A stretch of 39,724 nucleotides of DNA. Origin: a virus. Location of the stretch: the IMG/VR virus record IMGVR_UViG_3300018018_000099, positions 1-39,724 of that record. One strand, written 5' to 3'. Below are positions 1-39,724 of the stretch, in pieces; within the stretch, counting starts at the first letter, position 1, and every line of letters starts with the position of its first letter. Under the pieces are notes generated by a model. It was not told where the DNA came from, made no database searches, and worked only from the letters and a program-made list of their open reading frames with translations. The translations under genes and the position numbers were made by a program.

Positions 1-1
1 T

Positions 2-562
2 TTGCTTGGTGGAGACCACTCCCTTTCTTTAGGGGCAGTTCGAGCTTTCAAGGAAGCATTCCCCAGACTCTCCGTGTTGCAACTGGATGCCCATGCTGAC
101 CTCCGGGATGAATATCTGGGGACTAAATATAGCCAGGCTTGTGTTATGCGCCGCATCTTTGAGCTTTGTCCTATCTCCCAGGTAGGAGTGCGCAGCCTTA
201 GCTGGGAAGAAAAACAATTCTTAACCCAAAACAATTTGAAGCCCTTTTATATGGCTGACTTGGCATTGAGTACAGCTTCCATAGATCAAATAGTGAACTC
301 GCTTAGCGAAGAGGTCTATGTCACCATAGATGTAGATGTTCTCGACCCTTCCGTTATGTCGGCAGTAGGTACCCCTGAGCCCGACGGCATGTCATGGCGG
401 CAAGTCTTAGATATAATAGAATCAGTTGCCCTTCACAAGCATGTAGTGGGCTTCGATTTAATGGAATTTTGCCCCGGGGAGGGGCCAGGTTCTTGCGCTT
501 TTCTACTGGCTAAATTAGTTTACAAGTTTATCGGTTGCACTATGCGTCAAGAAGGACGATGA
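2..562 (+). CDS. Arginase/agmatinase-family ureohydrolase, C-terminal part
   Basis: Metal-dependent ureohydrolase that would split urea from agmatine, arginine or a related guanidino compound. The fragment opens almost at once with GGDHS, then shows DAHADL (about residues 29-34), DVDVLDP and GTPEPDG. These are the metal-binding and substrate-loop motifs of the arginase/agmatinase fold. GGDHS normally lies a little over 100 residues into the protein, so the N-terminal third is outside the window and the true start is not visible. The stop overlaps the start of the M50 protease gene, suggesting one operon. The residues do not let me choose between agmatinase, arginase and other members of the family. 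Confidence 0.9.
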   Translation: MLGGDHSLSLGAVRAFKEAFPRLSVLQLDAHADLRDEYLGTKYSQACVMRRIFELCPISQVGVRSLSWEEKQFLTQNNLKPFYMADLALSTASIDQIVNSLSEEVYVTIDVDVLDPSVMSAVGTPEPDGMSWRQVLDIIESVALHKHVVGFDLMEFCPGEGPGSCAFLLAKLVYKFIGCTMRQEGR

Positions 563-1692
563 GTGGTAATATAAGTTTAGGTAGAGTTTTCGGTATTCCC
601 CTGCGAATCAATTATACCTGGTTTATTATCTTTGCCTGGGTTACATTTTCCCTCGTATTTTACGATGTAAACCAAACTTATCCCATAGGGCAGAGGATAA
701 TTTTGGGTATATTAACCAGTTTGCTCTTTTTTGCTTCCATCATTACCCATGAACTAGCCCACAGCATCCTGGCTATTCGTAATAATATCCCGGTTAAAGA
801 GATTACCCTCTTTGTTTTCGGCGGTGTTTCTCAGATAACTAAGGAAGCAACCCACCCCAGAGCAGAACTATCAATAGCCATAGTTGGCCCGTTGACCAGC
901 CTGGCTCTGGCTGGTATTTTCTACGGATTGCATCTTTTACTGGCTGGAACCCATCAAATCCTGGCCGCCGGCTTAATGTGGTGGCTAGCTTGGATAAATG
1001 TGCTTTTGGCTGTATTTAACTTAATTCCCGGTTTTCCGTTAGACGGGGGCAGGATATTTCGTGCCCTCGTGTGGCAAAGAACCCGCGATTACCATAGAGC
1101 AACCCGCACCGCTACCAAAGTTGGGCAAGGAATAGCTTATGCCTTCATTGCCGGAGGCATTGCCCTTATCATCTTTTTCCCTCAATACTGGCTTAACGGC
1201 ATGTGGCTAATATTCATTGGCTGGTTCCTTAGCAACGCAGCCAGAGCTAGTTATCAGCAGGTTTTACTCCACGATGCTCTTATGGGTATCACAGTACGCC
1301 AGGTTACGGACTATGATTGTCCCTTAATCCCTCCCCATATGAATCTAATGGAGTTAGTTCAGCAATATGTATTGCCCACGGGGCGAAGCTGCTTTCTAAT
1401 AAGCTGGGGAACTGACTTAGAAGGCATGGTCACCATCCAGCAGATAAAGAAAGCCCCTCGCAGCCGTTGGCCAACCACCACCGTGCAGGATATCATGACC
1501 CCGGCCAGTAAATTAAAGGTAGCTTATGCTGACCAAGATATCTTGAGTGTGCTTCAGGAAATGAATGGGGAAAGTGCCAACCACATACCAGTAATGGAAG
1601 CCGGGAAAGTCATTGGAGTAATAAACCGAGAAGACATAGCTCGCTTTCTTCGCACCCGAGCCGAGTTCGGGACAAAACCAACACCCAAATAA
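559..1692 (+). CDS. Site-2-protease-type M50 metalloprotease with CBS domains
   Basis: Intramembrane zinc metalloprotease of the S2P/SpoIVFB type, 377 residues. HELAH sits at about residues 64-68 in a membrane segment. The third zinc ligand is the Asp in PGFPLDGGRIFRAL at about 162. Several more hydrophobic helices follow. From about residue 240 on there are two CBS-like units, which in this subgroup are thought to sense nucleotides or regulate the protease. I chose ATG 559 because a GAAGGA ribosome-binding site precedes it and it overlaps the previous stop (ATGA). A TTG further upstream is possible but less likely. The substrate cannot be told from sequence. Confidence 0.9.
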   Translation: MSGNISLGRVFGIPLRINYTWFIIFAWVTFSLVFYDVNQTYPIGQRIILGILTSLLFFASIITHELAHSILAIRNNIPVKEITLFVFGGVSQITKEATHPRAELSIAIVGPLTSLALAGIFYGLHLLLAGTHQILAAGLMWWLAWINVLLAVFNLIPGFPLDGGRIFRALVWQRTRDYHRATRTATKVGQGIAYAFIAGGIALIIFFPQYWLNGMWLIFIGWFLSNAARASYQQVLLHDALMGITVRQVTDYDCPLIPPHMNLMELVQQYVLPTGRSCFLISWGTDLEGMVTIQQIKKAPRSRWPTTTVQDIMTPASKLKVAYADQDILSVLQEMNGESANHIPVMEAGKVIGVINREDIARFLRTRAEFGTKPTPK

Positions 1693-1813
1693 CTATTATC
1701 GATACACTAAACAATATCCCTTATCCAGGAAAAATTCATTTCCAGGGTTCTTGTCAGCCAACTGTCATCAAGTGACACGCCCCATGCCATTTGAGGGTGA
1801 TACGGTATCCAAT

Positions 1814-1858
1814 GTGAGCCGCCAGGGAATCGAACCCTGAACCTGCTGATTAAGAGTC
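1814..1858. other. attL: displaced 3' part of tRNA-Lys
   Basis: This 45-bp sequence is identical to 38800-38844. Read on the minus strand it is the tRNA-Lys sequence from the anticodon loop to the 3' end. The similarity stops sharply at both ends. It is therefore the original chromosomal 3' end of the tRNA, pushed away when the phage entered and supplied its own copy. Confidence 0.95.
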
Positions 1859-1870
1859 TGATTGCCTGCC

Positions 1871-2026
1871 TCATTTAATTACCTCACCATTCCCTGCCTT
1901 AATTATATTCATAATCTGGGTATGGCTTAATTTGAATATCTTAGCCATCCTGCGGTATGTGGTTTTATGTTCTCGGCGATACCGTCTAATGTTCTCATCT
2001 CGTCTCTGTATTCGCTTTGTTATCAT
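1871..2026 (-). CDS. Small helix-turn-helix protein (51 aa)
   Basis: A 51-residue very basic protein, shorter than usual gene-calling limits. It contains RREHKTTYRRMAKIFKLSHT followed by QIMNIIKAGNG, a convincing helix-turn-helix with the recognition helix at about residues 34-43. ATG 2026 is chosen because a near-perfect promoter lies directly upstream, leaving a 5' leader of only about 3-4 nt, so translation may be leaderless. The stop lies 12 bp from the attL core. In the circular phage genome this gene would be directly upstream of the integrase and read the same way. It could be an excisionase-like factor, a Cro-like repressor or the immunity regulator. No other obvious repressor is present in the prophage. 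The assignment rests on one motif. Confidence 0.65.
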   Translation of the reverse strand: MITKRIQRRDENIRRYRREHKTTYRRMAKIFKLSHTQIMNIIKAGNGEVIK

Positions 2027-2035
2027 GGTGCTCTT

Positions 2036-2064
2036 ATTGTAAATCCCCTTTACAAACTTGTCAA
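2036..2064 (-). promoter_or_regulatory. Leftward sigma-70 promoter for the HTH gene
   Basis: On the minus strand TTGACA (2064-2059), a 17-nt spacer and TACAAT (2041-2036) form a near-consensus promoter. Transcription would begin about 2029-2030, just before the ATG at 2026. Confidence 0.75.
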
Positions 2065-2090
2065 GCCCCCTTTTAGCTATAATTTACATG

Positions 2091-2109
2091 CAAAAGTCAT
2101 CACCTTTTG
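2091..2109. promoter_or_regulatory. Possible operator dyad between divergent promoters
   Basis: CAAAAG and CTTTTG form a perfect 6-bp inverted repeat separated by 7 nt. It lies between the two divergent promoters, where a repressor could act on both. This rests on symmetry and position only. Confidence 0.3.
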
Positions 2110-2129
2110 GAAAATTTTACATAGAGGGG

Positions 2130-2157
2130 TTGACATTTTCAAGAAAGGAATTAGAAT
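2130..2157 (+). promoter_or_regulatory. Rightward sigma-70 promoter for the exported protein
   Basis: TTGACA (2130-2135), a 16-nt spacer and TAGAAT (2152-2157) form a near-consensus promoter facing away from the HTH promoter. Both -35 boxes follow a run of G on their own strand (GGGGTTGACA here, GGGGGCTTGACA on the other), so the region is partly symmetrical. Confidence 0.75.
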
Positions 2158-2174
2158 AATAATGGGTGGTTAAA

Positions 2175-2771
2175 ATGAAGAAGGCTGGGATAATTATCAG
2201 TGTCATAGCAATTATTGCTCTTGTCGTTTGTCTTGTCCCCTTGAAGGAAGTGGCTTATGCTGTCACAGTTGATTATGAAGACACTGCGACTTATTACGAG
2301 AACGAACCCTATAATGCCACAGAGCCCTATACCGAGACTGTCCCATTAGATTATGAAGTCGTTGACACTAAAGAACGCATTGATGGGGATACGACTGCGG
2401 TTTCTGTTGTTGTACGAAATAAGGACAGCATCGCTGGAACATTCACTGTTGACTTCTCAGTTATCTATGTTTGCACTTTCATAGCACCAGGCAGTATCAA
2501 AGCTACTGCCATGTTTGCCTCTGACCAACGAGAATTGCATCTGGATCCAAACGATACAGAGACCGCCAGATATACTGCCGATAATCCGTATCCCGCAAAC
2601 TGCGGTTTCGATTCTTGGAGCTATACAGTTACGCCCAGCACAAAGGAAGTAGAGGCAGAGAGAACAGTAACAAAATACAGGCAGGTAGAAAAGCAAAGAA
2701 CTGTAACAAAGCAGCGACAGGAAACACGGTATAAGAAAGTAACCATGCTGGATTACCTTTTACATTACTAA
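2175..2771 (+). CDS. Exported protein of unknown function, moron candidate
   Basis: About 198 residues. A Lys-Lys start, a long hydrophobic stretch and a VAYA-type cleavage site at about residues 25-30 make a signal peptide. An acidic, Tyr/Glu/Thr-rich segment follows, then a beta-rich middle with VSVVVRNKDS, and a C-terminal segment of repeated RTVTKYRQVEKQRTVTKQR type. One of only two convincing rightward genes in the prophage, it has its own promoter and sits at the attL end. That is typical of a gene expressed from the lysogen. It could alter the cell surface or superinfection. GTG 2166 is an alternative start; GGGTGG just before ATG 2175 may serve as the ribosome-binding site. Function unknown. 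Confidence 0.75.
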   Translation: MKKAGIIISVIAIIALVVCLVPLKEVAYAVTVDYEDTATYYENEPYNATEPYTETVPLDYEVVDTKERIDGDTTAVSVVVRNKDSIAGTFTVDFSVIYVCTFIAPGSIKATAMFASDQRELHLDPNDTETARYTADNPYPANCGFDSWSYTVTPSTKEVEAERTVTKYRQVEKQRTVTKQRQETRYKKVTMLDYLLHY

Positions 2772-2805
2772 AATAAAAAAGGCTCCCTGGCTTTTACACC
2801 AGGGA
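2772..2805 (-). terminator. Terminator of the leftward late operon
   Basis: On the minus strand a TCCCTGG/CCAGGGA stem (7 bp, 8-nt loop) is followed by GCC and a TTTTTTATTTT tract. It lies after the last late gene and prevents the late transcript from running antisense into the exported-protein gene. Confidence 0.85.
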
Positions 2806-2841
2806 TAATAGACTAGGGGGTAAAGATTACGCAAAAGGCGG

Positions 2842-3021
2842 TTAAGGGGCAGCCTTGGGTCTCTCAGGTGCATTCCCCAGCGTTTTGAAATAGTATGCCG
2901 TCCCTTCTCGGAGTAGAATCCACGCGATTGTTTCATCGGTCATGTTTAATTTCTCTTTGGCATCCTTGAGCATCTTGTCCAGCCAACATTCAAATTCTGC
3001 CACATCCTCTATGAAAGGCAT
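2842..3021 (-). CDS. Small hypothetical protein, last gene of the late operon (59 aa)
   Basis: A 59-residue frame with AAAGGAATAAT just before ATG 3021, starting one base after the previous stop. The protein begins MPFIEDVAEFECWLDKMLKD, is amphipathic and helical, and ends in a Pro/Lys-rich tail. The tight coupling and the operon terminator just beyond it support it as a real gene. I recognise no family. Its place after the tail genes would suit a chaperone or lysis accessory, but nothing shows this. Confidence 0.65.
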   Translation of the reverse strand: MPFIEDVAEFECWLDKMLKDAKEKLNMTDETIAWILLREGTAYYFKTLGNAPERPKAAP

Positions 3022-3022
3022 A

Positions 3023-3217
3023 TTATTCCTTTGGTTTGTCGCCGTCTTTGGAAAGTCGTTCTAAGAACCTGACTTCCCCGTCCAGTCTTAGAGCCTCAGC
3101 CAAGAGAGATTGTCTCTGGTTCTCTAATTGTTGCTTTTGCTCGGCTAAACCATTGATTTGGTTTACCGTCTCTTGCCTTCTCTGCTTTGCGTCATCTAAT
3201 TCTTTTTGAATGTCCAT
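3023..3217 (-). CDS. Small coiled-coil protein (64 aa)
   Basis: A 64-residue, highly charged protein with continuous heptads over most of its length (QRRQETVNQINGLAEQKQQL and onward), so almost certainly a coiled coil. AGGAGGCGA precedes ATG 3217. It follows the last fibre gene and abuts the next small gene. It could help fibres trimerise or be an accessory to cell release. Function not known. Confidence 0.7.
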   Translation of the reverse strand: MDIQKELDDAKQRRQETVNQINGLAEQKQQLENQRQSLLAEALRLDGEVRFLERLSKDGDKPKE

Positions 3218-3224
3218 TCGCCTC

Positions 3225-5903
3225 CTATGTGAAAGTGGTTATGTTTCTCCAAGCTCCCTGAAAATACACTTGTACTTGATGAACAGCGGTATTAAAGAAT
3301 AGTCTGCCATCGCTGGCAGCAGGGGCAGAACTTAACTGAGGCAAGTCAACAAAATCGCATCCCAGAAGGTCAAGACCATAACCCGATTGAGTTGCTAAGT
3401 CTATCCCACCTGATGTTACGGCCAACGATAATTGTCCTTGAGCCCAAATTACCAGCCCGCCGGTAACGCCCTTAATGTATCCCTTATAGCCAGTGCCATA
3501 GTAAAATTGAAGTGTCTCCCCTTTAAGGGTGATACCAACACTATCCAATTTAACATTCCCTGCAGCAGCATAAATCGCTCCATCCGAGCCTACATAGCAC
3601 TGGTCAGGCCCATTTTCGGTTGCCCTTGTTCGGAGCGCATAATCTTGACCATATATGAGAATACCAGAAGCCCCGCTGATCTTCACGCCGCCAGTCTGAT
3701 ACCAAACACCTTTAGCTTGAGCATACCCGTTGAAATTGGCATACCCATACATGATATTACCCTCAGCCTTACTTTCAGCCGCAACCCCAATGTCATAAGC
3801 ATTGGCAGCAAGGTCATAAATTTTGCCGTAAATAGCGTTGAGAATGTCTACCTTTGCCCCAAAATATGACTCCCATTGAGAGTTCCATGTAGTTCTAGTG
3901 ACAGTAGTAGTGGCTGACATATCATTGAAGACCCCGAGTGTTGTGTTGAGGTAGGTATTTAGGCTATTATAGGCGCTAATATAAGCAGTGGTTGAAACCC
4001 CAACTGCCGTAGCTGAGATAACTATTCCAGGCTTCTCATCCACTATGGCATCCCAGTCCACCTTAACTGCCTTTTTTTCAACTGGCGTTACTTTACTATC
4101 TGAGGCTATATCAGCGAGTTTGAGAAGTGCCTGCGCGGCATCATCCGCATATCCTTCCCATGCTGCTATTTGGTCTTCAGATACCAATTTATAAAGTGCA
4201 CTCTGGACGATTGCTGAAGCCTTAATACTTCCGGTCGTTGCATCAATATCAATAGTCTTGATTAGGCTGTAACCGCAAGAGGTATCAAGCCCCGCTGAAC
4301 TTAGCTTTATCTTGCCTGCCGATAGAGCAGTGCTCAGTGTCAGTCCGTAAGTGCCTACTTGCACTCGGTCTAAGACTACTAGCCCATCAGCTGTCAAGGC
4401 TACGGATTTTAATTCTCTGTAAATCGTACCTCTATTGAATTCAGCGACTTGTGCCGCTGTTAATTCAGCCCACGATGTCCCATTCCACATCTTGACCTTA
4501 TTAGGTATGTAATTAGTGTCAATCCAGAAATCGCCGACCGCGGGGCTAGATGGTGCCGTAGCTTGTTTGTGTAGACTGTGCTGTGGCCCTCCTGGTAATC
4601 TGATGGTGTAAAGTGTATTCTCTGTTAGATAGACTCCCGTAGCGTCCAGATGTAATGACTTCTGCCTTACATAGACATCAGGACCATCATTTATCTCATC
4701 CAAATAGGCATCAAGATTTTCAACATAGAGGTCTCCAACTTTTAGCCGTGCAAAGTAGTTCGTTAAGTCATCGCTGGTAACACCCAGGTCAGCTAATGCT
4801 TTGCGGACATTTTGCCAATTTCCAAAGGTAAAGGTCATTCGCCATTCGTTCTTATTAGCTGTGTAGTGGCGAACCAATCGCCCTATGCTACCTACACGAT
4901 AGTCGCCTTCCCTTTGGTCAGTAACCTTAACATAATCGTAAACCTCAGCACCGACATTCAGAGGAACGTCAGCTGAGCCCGCCTCGCACCACATCTGAGC
5001 CTTAGCTAACATCGCTTGAGCTATAAGAGTTGCCTGGTCATTGCTAGCGAGATATGTCTGATAAAAGTCCTGCTTAGGAAGGATTCCATAGGATACAGCG
5101 TCAGTCGCAGTCCCGCTATATTGAGGAGTGTCATCTTTACGAGACATTACCTTGATATAATTGGGAATGACCAGTCTATTCCGTAGTGCTTTAGCAAAGA
5201 AGGTATGCCCACTCTGTAGGGTATATTCGTAATCATAGGTTGCGCCACTGGTAGTAGGCACAAAGATATGTATGCATCCGTCTCCTCTTGCCCTCATCAC
5301 GCACTTGGTATAATCCAAAAGGCGATTGACGGCAGATAGCCTATCTCCACCGGCATAAATCCTAAATCCATCCTTAGGAGTGTAGGTGTTAATCAGGCTG
5401 TCTTCACTATCCCAAACAACTGTGTAGGCTGTGCAATGACTGAAACAGGCTAGTGTCGCCCCTAGAATCTGGTTGATTATTGTCTTGACTGGCTTGGTGT
5501 CGGTGGCGTCTGGGATATAAGATTCGCTGGCTTTATCATCAGCCATTAGATTACAAATGCCGACTAAGGAAAGAGTGCATACCAGTTTACCGGGGACGGA
5601 ATCAAACCTTTGCGGGATCACCCACATAGGAGCACAAGCAGAATATTCATCCCCAGAAGTTACTGCCCCAAAGGAGAGAACGCCCTTATATCCTTTCAGG
5701 TCAAGATTAGTTAGGACTCCATCGCTATTGTCTAAAACTATGTCGCAGGACTGAAGATTGCCGTCTTCTGTGTGTGTAATATCCAGTATCCTAGTTCTGG
5801 TATAGATATAGGAATATGAACTATAAGTCAGGACAATATTGGTCAAAGCATCTATAGAGACAGCTTTCTGGGCTGCCAATAAAGTTGATGTTAGTGTTCT
5901 CAT
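3225..5903 (-). CDS. Tail-tip / fibre protein (892 aa)
   Basis: The N-terminal 380 residues resemble phage tail-tip or baseplate-hub proteins: beta-rich, with an ILDITHTEDGNLQSCDIVLD segment and frequent short strands. At about 460-490 is APSSPAVGDFWIDTNYIPNK followed by WNGTSWAEL, the spacer unit seen in many phage fibres and side-tail proteins. A helical region (about 560-700) follows, then a Gly-rich beta shaft, and a C-terminal unit (SDGRLFFNT and VQVYFQGAWRN) typical of fibre ends. The gene overlaps the preceding small gene by ATGA. It probably joins the tail to host recognition. The domain picture is by eye. Confidence 0.75.
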   Translation of the reverse strand: MRTLTSTLLAAQKAVSIDALTNIVLTYSSYSYIYTRTRILDITHTEDGNLQSCDIVLDNSDGVLTNLDLKGYKGVLSFGAVTSGDEYSACAPMWVIPQRFDSVPGKLVCTLSLVGICNLMADDKASESYIPDATDTKPVKTIINQILGATLACFSHCTAYTVVWDSEDSLINTYTPKDGFRIYAGGDRLSAVNRLLDYTKCVMRARGDGCIHIFVPTTSGATYDYEYTLQSGHTFFAKALRNRLVIPNYIKVMSRKDDTPQYSGTATDAVSYGILPKQDFYQTYLASNDQATLIAQAMLAKAQMWCEAGSADVPLNVGAEVYDYVKVTDQREGDYRVGSIGRLVRHYTANKNEWRMTFTFGNWQNVRKALADLGVTSDDLTNYFARLKVGDLYVENLDAYLDEINDGPDVYVRQKSLHLDATGVYLTENTLYTIRLPGGPQHSLHKQATAPSSPAVGDFWIDTNYIPNKVKMWNGTSWAELTAAQVAEFNRGTIYRELKSVALTADGLVVLDRVQVGTYGLTLSTALSAGKIKLSSAGLDTSCGYSLIKTIDIDATTGSIKASAIVQSALYKLVSEDQIAAWEGYADDAAQALLKLADIASDSKVTPVEKKAVKVDWDAIVDEKPGIVISATAVGVSTTAYISAYNSLNTYLNTTLGVFNDMSATTTVTRTTWNSQWESYFGAKVDILNAIYGKIYDLAANAYDIGVAAESKAEGNIMYGYANFNGYAQAKGVWYQTGGVKISGASGILIYGQDYALRTRATENGPDQCYVGSDGAIYAAAGNVKLDSVGITLKGETLQFYYGTGYKGYIKGVTGGLVIWAQGQLSLAVTSGGIDLATQSGYGLDLLGCDFVDLPQLSSAPAASDGRLFFNTAVHQVQVYFQGAWRNITTFT

Positions 5904-6214
5904 GTTATCTCGAAACTATAATTCCCCATGCTAGTTCTAGCAGTTGGCCCCGAGCCGTCAATAACTTCGGCTATCCCGTGCCACCATCCTTTTATAGAGT
6001 CGGCTGCCGTATTATAGTAGTGGTCATAGATACCTTCTGCGATTTTCCCGCTTGTGATGATTTCCTCTGCCGTGACTTTTACTAGCCCGTTCGGGTCAGT
6101 AATAGTAATCAAAATTGAAGTCGGGTCAACCAGCTCATCGTTATCATCAAAAACAGATACGATTGTTCTGACCGATGATTTCGCCGTGTATTGAATGATG
6201 CTCTCAATGTGCAT
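5900..6214 (-). CDS. Small beta-rich tail accessory protein (104 aa)
   Basis: 104 residues. Alternating strands and SILITITDPNGLVKV look like a single immunoglobulin-like or fibre-bound beta domain, ending GNYSFEIT. AGGAGAATAAA precedes ATG 6214. It lies between two fibre genes and overlaps the next start by ATGA, which suggests a linker or capping role on the fibre. Confidence 0.65.
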   Translation of the reverse strand: MHIESIIQYTAKSSVRTIVSVFDDNDELVDPTSILITITDPNGLVKVTAEEIITSGKIAEGIYDHYYNTAADSIKGWWHGIAEVIDGSGPTARTSMGNYSFEIT

Positions 6215-6215
6215 T

Positions 6216-9170
6216 TTATTCTCCTGTCATAACCTCGACCTTGCGTTTCTGTGAGGTGGATATGGCTAATCTCCGAGCCTGGCTGGTAGAAATGACCAAG
6301 TGCAACTTCCTGCCTTCCCAGCCCTGAGTCACCGCAGGACTGATAGCCTGAGCAATAGCTCTGAGAAATGTCGGGGTGATAGTCATTGAACCTTCGATAA
6401 CAGTCGGTGATAACCCTCTGGCTATGGCCTGCGCTGAGTCTGGCGATATTAAAATTACACCAGCATAGACTGTTGGAGCAATTACCTGCCCTAATGCCCA
6501 ACCATAAGCGGGAGTTATGTGCAAATCGCCCTGTCGGACATTCGGCTGAATGACTTGCCCAATGGCTGAATCAGGATTCGGTATTACAATGATAGAACCT
6601 AAAACTACGGTAGGATTTACCGTATCGCCGAGAACTTGGATATACTCAGGAGTGATGTATAGCTCTCCGCCGACTAATACATTGGGAATATTCACTTCTG
6701 CGATGGCTGTAATTTCCGTGGGAGTTATTGTCATCGAGGTCAGGATGATAACGGGAGCAACAATACCAGCAATAGCACTTACAGGTTCGGGAACTATTCC
6801 ACTAAGTATGATAAATGGGTCAATAGCCCTTGCTATGGCACTGGTCGACTCCGGCGTGTAGAGTATATTTCCTTGAACTACATTTGGCTGAGCTACTTGA
6901 GCAATACAAGACACCGGTGTGGGTGTGATAGTGGGTGCAGTAAGTCCTACTGTCGGAGCGACAACACTTCCTACTGCCTGGGCAGGAGAAGGTATGATAA
7001 TTAAGCCTGCAAGAATAGCATAGCCAGCTAGATAGAATCCAACAGCGGTTGAAGCGATTTTCCCTTCTACGAGGCCATTAGCATCACAGGGTACAATCGC
7101 AAAAGGATGGAAGTAGGCATTGTGATAATAGTCATTTACATCGCCTTTCTTACGTAGGGCATAATTGACGTTTGTTGTAGCGTTAACTTCAAAGAAGCCA
7201 AAGCTGGCATTACCGCCTATGGCTGGTAAATTATGGTAATAGCCATCGGCTGTTAAGGTCATGGCGGTAGCATTAAGGTTCATTACCACGCCGAAGTTAA
7301 TATAGCCGAGTAGGTAAAATCCTACTGAAGTATTTATCCTGTATGCCTCACATCTACGACTACTATCCAACCCTACAATGAAAGTAAACTGATTCTTATA
7401 ACGGGAAGATGCTGCTCTATTATCTCCACTACCATACATACGGAGTCCATAGCCTCGGGCAGTAGCCGAAGAGTTATGAACCTCAAAGATAGCTGCCTTT
7501 GTTCCTACTGGAACATAAGAGGATAGGTCTATGGTTTGCCAGCTACCAGTAGTGGGAGCAAACGATACACCATTGACTAAGCCAGTTACTCCTGCCAGTG
7601 TGTAGCCAGTAATGTAGATATCTATGCTACTTGACCCACCAGTTCCAATCCAGGCTTGAATGTTTCGGTTAGTGCCAACCTTAACCATTGCCCAACATTG
7701 AGTGGTAATATCAAGTTGAGCGTATCTGCTATCAGTTACGGCTGGGTCTTTAGTTCTCAAGCCATACTGGTAGGCAGCACTACCACTATTCCTTACATGG
7801 AGAATCGCCATTGTCGCTTCGGCGGGAATATACGAAGACAAATCTATATCTACCCAGCTTCCTGTAGTTGCTGGCGTAACTCTTTGACGAGTGGTCTCAA
7901 CAAAGCTCAGCACCGTGACAACTATTGATACCGTAGGTTGAGATACTGTGGCAATGGCAGACACGAAATCAGGAGTAACCCTTGCCTCACTTAACGCTGT
8001 TGGTTCTATTACTGAGGCTATAGCCTGAGCATAAGAGGGAGTAATACTGAGCGAACCCAATACTACTGTCGGGGCTACTATGGAGGCTACCGCTTGCACT
8101 GGAGACGGAGTAATGCTGAGTGAGCCAAATACTACCGTCGGTGCGATAACCGAGCCTATCGCCTGGATAAAAGAAGGAGTAAGGGCAGTAGTAAAATACG
8201 CCGAACTGCTCCAGATTCCTTCCCCTGCTGAGTTCTTGGCCTGCACCTGATATTCATATTCGGTAACAGCAACTAACGAAGTTAAGTTAGAGAGGAAGGT
8301 GGCGTTTGTGCGATAGTAAGAACCTCCGTTATTATCCCAGTCCGTAGGAATCCAGTATTTGATGATAAGTTTGGGGCGATAGGAGGCGGTTGCATAGTCA
8401 CTACTGTAAAAGTCAAGAGAGGTGCGATTTGTAGTTTGGTTTTCAGCACTGAATTTCACGAGGACTTCGACAGGAACAGAGTTTGTCTGGGCATATAATA
8501 CTTGGTTGGTTATGTCCCATTCCACCCACCCATAAGAGGCTGGCATGGCGACACTCACCCCATCAGTTGCAGTGTAATCCCCACCAGCAGTAGTCCATGC
8601 AGTACTTGTCTTGTAACTATTCCATGTAGCCTCTAGTTCTACCCAATCAGCTCTCGTCCCACGATAAGCCCACACCGTTTTCCCCACAGGGTTATAGTTA
8701 TAATAAGATGCGTAATATAAATCTAATTTAGCAGACTCAATTATCGCCCCTGTTGGGATTGAAGTTATAAGAAATTCAAGTAACCCTCTTCGTGTATTGC
8801 TAGAATAGTCATAAATAGTAACTCCAGTTCCGCTCCCATAATTAGTATCAGGAGCACTACTTTGAAGGTATGTATCCTTTGTAGCTGGCTGGATAGTAAG
8901 TAATACATTTTCCCTATACCTGAATCTTCCCTCGCAGTTAGCCCCGCCATCGTCTGAAATCTTGCCGTTAATGGTGGCAGTGGTAGGGACTATATTTGAG
9001 GCAGGCTGAGTAATGCCTACGGGTGACGTTGGTTCTGATAACTGTACGATTGGGGAGACAACAGAAGCTAACGCCGAAACAATAGAGGGGGTAATGGCGA
9101 TTGATACCCCCTCTATTGTGAATTTAACCTGTGCTTGCTGTGGTTGCGGTAGTTTCCTCCAAATAGGCAT
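6216..9170 (-). CDS. Repetitive tail-fibre protein with beta-repeats and a DNRLRE-like domain (984 aa)
   Basis: A mosaic fibre. At about residues 90-285 is a DNRLRE-like beta-sandwich (TYLQSSAPDTNYGSG, ESAKLDLYY, WDITNQVL). After a fibronectin-like stretch come three related jelly-roll-like units (about 420-720), each opening with GSWVDIDLSSYIP-type sequence. Short repeats of about 20 residues occur near the N-terminus, at 330-420 and at 725-960. They follow the pattern I-TP-(4)-AI-(2)-VI-PTV-(2)-G and are probably beta-hairpins of a rigid shaft. The C-terminus is basic. It is the most likely host-range determinant. No reverse transcriptase or template repeat accompanies it, so I do not call it a diversified protein. 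Confidence 0.75.
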   Translation of the reverse strand: MPIWRKLPQPQQAQVKFTIEGVSIAITPSIVSALASVVSPIVQLSEPTSPVGITQPASNIVPTTATINGKISDDGGANCEGRFRYRENVLLTIQPATKDTYLQSSAPDTNYGSGTGVTIYDYSSNTRRGLLEFLITSIPTGAIIESAKLDLYYASYYNYNPVGKTVWAYRGTRADWVELEATWNSYKTSTAWTTAGGDYTATDGVSVAMPASYGWVEWDITNQVLYAQTNSVPVEVLVKFSAENQTTNRTSLDFYSSDYATASYRPKLIIKYWIPTDWDNNGGSYYRTNATFLSNLTSLVAVTEYEYQVQAKNSAGEGIWSSSAYFTTALTPSFIQAIGSVIAPTVVFGSLSITPSPVQAVASIVAPTVVLGSLSITPSYAQAIASVIEPTALSEARVTPDFVSAIATVSQPTVSIVVTVLSFVETTRQRVTPATTGSWVDIDLSSYIPAEATMAILHVRNSGSAAYQYGLRTKDPAVTDSRYAQLDITTQCWAMVKVGTNRNIQAWIGTGGSSSIDIYITGYTLAGVTGLVNGVSFAPTTGSWQTIDLSSYVPVGTKAAIFEVHNSSATARGYGLRMYGSGDNRAASSRYKNQFTFIVGLDSSRRCEAYRINTSVGFYLLGYINFGVVMNLNATAMTLTADGYYHNLPAIGGNASFGFFEVNATTNVNYALRKKGDVNDYYHNAYFHPFAIVPCDANGLVEGKIASTAVGFYLAGYAILAGLIIIPSPAQAVGSVVAPTVGLTAPTITPTPVSCIAQVAQPNVVQGNILYTPESTSAIARAIDPFIILSGIVPEPVSAIAGIVAPVIILTSMTITPTEITAIAEVNIPNVLVGGELYITPEYIQVLGDTVNPTVVLGSIIVIPNPDSAIGQVIQPNVRQGDLHITPAYGWALGQVIAPTVYAGVILISPDSAQAIARGLSPTVIEGSMTITPTFLRAIAQAISPAVTQGWEGRKLHLVISTSQARRLAISTSQKRKVEVMTGE

Positions 9171-9178
9171 TTAATCTC

Positions 9179-9679
9179 CTAATAGAGTTCTTCAAAGTTT
9201 ACTGTGCAGTTCCACCCTGTTAAAGTAGCAGGATCGGCCAGAAATCTCACTACAAAGGCCAATGCTCCTGTTACATAAATCTCCTCATTGGGAGTTGGAA
9301 TCCATAGCCAGCCATTAAGACTGTTAAATGAGGCAACATGAGTGTCGGTATAAGCCGGAGTCGCGTCTGCCGAGCCCGTGATTCCACACTTACCCGCAGC
9401 TAATGTGCCCGCTATACCGACAATAGCAGAAGCAGCGCCACCAGCCTTTCTCGGAGTCGGTGTGACAGTAGCAACAGTCAAGTAGCCACCAGTTCTGAAT
9501 GACATAGCAGCCCTTACCTGTACGGATGTGGCATTAGCGTTCTGGGAAATCTCCACCCTTTTAACTATCAGCACCGACCCTGCAGCAGGTGGAGTGGCAA
9601 CAGGATAAATGCCCACCAGGACATTAACCCCAGTTACCATTGTTGCGTTAGTAGCTACTATACTGTAAATTCTTGGCAT
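9179..9679 (-). CDS. Beta-rich structural protein, hypothetical (166 aa)
   Basis: 166 residues of Ala/Thr/Val-rich beta strands with no signal peptide or membrane segment, consistent with a jelly-roll virion protein. AAAGGAGGTGAAC precedes ATG 9679. It sits between two fibre-like proteins and may form a collar, adaptor or short spike. I recognise no family. Confidence 0.65.
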   Translation of the reverse strand: MPRIYSIVATNATMVTGVNVLVGIYPVATPPAAGSVLIVKRVEISQNANATSVQVRAAMSFRTGGYLTVATVTPTPRKAGGAASAIVGIAGTLAAGKCGITGSADATPAYTDTHVASFNSLNGWLWIPTPNEEIYVTGALAFVVRFLADPATLTGWNCTVNFEELY

Positions 9680-9691
9680 TGTTCACCTCCT

Positions 9692-11644
9692 TTAGTGAGC
9701 CAAAATATGCGGATAATAATTTCTAAATGGTACTACAAATATTTCCTCACTTCCCCAATCTAATAAATCATCTCTTTCAGTCTCATAGGTGGCTTTTATC
9801 CAAGCTACTGTTCTCGCTCCATTGGAAATTCTGACCTCATCCTCTTGCCCGTCCAGATACCCATCAGGGGTTGCGCTTGCTCTATAACCAAGAGTTAGGG
9901 GCTGTGTAGTATTCTGCAAGTTTCCACTTACAGATACATAGGCTGCGTAGGACTGCTCTGCTCCATTAAGGAAAAGTTTTATAGTAGTTCCATCATAGGT
10001 AGCCACACAGTGATACCCTGTTCCTGCTTGAAAAGTGGTAGTGCCTCTCCTATATCCTAGTGCGTTCGAGGTATTCCAGACGAAAAATATTAGGTTGCTG
10101 GTATCCAGGCATAAGCTATACTCGCGGTTTCCAGTCGTAACGTAATCTTTATTCGCAAAGTATTTATAATCTGCTACGACGTCCATGTTGACCCAGCACT
10201 CTATGGTTATACCGGGTACATAAAATGGGTCAGGGATTGTAATGTAGTCATTCGTGCCATCGAAGTTCTGTGCACCAGCTATCTTCCCAGTTATTTGGGC
10301 AGGTTCAAATGTTCCTCTCTTAGTGCCATCATATTTCCCTGAAGTGCTATCAATACCATATTGAATAGCATCATAGAAATCATCCAGACTCAAATCTATG
10401 CAGGCTTGTCTATTGCCACCATCGCCTTGATTATAAAGGTATGATATTACGATGTTGTAATCAAAAGCATCTCCAGCAACGACTAGGTGGGGGTCAGTAC
10501 TGTGTATGGCGGGATACTTGATGGAAAAGTTCCGGCATTGAGTCCAACTTGCAGCCAGCGATAAATCGTCTGATACGCTTGCATGGAAGGCATTTATATC
10601 CCAATAATCCGTAACTAAAGCCCGATATGTAGTCATAAGGAGAATGGCATTTCGGTCAGGAACATAAACAGGCTGGCAGTTACTCGCTCCAGGTATGATA
10701 GCGGTTGCCGTCCTGTGCGTGTCCCAGTTCAAATCGGCTAGGGTAGAATAAGAGTAGGCTACCCCGACGTCACTCTGGCTGCTTTGCGAGCCACACTCAA
10801 TAAACATATGCCAGGTGGAGCCTATGACTACCACCCCGATATTCCAGATGTATTTGTACATCCCGCTGCTTACAGCATGAAGAACTGGGTTTCCACTGTT
10901 CATAATTGTCCAAGTGGTTTTGTTTGTACTACTATATAAATAGAGATCGCCATAGCCAGAACTACCTTGATGACCAAACAAATAGTAGGTACTGCCCTCC
11001 TTCAGAACAAAAATTCGCATTACATTTGAAAGGCAGAGAGTAGAAGTAGAGTATGAATTCAAATCGCTATCTGTGGCATAGGCATAATATACGTTTAAGT
11101 AGCCCGCATCTGCGTTATACCAACAATCACATTGACTCCCATCCATTATTAGAGAAACCTCACCAGCGACTCCTGATGCTGGATAAGTTGGCAGATTAGT
11201 AGCCATGTCTGTAAGGTTAAGATAATCCATGTGGTTGACAAGCTTGAAGTTACTATCCCAAACAGTTTGAGCAGCAGTAGAGCCAATGTCACCTACATAA
11301 GTTGTATTATCAGCATGCGAGGAGCCATAATAGAGATAAAAGTCATCGTCAACCGTGCTACTTAAAGATGGGGCTTTTACCCAAAGCCATGCCTGTTCAT
11401 TGGCATCATCCCACTTTTCTATTTCAACATAGCATTGAGTAGTGCCATCAGAGGTCGTAACCGCAATCTTGAACCTATTGGCATCGCTTTGAAGTTCATC
11501 AAAGACACAGGAAACGTCATCGTTATTGCGGCCACAAGATGCACTGACGTGAAGAAGAATAGGAAAGTCACTCAGTGCCAAAGTTATATCTGTATGGTCA
11601 GTTGTGAGTTTTACTCTTTTACCCCAATCTGAAAGCCATGACAT
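9692..11644 (-). CDS. Fibre/spike with DUF2341-like, propeller-like and LamG domains (650 aa)
   Basis: The N-terminal 120 residues (WGKRVKLTTDHTDITLALSD, FYLYYGSSHADN) match the DUF2341 style of carbohydrate-associated beta domain. The middle (about 170-420) has repeated short blades with Trp/Tyr/Asp, such as STWHMFIECG and ILLMTTYRALV, like a five-bladed glycoside hydrolase 43-type propeller. The final 190 residues are a LamG/concanavalin fold (GAQNFDGTNDYITI, LDGQEDEVRISN). Together they suggest a glycan-binding or glycan-cutting receptor protein. Catalytic residues cannot be assigned by eye. A strong terminator precedes the gene, so its level may be set below that of the genes upstream. 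Confidence 0.75.
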   Translation of the reverse strand: MSWLSDWGKRVKLTTDHTDITLALSDFPILLHVSASCGRNNDDVSCVFDELQSDANRFKIAVTTSDGTTQCYVEIEKWDDANEQAWLWVKAPSLSSTVDDDFYLYYGSSHADNTTYVGDIGSTAAQTVWDSNFKLVNHMDYLNLTDMATNLPTYPASGVAGEVSLIMDGSQCDCWYNADAGYLNVYYAYATDSDLNSYSTSTLCLSNVMRIFVLKEGSTYYLFGHQGSSGYGDLYLYSSTNKTTWTIMNSGNPVLHAVSSGMYKYIWNIGVVVIGSTWHMFIECGSQSSQSDVGVAYSYSTLADLNWDTHRTATAIIPGASNCQPVYVPDRNAILLMTTYRALVTDYWDINAFHASVSDDLSLAASWTQCRNFSIKYPAIHSTDPHLVVAGDAFDYNIVISYLYNQGDGGNRQACIDLSLDDFYDAIQYGIDSTSGKYDGTKRGTFEPAQITGKIAGAQNFDGTNDYITIPDPFYVPGITIECWVNMDVVADYKYFANKDYVTTGNREYSLCLDTSNLIFFVWNTSNALGYRRGTTTFQAGTGYHCVATYDGTTIKLFLNGAEQSYAAYVSVSGNLQNTTQPLTLGYRASATPDGYLDGQEDEVRISNGARTVAWIKATYETERDDLLDWGSEEIFVVPFRNYYPHILAH

Positions 11645-11656
11645 AAATGCTCCTTA

Positions 11657-11685
11657 CAAAAAGGGGCAGGGTTATCCCTGCCCCT
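11657..11685 (-). terminator. Terminator inside the late operon, before the LamG fibre gene
   Basis: On the minus strand AGGGGCAGGG pairs perfectly with CCCTGCCCCT around an ATAA loop, followed by TTTTTG. The LamG gene's ribosome-binding site follows immediately, so readthrough, partial termination or antitermination must supply the tail genes. Confidence 0.85.
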
Positions 11686-11717
11686 GTGTGTTGATAATCC
11701 TTGACCTTGCTTATCTA

Positions 11718-12179
11718 TTAGGATTCTGTGATGCGTAGTTCGCAGTCTTGAAGGGTTAATGTCTGACCACTTGATACTGTTCTGTCGCTTGCCAGGTCCC
11801 AGTATGCTATGACTTGCCGACTGCCTACTGTGGCGTTGTAATCGGTTAATACGGCATACCTGGCTCCGTTACCCGAAGCTGGGATTGGCCCGCCCGATGC
11901 TGTCCAGACAATATCTTTGAGCTGAATCTTGCTTAAATCACTAGTGTCATCCTCACTCCACACGTCAAAATCCGTGGCGTTCTCAGTTAACTGATAGCCA
12001 CCTGTGGTATATCCGTTGCCAGCAGCAATCTCGGTTAGCTGACTCAGGGTATTGGTGTCTGCGGTTGGCGCAGTCGCCGATGTTACCAGAGCTACGTAAA
12101 GATTCGCTGGAAGGGCTGATGCTCTGAAGAGATACCCCATAAGTAAGTATTTTCCCCTATTTGTCCAACCTACGGCCAT
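11718..12179 (-). CDS. Virion-associated beta protein, hypothetical (153 aa)
   Basis: 153 residues starting MAVGWTNRGKYLLMGYLFRA, with ALPANLYVALVTSATAPTAD and a strand-rich remainder. This start, a short amphipathic segment followed by LYVALVTS, is common in small phage virion proteins encoded near connectors and fibres. The exact role is not known to me. AGGAGGTAAAC lies upstream of ATG 12179. Confidence 0.65.
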   Translation of the reverse strand: MAVGWTNRGKYLLMGYLFRASALPANLYVALVTSATAPTADTNTLSQLTEIAAGNGYTTGGYQLTENATDFDVWSEDDTSDLSKIQLKDIVWTASGGPIPASGNGARYAVLTDYNATVGSRQVIAYWDLASDRTVSSGQTLTLQDCELRITES

Positions 12180-12196
12180 GTTTGTTTACCTCCTGT

Positions 12197-13198
12197 TTAG
12201 TATTCCCAAACCTTTGGTTTGGTTATCATTCGAAGACTATTTTGATAAATCATGAGTTGATTATTTGCCCAAGCCTGGTATCTAGTGGCAGACGCTGCCA
12301 CATCTAACTGTGCCGTTAGTGTACGGAAGTAACCTGTAGCCTTATTCAGATAGGCGACTGCGTTATTTAGTTCCCGCGCAGCATAATTGCCATATTCGGA
12401 TGAGGGTGTATCCTCTGACAGATAACCCCTGCTCTGCTCTAGGTATCGTGCCGCATTGTTGAGTTCCACTGCAGCATATTGGGCATAGTCATTTTCTGGT
12501 GCGCCACCGATATTGATTTTATTGATTAAGGCTCTGCCAGAAGTAAGGTCATTTATGGCTTGGCTGATACGAGTCGTCATATTACCTATAGCTGTATTGG
12601 TCTCTGTTTTCTTGCTGCCTATCAAGACACGGCCTGAGGCTAAATCGTTTATTGCTTGGGTAATCCGGGCATCCATGCTTCCTATCGTTGTACTAATTGT
12701 GTCTATCGTACTAATGGCTAAATTTGTTTGTGTCCGGATATTATTCACCCATGCCAGAGCAGCCTTCGCCACAGTCCCTTCCACCAGAACTCTCTCAAGG
12801 TCTGGACTTAAACTAGATGTAGATTCGGTTAATTGGTGAGCCTTATAGCAATAGAGATAGATATTAGCCCCTAAAGCTGGTGTGGTATCTTCGATGCGTA
12901 GGGTATTCCCGAAGACGGTGAACTTTACGAAATCTTGAGGGTCACTACCAATGGGATATTCCACCTTTATTATCTCCAATAAATTGGTTATAGTGCTAAT
13001 GTCCACTTCCTTTGTACCATTGCTAACTACTGTTTCCCGAACTTCTTGGGACTTGTATTCTGAGATCTCTATAAGCACTTCGCCAATATGGACATTGAGT
13101 TCCTCATCGTCAAATTCAAATGGAGAACCCGACAAATACTCATCCCTGAGTAATTGCCTTACTGTCGCCCGAATGGATGATATATTCTTTACACCCAT
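12197..13198 (-). CDS. Head-tail adaptor-like protein with internal duplications (333 aa)
   Basis: The first 110 residues (SIRATVRQLLRDEYLSGSPF, FDDEELNVHIGEVLIEISEY) look like the helical adaptor that binds below the portal. The C-terminal half is made of duplicated segments. RITQAINDLASGRVLI recurs as RISQAINDLTSGRALI, and YAAVELNNAARYLEQSRGYL recurs as YAARELNNAVAYLNKATGYF. The second half is therefore probably an extended helical tube segment. Its position after the capsid genes fits a connector. In a phage without a tape measure this protein may form much of the short tail. Confidence 0.65.
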   Translation of the reverse strand: MGVKNISSIRATVRQLLRDEYLSGSPFEFDDEELNVHIGEVLIEISEYKSQEVRETVVSNGTKEVDISTITNLLEIIKVEYPIGSDPQDFVKFTVFGNTLRIEDTTPALGANIYLYCYKAHQLTESTSSLSPDLERVLVEGTVAKAALAWVNNIRTQTNLAISTIDTISTTIGSMDARITQAINDLASGRVLIGSKKTETNTAIGNMTTRISQAINDLTSGRALINKINIGGAPENDYAQYAAVELNNAARYLEQSRGYLSEDTPSSEYGNYAARELNNAVAYLNKATGYFRTLTAQLDVAASATRYQAWANNQLMIYQNSLRMITKPKVWEY

Positions 13199-13205
13199 AC
13201 TTCAC

Positions 13206-13448
13206 CTACTTTTTCTTGCGCCCTTTGGAAAATCCGCGCATCCTCTTGGCGAGATTCAAGGCAGACAATAGAGATTCCTCATCCGGTGTCAACCCTGCCC
13301 CCCCGACTTCCCGAGTTTTCTTATGCAATAATGCTATCTCCGCGTCTATCTTCTCCGGGGGAATTGTCTCGCCTTCCTTAACGCCGAAATGTTTTCTCAG
13401 TCTCCCTTCAGCGCCGATAGCCCCTTGAATCCATAATTTCTTTGCCAT
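13206..13448 (-). CDS. Small basic hypothetical protein (80 aa)
   Basis: 80 residues with a strongly basic C-terminus (RMRGFSKGRKKK) and RKHFGVKEGETIPPEKI. AGTAGGTGAACA precedes ATG 13448. It lies among head-completion genes. It may bind DNA or the inside of the capsid, but that is only inferred from its charge. Confidence 0.65.
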   Translation of the reverse strand: MAKKLWIQGAIGAEGRLRKHFGVKEGETIPPEKIDAEIALLHKKTREVGGAGLTPDEESLLSALNLAKRMRGFSKGRKKK

Positions 13449-13455
13449 TGTTCAC

Positions 13456-13629
13456 CTACTTTTGAACTGGCTGAAGGCAAAAGTCCTTCAAGTCCTGTTC
13501 ATCCATTGAATTTGCTGCTTTGATAATCGGTCCAGGATTCTTGACTCCCTTTAAGACACCCTTCCCATGTCTTTTGACCGCCAGTGCCATGCACATAAAA
13601 TGTTTTTCCGCGTCATTCTTTGCTGGCAT
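13456..13629 (-). CDS. Small hypothetical protein (57 aa)
   Basis: A 57-residue frame beginning MPAKNDAEKHFMCMALAVKR with GGAGGTGAAC in front of ATG 13629. The end is SMDEQDLKDFCLQPVQK. It fills the gap between two longer genes, with 7 bp to the next. Spacing and ribosome-binding site make it a real gene. Function unknown. Confidence 0.65.
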   Translation of the reverse strand: MPAKNDAEKHFMCMALAVKRHGKGVLKGVKNPGPIIKAANSMDEQDLKDFCLQPVQK

Positions 13630-13646
13630 AGTTCACCTCCTTGTGA

Positions 13647-14045
13647 TTAGGTATTAAACTTTGAACTTGAATAGGGCTTATCGTAACCCCCTACTCCGAA
13701 CATTATTTTGATGCCTAGTTCCCCACAGACTTCTTTCTCAGGCAGATTATTTATGTCCCAGGTATCGCCACCTTTGGCAAAGATGTCCGGCTTATAGAGT
13801 CGCAGGGAAGATTTGCAAGTAATGTCCGTATCTATGTTCTCTACCACCTGGCCTCTTCCCCTCAGTCCCCATTCCAAGATTTGTTTTCTGGCTTGATAAG
13901 GGATGACGCATTTACCTTTCTTTTTGATTAGTTGGTCGTCCCGAGCCAGAATGATTATTATTTCACCGAGCTTTAGAGTCTCCTCTATATGCTTGATATG
14001 TCCTGGGTGTATCGGGTCAAATCCGCCAGCGATTGCTACTTTCAC
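13647..14045 (-). CDS. Cytidylyltransferase-like nucleotidyltransferase (132 aa)
   Basis: Small HxGH-superfamily nucleotidyltransferase. AGGFDPIHPGHIKHI carries the HPGH signature at residues 13-16, and the length matches glycerol-3-phosphate cytidylyltransferase and the HldE/RfaE C-terminal domain. It would load a phosphorylated sugar or polyol onto CMP or AMP. The start overlaps the stop of the glycosyltransferase gene by ATGA, so the two are made together and probably share a pathway: an activated sugar made here and transferred there. The nucleotide and sugar are not clear. The typical ISST(R/S) loop near the C-terminus is altered to KPYSSSKF. Confidence 0.85.
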   Translation of the reverse strand: MKVAIAGGFDPIHPGHIKHIEETLKLGEIIIILARDDQLIKKKGKCVIPYQARKQILEWGLRGRGQVVENIDTDITCKSSLRLYKPDIFAKGGDTWDINNLPEKEVCGELGIKIMFGVGGYDKPYSSSKFNT

Positions 14046-15325
14046 TTCTTAATGCACCAGTGCTGGTCAAAGACGACCAACCCCGCTTCTTTCAACCACT
14101 CGTTTATATGTTTACTGTGGTCAAAGTGCATCGGGCTTATTTCATGTTCCCAGAAGCAATCATAATGATAGAACCTGGCACCTTCCTTCATTCCCGATCC
14201 TATCTTCAAGAGAAAGCTACGTAAGTCCTCTATGTGTTCCAGGGTGTCTATGACGATGATGAGGTCGAACTTTTCTATCTCTGGAAATTCGCTGGTGAAC
14301 TTCACATTTCTGGCTCCCAGTTTGTTAGCTCTGAACCTCGCAAAGTCTAATGCCTTCTCGCTGATGTCATACCCGACCAGGTTCTTATTTTCCCAGCAGA
14401 GTTCCAAGAGAGTAGTCCCTATGCCACAGCCGATGTCGAGGATGTGTAAATGCTCGGCGTTCTTGATCCCAGCCATCCTTTGTTCCTTATAAAAGGTTGC
14501 TGAATTAAACCCCACTAAGTCATAAAGGTAGAGCTGACCAATTTCGGGGTCTTTGTAGAATTCCTCTACTGTGCCTTGCCAATCCTTCCACTTATCAGCC
14601 AGTTGCTTGGTCGCTATGGCTTGTGGCATAAGGTCTTTTGTCCCCAGATATTCAGCAAGGTCATTCCAGATATCCTGTTTCTCTGGCTTCCATGTCATGT
14701 TTTCTATGGCTTCTCTGGTCGTGTAGATTTTTTCCTTCAGATGGGAAAGTTGAATCCCGGTATGGGCATAAACCTTTGCCCCAGCCTGTCTAACCTTATT
14801 GCAAAAGTCCCAATCTTCGCTGATAAAGATGTTTTCGTATTTCCCATCCTCAAAGACTGGGCAACATTCCGACCAGTTTCCTTTATTAAGAACGGGCATA
14901 TCCTTCGTGATTTTCTCAAGAATATTACGAGTGATACCAACGAAGCCTGTCGAGACAAACTGGACTTCCTCCAAATCGCCTGAGATGTGGAATTGCCCAT
15001 TCCAGCCCCTTTGAGCTAAGAATGCCCCTCCCCTGACTGGATATAGCCCACCTACAACGTCTAAACCGCCATTCAGGGCATCTAGTAACTTCTCTATATC
15101 TTCGACCCTAAAGATGATGTCCCCATCAAGGAATATCAGATAGGGTGCACAGTTTTTCTTTAAGAATTGGTAGGCTACTATGCTTCGACTTCGGCTTATG
15201 AGTGCGTCCCCTGTTTGGAACCACCACTCGAACCTGTGATTTGTGTTGTGTAACTTCTCTACACAGGTAATTGTTTCTACAGTAACCTGTCCGTAAGAAC
15301 AGGTGTATAGAACGAAATCTAGCAT
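14042..15325 (-). CDS. Glycosyltransferase-methyltransferase fusion (427 aa)
   Basis: Two enzymes in one chain. Residues 1-215 resemble a GT-A glycosyltransferase: PYLIFLDGDI holds a DxD-type metal site at 67-69, and ISEDWDFC at about 168-175 resembles the later acidic motif. From about 290 a class I methyltransferase follows, with LDIGCGIGTTLLEL (297-303 core), VGYDISEKALDFAR and VIDTLEH. It lies between capsid genes and connectors and is coupled to the nucleotidyltransferase gene. It could add and methylate a sugar on capsid or fibre proteins, or alter a host surface glycan. The target is not visible. Confidence 0.85.
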   Translation of the reverse strand: MLDFVLYTCSYGQVTVETITCVEKLHNTNHRFEWWFQTGDALISRSRSIVAYQFLKKNCAPYLIFLDGDIIFRVEDIEKLLDALNGGLDVVGGLYPVRGGAFLAQRGWNGQFHISGDLEEVQFVSTGFVGITRNILEKITKDMPVLNKGNWSECCPVFEDGKYENIFISEDWDFCNKVRQAGAKVYAHTGIQLSHLKEKIYTTREAIENMTWKPEKQDIWNDLAEYLGTKDLMPQAIATKQLADKWKDWQGTVEEFYKDPEIGQLYLYDLVGFNSATFYKEQRMAGIKNAEHLHILDIGCGIGTTLLELCWENKNLVGYDISEKALDFARFRANKLGARNVKFTSEFPEIEKFDLIIVIDTLEHIEDLRSFLLKIGSGMKEGARFYHYDCFWEHEISPMHFDHSKHINEWLKEAGLVVFDQHWCIKK

Positions 15326-15338
15326 AGCAGCCTCCTGG

Positions 15339-15761
15339 TTACGGAATTATGTAGTCTACGTAGACATCCCCTACGAGACTATCGGCGTTAGCAGCTACAT
15401 CCACGCCAACGAGTAAGAAGGCGTTTGTAGTAGTGCCCTTAGGTGATAGCCGGCAATTGCAGTTTATGCCAGCAGCGGGTCCAGTCACACTGTGGCCAAT
15501 GTTCAACGCATTGGTATTGAGAAGATACCCCGCAGCGTTCAGAACATTATCGCTGGCGTTGTCGCCTATGCCTACCACTAATTGTGAAGCTGCCTCCGCT
15601 ACCGTTCTGATTTCCGCCACTACCTTATCAACGAGGATAATCGCATCTTCAGGGTTTTCGAGAGTGGCAGCATTACCGGCAGCATTAGCATTGCTTATTG
15701 CTAACTTGAGCAGTCCCCTACGGACAACTGATGTCTGTCCTAAGCTATACAATGTTCCCAT
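15339..15761 (-). CDS. Capsid-associated protein, possible decoration protein (140 aa)
   Basis: 140 residues, very rich in Ala, Asn and Val, with short beta strands and no charged linker. It follows the major capsid gene directly, the usual place of a decoration or cement protein. AAAGGAGAAC precedes ATG 15761. The single Cys pair (NCNCRL) is a small oddity. Family not recognised; the role is inferred from position. Confidence 0.6.
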   Translation of the reverse strand: MGTLYSLGQTSVVRRGLLKLAISNANAAGNAATLENPEDAIILVDKVVAEIRTVAEAASQLVVGIGDNASDNVLNAAGYLLNTNALNIGHSVTGPAAGINCNCRLSPKGTTTNAFLLVGVDVAANADSLVGDVYVDYIIP

Positions 15762-15784
15762 ATTTAGTTCTCCTTTATTAGATT

Positions 15785-15807
15785 AGGGGGTTTAAGCTAG
15801 TCCCCCT
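15785..15807 (-). other. Hairpin just after the major capsid gene
   Basis: AGGGGG and CCCCCT arms with an 11-nt loop lie directly behind the capsid stop. There is no T tract, so this is more likely an RNA-stabilising 3' hairpin or a weak terminator than a full stop. Confidence 0.5.
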
Positions 15808-16799
15808 TAACTGGTAGCATCTATCGCCGTTGTCTGGCAAATGCTATGAATACGAGCCACAGATGTGGTTGCACCCATCGCCAGGGCAACATAACAGTAA
15901 GCTCGGATGCCCTCAGCGTTGTAGTCCTCCAGTTTGTCAAAGTGATCGACCTCGAAGAAATCTTTTCCACCGGTTGAACCGCCAACAACGAGGCTGACAC
16001 CGCCATCTTCAATAGACCCGGTTCTGATAGCGTAAACGCTCACCAGGGCTGTGGAAGCCTTCCCGCCGGTGTTGTCGGTCTCGGTAGTCATAAAATCCGA
16101 TACGACAATGGGAATACCATTGACGAAGGAAATCATTTTGCCGAACTCGTCTGGTTGCCGAGCCATCACAATAGCCCCAGCCTTGCCCATCGAGTAGATG
16201 AACAACTTGTCTTGAATTGTCCCAGGCATCAGGATGAAACTCGGTCTTGGTTTGCACGCCCTTATAAGTCCGAGCAGGGCTGCGATTGACAGACCAACAG
16301 TTCCACCGCCCATGTCATAGTCTTGGTAAGTAGCCCAGGCATTATGACCGCCGGTGGCAGCACAAAGCTTGTCCAACCCATCAAACTGCTTGGGGTATGT
16401 GGTTGCATTGCCATAAATGAGCTGGTCCTCAATAGTTCTCAGTGCTCCTTTTATGATTTGAGCCTGAATAACCCCTCTGTAATCATTGGGGTCTTTGTAG
16501 GTCTCCTGAGCACCCTTGACCAATGCCCACTGGTCACCATATTCCTTTAATCCCAGAGTAACCTGGGAGTAGGTGGCTACTTCCTTCCACCCATATTGCT
16601 CGCCCTTCGACTTTTCAGAGATGCTAGGCTGTGTTCCCTCTCGGTTCCACTTTAGTGTATAAGCATCAACGGTTGTGACTGGCAATCGGGGTAAAAGTTG
16701 GCCAACCTCATAGACCTGTTGAACAACACCGGGCAATAGTTTTGATTGCGTCAGCTTGTTCATTTCGTCTGGACTTGAAAAATATCCAGTAATTGCCAT
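15807..16799 (-). CDS. Major capsid protein
   Basis: 330 residues, the normal size for an HK97-fold capsid protein without a delta domain. It begins MAITGYFSSPDEMNKLTQSK and contains a long helix-like segment (EQYGWKEVATYSQVTLGLKE) and a conserved-style late region (FILMPGTIQDKLFI, GIPIVVSDFM). It lies immediately after the scaffold gene, with AGGAGGATTCAC before ATG 16799. No N-terminal delta domain or protease gene is present, which agrees with a separate scaffold. The assignment rests on size, order and general resemblance. Confidence 0.85.
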   Translation of the reverse strand: MAITGYFSSPDEMNKLTQSKLLPGVVQQVYEVGQLLPRLPVTTVDAYTLKWNREGTQPSISEKSKGEQYGWKEVATYSQVTLGLKEYGDQWALVKGAQETYKDPNDYRGVIQAQIIKGALRTIEDQLIYGNATTYPKQFDGLDKLCAATGGHNAWATYQDYDMGGGTVGLSIAALLGLIRACKPRPSFILMPGTIQDKLFIYSMGKAGAIVMARQPDEFGKMISFVNGIPIVVSDFMTTETDNTGGKASTALVSVYAIRTGSIEDGGVSLVVGGSTGGKDFFEVDHFDKLEDYNAEGIRAYCYVALAMGATTSVARIHSICQTTAIDATS

Positions 16800-16817
16800 G
16801 TGAATCCTCCTGTAAAA

Positions 16818-17513
16818 TTATTTTTCTTTTCGGAAGGTATCAGCATAAATCTGTGGTGCTGATTTGCCCGCCGTAGATTCTTTATGGCCAGATGTCACAC
16901 CAGAGTCAACTTTAAGAGGTTCGCTTTCCGCTGGTCGTTTCAGCGTTTCGCTTATCCGTTTTGCGAGTGCCTTGGCTTGCTCAGCAGTTGTCAGGTTGAG
17001 ATCCTTCATCGTGTCCTTGAGAGTCACTGGGTTGACATTAAATTCAGCCCCGATTTCCCATAGTTCAATCTCTAACTGAGTTTCCTGGGCTGCTTTAAGA
17101 GCTTCGGCGTGTTCTGTCTTGTCACGCTCAAGTGCTGCCCTATCCTTCTTGAGTGCATCCCTTTCGGCTTGCAGATCTAGTTGGTTTTTCTCCCTAGCCT
17201 TCCGTTCCTGGTATGCAGTCAATTTAGTAGGGTCACGCCGGGCATCCTCTAATTCCGCTTCGTCTCTCCGCCTTTTAATGTCGTTTATCTCAGCCTCGTG
17301 AGCTTTGATAGCTTCATCTCTAGCATTAAGACTTGCCTCTTTGTCGGCTAGTGCCTTGGCATCCCTGCCCTTAGCAGCGAGGGCATCGCTTATCCTCTTG
17401 TTTACTTCGTCCTCGGTGTAAGTCTTGGTTGTTGGAGTAGTCCCCTCGGTTCCCTGAGAAGTCTGTCCAGGCTTCTGAAGAGAGTCCTCTGGTTTCCCTT
17501 TGGTTTCGTCCAT
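16818..17513 (-). CDS. Capsid scaffolding protein
   Basis: 231 residues. A disordered acidic N-terminus is followed by a long charged coiled coil (about 35-150), then a short folded segment (LWEIGAEFNVNPVTLKDTMK) and a basic tail. This is the usual build of phage scaffolds encoded next to the capsid gene. AAGGAGGTATAA precedes ATG 17513. A terminator stands just upstream, so scaffold and capsid may need readthrough or a separate promoter that I cannot see. Confidence 0.85.
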   Translation of the reverse strand: MDETKGKPEDSLQKPGQTSQGTEGTTPTTKTYTEDEVNKRISDALAAKGRDAKALADKEASLNARDEAIKAHEAEINDIKRRRDEAELEDARRDPTKLTAYQERKAREKNQLDLQAERDALKKDRAALERDKTEHAEALKAAQETQLEIELWEIGAEFNVNPVTLKDTMKDLNLTTAEQAKALAKRISETLKRPAESEPLKVDSGVTSGHKESTAGKSAPQIYADTFRKEK

Positions 17514-17525
17514 TTATACCTCCTT

Positions 17526-17551
17526 AAATAAAAATTCCCGCATTTAGCGGG
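17526..17551 (-). terminator. Terminator between the 2037-aa gene and the scaffold gene
   Basis: On the minus strand CCCGC-TAAAT-GCGGG is followed by AATTTTTATTT. The scaffold ribosome-binding site comes right after it. It is short but has a good T tract. Confidence 0.7.
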
Positions 17552-17601
17552 CTCGACTTTTTGCCACTCTTAAAGGTGGTGGCTCACCCAACGACCCTAA
17601 C

Positions 17602-17630
17602 TTGACAATTATTTATTTCGGGTATAGATT
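17602..17630 (+). promoter_or_regulatory. Rightward promoter for the 51-aa membrane protein
   Basis: TTGACA (17602-17607) is followed after 17 nt by TAGATT, or after 15 nt by TATAGA. Predicted transcription starts fall at about 17635-17637, two to four bases before the ATG at 17639. It points against the surrounding late genes. Confidence 0.65.
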
Positions 17631-17638
17631 AAAATAGT

Positions 17639-17794
17639 ATGAAAAATCGTTCTAGGGGCAAAGAAACATTCATAGAATTAGTAACAAACCCTGTATTCTG
17701 GTTTGTTGTCGCCATGATTTGTTTTTTAATTTTTGTTGGAATCAACCAATCCCAAGCTGCGATGTGGTATGGTCAACCAGGAACTGGCGGTTAA
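17639..17794 (+). CDS. Small single-pass membrane protein, moron candidate (51 aa)
   Basis: A 51-residue frame reading against its neighbours. A basic start (MKNRSRGKE) is followed by one membrane helix (about 17-36, VFWFVVAMICFLIFVGI) and a short Gly-rich tail, suggesting the C-terminus is outside. No ribosome-binding site is present, and the promoter would start the message within a few bases of the ATG, so it is probably leaderless. It stops one base before the stop of the 2037-aa gene, leaving no spare DNA. A lone gene with its own promoter in the late block is typical of prophage-expressed proteins, some of which block superinfection. That role is inferred. Confidence 0.65.
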   Translation: MKNRSRGKETFIELVTNPVFWFVVAMICFLIFVGINQSQAAMWYGQPGTGG

Positions 17795-20700
17795 TTATTT
17801 ATTTCGCTTTGCAATTTCATCTTGATAGTATTCTATGCTCTTGTAGTTTGCAGTGCCTACCCATCCCCAGTTATCCATCGCCCAGTTAGTAAAGTCAGGA
17901 TGGAGTAAACGCCACAATTTAGCGTCAATGCTATTCCCGCCGTATTGACCAGCGAGTTTAGTATAGTCAAAGTAATCTGGTACTAGACTTTGGGGCGGCA
18001 ATCCTAGCCCCATCTGGCCTAATGAGATATTGAGTTCCTGACTCCACTTCACCACTAAGTCATAGGCTTGTTGAGTTTGTAACTTCCCACCATATCCCCA
18101 TAGAGCAAGCCTGGCATCATCTTCGGGATGAGAAGCCCGCCATTCTGCTCTCCAATCCTTTGATAAATCAGGATTATCTGTTAAGAATTGGTCTTTCTCA
18201 GCATCGGACAATCCCTGATATTGTGACCATAGTGTATGATATTCGGCTGGCACATCGGCTTCAGCCAGTTGATAAAGCGGTTTGTAAGGCAACTGCCAGT
18301 ATCCCAAACCTAATGTGTCCTTGTCCTCTGCTAATCTAACGAGAGCTGGGTCAAGTCCTGCCTGGTATTTCTTATCCGAGTACATCTGCCTGATCACGTT
18401 GTACATATCCTGACCCCATCTTGTGATGTAATCGTCAACCGCTTTATCCTTGGCATCCCAGTCATAGTCTCCTTTATCATTCGTGTAGTCTGAAAACATA
18501 ACCTGTTGATAATCGGCTAGGGCTAAATCAATGTTCCAGTCATATTTATTCCCCTTCGCTGCCTGCGAAGCGAAGTAGTCGTATATTTCTTGATAGTGAG
18601 GGTCTTTCTCTAAACTATCCAGCATCACACCATAGTTCTGCCCAGCATCGCCCCACGCCGTCCTGAGGTCTTTGGTATTAAGTTGCCCGCTTCTGATTTG
18701 CCCCATGAGGTCATTCCCTCTGTTATAGTAAATCGTCTGTTCCTCAGTCGTCCTCTGTGTCCATGCCTTCCACACGCCCGAACTCCGCAGAGCATTATCA
18801 GCCTGAGCCGTTGAGTAATAATTATTTAATTCGGGATACATTGATAAAAGTTCCGTCTGAAGTGGACCTGGCAACATACCCCATTCCAATTTGCCTTGTT
18901 TCTGAATATCAAGAATCTTCGTTAACTCATCCTGAGTAAAGTATTTAGCTAACGTATCTTTGGGAATCGTGTTAAGTATCTGGGTAGCCTGGTCATAGAA
19001 TTGCACCCAGGCACTTTCGGGAAATGTCCTGAGACCAAATAATTCCCCCGCAGCAGTCGCTACCCGCGCTGCTCCTTCGGGTATCTCATAGTCTCTGGCC
19101 CCACCGGGAATCATCCAGTTGATTCCTTGCTCCATCCAGATAGGTTCAAATCGGGTAGCGATATATTTAAGGTATTCCATTGGTGTCTCAATAGGATAGC
19201 CGAGATAATCTCTACCAGTGGCAAGTTCATACCCCACTCCCACCAGCGGTGAAGAACGAGAAAACCACCAGGAGACAAAGGGATTGTCTATCTTATTTAG
19301 AGAGCCATTCTTCATTATGCGAATCAGGTCTATCGGCTCTTTCCCGCCGATGCTCTCAATACAACCTAGAATGTTTCCTGCTAATCTCACCATACCGTAC
19401 CAGAACCCGCCGATGCCATAATTGTAGTTTCCAACCTTTATGCTCATAAACTGAGCCGATGGTTTCCATGTCGTTTCGCCAGTTATCGGGTCTGTTTGAA
19501 TACCAAACCCCTGCATGACGGAATCCCAGGCTTGCTCACTTGATTTGCCTTCCAAGGTTGATAATCCGTATTGCATACCCGCATACATCATTGCCCCAGC
19601 ACCTATCATTCCCCCGATAGCTTTTCTGGCCATGTCTCCTGTATAACCACCTCGAAATATGTCGGCCAACACCGTTAGGCAGGCTCTCGTATAGTTCGGT
19701 GCAAACCAAATAAAGGTCGTTTCTAATTGCTTTGTGATTATCGGCACACCTAAAGCTCTTGAATCAACAATGCCTGTCATCCTGTCCAGGAATCGAGCCA
19801 GTTCAAATTCCTTCCCTTGAGTAAGAGCTTTCGGAGATAGAATCTTCCAGAACTCATCTCTTACAATTTCCGTAGCCGAAGAAAAGGAAAGTTCCGCTCT
19901 TTGATAGATAGGTAACTTATCAAATAATCTTCCTAATCCCGATGAAGCCTCTAGCCGAAGATAATCACTTCCGATTGAACTTCCGCCAAAAGCTAATCTC
20001 TGTAAGATAGTATCTGAATTCTTTGCCATCAGTCTGAAGATGCCGTCAGGGTCGAAATATGCCCTTATAGAGTAACCGAGTGCCTTATACCAACTCCCCA
20101 TTAACTTCATGCCAGTCTGAGGGTCAACTAACATATAAGCATGAGCCATTCCCCAGGACGGCATACCCTGAATTGCCATAGCGGAAAGGTCTAAGGCAGC
20201 CTTAGTGATTCTCAGAATTCCCGCGACATCACCAACGACACTTAACCCTGGCAATCCCGCTTCACGCCCGAAGAACTTATTGAAGGCATCAATAAATTCC
20301 CTATCGTATATCTTCCCGCCGGCGAAAGGTTGCATGATGAATCCTTCTCCAAGACTGGGTTGCCTTACTTGCTCCATTGCAAAGGATTGAGCATTTCTGG
20401 CTTCCCAATAAGCACCTTTTCTAGTCTCGCCTAGTGTCTTGACTTCACCCTTGAGTGAATTGAACTCTGCCTTCAGGTCAGCGGCAGACTTCACTGGTGG
20501 TAAATCATAAGTTACCTTAGCAATTTGAGGTTTGCCTTCTAGCCCCTTAATTCCCTCTATCTGAGGCTTGATAACCACATCTGGCGGTGGCAATCCTGCC
20601 TGCTTGTGTAGTTCAACTAATTTGTTGTAGTCCTCTAGGGATAACTGGGTTAATTTGCCTTTCCCTGCTGGTTGCACAGAAGTTTCATAGCCAAAAATAT

Positions 20701-23700
20701 CCTTTTGTAATCCCGCCTCTGGCATCCCCGGGGCAGCCTTTGGAAAATACTCTGCGGTATTCTCCACATTGTCTAGCACCCCCAGAATCTTCCACATACT
20801 GTCTTTCCTCTTAGTAGCCTCGCCTATTAAGATACTGAGGTCATTTGCCTTGATCTTCAGAGTGCTTATTTGCTCTATCTTGTTGATAAGGTCTTGCTCA
20901 CCCATGTTGAAATGGTCGGCAAGTTCGTCTAGTACATATTCCCAAGGAACTCTACCCTCTTGATTTATGACTTCAGGAGCAACCTTAGCCCCCATTGTCA
21001 GCATTTCGGCTTGCTTGACCGTTACAGTCTCAGGCCATCTCCCACCCTTTAGTAATGATAGGAGGCTGGTTTCTTGTTCCCCTACATGACCGCGGTATGA
21101 TGCCACGGGGTCACTTGCCAGTGTTTCCCTTATCCCAGCAAGTTCATTACCTTGGTCACTAACCATCTTTTGAATATCCTCAAATTGGCTCGTAATCGTT
21201 GAACGGAAAGCTAATCTATCTTCCTGGGGCATTGTGCTAAAGACTGCGGTTAATTTCTCTGTATCGGGTAAGGCTTTTAGTGGTTCGAGTGCTACTGTCT
21301 CTTTTCTTTGCAGTGCTTCAGTTAATTGAGTGATGGTCTTTTGGTTCTCTGCCAATATGTCTCTTAATCCCTTTTCGCTAGTGTTGCCTCCCTCAACTAA
21401 AGTTCTTAACTTAGCCCCTTGCTCTGGGAATCGCCTCTCAATAGCTTTTAATGTCCCTTCGGGTAATGTTTCCCCCCTCATCGCCCTATTGATAACATCG
21501 CTGAAATGATTAACATTGGCCAGTTCTTCGGTTCTTAATACCGCCTTCCTTGCCAGTGTTCTGCCTTCGGCAGTGGGTATCTCCTCAAATAACTGTGGGT
21601 ATAGATTTAATAATCGCTCGCTTGGCGTTTGCCCTTCTTTGCCAAGTGTCTCTAATCCTTCGCCCACATAATTGATAAATCTATTATCTCCGACTTGCTT
21701 GAAAGCCTCTTGAAGATAGGTAGCCATTGAGGTTTCAGGATTGATGTTATATTTAATTCCATCGGCTATCCCCTCCGCCATTGTTTGATAAGCTCGATGC
21801 TTTTCATAAGAGGCTTTAGCCCCGATAGCCCTTGCTCCTATGCCTGGCTTTCCCCTAACTTCGATTATCTCGCCGGTGGGTGCTGTCTTGCCTTCCACGA
21901 CTCTGTGCATCCACCATTCGTCTAAGACATTCTGTGGCGCGATGCCCTCCTTCTTGAGCATATTAAGAATTTCAGTATTTAGTTCATGGAACTTGGTTAC
22001 ATACTGCAAACCTTTATCAAGATTCGCCCAGCTATACATCTCAGGGTGAGTGAACACGTGCTCTAGTGTTCCCGCTGCTTCTCTTTCTGATGCGTATTCT
22101 GGTAGTAATCGCTCAATCATCAAGGCTGATTCGGCTTTCTCATTAAACCCGAACAATTTAACAGGGTCGGAGACAATCGCCCTTAATTCCGATATGACAG
22201 GGAAAACGGCTTGCCTCCCCATCCTGGTGAATTCAACTTTTAAGACAGCTCCATGAGCCACCATATCTTCTATTGTGGTCGCCTCAGCATCGGTTATGAT
22301 TCTCCAGCCTAAAGTCTTCTCGATAATTGATTTTATCGGTGGAACCTTAGAAACCGTCTGCAAGGCACTCTTCATCCAGTTATCCTTCAATGTCGCTTGT
22401 AGAAGCTCATCGCTCCCCGGCAAGTCCATTAAAGTAACAAGGTGGTCACTTTCATTGAGTAGCTTTTTGGTCAGTTGTTCGCCTAAAGCAGCCCCCACTT
22501 TCTGCAACCCTTGAAGTCCTAATTCAAGAGGTTTCGTTATTGGATAAGCTATCCCTCTTTCAATCGCTTGCACTCCAGCTGCGGTCTTCATGGCAGCCTC
22601 GCCTATCACTGGAACTTTGCTTAATGATTCGGCTATCCCACCCGCTATATCCCCAACGGGGATTAAATAGATAGGATTCAGCCATTCCATAATCTCAACT
22701 GGCATCATAAAAGGCACCCTTTCCATTTGCCCCCACATGGATTCTTTAGTCTTATATCCTTGATATATCTGATTCGCTTCATCCGAAAAGACTGATGCCC
22801 AGCCATATTTGTCCCAGACTGTTTGCATATCTTGTGCTGTTTGCAAGGTATCGACATTGCTTCTTCCGAGTAAACCTTCCATAGCCAATTTCTGCCCCAG
22901 AATGAAAATTTGCCATGGTCTATCAATATACTTATTCCATGTGCTAGCAACCACACCAAAGGTTGCCAATGCAACGTCAGCAAAAGTTTTAGGGACCTGA
23001 GTAACAGTTTCAATCTTCTGTATATTCGCTTGCTCAATTCCCCCGGGTTTCTTGCCGAAGATTGTTGAGATAACATCTGAGATAGCGCCTGTTATCCCGC
23101 TCACTATATCCCCTATCTCTTGAGTGAGTTGCTGCCATATATTAGGTGCCGAGGTTACGGGAGTTTCGGTAGTTTCCCCGAATATCTGAGATATTTCCTC
23201 GTTGGTTATATCGGGATTAAGAGCTTTTAATAAAGTCTCGGTATCTGGAGTTCTGCCAATAGTCCTCAAATCGGTCAAAAATCCTTTGGGGTTGGTGTCA
23301 ATGTAGTTTAAGACTTCATCAACACTTTCCTGAGGAAAAACCTTGCCGAAGACTTGCTCAGTTTCGAGTTGTTGCTGCTCCTGTAGGTTGTACCATCCCG
23401 CGACATCTAGCACCCCTCCACCTTGCTGATATGTTTGATATGCTTGCTTTCCCTGGTCTGTCAAGTTATCTATGGTTAGAGGTGCCGTTGGTAACTCTTC
23501 ATTCGTCAGCCCACCTGTCGGCACACTTAGGAGCGCCTGCATATCCGCTTGTGAATACTTCTCTCCAGTCGGAGAGATGTAATTGTTATCCTGTGTAATT
23601 TCCCACTTTGAAGGCGTTATAAAGCTGATGCCATAACCAGACTGATCCTGATTCGGGGTCATCTTCAGCATCCAACCTTCCTGAAGCGAGAGCCCCATAT

Positions 23701-23908
23701 TTTGAGCCTCGCTGGGTGTGAAGAATAACGGCTGGGACGGGAAAGCAGTCGTAAGTTGTCTCTGCGAAATAGCAGTCGTAAGTTGGGGATACATCTCACG
23801 CACTTCTTTTAAGGAAGTACCATATTGGCTTAAAAGTCTTTCAATCTCCGTATCCTTGGCATCCCTGTATTGCGTCAGTAAGTTTTCTGCGTTTAAGTCA
23901 ATGCTCAT
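17795..23908 (-). CDS. Giant virion-associated protein, possible ejection protein (2037 aa)
   Basis: At 2037 residues it takes up about a sixth of the prophage. It begins MSIDLNAENLLTQYRDAKDT and is Gln-rich. Hydrophobic stretches occur at about 270-460 (DIVSGITGAISDVISTIFG, EWLNPIYLIPVGDIAGGI). A long helical middle follows, then at about 1450-1650 a segment resembling the large polyvalent-protein regions of other phages (TTFIWFAPNYTRACLTVLAD, GGMIGAGAMMYAGMQYGLS). The C-terminus is Asp/Tyr/Trp-rich. It lies between portal and scaffold and no tape measure exists, so a role as an internal protein ejected with the DNA is likely. No enzyme motif stands out. A 15-bp repeat at 23744 and 23771 gives two LTTA(F/I) copies. 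The start overlaps the previous stop (ATGA). Confidence 0.8.
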   Translation of the reverse strand: MSIDLNAENLLTQYRDAKDTEIERLLSQYGTSLKEVREMYPQLTTAISQRQLTTAFPSQPLFFTPSEAQNMGLSLQEGWMLKMTPNQDQSGYGISFITPSKWEITQDNNYISPTGEKYSQADMQALLSVPTGGLTNEELPTAPLTIDNLTDQGKQAYQTYQQGGGVLDVAGWYNLQEQQQLETEQVFGKVFPQESVDEVLNYIDTNPKGFLTDLRTIGRTPDTETLLKALNPDITNEEISQIFGETTETPVTSAPNIWQQLTQEIGDIVSGITGAISDVISTIFGKKPGGIEQANIQKIETVTQVPKTFADVALATFGVVASTWNKYIDRPWQIFILGQKLAMEGLLGRSNVDTLQTAQDMQTVWDKYGWASVFSDEANQIYQGYKTKESMWGQMERVPFMMPVEIMEWLNPIYLIPVGDIAGGIAESLSKVPVIGEAAMKTAAGVQAIERGIAYPITKPLELGLQGLQKVGAALGEQLTKKLLNESDHLVTLMDLPGSDELLQATLKDNWMKSALQTVSKVPPIKSIIEKTLGWRIITDAEATTIEDMVAHGAVLKVEFTRMGRQAVFPVISELRAIVSDPVKLFGFNEKAESALMIERLLPEYASEREAAGTLEHVFTHPEMYSWANLDKGLQYVTKFHELNTEILNMLKKEGIAPQNVLDEWWMHRVVEGKTAPTGEIIEVRGKPGIGARAIGAKASYEKHRAYQTMAEGIADGIKYNINPETSMATYLQEAFKQVGDNRFINYVGEGLETLGKEGQTPSERLLNLYPQLFEEIPTAEGRTLARKAVLRTEELANVNHFSDVINRAMRGETLPEGTLKAIERRFPEQGAKLRTLVEGGNTSEKGLRDILAENQKTITQLTEALQRKETVALEPLKALPDTEKLTAVFSTMPQEDRLAFRSTITSQFEDIQKMVSDQGNELAGIRETLASDPVASYRGHVGEQETSLLSLLKGGRWPETVTVKQAEMLTMGAKVAPEVINQEGRVPWEYVLDELADHFNMGEQDLINKIEQISTLKIKANDLSILIGEATKRKDSMWKILGVLDNVENTAEYFPKAAPGMPEAGLQKDIFGYETSVQPAGKGKLTQLSLEDYNKLVELHKQAGLPPPDVVIKPQIEGIKGLEGKPQIAKVTYDLPPVKSAADLKAEFNSLKGEVKTLGETRKGAYWEARNAQSFAMEQVRQPSLGEGFIMQPFAGGKIYDREFIDAFNKFFGREAGLPGLSVVGDVAGILRITKAALDLSAMAIQGMPSWGMAHAYMLVDPQTGMKLMGSWYKALGYSIRAYFDPDGIFRLMAKNSDTILQRLAFGGSSIGSDYLRLEASSGLGRLFDKLPIYQRAELSFSSATEIVRDEFWKILSPKALTQGKEFELARFLDRMTGIVDSRALGVPIITKQLETTFIWFAPNYTRACLTVLADIFRGGYTGDMARKAIGGMIGAGAMMYAGMQYGLSTLEGKSSEQAWDSVMQGFGIQTDPITGETTWKPSAQFMSIKVGNYNYGIGGFWYGMVRLAGNILGCIESIGGKEPIDLIRIMKNGSLNKIDNPFVSWWFSRSSPLVGVGYELATGRDYLGYPIETPMEYLKYIATRFEPIWMEQGINWMIPGGARDYEIPEGAARVATAAGELFGLRTFPESAWVQFYDQATQILNTIPKDTLAKYFTQDELTKILDIQKQGKLEWGMLPGPLQTELLSMYPELNNYYSTAQADNALRSSGVWKAWTQRTTEEQTIYYNRGNDLMGQIRSGQLNTKDLRTAWGDAGQNYGVMLDSLEKDPHYQEIYDYFASQAAKGNKYDWNIDLALADYQQVMFSDYTNDKGDYDWDAKDKAVDDYITRWGQDMYNVIRQMYSDKKYQAGLDPALVRLAEDKDTLGLGYWQLPYKPLYQLAEADVPAEYHTLWSQYQGLSDAEKDQFLTDNPDLSKDWRAEWRASHPEDDARLALWGYGGKLQTQQAYDLVVKWSQELNISLGQMGLGLPPQSLVPDYFDYTKLAGQYGGNSIDAKLWRLLHPDFTNWAMDNWGWVGTANYKSIEYYQDEIAKRNK

Positions 23909-24084
23909 TGTCCCATCCCTTGAGGCGGGGGATTACCCTTATTTAACTGTGCTTGTGCCAGTAACTTTTGCATGGCAGTTGGTTTTGGAACCCCTCCTTG
24001 CCCTCCACCTTGAACAGGCTGTTGTTGGAGAGCATCAATCACCATTTTGTCTAAATCCTGTTGAGCAAACTTAAAGTTAGCCAT
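23905..24084 (-). CDS. Small Gln-rich protein between portal and giant protein (59 aa)
   Basis: 59 residues starting MANFKFAQQDLDKMVIDALQ, with a Gly/Gln linker and a second helix (AMQKLLAQAQLN). It overlaps the portal gene end by 8 bp and the giant gene start by ATGA. AGGAAGAA precedes ATG 24084. This coupling shows a real gene. Two short helices joined by a flexible linker suggest a portal-binding or cargo-linking peptide, which is a guess from shape. Confidence 0.7.
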   Translation of the reverse strand: MANFKFAQQDLDKMVIDALQQQPVQGGGQGGVPKPTAMQKLLAQAQLNKGNPPPQGMGQ

Positions 24085-25795
24085 TTCTTCCTACCCCCTG
24101 AGCCACAGTCGGCTCGGTTCCAGTAGATGACGGTCTGTCTTGCCCGCCTCCTCCACTAAGAAGTGGTATCAATTCCTTCCCTTGTTGGGTCTCTCCTGGC
24201 TTAACCTTCTTTTCTATCCCACTTAACGTCCCTGTCATTTGCCTTTGTCCCAGGATAGTCACTATCCGTTGTGCCAAGATATAGGCTTCAACTTGATTCT
24301 TTAAGGTTACTTTCTTCCCCTCAAGGAGACTGCTTGCCCTTCGATAAAGGAACAATACCTCGTCAACCTTCTCCGCTTGCTCTGATTCGTATTTAATCTT
24401 CTCTCCATCGGGGTCCTTGACTTTCAGTATCTCCCGCCTGATTGTATCGCTGGAATAGTAACCCTGAGCAGCATTAGCAATAGAGAGGTCGGCAATACCT
24501 TGTTCCTTCGATATATTAAGGAAGCGGTAGGTGATTGTATAAGCACCCTTCAAATCACTTGGGGAGTAGGTATTCTGACTCCCTGGTTGCCCTAGGTTTA
24601 ATGTCTTATTCAGCATTATGCACTGGTCAATTATCATTCGGCTAAGAGCCTGATTGAAAACAGCTTTATTCTGTACATATGGCAACATAATGTCATTTCT
24701 GGCAATAGTGAGTTTCGTAACCGTTATTGCAGCAAGGGGGAAGGTTAAAGACCCATAATCCAGAGCCGTGAAACCTGTCTTTTGCAAATCTGCCTCAATT
24801 ATCGAATAAAGTAGTCTTGTGGCACTCTTAATATCGTTAATAGGCATTGGTCTATAACCGCCACCTTTTTCTACAGGATTGACCTTTTCAGCTCCATAAG
24901 GTGACTCTCCTGGTTTAGTGGCATTCATCCCCTTTTCGTTTTCTAATTGCATCCCACCCCGCAATGCCTCTATGGTCATTGTTGTTAGTATAGTAACAAT
25001 CCTATTTTTCTCATCATAGAGGGTGCGGTTTGGCCACAGTATACTTTCCCCCTGATGCGCCGTAGCATTTTCTGTACTAAGCATTGAACCAAAGGGGGCA
25101 ATAGCCTCTATAAACGGCGGATACTTATAGGGGTTTTCTTGCTCTTTAACTATGTTTTTATCAACAAAGACCACATTCTTTTCAGGGTTCCAGAAGTCAA
25201 CAACCTCGCCAAATGCACCCTCAACCTTGATATTATCTCCGTACTCTTTTTGAATCTTTGCCTTTGACCTCATAAACCAGGGAGCACCCCAGGTCATATC
25301 TTCCCCATCGTTATCAGAGACAAAGCACCGGGCATCTAAGGGGAGAACATCAGGGATAAAGTTCCCTTCTTCATCTATTTTCATACATGACCTAGCGGGG
25401 ATACGCCCGCGGACGCAATCTTGCTCATTAGTAAAGCCGTCTAACCCTAGTTTCCCCTGCTTTACTAATCGTTCATCTATCATGTAATAAATGTCGTCAA
25501 GAAACTCCTCAATTTTGGTAGTTTCCTTATCCGTCTTATCACGCCCTTCAATTACCTTCTGCATATCAAGTCCACCTAAGAGAGCCTTCGCTTTATTGAC
25601 GAATGCTTGAGAGTCAGGTAATGTCACATTGGCTATCCCCTCCATATTCTTACTGTCTTGGGGCGGGAGTTTCTTCATCTTGTAGGGCGTAAGGAAATAG
25701 AGTCCTTCGTCCGTGTCCATACGGGCAAAGATGCTCGCCATTTCCTCTTTTCTAGCTATGAATAGTTTATATTCCTCTCGTGATTCGTCTGCCAT
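24077..25795 (-). CDS. Portal protein
   Basis: 572 residues, a usual size for a portal. It starts with a charged helix (REEYKLFIARKEEMASIFAR). It has a wing/clip-like centre (VNKAKALLGG, VVDFWNPEKNVVFVDKN), helices at about 330-430 typical of the stem and crown (LQKTGFTALDYG), and a long helical, Gly-rich C-terminus. AAGGAGCAAC precedes ATG 25795. It lies after terminase and before scaffold and capsid, the standard order. The assignment combines order, length and overall resemblance. Confidence 0.8.
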   Translation of the reverse strand: MADESREEYKLFIARKEEMASIFARMDTDEGLYFLTPYKMKKLPPQDSKNMEGIANVTLPDSQAFVNKAKALLGGLDMQKVIEGRDKTDKETTKIEEFLDDIYYMIDERLVKQGKLGLDGFTNEQDCVRGRIPARSCMKIDEEGNFIPDVLPLDARCFVSDNDGEDMTWGAPWFMRSKAKIQKEYGDNIKVEGAFGEVVDFWNPEKNVVFVDKNIVKEQENPYKYPPFIEAIAPFGSMLSTENATAHQGESILWPNRTLYDEKNRIVTILTTMTIEALRGGMQLENEKGMNATKPGESPYGAEKVNPVEKGGGYRPMPINDIKSATRLLYSIIEADLQKTGFTALDYGSLTFPLAAITVTKLTIARNDIMLPYVQNKAVFNQALSRMIIDQCIMLNKTLNLGQPGSQNTYSPSDLKGAYTITYRFLNISKEQGIADLSIANAAQGYYSSDTIRREILKVKDPDGEKIKYESEQAEKVDEVLFLYRRASSLLEGKKVTLKNQVEAYILAQRIVTILGQRQMTGTLSGIEKKVKPGETQQGKELIPLLSGGGGQDRPSSTGTEPTVAQGVGRNG

Positions 25796-25804
25796 AGTTG
25801 CTCC

Positions 25805-26089
25805 TTAATGTCTGCTAAAGTAGTGTGTTAAAAATGTAATGATGGCACTGATAATTGCAGCAACGGCACCCCCGATTCCTGCCTTTTGCTTCTTACTCAA
25901 GGAATGGTGATTTGAATCGCAATTTGAATTGCCGATTCTTTCCTTGATAGTTGCCAGGTCTTCACCATGCTTAATAACAACCTTTTTGAGTTCGATGGCT
26001 GTTTCTTTCACTTCCTTGACATCTTCCTGTATGTGTGCAGTTCTTTCATCAATTCTAGCTACTATTGCTGGTAATTTTTCCTGGACCAT
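25805..26089 (-). CDS. XhlA-like coiled-coil membrane protein (94 aa)
   Basis: 94 residues: an amphipathic coiled coil (AHIQEDVKEVKETAIELKKV) over residues 8-55, then one C-terminal membrane helix (IGGAVAAIISAIITFLTHYF). This is the layout of haemolysin XhlA-type proteins that work with holins. The position between terminase and portal is unusual for a lysis gene. With two other small membrane proteins upstream (27763-28324) it may form a split lysis group. AGGAGGATAAC precedes ATG 26089. Confidence 0.7.
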   Translation of the reverse strand: MVQEKLPAIVARIDERTAHIQEDVKEVKETAIELKKVVIKHGEDLATIKERIGNSNCDSNHHSLSKKQKAGIGGAVAAIISAIITFLTHYFSRH

Positions 26090-26099
26090 AGTTATCCTC

Positions 26100-27305
26100 C
26101 TAAAATTGCCACACAGGCATTATTTGCCCTGGAGTTGCCGTTGCAAAGCCAAACCGTTCTGTTAAGCCTAGAGAGCCATATCTCCCAGCGTCGCAAGAGT
26201 GGTCCCGAATCTTCACTGGCTCTTCCAGAACTTTGCCGTCTTTGTCTTTCTTACGGCTGTAGTTTCTAACTTCCTTGATGGTGTCCACACTTGACTTTGA
26301 TATATGCAAGGGTTGTCTTCTTACCAGGTCGAGCCCCATCTTCACATCTTTATTAGCCGGGTAAATAGTCCAGCCAGCCCTTGATATTTCCTCAATCCTG
26401 TCTGGCTCCGCCGAATCAGCATAGATATCGGCTTTATCCTCATGCGTAAGCCGTTCTATCAAGTCGGCATTGGTCAGCCCTGTTTGATATACCCGTTCAT
26501 CCCAATACAGCTTTTTATTTGATAGGATGACCTTAATTAGTGCTGTGGGGTTTACGAAGCCGAAATCTAAACCATAACCCCATGCCTGCCAATCACATTT
26601 AGGCGGTAACTCATCAACTATCTGAAAATCTGGCCAAATCAAGTTCTCCAGGTGCCCTAACAAACCTAATCCGTAGACATTCCACCAGTTTGCGTCTTTG
26701 CCTTTGTTGGACTCGATATTCTGGACAACTTCCTTTGGTAAGACTTTCAGAGCATCTAAGTAAGTGCTGTGGATATAGGCACTATCGGCTTCCTGTATCC
26801 AGCCCGGGATTTTCTTGCCCTGAGCCTCGTACATATGTACCCAAAACTCTGTCACCGGGTTCCAGTCCACGATAGTGAACTTAGATGTCCGTATGTCTAA
26901 AGCCCTTGCTGTCTCCCAGGGCACATTGTTGCCCTCATTGATGAACAGAATATCTCTTCTGGGACCGCGCACCTTGTCCGATTCGTCAGCCCCGAAGAAC
27001 TCTATCTTTGCCAGCCCGAAATCATATCTGAATAAAGTCTTGGACCACCGGGGGTTATTGTCCTCTGATTCACCGAGGACTCTGAAGAAGTCTCGGATAC
27101 AACCTCTCCGCAAATGAGGCAATGACTCTGAGGTAATCGTTGTAAGCAGAGGCGCCTTAGCCCCCTGAGATATTAGTATTAACGCTTGAAGGATTGACCA
27201 TGTTTTGCTTGACCAAGTACCCCCCTCATGCAGACAGCGCCTATATCCCCCTAACCATGCTTTAAGGGTATCCTCAAATACCCTTGTCGTCTCTAGTTGC
27301 ATCAC
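26100..27305 (-). CDS. terL: Terminase large subunit
   Basis: 401 residues. The ATPase half has a degenerate Walker A (EGGTWSSKT, 27-35), Walker B DILFINEGN (118-126) and a coupling-type FTIVDWNP. The nuclease half shows GYGLDFGFVNPTAL (Asp247), ADIYADSAEP (Asp297) and RDHSCDAGRYG (Asp368/372), the three-acid RNase H-like site. It packages DNA through the portal. It overlaps the small subunit gene by 32 bp. The start is GTG 27305 or ATG 27302. Confidence 0.92.
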   Translation of the reverse strand: MMQLETTRVFEDTLKAWLGGYRRCLHEGGTWSSKTWSILQALILISQGAKAPLLTTITSESLPHLRRGCIRDFFRVLGESEDNNPRWSKTLFRYDFGLAKIEFFGADESDKVRGPRRDILFINEGNNVPWETARALDIRTSKFTIVDWNPVTEFWVHMYEAQGKKIPGWIQEADSAYIHSTYLDALKVLPKEVVQNIESNKGKDANWWNVYGLGLLGHLENLIWPDFQIVDELPPKCDWQAWGYGLDFGFVNPTALIKVILSNKKLYWDERVYQTGLTNADLIERLTHEDKADIYADSAEPDRIEEISRAGWTIYPANKDVKMGLDLVRRQPLHISKSSVDTIKEVRNYSRKKDKDGKVLEEPVKIRDHSCDAGRYGSLGLTERFGFATATPGQIMPVWQF

Positions 27306-27681
27306 TTCGTTTCCCTGATAAGACTTCGCCCACCATGTCTTTAACTTGCTCGTTGCTCACTACTACCGTGAAGATTAAATCCTTCCCTCCCTCTCCCCCT
27401 ATTGGCTGAGTAACCTTCCCCTCTAGTCTATCAAGTAGCATTTCAAAGTATCTGGTATCGGTTTTCGCTTTCTCATACCAGACTTCAGCTAGCAATTGTT
27501 CTTTAGTCTTGCCTTTCCCAGCAGGTGTCTTCATAAGACGGCGCAGACATTCGGTAACTGATTTTTCTTTCAGTGGTCGGCCATGAGGATTATGTGTCTC
27601 ACCCTTTTTACAGGGTATTAAATTTGCCAGCGACTTAGCACTTATATGTCGCCCATTTTTAGCCAGTTTAATCTCTTCCAT
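27274..27681 (-). CDS. Terminase small subunit-like protein
   Basis: 135 residues. NPHGRPLKEKSVTECLRRLM resembles the GRP-type N-terminal motif of DUF5681-type proteins often encoded before terL, followed by helices and an acidic linker. It would recognise the packaging site. AGAGGAACAAG precedes ATG 27681, inside the preceding small gene. Assignment is mainly from position and motif. Confidence 0.75.
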   Translation of the reverse strand: MEEIKLAKNGRHISAKSLANLIPCKKGETHNPHGRPLKEKSVTECLRRLMKTPAGKGKTKEQLLAEVWYEKAKTDTRYFEMLLDRLEGKVTQPIGGEGGKDLIFTVVVSNEQVKDMVGEVLSGKRSDATRDDKGI

Positions 27682-27763
27682 CTTGTTCCTCTAAAGTCGT
27701 TGTTTCCTCTGGGATTGTTATGTTACTCTCAGCCCAGCTAAAAGCATCATTCTCAAATTCCAT
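27668..27763 (-). CDS. Small acidic peptide (31 aa)
   Basis: A 31-residue frame starting MEFENDAFSWAESNITIPEE. Its ATG shares one base with the stop of the membrane peptide before it, and its end overlaps the terminase small-subunit start by 14 bp. It is strongly acidic with no membrane segment. Coupling at both ends supports it, but it could be translated only to carry ribosomes into terminase. Confidence 0.45.
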   Translation of the reverse strand: MEFENDAFSWAESNITIPEETTTLEEQDGRD

Positions 27764-27840
27764 TATCTACCCCATAGTAAGGCGACAACTAATGCTGCAC
27801 TCAAGATTCCGATTATGACGAGTAAAACCTTATTGTTCAT
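27763..27840 (-). CDS. Single membrane-helix peptide (25 aa)
   Basis: 25 residues, nearly all one hydrophobic helix (VLLVIIGILSAALVVALLWG), with AAAGGAAAAC before ATG 27840. Its place just after a holin-like gene suggests a lysis helper or pinholin-like peptide. Very short, so confidence is moderate, but the ribosome-binding site and coupling are good. Confidence 0.5.
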   Translation of the reverse strand: MNNKVLLVIIGILSAALVVALLWGR

Positions 27841-27855
27841 GTTTTCCTTTATGGT

Positions 27856-27893
27856 CCTAGAGCGGGTGAACCATTTAGCCCACCCGCTCTAGG
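27856..27893. repeat. Perfect 13-bp inverted repeat before terminase
   Basis: CCTAGAGCGGGTG and its exact complement flank a 12-nt loop. No T tract follows on either strand. It may be an RNA processing hairpin, or a terminase-recognised site given that packaging sites often lie near terminase genes. Confidence 0.8.
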
Positions 27894-27916
27894 TCTTTCC
27901 CCTTCTGCCGAAAATA

Positions 27917-28324
27917 TTATGGCTTTGAAGGACCGGTAGTTGTGGGGCTAATGGCAGCCTTGACACCGCTAACGATGGTACCAACGGTGCGGTTGCTAAC
28001 AACATCAACACCTGCGCCATATAAGACCGCCCCGATAATAATTGCCCAGTTAATCTTGTCTATTACCGGGTAGGCTAGGGCAGCAACTCCAGCAGCTAAA
28101 AATGCCATGAGTACACTTATGAGAAACTTGCGGGCGACAAAAACCTCACCTGATTTCGCCCACCCCAGAAGAGCTGCCAGAAGACCACCACCCCACGCTG
28201 CTAGTGCCAACCATAAATACCCTAAGTCTGTTACTTGTCCGCCTGTATCTGCCGCTACGGCAATAGGCACCATCACCATGACCAGTAAGGTTAGCAGAAG
28301 AGCAATACTAATTATTTTTTTCAT
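27917..28324 (-). CDS. Holin-like membrane protein, first late gene (135 aa)
   Basis: 135 residues: a signal-like start (MKKIISIALLLTLLVMVMV, VAADTGG), then three further hydrophobic helices (YLWLALAAWGGGLLAALLGW, FLISVLMAFLAAGVAALAYP, INWAIIIGAVLYGAGVDVV) and a short tail. It looks like a multi-pass holin or a phage-encoded membrane protein. GGAGGTGAAC directly before ATG 28324 decides the start; an ATG four codons earlier is part of that site. It is the first gene behind the triple terminator, so it depends on readthrough. Confidence 0.8.
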   Translation of the reverse strand: MKKIISIALLLTLLVMVMVPIAVAADTGGQVTDLGYLWLALAAWGGGLLAALLGWAKSGEVFVARKFLISVLMAFLAAGVAALAYPVIDKINWAIIIGAVLYGAGVDVVSNRTVGTIVSGVKAAISPTTTGPSKP

Positions 28325-28351
28325 GTTCACCTCCATTTTTCTTTTTCATTT

Positions 28352-28376
28352 AAAAGAGCGTTCGACTACTCGCTCT
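28352..28376 (-). terminator. Third hairpin of the late leader
   Basis: On the minus strand AGAGCG-(10 nt)-CGCTCT is followed by TTTAAAT. The T tract is weaker than in the other two. Confidence 0.6.
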
Positions 28377-28390
28377 GATAAATGCCTGGA

Positions 28391-28417
28391 AATAGAAAAG
28401 CCACCCTTTCGGATGGC
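28391..28417 (-). terminator. Second terminator of the late leader
   Basis: On the minus strand GCCATCC-GAAA-GGGTGGC, a 7-bp stem with a GNRA tetraloop, is followed by TTTTCTATTT. Confidence 0.85.
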
Positions 28418-28420
28418 AAC

Positions 28421-28443
28421 AAAAAACCCGCCGAAGCAGGCTT
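28421..28443 (-). terminator. First terminator of the late leader
   Basis: On the minus strand AAGCCTGC-TTCG-GCGGGTTT, a stem capped by the very stable C(UUCG)G loop, runs into TTTTTT. G-U pairs that only form in the leftward RNA show its direction. Confidence 0.9.
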
Positions 28444-28464
28444 GGGACGTATTTCGCCCCGTAC
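28421..28464 (-). ncRNA. Predicted short terminated leader RNA of the late operon
   Basis: If the promoter at 28471-28499 fires and the first terminator works, an RNA of about 44 nt results. It contains no ribosome-binding site. It would correspond to the lambda 6S RNA. This is a prediction from the promoter and terminator only. Confidence 0.4.
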
Positions 28465-28470
28465 ATTTTC

Positions 28471-28499
28471 ACACTATCACATACTAAAGTCTTTGTCAA
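28471..28499 (-). promoter_or_regulatory. Late promoter candidate (pR'-like)
   Basis: On the minus strand TTGACA (28499-28494), 17 nt, then TAGTGT (28476-28471). The -35 box overlaps the stop codon of the 149-aa regulator candidate. Three terminators and then all late genes follow. Confidence 0.7.
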
Positions 28500-28945
28500 G
28501 TGACCATCTTGACTACTTTTTGGTAGTCATTTCTGCGGTATATCCTTTGTTTGAGCCAGGCATTAAAAGGCATGTCTTTCTGCCTCCAGCCCTTGACATA
28601 CATCAGAGCATCCCGAGCCTCGGCGTCTAATGTCTCTAGCCCTCTTCCTGCCTCGATTTGGGCGACTAATAGTTTCCCGTGTATGCCTGTTCTCCTTAAT
28701 CTGAACTCTACTTCGGCAAGTATCAGAATCGGTTTAGTAAAGGATGCTTCGGTCTTGATGTTTCTTTGTCCAACGTTGTCGCTTGAGTTATCGGGGTCTT
28801 GCGGCCAGCGACCAGCTCGTAATGTTGTTGCGCAGCTAATTATCCACACGACTTGATAAGGGCAGAATCTAATCTCGGCATAATTGAACCATTCAGGAGG
28901 GATGCATAGTCTATAATCCTTACAACGCTGGCAGTCGCCGTTCAC
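28496..28945 (-). CDS. Cys-rich putative late regulator in the Q position (149 aa)
   Basis: I do not recognise the family. 149 residues with an N-terminal Cys cluster (C5, C8, C14, C28; spacing C-2-C-5-C-13-C) that looks zinc-binding. A hydrophobic segment with CPYQVVWIISCATTLRAGRW follows. The helical C-terminal half has AEVEFRLRRTGIHGKLLVAQ and a basic end (GWRQKDMPFNAWLKQRIYRR). GTG 28945 overlaps the previous stop (GTGA) with AGGGAAGG in front. The stop runs into the late promoter, and three terminators separate that promoter from the late genes. This gene order matches lambda-type Q antiterminators, several of which also bind zinc. A sigma-like or activator role is possible instead. Confidence 0.7.
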   Translation of the reverse strand: MNGDCQRCKDYRLCIPPEWFNYAEIRFCPYQVVWIISCATTLRAGRWPQDPDNSSDNVGQRNIKTEASFTKPILILAEVEFRLRRTGIHGKLLVAQIEAGRGLETLDAEARDALMYVKGWRQKDMPFNAWLKQRIYRRNDYQKVVKMVT

Positions 28946-29154
28946 CCTTCCCTCCCTTGAACATCAACCGAGTAATTAGGAGACTGTTGCATGATCCTTT
29001 CTAACTCTTCAGGTGCTTCAAGTTTGGCTTCAACGTGAATCTTTCTTTTGTCCTCATCCTTCGGAGGCACGAAGTCTAATCCTGTCAGGTTCTTATAAAC
29101 CTTTGCTAGGTTCACCTTATTTATTGGTGAAAGCATGTCCCAAAGTTTTGCCAT
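28942..29154 (-). CDS. Small hypothetical protein upstream of the putative late regulator (70 aa)
   Basis: 70 residues (MAKLWDMLSPINKVNLAKVY, then a Lys/Glu-rich linker). ATG 29154 is chosen because AAGAGGTTAAC precedes it; upstream TTG codons lie in a terminator tract. It overlaps the next gene by GTGA, so both are one unit. It is the first gene after the 29.2-kb terminator. It may act with the 149-aa protein. No family recognised. Confidence 0.65.
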   Translation of the reverse strand: MAKLWDMLSPINKVNLAKVYKNLTGLDFVPPKDEDKRKIHVEAKLEAPEELERIMQQSPNYSVDVQGREG

Positions 29155-29191
29155 GTTAACCTCTTGTTTATTAACTTTCCCCTTATTAAAC

Positions 29192-29240
29192 AAAAAAAGG
29201 CGAATCTTGAGATCACAATTTGTGACCTCAAAACTCGCCT
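29192..29240 (-). terminator. Strong terminator at the early/late boundary
   Basis: A long imperfect stem on the minus strand, with AGGCGA/TCGCCT outer arms and a near-perfect TTGAGGTCACAA/TTGTGATCTCAA inner dyad, runs straight into TTTTTTT. It follows the last early gene and precedes the regulator pair. The inner dyad could also bind a protein. Confidence 0.9.
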
Positions 29241-29270
29241 CCAGTTCCTATGCTGGTCAGCTAATTTAGC

Positions 29271-29690
29271 TTAACTGTTTACCCATTCCTCTCCGTTCCA
29301 GATTTTGTTGTATTTCTCCTTCATCGCAAAAGCCAGCCAGAGTTGCTCCATTGACTTTAATGACTGGTCAAGCACATAATCAATTTCATCATGCACCCAC
29401 TTAGCAAATCGAGCAATAAAGGGACGTGCATATTCATCACTTCTTTGCACCATCATTTGCAACTGGTCTTGGCGAGGTAGCCAGATTAATTTCTCCCGTG
29501 GATACCTAGTATCCTTAGCGTGGGAACCAAACTCACTGTCCTCATATTCTAAAAACACTCCTTCTTGATAGCCGCCAGGTTGCGGAGATTGTAATTTTTC
29601 ATAAAACATATCACCATCAATCCATTCATGCCCACACTCTATCTCCTCCGCCTTTTCGCACATCTTGATATAAGTTTCTGAAGTATCCAT
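29271..29690 (-). CDS. Hypothetical protein, last early gene (139 aa)
   Basis: 139 residues, soluble, Glu/Trp-rich (MCEKAEEIECGHEWIDGDMF, HDEIDYVLDQSLKSMEQLWL). AGGAGGGTAG precedes ATG 29690. It directly abuts the previous stop. No family recognised; no membrane segment or catalytic motif seen. Confidence 0.65.
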   Translation of the reverse strand: MDTSETYIKMCEKAEEIECGHEWIDGDMFYEKLQSPQPGGYQEGVFLEYEDSEFGSHAKDTRYPREKLIWLPRQDQLQMMVQRSDEYARPFIARFAKWVHDEIDYVLDQSLKSMEQLWLAFAMKEKYNKIWNGEEWVNS

Positions 29691-29885
29691 CTACCCTCCT
29701 ATTTTATCAAATCTCACTAACTCTGTGCCAATCCCATCTTCGGTAGTTACCACAAGTTTCATGGGTTGCCCGTCCACAAACTCAAGTTCCTTAATCCGAC
29801 TATGGGGATGTTTCACACCCCAGTCTAAGAGAGCCTTCTGGGCCCTGGTTAATCTACACTCTATCAGCTTTGCGCCGTCAATCAT
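29691..29885 (-). CDS. Small hypothetical protein (64 aa)
   Basis: 64 residues with one helix (ECRLTRAQKALLDWGVKHPH) and a beta-hairpin-like end (MKLVVTTEDGIGTELVRFDK). AAAGAGCA precedes ATG 29885. Operon context only; function unknown. Confidence 0.6.
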   Translation of the reverse strand: MIDGAKLIECRLTRAQKALLDWGVKHPHSRIKELEFVDGQPMKLVVTTEDGIGTELVRFDKIGG

Positions 29886-29894
29886 TGCTCTTTG

Positions 29895-30245
29895 CTATTT
29901 CTCGGCTTTTACCTCATCCCATAAGTTTTTCAGCCCAACAAGCTTGTGGGATTCTTTAGCTTTTTGTAGTTGTTCCATTAGCCGACCAAAATCTACAGGT
30001 ACACCACTAATAGCAGAAGATAATCCTCTTAGAAACTTCAACTCGGTTTCTATTCGTCCCCGCTCTTCTTCAGTGGCCTCAATCATTACTGCCCCGACTG
30101 CCATCCTAAATTGCCCTTCCTCATCAGTAACAAGCCAATGGTTCAATGCAGCCCGCATAGCAACTTTAAGTCTCTCTTCTAAGGGTTGTTTGGAGTCAAC
30201 TCCAACTCGTAGTTCCGTTATCCCTATCATTATGCTATTTTCCAT
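29895..30245 (-). CDS. Hypothetical early protein (116 aa)
   Basis: 116 residues, mainly helical, with VDSKQPLEERLKVAMRAALN and ending HKLVGLKNLWDEVKAEK. GGAGGGATAA precedes ATG 30245. The last 17 residues closely match a stranded reading frame at 35150-35218 (KLVGLNKAWDDVKKAKG), which suggests an old duplication. Function unknown. Confidence 0.65.
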   Translation of the reverse strand: MENSIMIGITELRVGVDSKQPLEERLKVAMRAALNHWLVTDEEGQFRMAVGAVMIEATEEERGRIETELKFLRGLSSAISGVPVDFGRLMEQLQKAKESHKLVGLKNLWDEVKAEK

Positions 30246-30259
30246 TTATCCCTCCTTTT

Positions 30260-30538
30260 CTAGTTCCTTAATAATCTGCGTAGCCACTTTAGAAAATTCC
30301 ATCGTATTCCCTTTAACTGTCTATCACTCCAGCCATTGCCCAACATATCAACCTCATATAAAGGAGTACCATCACAGTCCTGATACACTCTAAGCACCTC
30401 TGTCTTTATAGTGAAAATTACACTATCCCCTACCTTGAATCGAGGCGGCGATTTAACTATATTCTCTCTACTGTATTTGCTCCAGTCATATATATTAGTT
30501 CCAGGGATTCGGTACTCCTCAGATTCAAATTTCTTCAT
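30260..30538 (-). CDS. Hypothetical early protein with an SH3-like core (92 aa)
   Basis: 92 residues. RFKVGDSVIFTIKTEVLRVY and DCDGTPLYEVDM form a small five-strand barrel-like pattern seen in phage proteins that bind nucleic acid or other proteins. AAGGAGAACC precedes ATG 30538. The fold call is by eye. Confidence 0.6.
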   Translation of the reverse strand: MKKFESEEYRIPGTNIYDWSKYSRENIVKSPPRFKVGDSVIFTIKTEVLRVYQDCDGTPLYEVDMLGNGWSDRQLKGIRWNFLKWLRRLLRN

Positions 30539-30547
30539 GGTTCTCCT

Positions 30548-30985
30548 TCAATAGTTGCTTTCTAGTTCCTTAATCTTCTGGGTGAATTCCTCTTTGAGAT
30601 TTAGAAGCTCATCCACAGTAAAGTGCTTGATTTCGGTAGCCATATCTTCCAGTTCATTCACGGCCTCTTCCCCATAAAGTGCTATAAGCGCCCGCCGGTA
30701 CTGGAGGATATTGCCGTCAAGAAATATGTTGCACCGAGGGCACTGTGCGTTCACGTTCACGAGGTTAAAAAGTGTAGCACTGTGCCTTCTATCAACGAGA
30801 TGTCCTGCTTGGGCAGTTTTATAATCAATCAGGCGCATACACGAAATGCACTTGCAATGTGTAAGCGTTCCTGTAGTTCGCAGACAATCTCGAAGGCGAA
30901 CATACTTGCTTAAGAGAAGCAAACATTCCTTTTTGAGCTTCCCGATGCTTTTGGTTTTCCTTTCTTTAGTCTTGAACATCATCAC
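30548..30985 (-). CDS. NinG/Rap-like recombination nuclease
   Basis: About 145 residues. CKCISCMRLIDYKTAQAGHL, NLVNVNAQCPRCNIFLDGN and the paired Cys spacing match the lambda NinG (Rap) family, which cuts Holliday junctions and other branched DNA during phage recombination. The His in AGHL and the second Cys pair form an HNH-like zinc site. The start is one of GTG/ATG/ATG at 30985-30979 behind AATTAGG. A helical C-terminus follows. Confidence 0.85.
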   Translation of the reverse strand: MMMFKTKERKTKSIGKLKKECLLLLSKYVRLRDCLRTTGTLTHCKCISCMRLIDYKTAQAGHLVDRRHSATLFNLVNVNAQCPRCNIFLDGNILQYRRALIALYGEEAVNELEDMATEIKHFTVDELLNLKEEFTQKIKELESNY

Positions 30986-30989
30986 CTAA

Positions 30990-31199
30990 TTAACCTTCCT
31001 TCAAATACTCCAAAATCTGCTCAGCTTCAGTAGATAAAGCTAGTATGTCTGTATAGAAAGTGAAAACAAGTTTCTGCCAACGGTCATCGAGATTATCAAT
31101 GATAAAATTCTCTCGTAGCATTATCTGTGACTCTTCCTCAATCTTATTCTTCACCACTTCAAGAAACTTCACTACTGTTACACTCTGTTCTTTATTCAT
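30990..31199 (-). CDS. Small hypothetical helical protein (69 aa)
   Basis: 69 residues, all helical (SVTVVKFLEVVKNKIEEESQ). It overlaps the previous gene by ATGA. No family recognised; judged real by coupling and spacing. Confidence 0.6.
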   Translation of the reverse strand: MNKEQSVTVVKFLEVVKNKIEEESQIMLRENFIIDNLDDRWQKLVFTFYTDILALSTEAEQILEYLKEG

Positions 31200-31510
31200 T
31201 TCTCCTCCAATGCCTTGAGAATCTTCTGAAGCTGGGCTTGAATAGAGTTTTTGACTAAATCGGCGATATCTAATTCCTTTGGCGGGTTAGTTTCTAAGGC
31301 TTCCTTGTGCCAGTCAACAATAAGCTGAATTATCTCCTCATCCGTCAACAGTTCCTTCTTAATCTCCTCTTTTAGTAAGGAATACAAATACTTTCGCCTG
31401 TGGTCAACAAATGGCCTACCACTACTTTTCTGGCTTGCCCACCATTCATCTGAGCACTCACGCCCAAAACTCAGAATTGACCATATAAGTTCATCTATCT
31501 TCTCTCTCAT
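31196..31510 (-). CDS. Hypothetical early protein (104 aa)
   Basis: 104 residues, helical, with CSDEWWASQKSSGRPFVDHR and KELLTDEEIIQLIVDWHKEA. GGAGGACGGAA precedes ATG 31510. It overlaps its neighbours on both sides by ATGA. Function unknown. Confidence 0.65.
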   Translation of the reverse strand: MREKIDELIWSILSFGRECSDEWWASQKSSGRPFVDHRRKYLYSLLKEEIKKELLTDEEIIQLIVDWHKEALETNPPKELDIADLVKNSIQAQLQKILKALEEK

Positions 31511-31806
31511 TTCCGTCCTCCTGTATATTTGGACTCAAACCTTTCCCAGCACCCACAAGGGCAACTAGGTGTCGCCTCGCTGTTCTCTATGGCCTCAATC
31601 ATCTCCCTTGCTACCTCAGTCTTTGCTTGCTCAATCTGTTGTTGCCAAATCAAATCCTGTTTGTGTATTCGCTCTTGATAATAAGCTACATCGGCATCCA
31701 GTTGGGCTTCCCTACTATGAAGATATGTATATGCCTCTAAGTCTTTGTGGTTCAATTCCATCCATTCCCCTACTTCATCAGCCGTTAATATCTTTGGCTT
31801 CTCCAT
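31507..31806 (-). CDS. Hypothetical coiled-coil protein with a Cys-rich end (99 aa)
   Basis: 99 residues: an N-terminal LTADEVGEWMELNHKDLEAY segment, a helix rich in Gln and Glu (about 30-75) and a CPCGC cluster near the C-terminus. AAAGGAGGAAC directly before ATG 31806 decides the start; a longer frame to 31896 would run through the replication gene. It overlaps the end of that gene by 29 bp. Confidence 0.7.
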   Translation of the reverse strand: MEKPKILTADEVGEWMELNHKDLEAYTYLHSREAQLDADVAYYQERIHKQDLIWQQQIEQAKTEVAREMIEAIENSEATPSCPCGCWERFESKYTGGRK

Positions 31807-32635
31807 GTTCCTCCTTTGCTCTATCCTTGCTTTGCAATGACTCAATTCCCGTGTGAACCAGATGACCATATTTGCCGCGGGTATATTTGTTAGCATCCTG
31901 GTTTTTATTATTCGCTCTGCCGTATCGTTTCCAGTTACTTAGAGTCCAAGCGACATAAGACCAATTCCTTCTATGTCGGCTCATCGCCTCGTTGATGGCA
32001 TCTCGGACCCACGGCGCCGAGAATATATTTACGGTCTTCTTAATGTCGTCTTCTATTACCTCATCAAGGGATTCTTCCTCCCGTAACCCCACCATCTTTT
32101 TATAAAGAGCTAAAATATCTTCTATAGATAAACTACTACTTTCTTCTTTTATTTCATTTCCTTTAGTTTCCTCTCTTTTCCTTTCGTCAGTAGAAATGGC
32201 TATTTCGGGTGTAGTTATTGGATTTCTACCTGTAGTTATCAATTTAATAGGTGTAGAAAAGGGTTTTAAGGGTATTTCCCGACGGCGGTTGTGGTAGACC
32301 TCAGCCAGGTTATCAACAAGATTTTGGCACCAGATTATTCTGTTAGTCTCCCAGAGCTGTTTATCTATAGCCTTCATTTCTACAAGTAGATTAAGCATTT
32401 CTACACCTTGGTTTTCCGTAATGTGGATTTTCCCGCAAAAGACCTGTAAACGCCGGGGATCACTCCAATCAAGAAAGTGCCCATCCGTAGATGCTAGCTT
32501 CTCCAGGAGCTTGAACCAGAAAGCGTAGCCATCATTGTTATACTGCCCCTCCAGGACGGCAAGGGTCGCACTTTCTGTGCTGGCATGGGCATCATGGGGG
32601 AAGTAATCTACTGTATTCTTTAACGTTCTAGCCAT
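31778..32635 (-). CDS. Replication initiator with DnaD-like C-terminus
   Basis: 285 residues. The N-terminus (YFPHDAHASTESATLAVLEG, NNDGYAFWFKLLEKLA) matches the Lin1244/DUF4373-type winged-helix domain of phage replication organisers. A linker rich in Glu and Ser follows. At about 195-250 is a DnaD-like domain (WVRDAINEAMSRHRRNWSYV, LSNWKRYGRANN). It would bind the phage origin and help load the host helicase. No phage helicase, primase or polymerase is seen, so host machinery must be used. AGGAGAGATGA precedes ATG 32635. Confidence 0.82.
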   Translation of the reverse strand: MARTLKNTVDYFPHDAHASTESATLAVLEGQYNNDGYAFWFKLLEKLASTDGHFLDWSDPRRLQVFCGKIHITENQGVEMLNLLVEMKAIDKQLWETNRIIWCQNLVDNLAEVYHNRRREIPLKPFSTPIKLITTGRNPITTPEIAISTDERKREETKGNEIKEESSSLSIEDILALYKKMVGLREEESLDEVIEDDIKKTVNIFSAPWVRDAINEAMSRHRRNWSYVAWTLSNWKRYGRANNKNQDANKYTRGKYGHLVHTGIESLQSKDRAKEEHGEAKDING

Positions 32636-32685
32636 TCATCTCTCCTGTCATACTAGCTCCATAACTTCTTGAGAACACCGCCAAA

Positions 32686-33234
32686 CTATCCCCATTGTTC
32701 CGCCATAACTTCAGCGATTGCCAAATATGTTCTGCTCCGATTTTTCCACCTATCAACACCTGGCGGTTCACGATGAACCTTATCAATAATTCCTTCGCCA
32801 CCAGAAGTCTTGCAAATTAAAGGTGGTAAATTTTTTAACCAGAGACACGTTGCCTTACTCTCAGCGATACCAAAATAGTAAGGCTGAATTATCTGGTCTG
32901 GCTTACGAAGCCTAGAGGATATAACGCCGATGGGATTCTCAATAGCTATCTTCTCTATCGGTACTGTCATTAGCAGAGCAACAAACATCAAGGCGTCCCA
33001 TTGTTCCTGTTTCTTATCCTTAAACCACCTCGCCCCACTGACTGCTAAATGAGTACACGGGGGGAAGGCGAGCATCATATCCCAGCCGTCATTGAGTACG
33101 TTGCGAACATCACCCTGGATGTGATTCCCCTCAATCTCTGTAGGCAATAAATCGCAACTCCAAGCATTATGTCCCTTATGCTTAAAGGCTTCCCTGACTA
33201 TCCCGCTAAATTCACACGCTATTAACACTTTCAT
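32686..33234 (-). CDS. Small C5-methyltransferase-like protein (182 aa)
   Basis: 182 residues. ACEFSGIVREAF resembles methyltransferase motif I, AFPPCTHLAVSGARWF carries the Pro-Cys catalytic motif IV, and AIENPIGVIS stands where ENV (motif VI) is expected. The target recognition domain and later motifs are missing, so the chain is about half the usual length. Phage proteins of this compact kind are common and often called cytosine methyltransferases. Activity on phage DNA, perhaps against host restriction, is possible but unproven. Distance to the next gene is about 50 bp. Confidence 0.7.
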   Translation of the reverse strand: MKVLIACEFSGIVREAFKHKGHNAWSCDLLPTEIEGNHIQGDVRNVLNDGWDMMLAFPPCTHLAVSGARWFKDKKQEQWDALMFVALLMTVPIEKIAIENPIGVISSRLRKPDQIIQPYYFGIAESKATCLWLKNLPPLICKTSGGEGIIDKVHREPPGVDRWKNRSRTYLAIAEVMAEQWG

Positions 33235-33257
33235 TAGTAAGGTTTCACCTTCTCACC

Positions 33258-33617
33258 TTATCCCAATAACTCAGGGTTCTCATAGATGTTGCCGATGACC
33301 TTAGTTTCAATACCCTGCCGTTTACGAGCATATATCCAATCAACAAGAAGTGTGCTATGGGCTAATCTAAACATACCATCCTCAAATTCCACTTTATAGG
33401 CCCAGCCCTTTTCGCCGACAATATCCCCCTCATAAATCTCCTTGCCGTTCTTATCCTTGAGTCCCGTAAATTCTCCAACTGTTTCAGGGCGGATAGCACC
33501 AGCATGAACATTTGCAAAGAAGGTAGCAAGGTTGACGTGGTTTTCACCTTGCGGATTTGGCTCTCCATACCACCATTTACCATCTACCCCTAAACCTCTA
33601 AACTTAATCTCTCTCAT
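33258..33617 (-). CDS. YopX-family phage protein
   Basis: 119 residues. It begins MREIKFRGLGVDGKWWYGE and contains TGLKDKNGKEIYEGDIV and the GNIYENPELL ending, the classic YopX signature. The family is widespread in phages of Gram-positive and related hosts; its role is still unclear. TAAGGTGAAA-type sequence is not present; the start is set by the family N-terminus. Confidence 0.9.
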   Translation of the reverse strand: MREIKFRGLGVDGKWWYGEPNPQGENHVNLATFFANVHAGAIRPETVGEFTGLKDKNGKEIYEGDIVGEKGWAYKVEFEDGMFRLAHSTLLVDWIYARKRQGIETKVIGNIYENPELLG

Positions 33618-33626
33618 ATTCTCCTT

Positions 33627-34160
33627 TCACCTTATCCTGAATGTATAAACAAATACCCAAGGATTAACTTCGCCGATTTGCGGATTTAGTTTAAGAAATT
33701 CCTTATTAAATTCATCAATCGTGGCATCGCCAAATCCCTCTTTAATGACATCTGCTAGTGTTATCTCCTGCAATCTCTCTGCCCTGACATCTGTTATCAC
33801 AATAAAGTAACGGGCTGCTTCTTCTGGTAAGGCTCGGCTTGATAGATACGGTTTCTGCCATCGCCAATGTAATCGGTTAAGTGAACGATAAAACATAACT
33901 GGTTGCCTATCTGAAGCATAGACGGCGAGTTCACCATCTTGTTGGATTTTCTCTTTGATATAGACAGTCTCGCCTACTTGGTAGCGAGGAATATGTACAC
34001 GTTCATAGCTATCATCAGTTAGTCCAGAAATCCAGTATGGCGAATTTGCATGTTTTATTAAGTCTGTCTTCGGCTGTGGCTTAATCACCCTTCTAGTCTG
34101 TGTTTTCCTGCCTTCAATGATGGCTTGTATCATATCGGGCTTAAACATGATGCCTTTCAT
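33627..34160 (-). CDS. ASCH-domain phage protein
   Basis: 177 residues. KPDMIQAIIEGRKTQTRRVI and KPQP open the protein, with GETVYIKE, then ITDVRAERLQEITLADVIKE and WVFVYTFR near the end. This is the ASCH/PUA-like fold of many phage early proteins, thought to bind RNA or modified nucleotides. AAGAGGTGATTT precedes ATG 34160. Confidence 0.85.
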   Translation of the reverse strand: MKGIMFKPDMIQAIIEGRKTQTRRVIKPQPKTDLIKHANSPYWISGLTDDSYERVHIPRYQVGETVYIKEKIQQDGELAVYASDRQPVMFYRSLNRLHWRWQKPYLSSRALPEEAARYFIVITDVRAERLQEITLADVIKEGFGDATIDEFNKEFLKLNPQIGEVNPWVFVYTFRIR

Positions 34161-34249
34161 AAATCACCTCTTAACTGGTGGCGAGAGCCGTTGTCCCCAC
34201 CACCTATTTCAAAAAAGGAGGGAAGAACTGAAAGATGGTTAATTGTCAT
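34157..34249 (-). CDS. Possible 30-codon gene between zinc protein and ASCH gene
   Basis: A 30-residue frame (MTINHLSVLPSFFEIGGGDN at its start) with GAGG six bases before ATG 34249 and an ATGA overlap with the ASCH start. The spacing is gene-like, but at this length it may be chance. Confidence 0.25.
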   Translation of the reverse strand: MTINHLSVLPSFFEIGGGDNGSRHQLRGDL

Positions 34250-34574
34250 TTATAACCTCTTTGACTTCCTCTATTGTCATACTCCACCTATCCCTGAATT
34301 GTTGGGCTCGTATTGAGCCTACGCCCAAACTGCGAATTGCATGGTATCTCTGGTATCTTACGACCTTCCTGTGCTCTAATCCTTTGGTACTTCTGCACGG
34401 ATACTTCTTCCCATAACTCGGATAATCCTTTCGGCTCTTGACTTCTGAGATAATCTTCGTCCGTGTCTCCTGAACTCGCCGGTATAAAGAACACTGCCAG
34501 TTTAAGCAGAGATAGACAAAGTGCTTATTGAAGTTAGTCTCTGTTAAGGGCCCTTTACATTGTGAGCAATTCAT
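34239..34574 (-). CDS. Hypothetical zinc-ribbon-like protein (111 aa)
   Basis: 111 residues. MNCSQCKGPL and CLNWQC give a four-Cys zinc knuckle at the N-terminus. A basic centre (KIISEVKSRKDYPSYGKKYP) and a helix-turn-helix-like end (RSLGVGSIRAQQFRDRW) follow. It looks like a DNA-binding regulator, perhaps of early genes. GAGGGATAGA precedes ATG 34574. Family not recognised. Confidence 0.7.
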   Translation of the reverse strand: MNCSQCKGPLTETNFNKHFVYLCLNWQCSLYRRVQETRTKIISEVKSRKDYPSYGKKYPCRSTKGLEHRKVVRYQRYHAIRSLGVGSIRAQQFRDRWSMTIEEVKEVINDN

Positions 34575-34661
34575 TCTATCCCTCTTAATCGAGCCTCTTA
34601 ACCTTTGGGATTACTTTTTAACTCTTTAAGAAGCTCTCAAAAAGGATTAAGCTCTAATGTA

Positions 34662-35132
34662 CTATGTGATTTCCTTCCAATGTTTTAACCACTCATCAAA
34701 TCCCTCTTGGGCTAATATCTCTAGGATATGAGGCATTACATCAGAGAATTGCTTTTTAATTTGCTCCCAGCAAAAGCGGTGAACAATGATTTGCCCTATA
34801 ACTGCCCATTCGGCTTCAATAAATACCTTTATTTCCAGTCTTCTGACTGTCTCGGCAGCTATATCGTGGGAATCTTGATAACCTTTTATATTCCTGAGGT
34901 CTGCGCCACTGAGGTATGCGCCCCTGAGGTCTGCGCCACTGAGGTCTGCGCCACTGAGGTATGCGCCACTGAGGTCTGCTCTCCTGAGGTCTGCACTCCT
35001 GAGGTCTGCGCCACTGAGGTCTGCGCCCCTGAGGTCTGCACCATTGTTTTCCTCAAGACATTCTTTGGTGCTCTCGTAGTTTCCCTTTACGATAATAGTT
35101 CCTGTCATTTTATGCCTGATTTCTATTTCCAT
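34662..35132 (-). CDS. Pentapeptide-repeat protein (156 aa)
   Basis: 156 residues. A short N-terminal beta segment is followed by about ten A-D/Y-L-x-x repeats ([20 protein letters not shown] at about residues 31-50), which form a right-handed four-sided beta helix. A C-terminal helical domain ([20 protein letters not shown]) follows. Some longer pentapeptide proteins mimic DNA and protect gyrase; with only two to three helical turns this one is too short for that and may be a scaffold or stabiliser. GGAGGAAGTAA precedes ATG 35132. Confidence 0.85.
34894..35043. repeat. Ten 15-bp tandem repeats (pentapeptide codons)
   Basis: CTGAGGTCTGCGCCA and close variants are repeated ten times head to tail on the plus strand. 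They encode the pentapeptide units on the minus strand. The high DNA-level identity suggests recent expansion by slippage. Confidence 0.9.
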
Positions 35133-35149
35133 TTACTTCCTCCATATTC

Positions 35150-35218
35150 TTAAGGTTCAATCCCTTTTGCTTTCTTTACATCATCCCAAGCTTTATTCAA
35201 TCCCACTAGCTTCAAGCC
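35150..35218 (-). pseudogene. Stranded gene end, related to the 29895-30245 protein
   Basis: In a frame that overlaps the end of the 35193-35888 gene, the codons read GLKLVGLNKAWDDVKKAKGIEP then stop. The 29895-30245 protein ends HKLVGLKNLWDEVKAEK. The DNA is also similar (about two thirds of bases). It looks like the tail of a duplicated gene left after a deletion or fusion. Confidence 0.45.
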
Positions 35219-35888
35219 TGTTCTGAACTTCTTTTACGAACTCCTCTTGCTGTTCTTTGGTGAGACTTTCCACTAAAGCCTTAATTGAAGTCCCTATGGC
35301 TTTAGGGTATTTCTTCTTTAACCACTTACTAACATCAGTCCAGTTCAGCGTTTCCAAGGACTCTTTTAGCCAGTCCATATCTATATTAGGCTTAGTAATC
35401 GGCGCCGTACTCTTACCTTCGGGTGAGTCGAAAATCTCAGTCCCTAGCTTGGGTTCCGGTGCTTTGGGTAGTCCGTTCTTTTTCAACCAGTTATAGAAAA
35501 CATCGGCCTGGTTGATTATCTCAACCACTGGTATCTTGTCCGCCACAGCTAGGTCCTTGGCATAGGAGCAACACTGTGACCTTACTGACTGCTCTATCTC
35601 CTCGGGTGACTTCCCACGATAGCCTTCCTTCTTCACGCTTACTGGCTGGCCATCAAGATAAATCTGGACAACCTTATGATTTGTATATTCACCCCTTTGT
35701 TCAGTCTCTACATTGGCAATGATTGTCTGACCCACCTTAATCGCTTCAAATAGGCTAGACCTAGCCGTGAAATATGAGTGCTTCTCTTCCTGGCCTTTAA
35801 CCCTGAAAGGCAGTATAGGAAATTGCTTATCTCCTATCTTCTTGATTTCTTCGACTTCTGTTATTGTTAGATTCTTTCGTTCAGACAT
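35193..35888 (-). CDS. Candidate ssDNA-binding protein (231 aa)
   Basis: 231 residues. The N-terminal part (FPILPFRVKGQEEKHSYFTA, FEAIKVGQTIIANVETE) has the strand pattern of an OB fold. A helical segment (SVRSQCCSYAKDLAVADKIP, VFYNWLKKNG) and an acidic Pro/Ser linker follow, then a C-terminal domain with KALVESLTKEQQEEFVKEVQ. The 35889-36521 gene lies directly upstream with no gap. Together they look like a DNA-recombination or replication pair. No motif proves binding. Confidence 0.6.
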   Translation of the reverse strand: MSERKNLTITEVEEIKKIGDKQFPILPFRVKGQEEKHSYFTARSSLFEAIKVGQTIIANVETEQRGEYTNHKVVQIYLDGQPVSVKKEGYRGKSPEEIEQSVRSQCCSYAKDLAVADKIPVVEIINQADVFYNWLKKNGLPKAPEPKLGTEIFDSPEGKSTAPITKPNIDMDWLKESLETLNWTDVSKWLKKKYPKAIGTSIKALVESLTKEQQEEFVKEVQNRLEASGIE

Positions 35889-36521
35889 TTACTTACTCCC
35901 CCTGGCGACTGTAACGTATTTCTTTGTTATGAGGACGCCTGGTATCTCCATGACGCCTGACTTTACCCTGGCTCGAATACGGCTAAGGTTCGGCTCGCAC
36001 AATTCACGTGGCACTAGGGATGGGTTCACAATGCTAATGTCAAAGTCCTCTCGATAGGTAACGGCACCCAGATGTGCATGACTGGTTTTAGATGGTGCTT
36101 CGGGTATATCCGCGGTCGGGCATATCTCAACTACTTCGCCTGTTTTTTCTGCCTCAACAATCTTCGCTGCTTGCTCAGCAAGGGCTATCATCCTTAATTC
36201 CTCTGCTTCCTTAGTTTGCTGGGTATGATAATCCTGTAAGGCTTTATTGACTACGAAGATGCCCATGTTTAACTTGTCTGATAACGGTTTGAACAAAGCA
36301 TTGATTCTGTCCCTGGTTTCATTGACTGGCTCCAAGAGTTCCTTGCGTTTGGTTTCAATATCTCGCAAGGATTGCCTGGCATGTATCAGCATATCCTCAG
36401 CGTTGCGTTGTTCCTCATCAGATTTAATAATCTCAGTGGCTCCCATCCACTCTAGCAACTTGGACTGATTCTGCTGTAATGTGGTAACTTCGGTTTCTAC
36501 CCTTGTTTCTATTGTTTGCAT
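35889..36521 (-). CDS. Coiled-coil early protein, recombination-associated (210 aa)
   Basis: 210 residues. The first 140 are coiled coil (NAEDMLIHARQSLRDIETKR, LSDKLNMGIFVVNKALQDYH). The C-terminal third is a folded domain (YREDFDISIVNPSLVPRELC, VKSGVMEIPGVLITKKYVTV). This two-part protein is often found beside phage single-strand annealing or ssDNA-binding genes. AAAGGAGGAATC lies inside the preceding small gene, before ATG 36521. Exact role unknown. Confidence 0.7.
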   Translation of the reverse strand: MQTIETRVETEVTTLQQNQSKLLEWMGATEIIKSDEEQRNAEDMLIHARQSLRDIETKRKELLEPVNETRDRINALFKPLSDKLNMGIFVVNKALQDYHTQQTKEAEELRMIALAEQAAKIVEAEKTGEVVEICPTADIPEAPSKTSHAHLGAVTYREDFDISIVNPSLVPRELCEPNLSRIRARVKSGVMEIPGVLITKKYVTVARGSK

Positions 36522-36631
36522 GATTCCTCCTTTATATCTTCGCCCTTACATTCTGGGCATTGACCATTTCTGTATTCTTGGTTGGTCTGTTCCATCTCTG
36601 TAAATTCGGCTCCGCAATCTTGGCAAATCAT
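36509..36631 (-). CDS. Zinc-ribbon miniprotein (40 aa)
   Basis: 40 residues with Cys at 3, 6, 25 and 28 (CQDC and CPEC), a complete zinc ribbon. ATG 36631 overlaps the previous stop (ATGA), with GGAGGAACG in front. Its end overlaps the next gene by 13 bp. It could bind RNA polymerase or DNA. Confidence 0.75.
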   Translation of the reverse strand: MICQDCGAEFTEMEQTNQEYRNGQCPECKGEDIKEESCKQ

Positions 36632-36840
36632 CGTTCCTCCGCATAGCAAGGGTCATGTGCATTGAGGTATGCCTCATATCTTTGCCTATCTTCTGGCGAA
36701 GCCCCTTTTAGTAGAGCCTCAACTATATCTATGGCTGCCTCCGCTCGCTGGTGTAGCATAGTGAGACCCCGTCCCTGAGCAATCCTTAATGTCTCCATAC
36801 CAATCTCGACGTTCTCGGCACACAAAAATTCCTTTGTCAT
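36628..36840 (-). CDS. Small hypothetical protein (70 aa)
   Basis: 70 residues, helical (LTMLHQRAEAAIDIVEALLK), with a His/Cys end (NAHDPCYAEER). It overlaps its neighbours by ATGA on both sides. No family recognised. Confidence 0.65.
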   Translation of the reverse strand: MTKEFLCAENVEIGMETLRIAQGRGLTMLHQRAEAAIDIVEALLKGASPEDRQRYEAYLNAHDPCYAEER

Positions 36841-37067
36841 TTCACTACCTCCCGAATAACAGCATTGAATTTCTCATTAGCTTTTACTAACTGCATCACG
36901 CCCTCTGTTAAGACAGGATCGCCAGCGTTATGATGAAGTTGTCTCACTAATTCCGCAGAACCTAATTTAAGGAAAACATCAACCACAGCTTCAGATAGTC
37001 CTATTCTTACCCGCTTGTTCAATTTGCTCCTTTCCTGATGAGATTCAATAGATGTCGGTTTTGCCAT
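36837..37067 (-). CDS. Small hypothetical protein (76 aa)
   Basis: 76 residues from ATG 37067 ([20 protein letters not shown]). A longer frame would start inside the 12-bp repeat array, so the later ATG is preferred, although its ribosome-binding site (ACGGAA) is weak. Basic N-terminus, helical rest. It overlaps the previous gene by 49 bp. Function unknown. Confidence 0.6.
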
Positions 37068-37681
37068 TTCCGTTCGGCAGCCCCAGCGGCATCCCAAGCG
37101 GCAGCCCAAGCGGCATCCCTAGCGGCATCCCTAGCGGCATCCCAAGCGGCATCCCCAGCGGCATCCCTAGCGGCAGCCCAAGCGGCATCCCTAGCGGCAG
37201 CCCAAGCGGCATCCCTAGCGGCATCCCTAGCGGCATCCCTAGCGGCATCCCTAGCGGCATCCCTAGCGGCAGCCAATTTCTCCCGATTTTCTTCAGTTGG
37301 AAATTCCAGATATGTTTTAGCCGCCTCTAGTGCTTGGCGAGGCCGTTTATCAGTAGGATATTTCTTCTCAAAGATATGTAATACCCTCCAAGCACAATCT
37401 ATGGCAAATTGCTGGATTACCTTATTGGGAATTTCCTTAATTATCCTCATTTCAGAGGCACAGAATTTATCTTCGCCCTTTAGGATTTCCCCCCGTGCCT
37501 CACACATAAACCAACGAACACCGAAGATATTATTGAGACTATCAATAGGTTTCTGGCTGGCATGGAAACCACATCCACAAAGAGTTAATCTGCCTTCGCA
37601 CTTCTGCCACTTGCCGATTACCCATTGGATATACCCATGTTCACTCTTAAGGTCTCCCGTTACGAATCTATAACCTTTCAT
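37019..37681 (-). CDS. DUF7666-like protein with A-R-D-A repeats (220 aa)
   Basis: 220 residues. The first 125 ([37 protein letters not shown]) resemble the DUF7666-type domain found in many phages and actinobacteria. From about 136 to 199 come sixteen four-residue repeats of R/W/G-D/A-A-A, which would make a very regular Ala-rich helix. The array ends at [10 protein letters not shown]. Similar Ala-rich tails occur in putative immunity proteins, so an anti-toxin or anti-superinfection role is possible but not shown. GGGAGGGAGAA precedes ATG 37681. Confidence 0.75.
37085..37276. repeat. Sixteen 12-bp tandem repeats
   Basis: AGCGGCATCCCT and variants (CAT/CAG; last base T, A or C) repeat sixteen times. 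As the unit is a multiple of three, the array stays open in several frames on both strands, which creates long false reading frames. Confidence 0.95.
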
Positions 37682-37794
37682 TTCTCCCTCCCCAGCTCTT
37701 CAATCCTTATGTTCCCCTTCTCTTTGCAGAAAGCATCGAAGAGCTTGAATACTAGGCTTGCTTTTCCTTTTAGTGTTATAATGACTTTATTCAA
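37678..37794 (-). CDS. Small protein with a TTG start, first gene after int (38 aa)
   Basis: 38 residues (starting NKVIITLKGKASLVFKLFDA after the initiator). GAGGAG lies six bases before TTG 37794, and the stop overlaps the next ATG (ATGA). A strong hairpin sits directly before the ribosome-binding site. The mixed strand-helix pattern could be a small regulator. No family recognised. Confidence 0.6.
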   Translation of the reverse strand: MNKVIITLKGKASLVFKLFDAFCKEKGNIRIEELGREK

Positions 37795-37806
37795 TTACTA
37801 CTCCTC

Positions 37807-37827
37807 GGGGCTGGGATCACCAGCCCC
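37807..37827 (-). promoter_or_regulatory. GC-rich hairpin before the first early ribosome-binding site
   Basis: GGGGCTGG and CCAGCCCC form a perfect 8-bp stem with a 5-nt loop. On the minus strand GAGGAG follows at once. There is no T tract, so it may shape translation or mRNA stability and is not a clear terminator. Confidence 0.55.
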
Positions 37828-37848
37828 TCTTGTATTTGATTCGACCTT

Positions 37849-38721
37849 TTATTCCGATTCAGCGTTTGCTGAGACGTTTTCAAATACCCTCCCTGGACTG
37901 TGCTTATGGTGAATCTCTATTACATCTTCCTCCAGAAGTGGCGTATAGTAATCAGCCGTGGTTTTTATGTCTGTGTGCCCCATAATTAACTGAAGTGCTC
38001 TCATGTTCCCACCGCTTCTCAGGTGATGAACCCCATGGGTTACCCTGAGTGTTTGAGGACCAAATCTTCTACCAGCGTCATAGCCAGATAAGATAAGGTA
38101 CTTCTTTACTATCTTATAAAAACCAGTCTCCCCTAGTGGCATATTTGCGTAGCGTGTTCCTTCTGTCCCATGAAAGACAAAGCCATCTTCATATGCCGGT
38201 AGGCTTAAGAGTAGGTCTCTAGTGACCGGGGACAGTGGAGCTACTCGATAGCCAGTCTTACCATGAATTACTACCCTATCATCCAGAATGTCTTTTCTTT
38301 TGAGTCCACAGCCCTCACCGCTACGGCAGGCTGTGTCAAGAAAGAAAACGATTATTGCCTTGTCTCTTGGGTTTGCATCTTGCACCCTCCAGGCTAGCAG
38401 ATTCAGATTTAGTTCGGTCAAAACAGGTTGAATTTCTCTACGAACCCGTGGTCGGGTTACCGACTTCATAAAATTAGCAGTTCCGAATCGTTTATGTGCA
38501 TAATTATCTGTAGCACGGAATGTCCGATAATAGGAATCGGCATTGTGGGGACCTTGGACAGTTGCAAGAAACTCCTGTATGATGTCGGGTTTTGGGGGGA
38601 ACTGTGGGGATAGTTGAATAAGTCGCTTAGTATGGCAATCATAGCCTCTTAGCGTTCTGGGAGATAGTTCCCTGAGCCTACAATTAGCCATGAAACTAGC
38701 GACAACCTCCGTTGTCCTCAT
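37849..38721 (-). CDS. int: Tyrosine-recombinase integrase
   Basis: 290 residues. An N-terminal SAM-like DNA-binding domain (about 1-85) is followed by the catalytic domain with Arg133 (ACRSGEG), Lys155 (HGKTGYRV), Arg226, His249 (MGHTDIKTTADYYT) and Tyr258 or 259. The first His of the usual HxxR box is Gln (QTLR, 223-226). It inserts the phage into tRNA-Lys at attR, about 80 bp away. AAAGGAG precedes ATG 38721. Only a weak TACAAT-like -10 is visible upstream; in the circular genome the promoter of the left-end HTH gene would read into it. Confidence 0.93.
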   Translation of the reverse strand: MRTTEVVASFMANCRLRELSPRTLRGYDCHTKRLIQLSPQFPPKPDIIQEFLATVQGPHNADSYYRTFRATDNYAHKRFGTANFMKSVTRPRVRREIQPVLTELNLNLLAWRVQDANPRDKAIIVFFLDTACRSGEGCGLKRKDILDDRVVIHGKTGYRVAPLSPVTRDLLLSLPAYEDGFVFHGTEGTRYANMPLGETGFYKIVKKYLILSGYDAGRRFGPQTLRVTHGVHHLRSGGNMRALQLIMGHTDIKTTADYYTPLLEEDVIEIHHKHSPGRVFENVSANAESE

Positions 38722-38799
38722 AGCTTTTGTCTCCTTTCGTTAATTCATGACAAAATTGTAGGCGAGCAGTTCTAATGAATGATAGAGGGAGATTAGAGA

Positions 38800-38873
<74 letters not shown>

Positions 38874-38967
38874 GAGGTAATAATGTTAGCATTAAGGAAC
38901 AGCGCCGACAAGTAGGCTGTAACGAATGAATTGACTTTACGGTTTATGGTAAAATGAACCCTTGTCA

Positions 38968-39555
38968 ATGAAAATTCTTCGTGAAGTCGTCATAACTGTT
39001 CTTATCGCTGTAGCCGTTTTCTTTTCGCTTCGGCTCACTGTACAGAGCTATACTGTGGTAATGTCCAGTATGGAGCCCAATTTCCAACAAGGTGAGTGCA
39101 TTATGGTTAACAAGGTGAGTTACCACTCCTCTGGCCCACAGCGAGGAGATGTAATAGTCTTTAACCCACCCCCGCCAAATGAGGAATCCCCATACCCTTA
39201 CATTAAACGTGTTATTGGCTTGCCTGGCGATACCGTGGAGATTAAAGATGAAAAGGTCTTTATCAACGGCATCCCCCTGGATGAGGCATATATCATGGCG
39301 CCGCCAGACTATACGATGCCGGCCACAGAAGTTCCCGAGACCGAATACTTCGTCCTCGGTGATAATCGCAACAATAGCAACGATTCGCATTACGGCTGGA
39401 TGGTGCCCCGGGATAACATCATTGGCAAAGCTTGGTTTGTCTACTGGCCACCAAGCAAATGGGGCGTGATAAAACATTACAGATACCCGGAGCTAAATAA
39501 GACCGCTGGGCAAGAGACAATAGTTAGCCGGTCGCTTGGGGTGCAACTTGAGTGA
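38968..39555 (+). CDS. lepB: Signal peptidase I
   Basis: 195 residues. One N-terminal membrane anchor (about 7-26), then the Ser-Lys protease: the nucleophile Ser34 in VMSSMEPNF, the base Lys80 in YIKRVIGLPGD, and the GDNRNNSNDSHYGW box. It removes signal peptides from exported proteins at the membrane. ATG 38968 has no ribosome-binding site and a TAAAAT -10-like box ends 12 bp before it, so a very short leader is likely. The last bases overlap the pyrE start. Confidence 0.95.
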   Translation: MKILREVVITVLIAVAVFFSLRLTVQSYTVVMSSMEPNFQQGECIMVNKVSYHSSGPQRGDVIVFNPPPPNEESPYPYIKRVIGLPGDTVEIKDEKVFINGIPLDEAYIMAPPDYTMPATEVPETEYFVLGDNRNNSNDSHYGWMVPRDNIIGKAWFVYWPPSKWGVIKHYRYPELNKTAGQETIVSRSLGVQLE

Positions 39556-39724
39556 CAAGGTATTAGAGATATTCAAGACGGCTGGAGCGATAAAAAAAGG
39601 CCACTTCCTGCTTGCCTCTGGATTACACTCACCTGTCTATTGGGAAAAATTTCGTATTTTGCAGTACCCGTACCTTACTGAGAAACTGTGTCGCCTCATT
39701 GCCCAACACTTTAAAGAGCAAAAA
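39548..39724 (+). CDS. pyrE: Orotate phosphoribosyltransferase, N-terminal part
   Basis: Runs off the window after 59 codons. GAIKKGHFLLASGLHSPVYW is the N-terminal signature of orotate phosphoribosyltransferase, which joins orotate to PRPP in pyrimidine synthesis. The start is TTG 39548, overlapping the lepB stop. A GGGG motif six bases upstream may be the ribosome-binding site. The PRPP-binding loop lies beyond the window. Confidence 0.85.
   Translation, partial: MSDKVLEIFKTAGAIKKGHFLLASGLHSPVYWEKFRILQYPYLTEKLCRLIAQHFKEQK

What the first reader, a model, noticed from the sequence alone, without database searches (positions are those of the whole stretch)
13647..15325. Sugar activation, transfer and methylation genes inside the capsid block
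An ATGA-coupled nucleotidyltransferase and a glycosyltransferase-methyltransferase fusion lie between capsid and connector genes, so they are expressed late with the virion. That points to glycosylation of capsid or fibres with a methylated sugar, rather than to host surface change in the lysogen. The fused enzyme pair is unusual.
Basis: partly seen in the sequence, partly recalled or inferred. Interest (0 to 1): 0.6.

Follow-up and report, generated by a model that had tools for sequence, protein, structure and literature searches.

The report
Phage capsid-side sugar-decorating gene cassette
A prophage carries, just behind its capsid gene, a fused enzyme that probably attaches a sugar and then methylates it, and related uncultured phages keep versions of the sugar-attaching gene in the same spot, which suggests that they coat their particles with sugars.

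Summary
14042-15325(-) encodes a 427-aa GT-A glycosyltransferase fused to a SAM-methyltransferase. 13647-14045(-) encodes a 132-aa cytidylyltransferase-fold protein that overlaps it by GTGA, not ATGA. The pair lies behind the major capsid gene of a ~37-kb prophage in tRNA-Lys. The 'connector' label is not confirmed.

The virion-directed reading is supported. Of 33 distinct viral contigs with a GT relative, 32 have a capsid gene 15-2284 nt upstream, and the capsid proteins belong to several families. GT-MT stays conserved (72%) where the capsid protein was exchanged (28%). The module varies: GT alone, GT-MT, GT+LicD-like, GT-LicD fusion, GT-MT+LicD-like, GT-MT with a NeuB-type set.

The nucleotidyltransferase is an optional extra, found directly behind GT-MT in only one other contig. 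The GT's best solved-structure match is STIV A197. GT-MT on a capsid glycan is known from chlorovirus A064R, and phage capsid glycosylation from mycobacteriophages. So this is a new variant of a known kind. Acceptor, sugar and chemistry are unproven, and remote GT relatives (30% identity or less) often lie outside head blocks.

The parts
14042..15325 (-). GT-MT fusion, 427 aa: GT-A domain about residues 1-210, SAM-methyltransferase about 250-427
13647..14045 (-). nucleotidyltransferase (NT), 132 aa, GTG start overlapping the GT-MT stop (GTGA); optional part of the cassette
15339..15761 (-). 140-aa protein between capsid gene and GT-MT, possible head decoration protein and possible acceptor; label by position only
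   Evidence: no PHROGs, NCBIfam or PDB match; model pLDDT 58
15807..16799 (-). major capsid protein, epsilon15 gp7-like
   Evidence: phrog_212 E 4.2e-26; NF045672 E 5.1e-21
16818..17513 (-). probable scaffold protein (by position and charged sequence; no family match)
37849..38721 (-). integrase of the prophage
   Evidence: Phage_integrase E 1.6e-16
1814..1858 (.). left attachment repeat, 45 bp, identical to 38800-38844
38800..38844 (.). right attachment repeat inside tRNA-Lys(CTT) 38800-38873

Best explanation
A virion-glycan-writing cassette. The fused enzyme is made together with the head proteins. Its GT-A domain moves a sugar from a nucleotide-sugar onto a head protein (the capsid protein or the 140-aa protein encoded beside it) in the cytoplasm, and its fused SAM domain O-methylates that sugar as a cap. 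The NT, where present, makes the activated donor. In relatives the cap may instead or also be set by a LicD-like transferase, or the sugar may be a nonulosonate. Shown: genes, domains, conserved catalytic residues, conserved place near the capsid gene, purifying selection, swapping of modules. Inferred: enzyme activity, order of steps, acceptor, sugar, methylation of the sugar, late timing.
For: Capsid gene 15-2284 nt upstream of the GT in 32 of 33 distinct contigs, directly abutting in 7, behind capsid proteins of phrog_212, phrog_267 and a weakly matching phrog_283 type. A search started from the LicD-like protein gave 12 loci; of 7 that were not seeds of the query, 6 have the GT directly upstream or fused and a capsid gene further upstream. 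GT-MT 72% identical to L014 where the capsid protein is 28%. Tight gene spacing on one strand and no terminator-like site on that strand between 13400 and 17500. Best solved-structure match is STIV A197, an essential GT of a virus with a glycosylated capsid protein (PMC10551542 passages). GT plus C-terminal methyltransferase acting on a capsid glycan is known in PBCV-1 A064R (PMC5408694 passages). No predicted membrane segment.
Against: No acceptor, sugar or activity was shown. Remote GT relatives (30% identity or less) in annotated phages lie outside head blocks in 4 of 7 regions opened and in a fibre block in one. The 33 contigs were found by similarity and are partly close kin, so they are not 33 independent cases. 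One contig (L017) shows no capsid gene. The contigs with phrog_267-type capsid proteins lack the 140-aa protein, so no single acceptor is common to all except the capsid protein itself, which was exchanged in L014.
Confidence: 0.7

Rival explanations
1. Host-surface modification: the enzymes alter a host polysaccharide, as lysogenic conversion or late superinfection exclusion, and merely ride in the late operon.
For: The element is temperate. Others proposed this role for phage LicD and GT genes (PMC8008677 passages). The LicD-like neighbours in relatives belong to a family known from wall polysaccharides.
Against: The GT keeps its place by the capsid gene through exchange of capsid types; no own promoter signal beyond chance; no membrane segment; no flippase or lipid-carrier GT named among the scanned ORFs.
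Confidence: 0.17
2. DNA modification: the GT glycosylates modified bases of phage DNA and the methyltransferase acts on them.
For: Phage GTs are known to modify DNA (stated in PMC12619734, passages); some remote GT relatives lie beside replication genes.
Against: No base-hypermodification gene was named among the prophage ORFs scanned (about nine small ORFs not scanned); the gene lies in the head block; a phrog_757 'DNA methyltransferase' at 32686-33234 is elsewhere and is no hypermodification enzyme by name.
Confidence: 0.06
3. Fibre or other tail-protein glycosylation: same chemistry, but the acceptor is one of the large downstream fibre-like proteins.
For: Large carbohydrate-binding-like virion proteins follow downstream (CBM96 and laminin-G-like domains); a remote GT relative lies in a fibre block with a second GT and an epimerase.
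Against: The constant neighbour over the 33 contigs is the capsid gene; the downstream fibre-like genes vary strongly between relatives.
Confidence: 0.07

Closest known systems
Chlorovirus PBCV-1 A064R
   Same: N-terminal GT-A domain of about 211 aa with DxD and C-terminal methyltransferase, acting on the major capsid glycan (PMC5408694 passages)
   Different: A064R is 638 aa with a middle domain and belongs to a eukaryotic algal virus; the phage protein is 427 aa and has no room for that domain; homology of the two was not shown here
STIV A197 (archaeal virus glycosyltransferase, 2c0n)
   Same: GT-A fold; best solved match of the GT domain; virus has a glycosylated capsid protein (PMC10551542 passages)
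   Different: A197 has no methyltransferase domain; 24% identity over 164 aligned residues; unrelated virus type; A197's own substrates are unknown
Mycobacteriophage capsid/tail-tube glycosylation (Che8 gp110, Corndog gp38, Myrna)
   Same: phage-encoded GTs decorating virion proteins (PMC12363180 and PMC12619734 passages)
   Different: no mycobacteriophage was among the 52 records matched by sequence; no methyltransferase fusion was mentioned in the passages read; the original paper (Freeman 2023) is not held
LicD and IspD enzymes of Flandersviridae
   Same: LicD-family enzyme in phages (PMC8008677 passages)
   Different: there in the replication module; here, in relatives of the window, next to or fused with the GT behind the capsid gene; Pfam LicD matches are short and partly below cut-off

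Membership tests
GT-A glycosyltransferases (A197-like) | GT-A fold | tested here: met
   Foldseek rank 1 2c0n E 1.9e-8; VIA Z 14.9, rmsd 3.8, 164 aligned; model pLDDT 75 with weak loops
GT-A glycosyltransferases (A197-like) | DxD metal motif and downstream acidic/His residues | tested here: met
   D67, D69, E170, D171, H195 invariant in 15 of 15 rows; roles recalled
GT-A glycosyltransferases (A197-like) | sugar transfer activity | not testable with these tools
   no assay
Class I SAM-methyltransferases | GxGxG motif I and Rossmann-like fold | tested here: met
   LDIGCGIGT at 296-304; Methyltransf_31 E 7.9e-17; VIA Z about 15 against O- and N-methyltransferases
Virion-glycosylating phage GTs | glycan on capsid or tail protein that depends on the GT | not testable with these tools
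   needs virions and MS
PBCV-1 A064R | GT-A N-terminus plus C-terminal methyltransferase | tested here: met
   A064R layout from PMC5408694
PBCV-1 A064R | additional middle domain (638 aa in all) | tested here: not met
   427 aa in all, about 40 aa between the domains; so it is not filed as an A064R homologue
Serotype-conversion (gtr) clusters | membrane GT with flippase and lipid-carrier GT partners | tested here: not met
   no membrane segment in GT-MT (maximum 19-residue hydropathy 1.25); no such partner named in the ORFs scanned; composition of gtr clusters is recalled
HldE-type heptose-1-phosphate adenylyltransferase (for the NT) | score above the curated TIGR02199 cut-off | tested here: not met
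   46.7 bits against 181.5; only the fold family is met (CTP_transf_like 47.2 bits against 21)

The most novel reading that the evidence does not exclude
Uncultured tailed phages carry a modular capsid-coating locus: a core GT kept behind the capsid gene, onto which capping or sugar-making modules (fused methyltransferase, adjacent or fused LicD-like transferase, nucleotidyltransferase, NeuB-type pathway) are swapped, so that lineages wear different, antigen-like capsid glycans while the capsid protein itself is exchanged beneath them.
Probability: 0.45. Interest if true: 0.65.

Novelty: new variant of a known kind. Interest (0 to 1): 0.5.

Why it matters
Virion glycosylation in phages rests on few worked cases. 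A capsid-linked GT that outlasts exchange of the capsid protein and carries interchangeable capping enzymes predicts sugar coats on many environmental phages, and gives a simple genomic marker (GT-MT or GT-LicD behind the capsid gene) by which to test it. It would also put phage capsid decoration beside that of chloroviruses and of the archaeal virus STIV.

Tried and rejected
NT as a fixed partner: rejected. Its own search gave 86 relatives (80 kept), mostly without this GT nearby; with HMMs for only three capsid types, a capsid gene was recognised in 3 of those 80 loci (L048, L055, L060), a lower bound. ATGA coupling: it is GTGA. Connector label: not supported. Structure of the 140-aa protein: pLDDT 58, so no fold search was run; its profile found no solved structure. 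Host identity: not resolved; the genome-contig scan gave one methyltransferase-domain hit only. Ser/Thr tails as acceptor: capsid C-termini were printed; close relatives of the window end in a short S/T-containing tail, phrog_267-type ones do not share it; nothing is claimed from this. PBCV-1 A064R was not among the listed profile or fold matches; a missing match shows nothing. Literature: the listings showed no paper on a GT-MT or GT-LicD fusion beside a phage capsid gene; only passages of seven papers were read, and most subscription papers are not held. NeuB in phage DLP4 lies in a lysis module (PMC6469090 passages). PMC8402811 (passages) concerns a host-derived lipid glycan and was set aside.

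Full report
Observation. The two genes are real and lie at the stated coordinates. The fusion is 427 aa. Its C-terminal part is a class I methyltransferase (Methyltransf_31, E 7.9e-17). Its N-terminal part is seen only weakly by Pfam's Glycos_transf_2 (E 0.0023) but matches phrog_1574 (E 2.2e-15) and the solved glycosyltransferase A197 of the archaeal virus STIV, by profile (E 1.4e-5) and by fold (rank 1, E 1.9e-8; Z 14.9 over model residues 2-203). The model has mean pLDDT 75 with weak stretches at 41-44, 96-112, 144-169 and 196-210. D67, D69, E170, D171 and H195 are invariant in all 15 aligned rows; their catalytic roles are recalled from GT-A enzymes. The second gene is a 132-aa cytidylyltransferase-fold protein (E 3.3e-12), nearest in NCBIfam to the adenylyltransferase domain for heptose-1-phosphate but far below that model's cut-off. 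The two genes overlap by GTGA.

Setting. The window is a 39.7-kb virus record. A 45-bp repeat at 1814-1858 and 38800-38844 matches the 3' part of tRNA-Lys, an integrase lies beside it, and arginase-like and M50-CBS genes lie outside on the left; so it is a prophage of about 37 kb. On the minus strand run terminase (26100-27305), a 572-aa protein in the portal position without a family match, a 2037-aa protein, a probable scaffold, the major capsid protein (15807-16799), a 140-aa protein, GT-MT, NT and later virion genes. Thirteen nucleotides separate the 140-aa gene and GT-MT. A simple scan found one promoter-like site on that strand (15574-15546) and no terminator-like site on it between 13400 and 17500; promoter-like sites in all were 9 against 5.9 (sd 2.2) in shuffles.

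Relatives. The GT-MT protein found 18 loci in viral contigs, an alignment 26 and a wider alignment 28. A LicD alignment found 12 loci. The loci held then (122, of which L001 and L021 were left out) were scanned with HMMs for GT, MT, NT, LicD-like protein, the 140-aa protein and three capsid types. The table has 39 GT rows, which are 33 distinct contigs once 6 duplicate loci (L033, L035, L036, L037, L041, L055) are taken out. A capsid gene lies upstream in 32 of 33, at 15-2284 nt; the exception is L017, a 6-kb contig. In seven contigs (L019, L024, L025, L026, L028, L029, L031) nothing lies between capsid gene and GT (15-59 nt). Of ten proteins checked against PHROGs, nine were capsid proteins (L018 weakly, E 5.1e-5) and one, from L017, had no match; two further ones were capsid-like (L034 strongly, L042 with E 3.5e-6). 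Of the 12 LicD loci, 5 were seeds of that query; of the other 7, 6 have the GT directly upstream or fused (all but L043).

Modules. Architectures are GT alone (L028), GT-MT (the window and most others), GT followed by a LicD-like gene (L019, L027, L029, L030, L031, L034), GT-LicD in one ORF (L038, L039, L040), and GT-MT followed by a LicD-like gene (L013, L042). Pfam's LicD matches are short, some below cut-off, and the L042 protein had none. L026 carries, behind GT-MT, a second GT, NeuB, a CTP_transf_3 protein, an aminotransferase and a radical-SAM protein; L025 also has NeuB. The NT lies directly behind GT-MT in the window and in one other contig (84% identity), and four genes behind the LicD-like gene in L019 (44%). 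On a GT tree of 28 rows the fewest changes are 3 for capsid type (27 rows labelled), 3 for MT and 6 for LicD. Capsid-type labels for L018, L032 and L042 are uncertain, and L032 sits on a very long branch.

Selection. The window against L002, the least saturated pair for GT-MT, gives dN/dS 0.067 for GT-MT and 0.070 for the capsid gene; most other pairs are saturated at silent sites. Against L014 the capsid protein is 28% identical, the 140-aa protein 61% and GT-MT 72%; against L022 they are 56%, 54% and 71%. GT-MT therefore persists over exchanged capsid proteins.

Against. In annotated phages the GT-MT protein matched 52 records and a stand-alone GT 48, all under 60% identity. Of seven regions opened, MW202691 has the GT between the P22 coat gene and the P22 tail accessory gene (HMM E 6.6e-17; a methyltransferase match of E 0.0035, below cut-off), and MW202476 has it between portal and sheath genes. 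Synechococcus phage ACG-2014f has it in a tail-fibre block with another GT and an epimerase. OP947162, DLP_6, Cr30 and MW202481 have it elsewhere. The head link is thus a feature of the clade found by these searches (28% identity and above to the window protein), not of the whole GT superfamily.

Mechanism and comparison. The best reading is a virion-glycan writer: transfer by the GT domain, capping by the fused methyltransferase, donor supply by NT where present. Chlorovirus A064R shows the same GT-to-MT order and acts on the capsid glycan (PMC5408694, passages). A197 is an essential GT of a virus with a glycosylated capsid protein, its substrates still unknown (PMC10551542, passages). Mycobacteriophages glycosylate capsid and tail-tube proteins with their own GTs (PMC12363180 and PMC12619734, passages). 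The acceptor remains open between the capsid protein and the 140-aa protein; the latter was not detected in the phrog_267-type contigs.

Verdict. A real, conserved and modular cassette; a new variant of known virion glycosylation, not a new category.

Noticed in passing
window 13206-13448 (-): An 80-aa protein matches Pfam Fusello_VP2_Capsid (E 7.3e-6, 26.7 bits, just under the cut-off of 27), a family named for an archaeal spindle-virus DNA-binding virion protein.
   Followed up: no
window 17795-23908 (-): A 2037-aa protein between the portal position and the scaffold has no PHROGs match; its ends recur weakly in relatives.
   Followed up: no
L026 10162-15868 and L025 10513-11212: Nonulosonate-type sugar genes (NeuB, CTP_transf_3, aminotransferase, second GT, radical SAM) directly downstream of GT-MT behind the capsid gene.
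   Followed up: partly
L017 3738-3926, L019 10328-10558, L028 9630-10224, L029 9747-10004: Small zinc-ribbon-like proteins (begin MP-I/L-Y, with C-x2-C pairs) recur near the cassette; resemblance to FmdB-type ribbons is recalled, not tested.
   Followed up: no
window 37019-37681 (-): Protein with DUF7666 and Imm5-like domains beside the integrase.
   Followed up: no
L022 6062-6924 and L023 7120-7982: The 140-aa gene between capsid and GT-MT is duplicated in tandem.
   Followed up: no

Follow-up and report, generated by a model that had tools for sequence, protein, structure and literature searches.

A family of cysteine-rich proteins encoded at late promoters of uncultured phages: candidate Q-type antiterminators

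How are the late genes of a phage switched on when their promoter leads into hairpins and terminators, and when the gene that ends in this promoter resembles no known regulator? The question is raised by a 39.7 kb IMG/VR virus record (IMGVR_UViG_3300018018_000099), whose 39,724 nucleotides were analysed as a whole and are referred to as the window. The record looks like an integrated bacterial virus (provirus): one end carries genes for an arginase-family protein and an M50 peptidase, and near the other end an integrase gene adjoins a tRNA-Lys gene. The early genes run leftward on the minus strand and comprise a replication initiator, a NinG-type endonuclease and small ORFs. The final gene of this region, placed after NinG and before terminase, codes for a protein of 149 residues. 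The relevant genes and outlying terminators are as follows.

30548..30985 (−): NinG/Rap-type endonuclease gene of the early operon
29196..29242 (−): conserved terminator of the early operon (GGAGGCGAG...TTCGCC-T7), ahead of both the small gene and the Q-like gene
28942..29154 (−): small gene encoding MAKLW..., whose ATG lies within ORF 28942-29193; it immediately precedes the Q-like gene
28496..28945 (−): putative Q-like late antiterminator gene, 149 residues, GTG start
3023..28336 (−): late operon, with a small membrane-like protein, a terminase small candidate, terminase large, the major head protein and others
27274-27681 (−): terminase small candidate in the late operon
26100-27305 (−): terminase large in the late operon
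15807-16799 (−): major head protein in the late operon
11662..11685 (−): strong intrinsic terminator within the late operon, immediately ahead of ORF 9692-11644

The main ORFs downstream of the leader are all on the same strand as far as 3023, terminase large and the major head protein among them, as expected from the initial annotation, which had placed the late operon behind the leader. A late ORF of 2037 residues (17795-23908, minus strand) separates ORF 24077-25795 from the head gene region; no PHROG match was found for it at E 0.001.

The end of the 149-residue gene is part of a predicted promoter. Its TGA stop codon (28498-28496) sits within the −35 box TTGACA (28499-28494), so that the annotated overlap of gene and TTGACA-N17-TAGTGT promoter proved correct. 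The −10 hexamer TAGTGT (28476-28471), with TGn ahead of it, agrees with the consensus at just 3/6 positions, and a simple promoter scan missed the late promoter for this reason. The leader starts at about 28465, and its length up to the first start codon of the late genes (28336 or 28324) is approximately 130–140 nt, close to the 140 nt given initially. The elements, all predicted, are listed in the direction of transcription.

28494..28499 (−): −35 box TTGACA of the late promoter, perfect to consensus
28471..28479 (−): extended −10 (TGa-TAGTGT) of the late promoter, after a 17-bp spacer
28444..28460 (−): start-proximal hairpin GGGGCG-AAATA-CGTCCC, without U tract, beginning about 10 nt past the −10
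28421..28443 (−): intrinsic terminator 1 (AAGCCTGC-TTCG-GCGGGTTT, T6), canonical, stem 28443-28424, found by terminator scans
28394..28417 (−): intrinsic terminator 2 (GCCATCC-GAAA-GGGTGGC, TTTTC), canonical, stem 28417-28400, found by terminator scans
28352..28376 (−): weaker third hairpin AGAGCG-N10-CGCTCT followed by TTTT, stem 28376-28355, read directly from the sequence

Three hairpin terminators in series had been proposed. Two of these are canonical, while the third is weaker and was not picked up by the terminator scans. A search of the leader against Rfam returned no family. The arrangement has the gene order of lambda Q, pR′ and tR′ that the initial annotation had pointed out, with the gene in the same position and promoter, terminators and late genes following.

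The protein carries a CX2CX5CX13C cluster (C5, C8, C14 and C28) in its N-terminal part and is helical in its C-terminal part. The cluster, noted from the single sequence, is a family feature: each of the four cysteines is kept in at least 90% of 26 aligned members, and together they probably bind zinc or an iron–sulphur cluster. Trp-47, Glu-66, Arg-82, Leu-114, Tyr-116, Gly-119 and Lys-123 are also (nearly) invariant. An AlphaFold2 model is helical (pLDDT 79.6, pTM 0.74), with predicted C-terminal helices at residues 108-118, 121-124 and 127-148. Neither the single protein nor the aligned members matched Pfam, PHROGs, NCBIfam or PDB sequences. A PADLOC search gave no credible relative either; lone weak matches to PADLOC and PHROG, by one family member each, were disregarded. 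Comparison of the predicted fold with PDB and BFVD (Foldseek) and by VIA-align gave chance-level matches only, with no known antiterminator among them. A Streptomyces phage match (E 0.08, 29%) was also judged to be due to chance. The protein had not been recognised as a known Q family, and these searches agree, having revealed no match to a known Q, ArpU or sigma family or to an unrelated enzyme. In the open-licence literature we found no published description of the family. One homologue (L012, 4423-4983) has a CxxCxGxG...CxxCxGxG finger inserted between the third and fourth conserved cysteines; the DnaJ-like motif of this finger is of the same kind as in lambda Q.

Scans of IMG/VR viral contigs and of two records searched directly identified homologues in 26 further distinct loci, about 32–67% identical where aligned, and no homologue was detectable in GTDB genome contigs, GenBank phages or plasmids. 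The set of 27 distinct loci consists of the window, L002-L013, L015-L017, L019, L020, L036, L038, L051, L054, L057, L061, L071, L072 and L075; near-duplicates (L014, L018, L052, L058 and L074) were excluded. The pairing of protein and promoter-terminator leader seen in the window recurs: in 24 of the 27 loci, which are related so that counts of loci are not fully independent, a near-consensus promoter and then hairpins or terminators follow the gene. A TTGACA promoter and a hairpin/terminator leader lie at most 350 bp from the stop codon in 21 loci. In L012, L036 and L016 the leader is found about 0.4, 0.9 and 1.55 kb further on, respectively, past inserted genes; the extended −10 of L012 is clear and its −35 is not. 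L008 has a promoter and lacks a clear terminator, in L013 no leader was found, and the sequence of L054 ends before any leader could show. Weaker cases are L009, where the hairpin has a poor U tract, and L002, with one bulged hairpin before T5. L057 and L061 have TACCCT as their −10 and lack TGn. The stop codon falls within the −35 box in eight loci (the window, L002, L004, L007, L015, L051, L071 and L075).

An automated scan of the first 18 loci detected promoter and terminator near the stop codon at 10 of 18 family genes, compared with 3 among 1782 random positions and 1 among 200 ends of other ORFs (0.2–0.5%). Six loci (L036, L038, L051, L057, L061 and L075) were retrieved after the pattern had been recognised, and all repeat the layout; L054, retrieved alongside the first five, breaks off too early to show whether it does. 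Both L071 and L072, which were reached via an upstream DNA element and not via the protein, carry gene and leader. The downstream terminases differ in PHROG family between loci and the succession of promoter, hairpin, terminator and late genes is retained, which indicates that the gene is linked to the leader and not to one inherited block.

The upstream element is a long terminator. In the form GGAGGCGAG...CTCGCC-T6+ it also occurs in L004, L005, L007, L010, L012, L015, L036, L038 and L077, located 0.7–1.9 kb ahead of the stop codon of the Q-like gene and usually directly before a small gene; in several loci the conserved sequence CAGCATAGGAACT lies 5′ of it. Nine stretches carry the DNA pattern: three are known loci, two (L066 and L068) have a family gene with a full leader, and in the four others no family gene was found in the DNA retrieved. 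Terminators of the lambda nin region delay the synthesis of Q, and by analogy the upstream terminator may delay that of the Q-like protein. Beside the Q-like gene, L002 (4717-4995) and L012 (5104-5373) encode a small helix-turn-helix-like protein with CxxCPxxxC, upstream of the gene in one locus and downstream in the other.

Proteins of the Q-type class bind an element between −35 and −10, and a −10-like element in the initial transcribed region causes a sigma-dependent pause. We aligned 18 promoters with a 17-bp spacer, all with TTGACA, which was the selection criterion, and most with TGn. The spacer columns hold little information beyond AA after the −35 and TG, and no conserved binding motif stands out there; the 13 columns past the −10 contain no conserved −10-like pause element. 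As a search probe, the DNA pattern TANNCTTGACAACAGNGGG, taken from the start region, matched mostly unrelated sequence.

Conservation is found in the start-proximal hairpin. The predicted transcripts of 12 aligned loci open with a GGGC/GCCC-type stem soon after the start. The hairpin alignment was hand-chosen and includes only loci with a visible hairpin; its covariation score of 0.292 (shuffled mean 0.191, reached by 0 of 500 shuffles) establishes conservation and not a mechanism, since the loci were selected for that hairpin and a DNA palindrome would covary likewise. Double changes occur at four pairs, and the score drops to 0.16 or less once the partner is slid.

Other structures accompany the leaders of individual loci. 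Longer structured RNA of two kinds lies between promoter and terminator, one in L011 (~2385-2520) and L017 (~5550-5660) with the pattern CCAGCTACC...CTGGCTACTAGCTGG, the other in L038 (~4820-4900) and L012 (~5420-5490) with GAGGG-CAAGGATGACCCGTATGGGTTAGCGCCGATAA; neither kind had an Rfam match. The late leader of L074 contains a complete tRNA-Met (CAT) gene (488-563) ahead of the terminator, and that of L071 a tRNA-remnant-like stretch (~2030-2070). Near-identical leaders stand behind clearly diverged proteins in L010 (+324 after the gene) and L036 (+918), which suggests exchange of leaders by recombination.

With TTGACA in all 18 aligned promoters and TGn in most, the late promoter should not need an activator. 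If such a promoter lies upstream of terminators, termination makes most sense as the control point, and the gene adjoining the leader is the natural candidate for an antiterminator. The terminator at 11662-11685, inside the late operon, would also need to be read through; it leaves no space for a promoter ahead of the next gene, which suggests that a modification of RNA polymerase must persist. We consider it likely that the 149-residue protein represents an undescribed family of Q-type processive antiterminators, acting at the promoter at the end of its own gene and at the leader terminators. An undescribed antiterminator family had been suggested from the window alone, and the recurring layout together with the absence of family matches supports this reading at the level of sequence. 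The positional features of the Q-type class are present: the gene is directly upstream of the late promoter, and intrinsic terminators precede the first late gene.

The switch would operate as follows. The 149-residue protein would be made last from the early operon. The strong sigma70-type promoter in which its gene ends would fire unaided, and the transcript would halt at one or more intrinsic terminators in the short leader. Once present in sufficient amount, the protein would load on RNA polymerase at or just past the late promoter, possibly via the promoter spacer and/or during a pause at the start-proximal hairpin. The polymerase thus modified would pass the terminators of the leader and those further on, such as 11662-11685, and the late operon would be expressed. 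Promoter activity, terminator function and the modification of polymerase are all predictions of this scheme.

An unlikely alternative is that the protein activates the late promoter, the hairpins being incidental. In Gram-positive phages, regulators of the ArpU/RinA type, which are thought to activate the late promoter, sit just upstream of terminase, and the gene position suits such a regulator; the predicted C-terminal helices (108-118, 121-124 and 127-148) could in the model form a helix-turn-helix. However, a perfect −35 with a usually extended −10 is unlike activator-dependent promoters, in by far the most loci terminators separate the late genes from the promoter, and the protein has no ArpU match. 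It is very improbable that the terminators merely end early-operon transcription, with a constitutive but weak promoter and another early function for the protein. Terminators at the ends of early operons are common and the leader does sit at the early/late boundary, but a promoter upstream of the terminators defeats insulation, the order is kept despite the intervening genes in L012, L016 and L036, and the start-proximal hairpin covaries. Equally hard to credit is a genuine antitermination leader served by a host factor or by another gene such as the small one at 28942-29154, since relatives of the latter, although conserved at the same place in several loci, were grouped by blastp in just six, whereas no element is nearer to the leader, or more constantly linked with it, than the Q-like gene.

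The antiterminator reading has one speculative extension, for which we see rather little chance: recruitment by the start-proximal RNA hairpin instead of a promoter DNA element, with CX2CX5CX13C as a redox-sensitive iron–sulphur centre. If true, a Q-type switch would be loaded in a new way and late expression tied to the oxygen or redox state.

New here are the covarying start-proximal hairpin, the conserved CX2CX5CX13C cluster and the conserved terminator upstream of the gene. To our knowledge, the protein families that render RNA polymerase resistant to termination at the late promoters of phages are unrelated and number just a handful. One more from uncultured phages, without annotated relative, would be another independent solution to the same problem. 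The family may serve as a marker for locating late promoters in metagenomic phages, and its leaders form a natural set for asking how polymerase is captured.

As far as sequence tells, the protein would work like Q without belonging to the lambda Q or the 82Q-type family. With lambda Q (PF03589), which has metal-binding cysteines like the putative ones here, it shares the setting: a gene ending the early operon near NinG-type genes, a strong late promoter next, a terminator leader and then late genes. A NinG-type gene precedes Q in lambda, as the NinG/Rap-type gene (30548..30985) lies upstream of the Q-like gene here. In contrast, lambda Q has no sequence match to the 149-residue protein (hhalign probability 0.6%) and has two CxxC pairs instead of CX2CX5CX13C. 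The lambda promoter starts after the gene, whereas that of the window has the stop codon in its −35 box; the lambda leader runs about 190 nt to its terminator, whereas the first terminator of the window starts about 27 nt after the −10. The phage 82 Q-type proteins (Phage_antitermQ, PF06530) are late antiterminators with a Q-type gene order. They are comparable in role and expected gene order, but gave no match at E ≤ 1 in Pfam scans or in 15 records searched directly. The ArpU late regulators (TIGR01637) had no profile match. Elsewhere in the 15 family records, PF03589, 82Q-type and ArpU gave no match above the curated cut-off; one sub-threshold PF03589 stretch occurs in the L007 record.

Phage 21 Q and Pseudomonas AlpA, to judge from the portions of the reports cited, are expected to be similar in being small proteins that load near the promoter and allow read-through of leader terminators (PMC6606751, PMC9371919). 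They differ in having no PDB sequence match and no significant fold match to the 149-residue protein, and these portions describe a cysteine cluster for neither, as against four conserved cysteines here. Compared with their ring-like N-terminal nozzle and C-terminal helix-turn-helix, our model (pLDDT 79.6) has a helical C-terminal part and no significant Foldseek or VIA match. Caulobacter GafZ is likewise an antiterminator of a phage-type late cluster that resembles no Q protein; it differs as an alphaproteobacterial gene transfer agent (GTA) regulator acting with GafY and IHF, and is set beside the family by its description (PMC11150451). 21Q, lambda Q and 82Q form three families; no sequence similarity connects these and AlpA, and all four are yet thought to serve one function (PMC9371919). 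A relationship of the 149-residue family to any of these proteins is not detectable, and it is best read as analogous to lambda Q, 82Q, 21Q, AlpA and GafZ.
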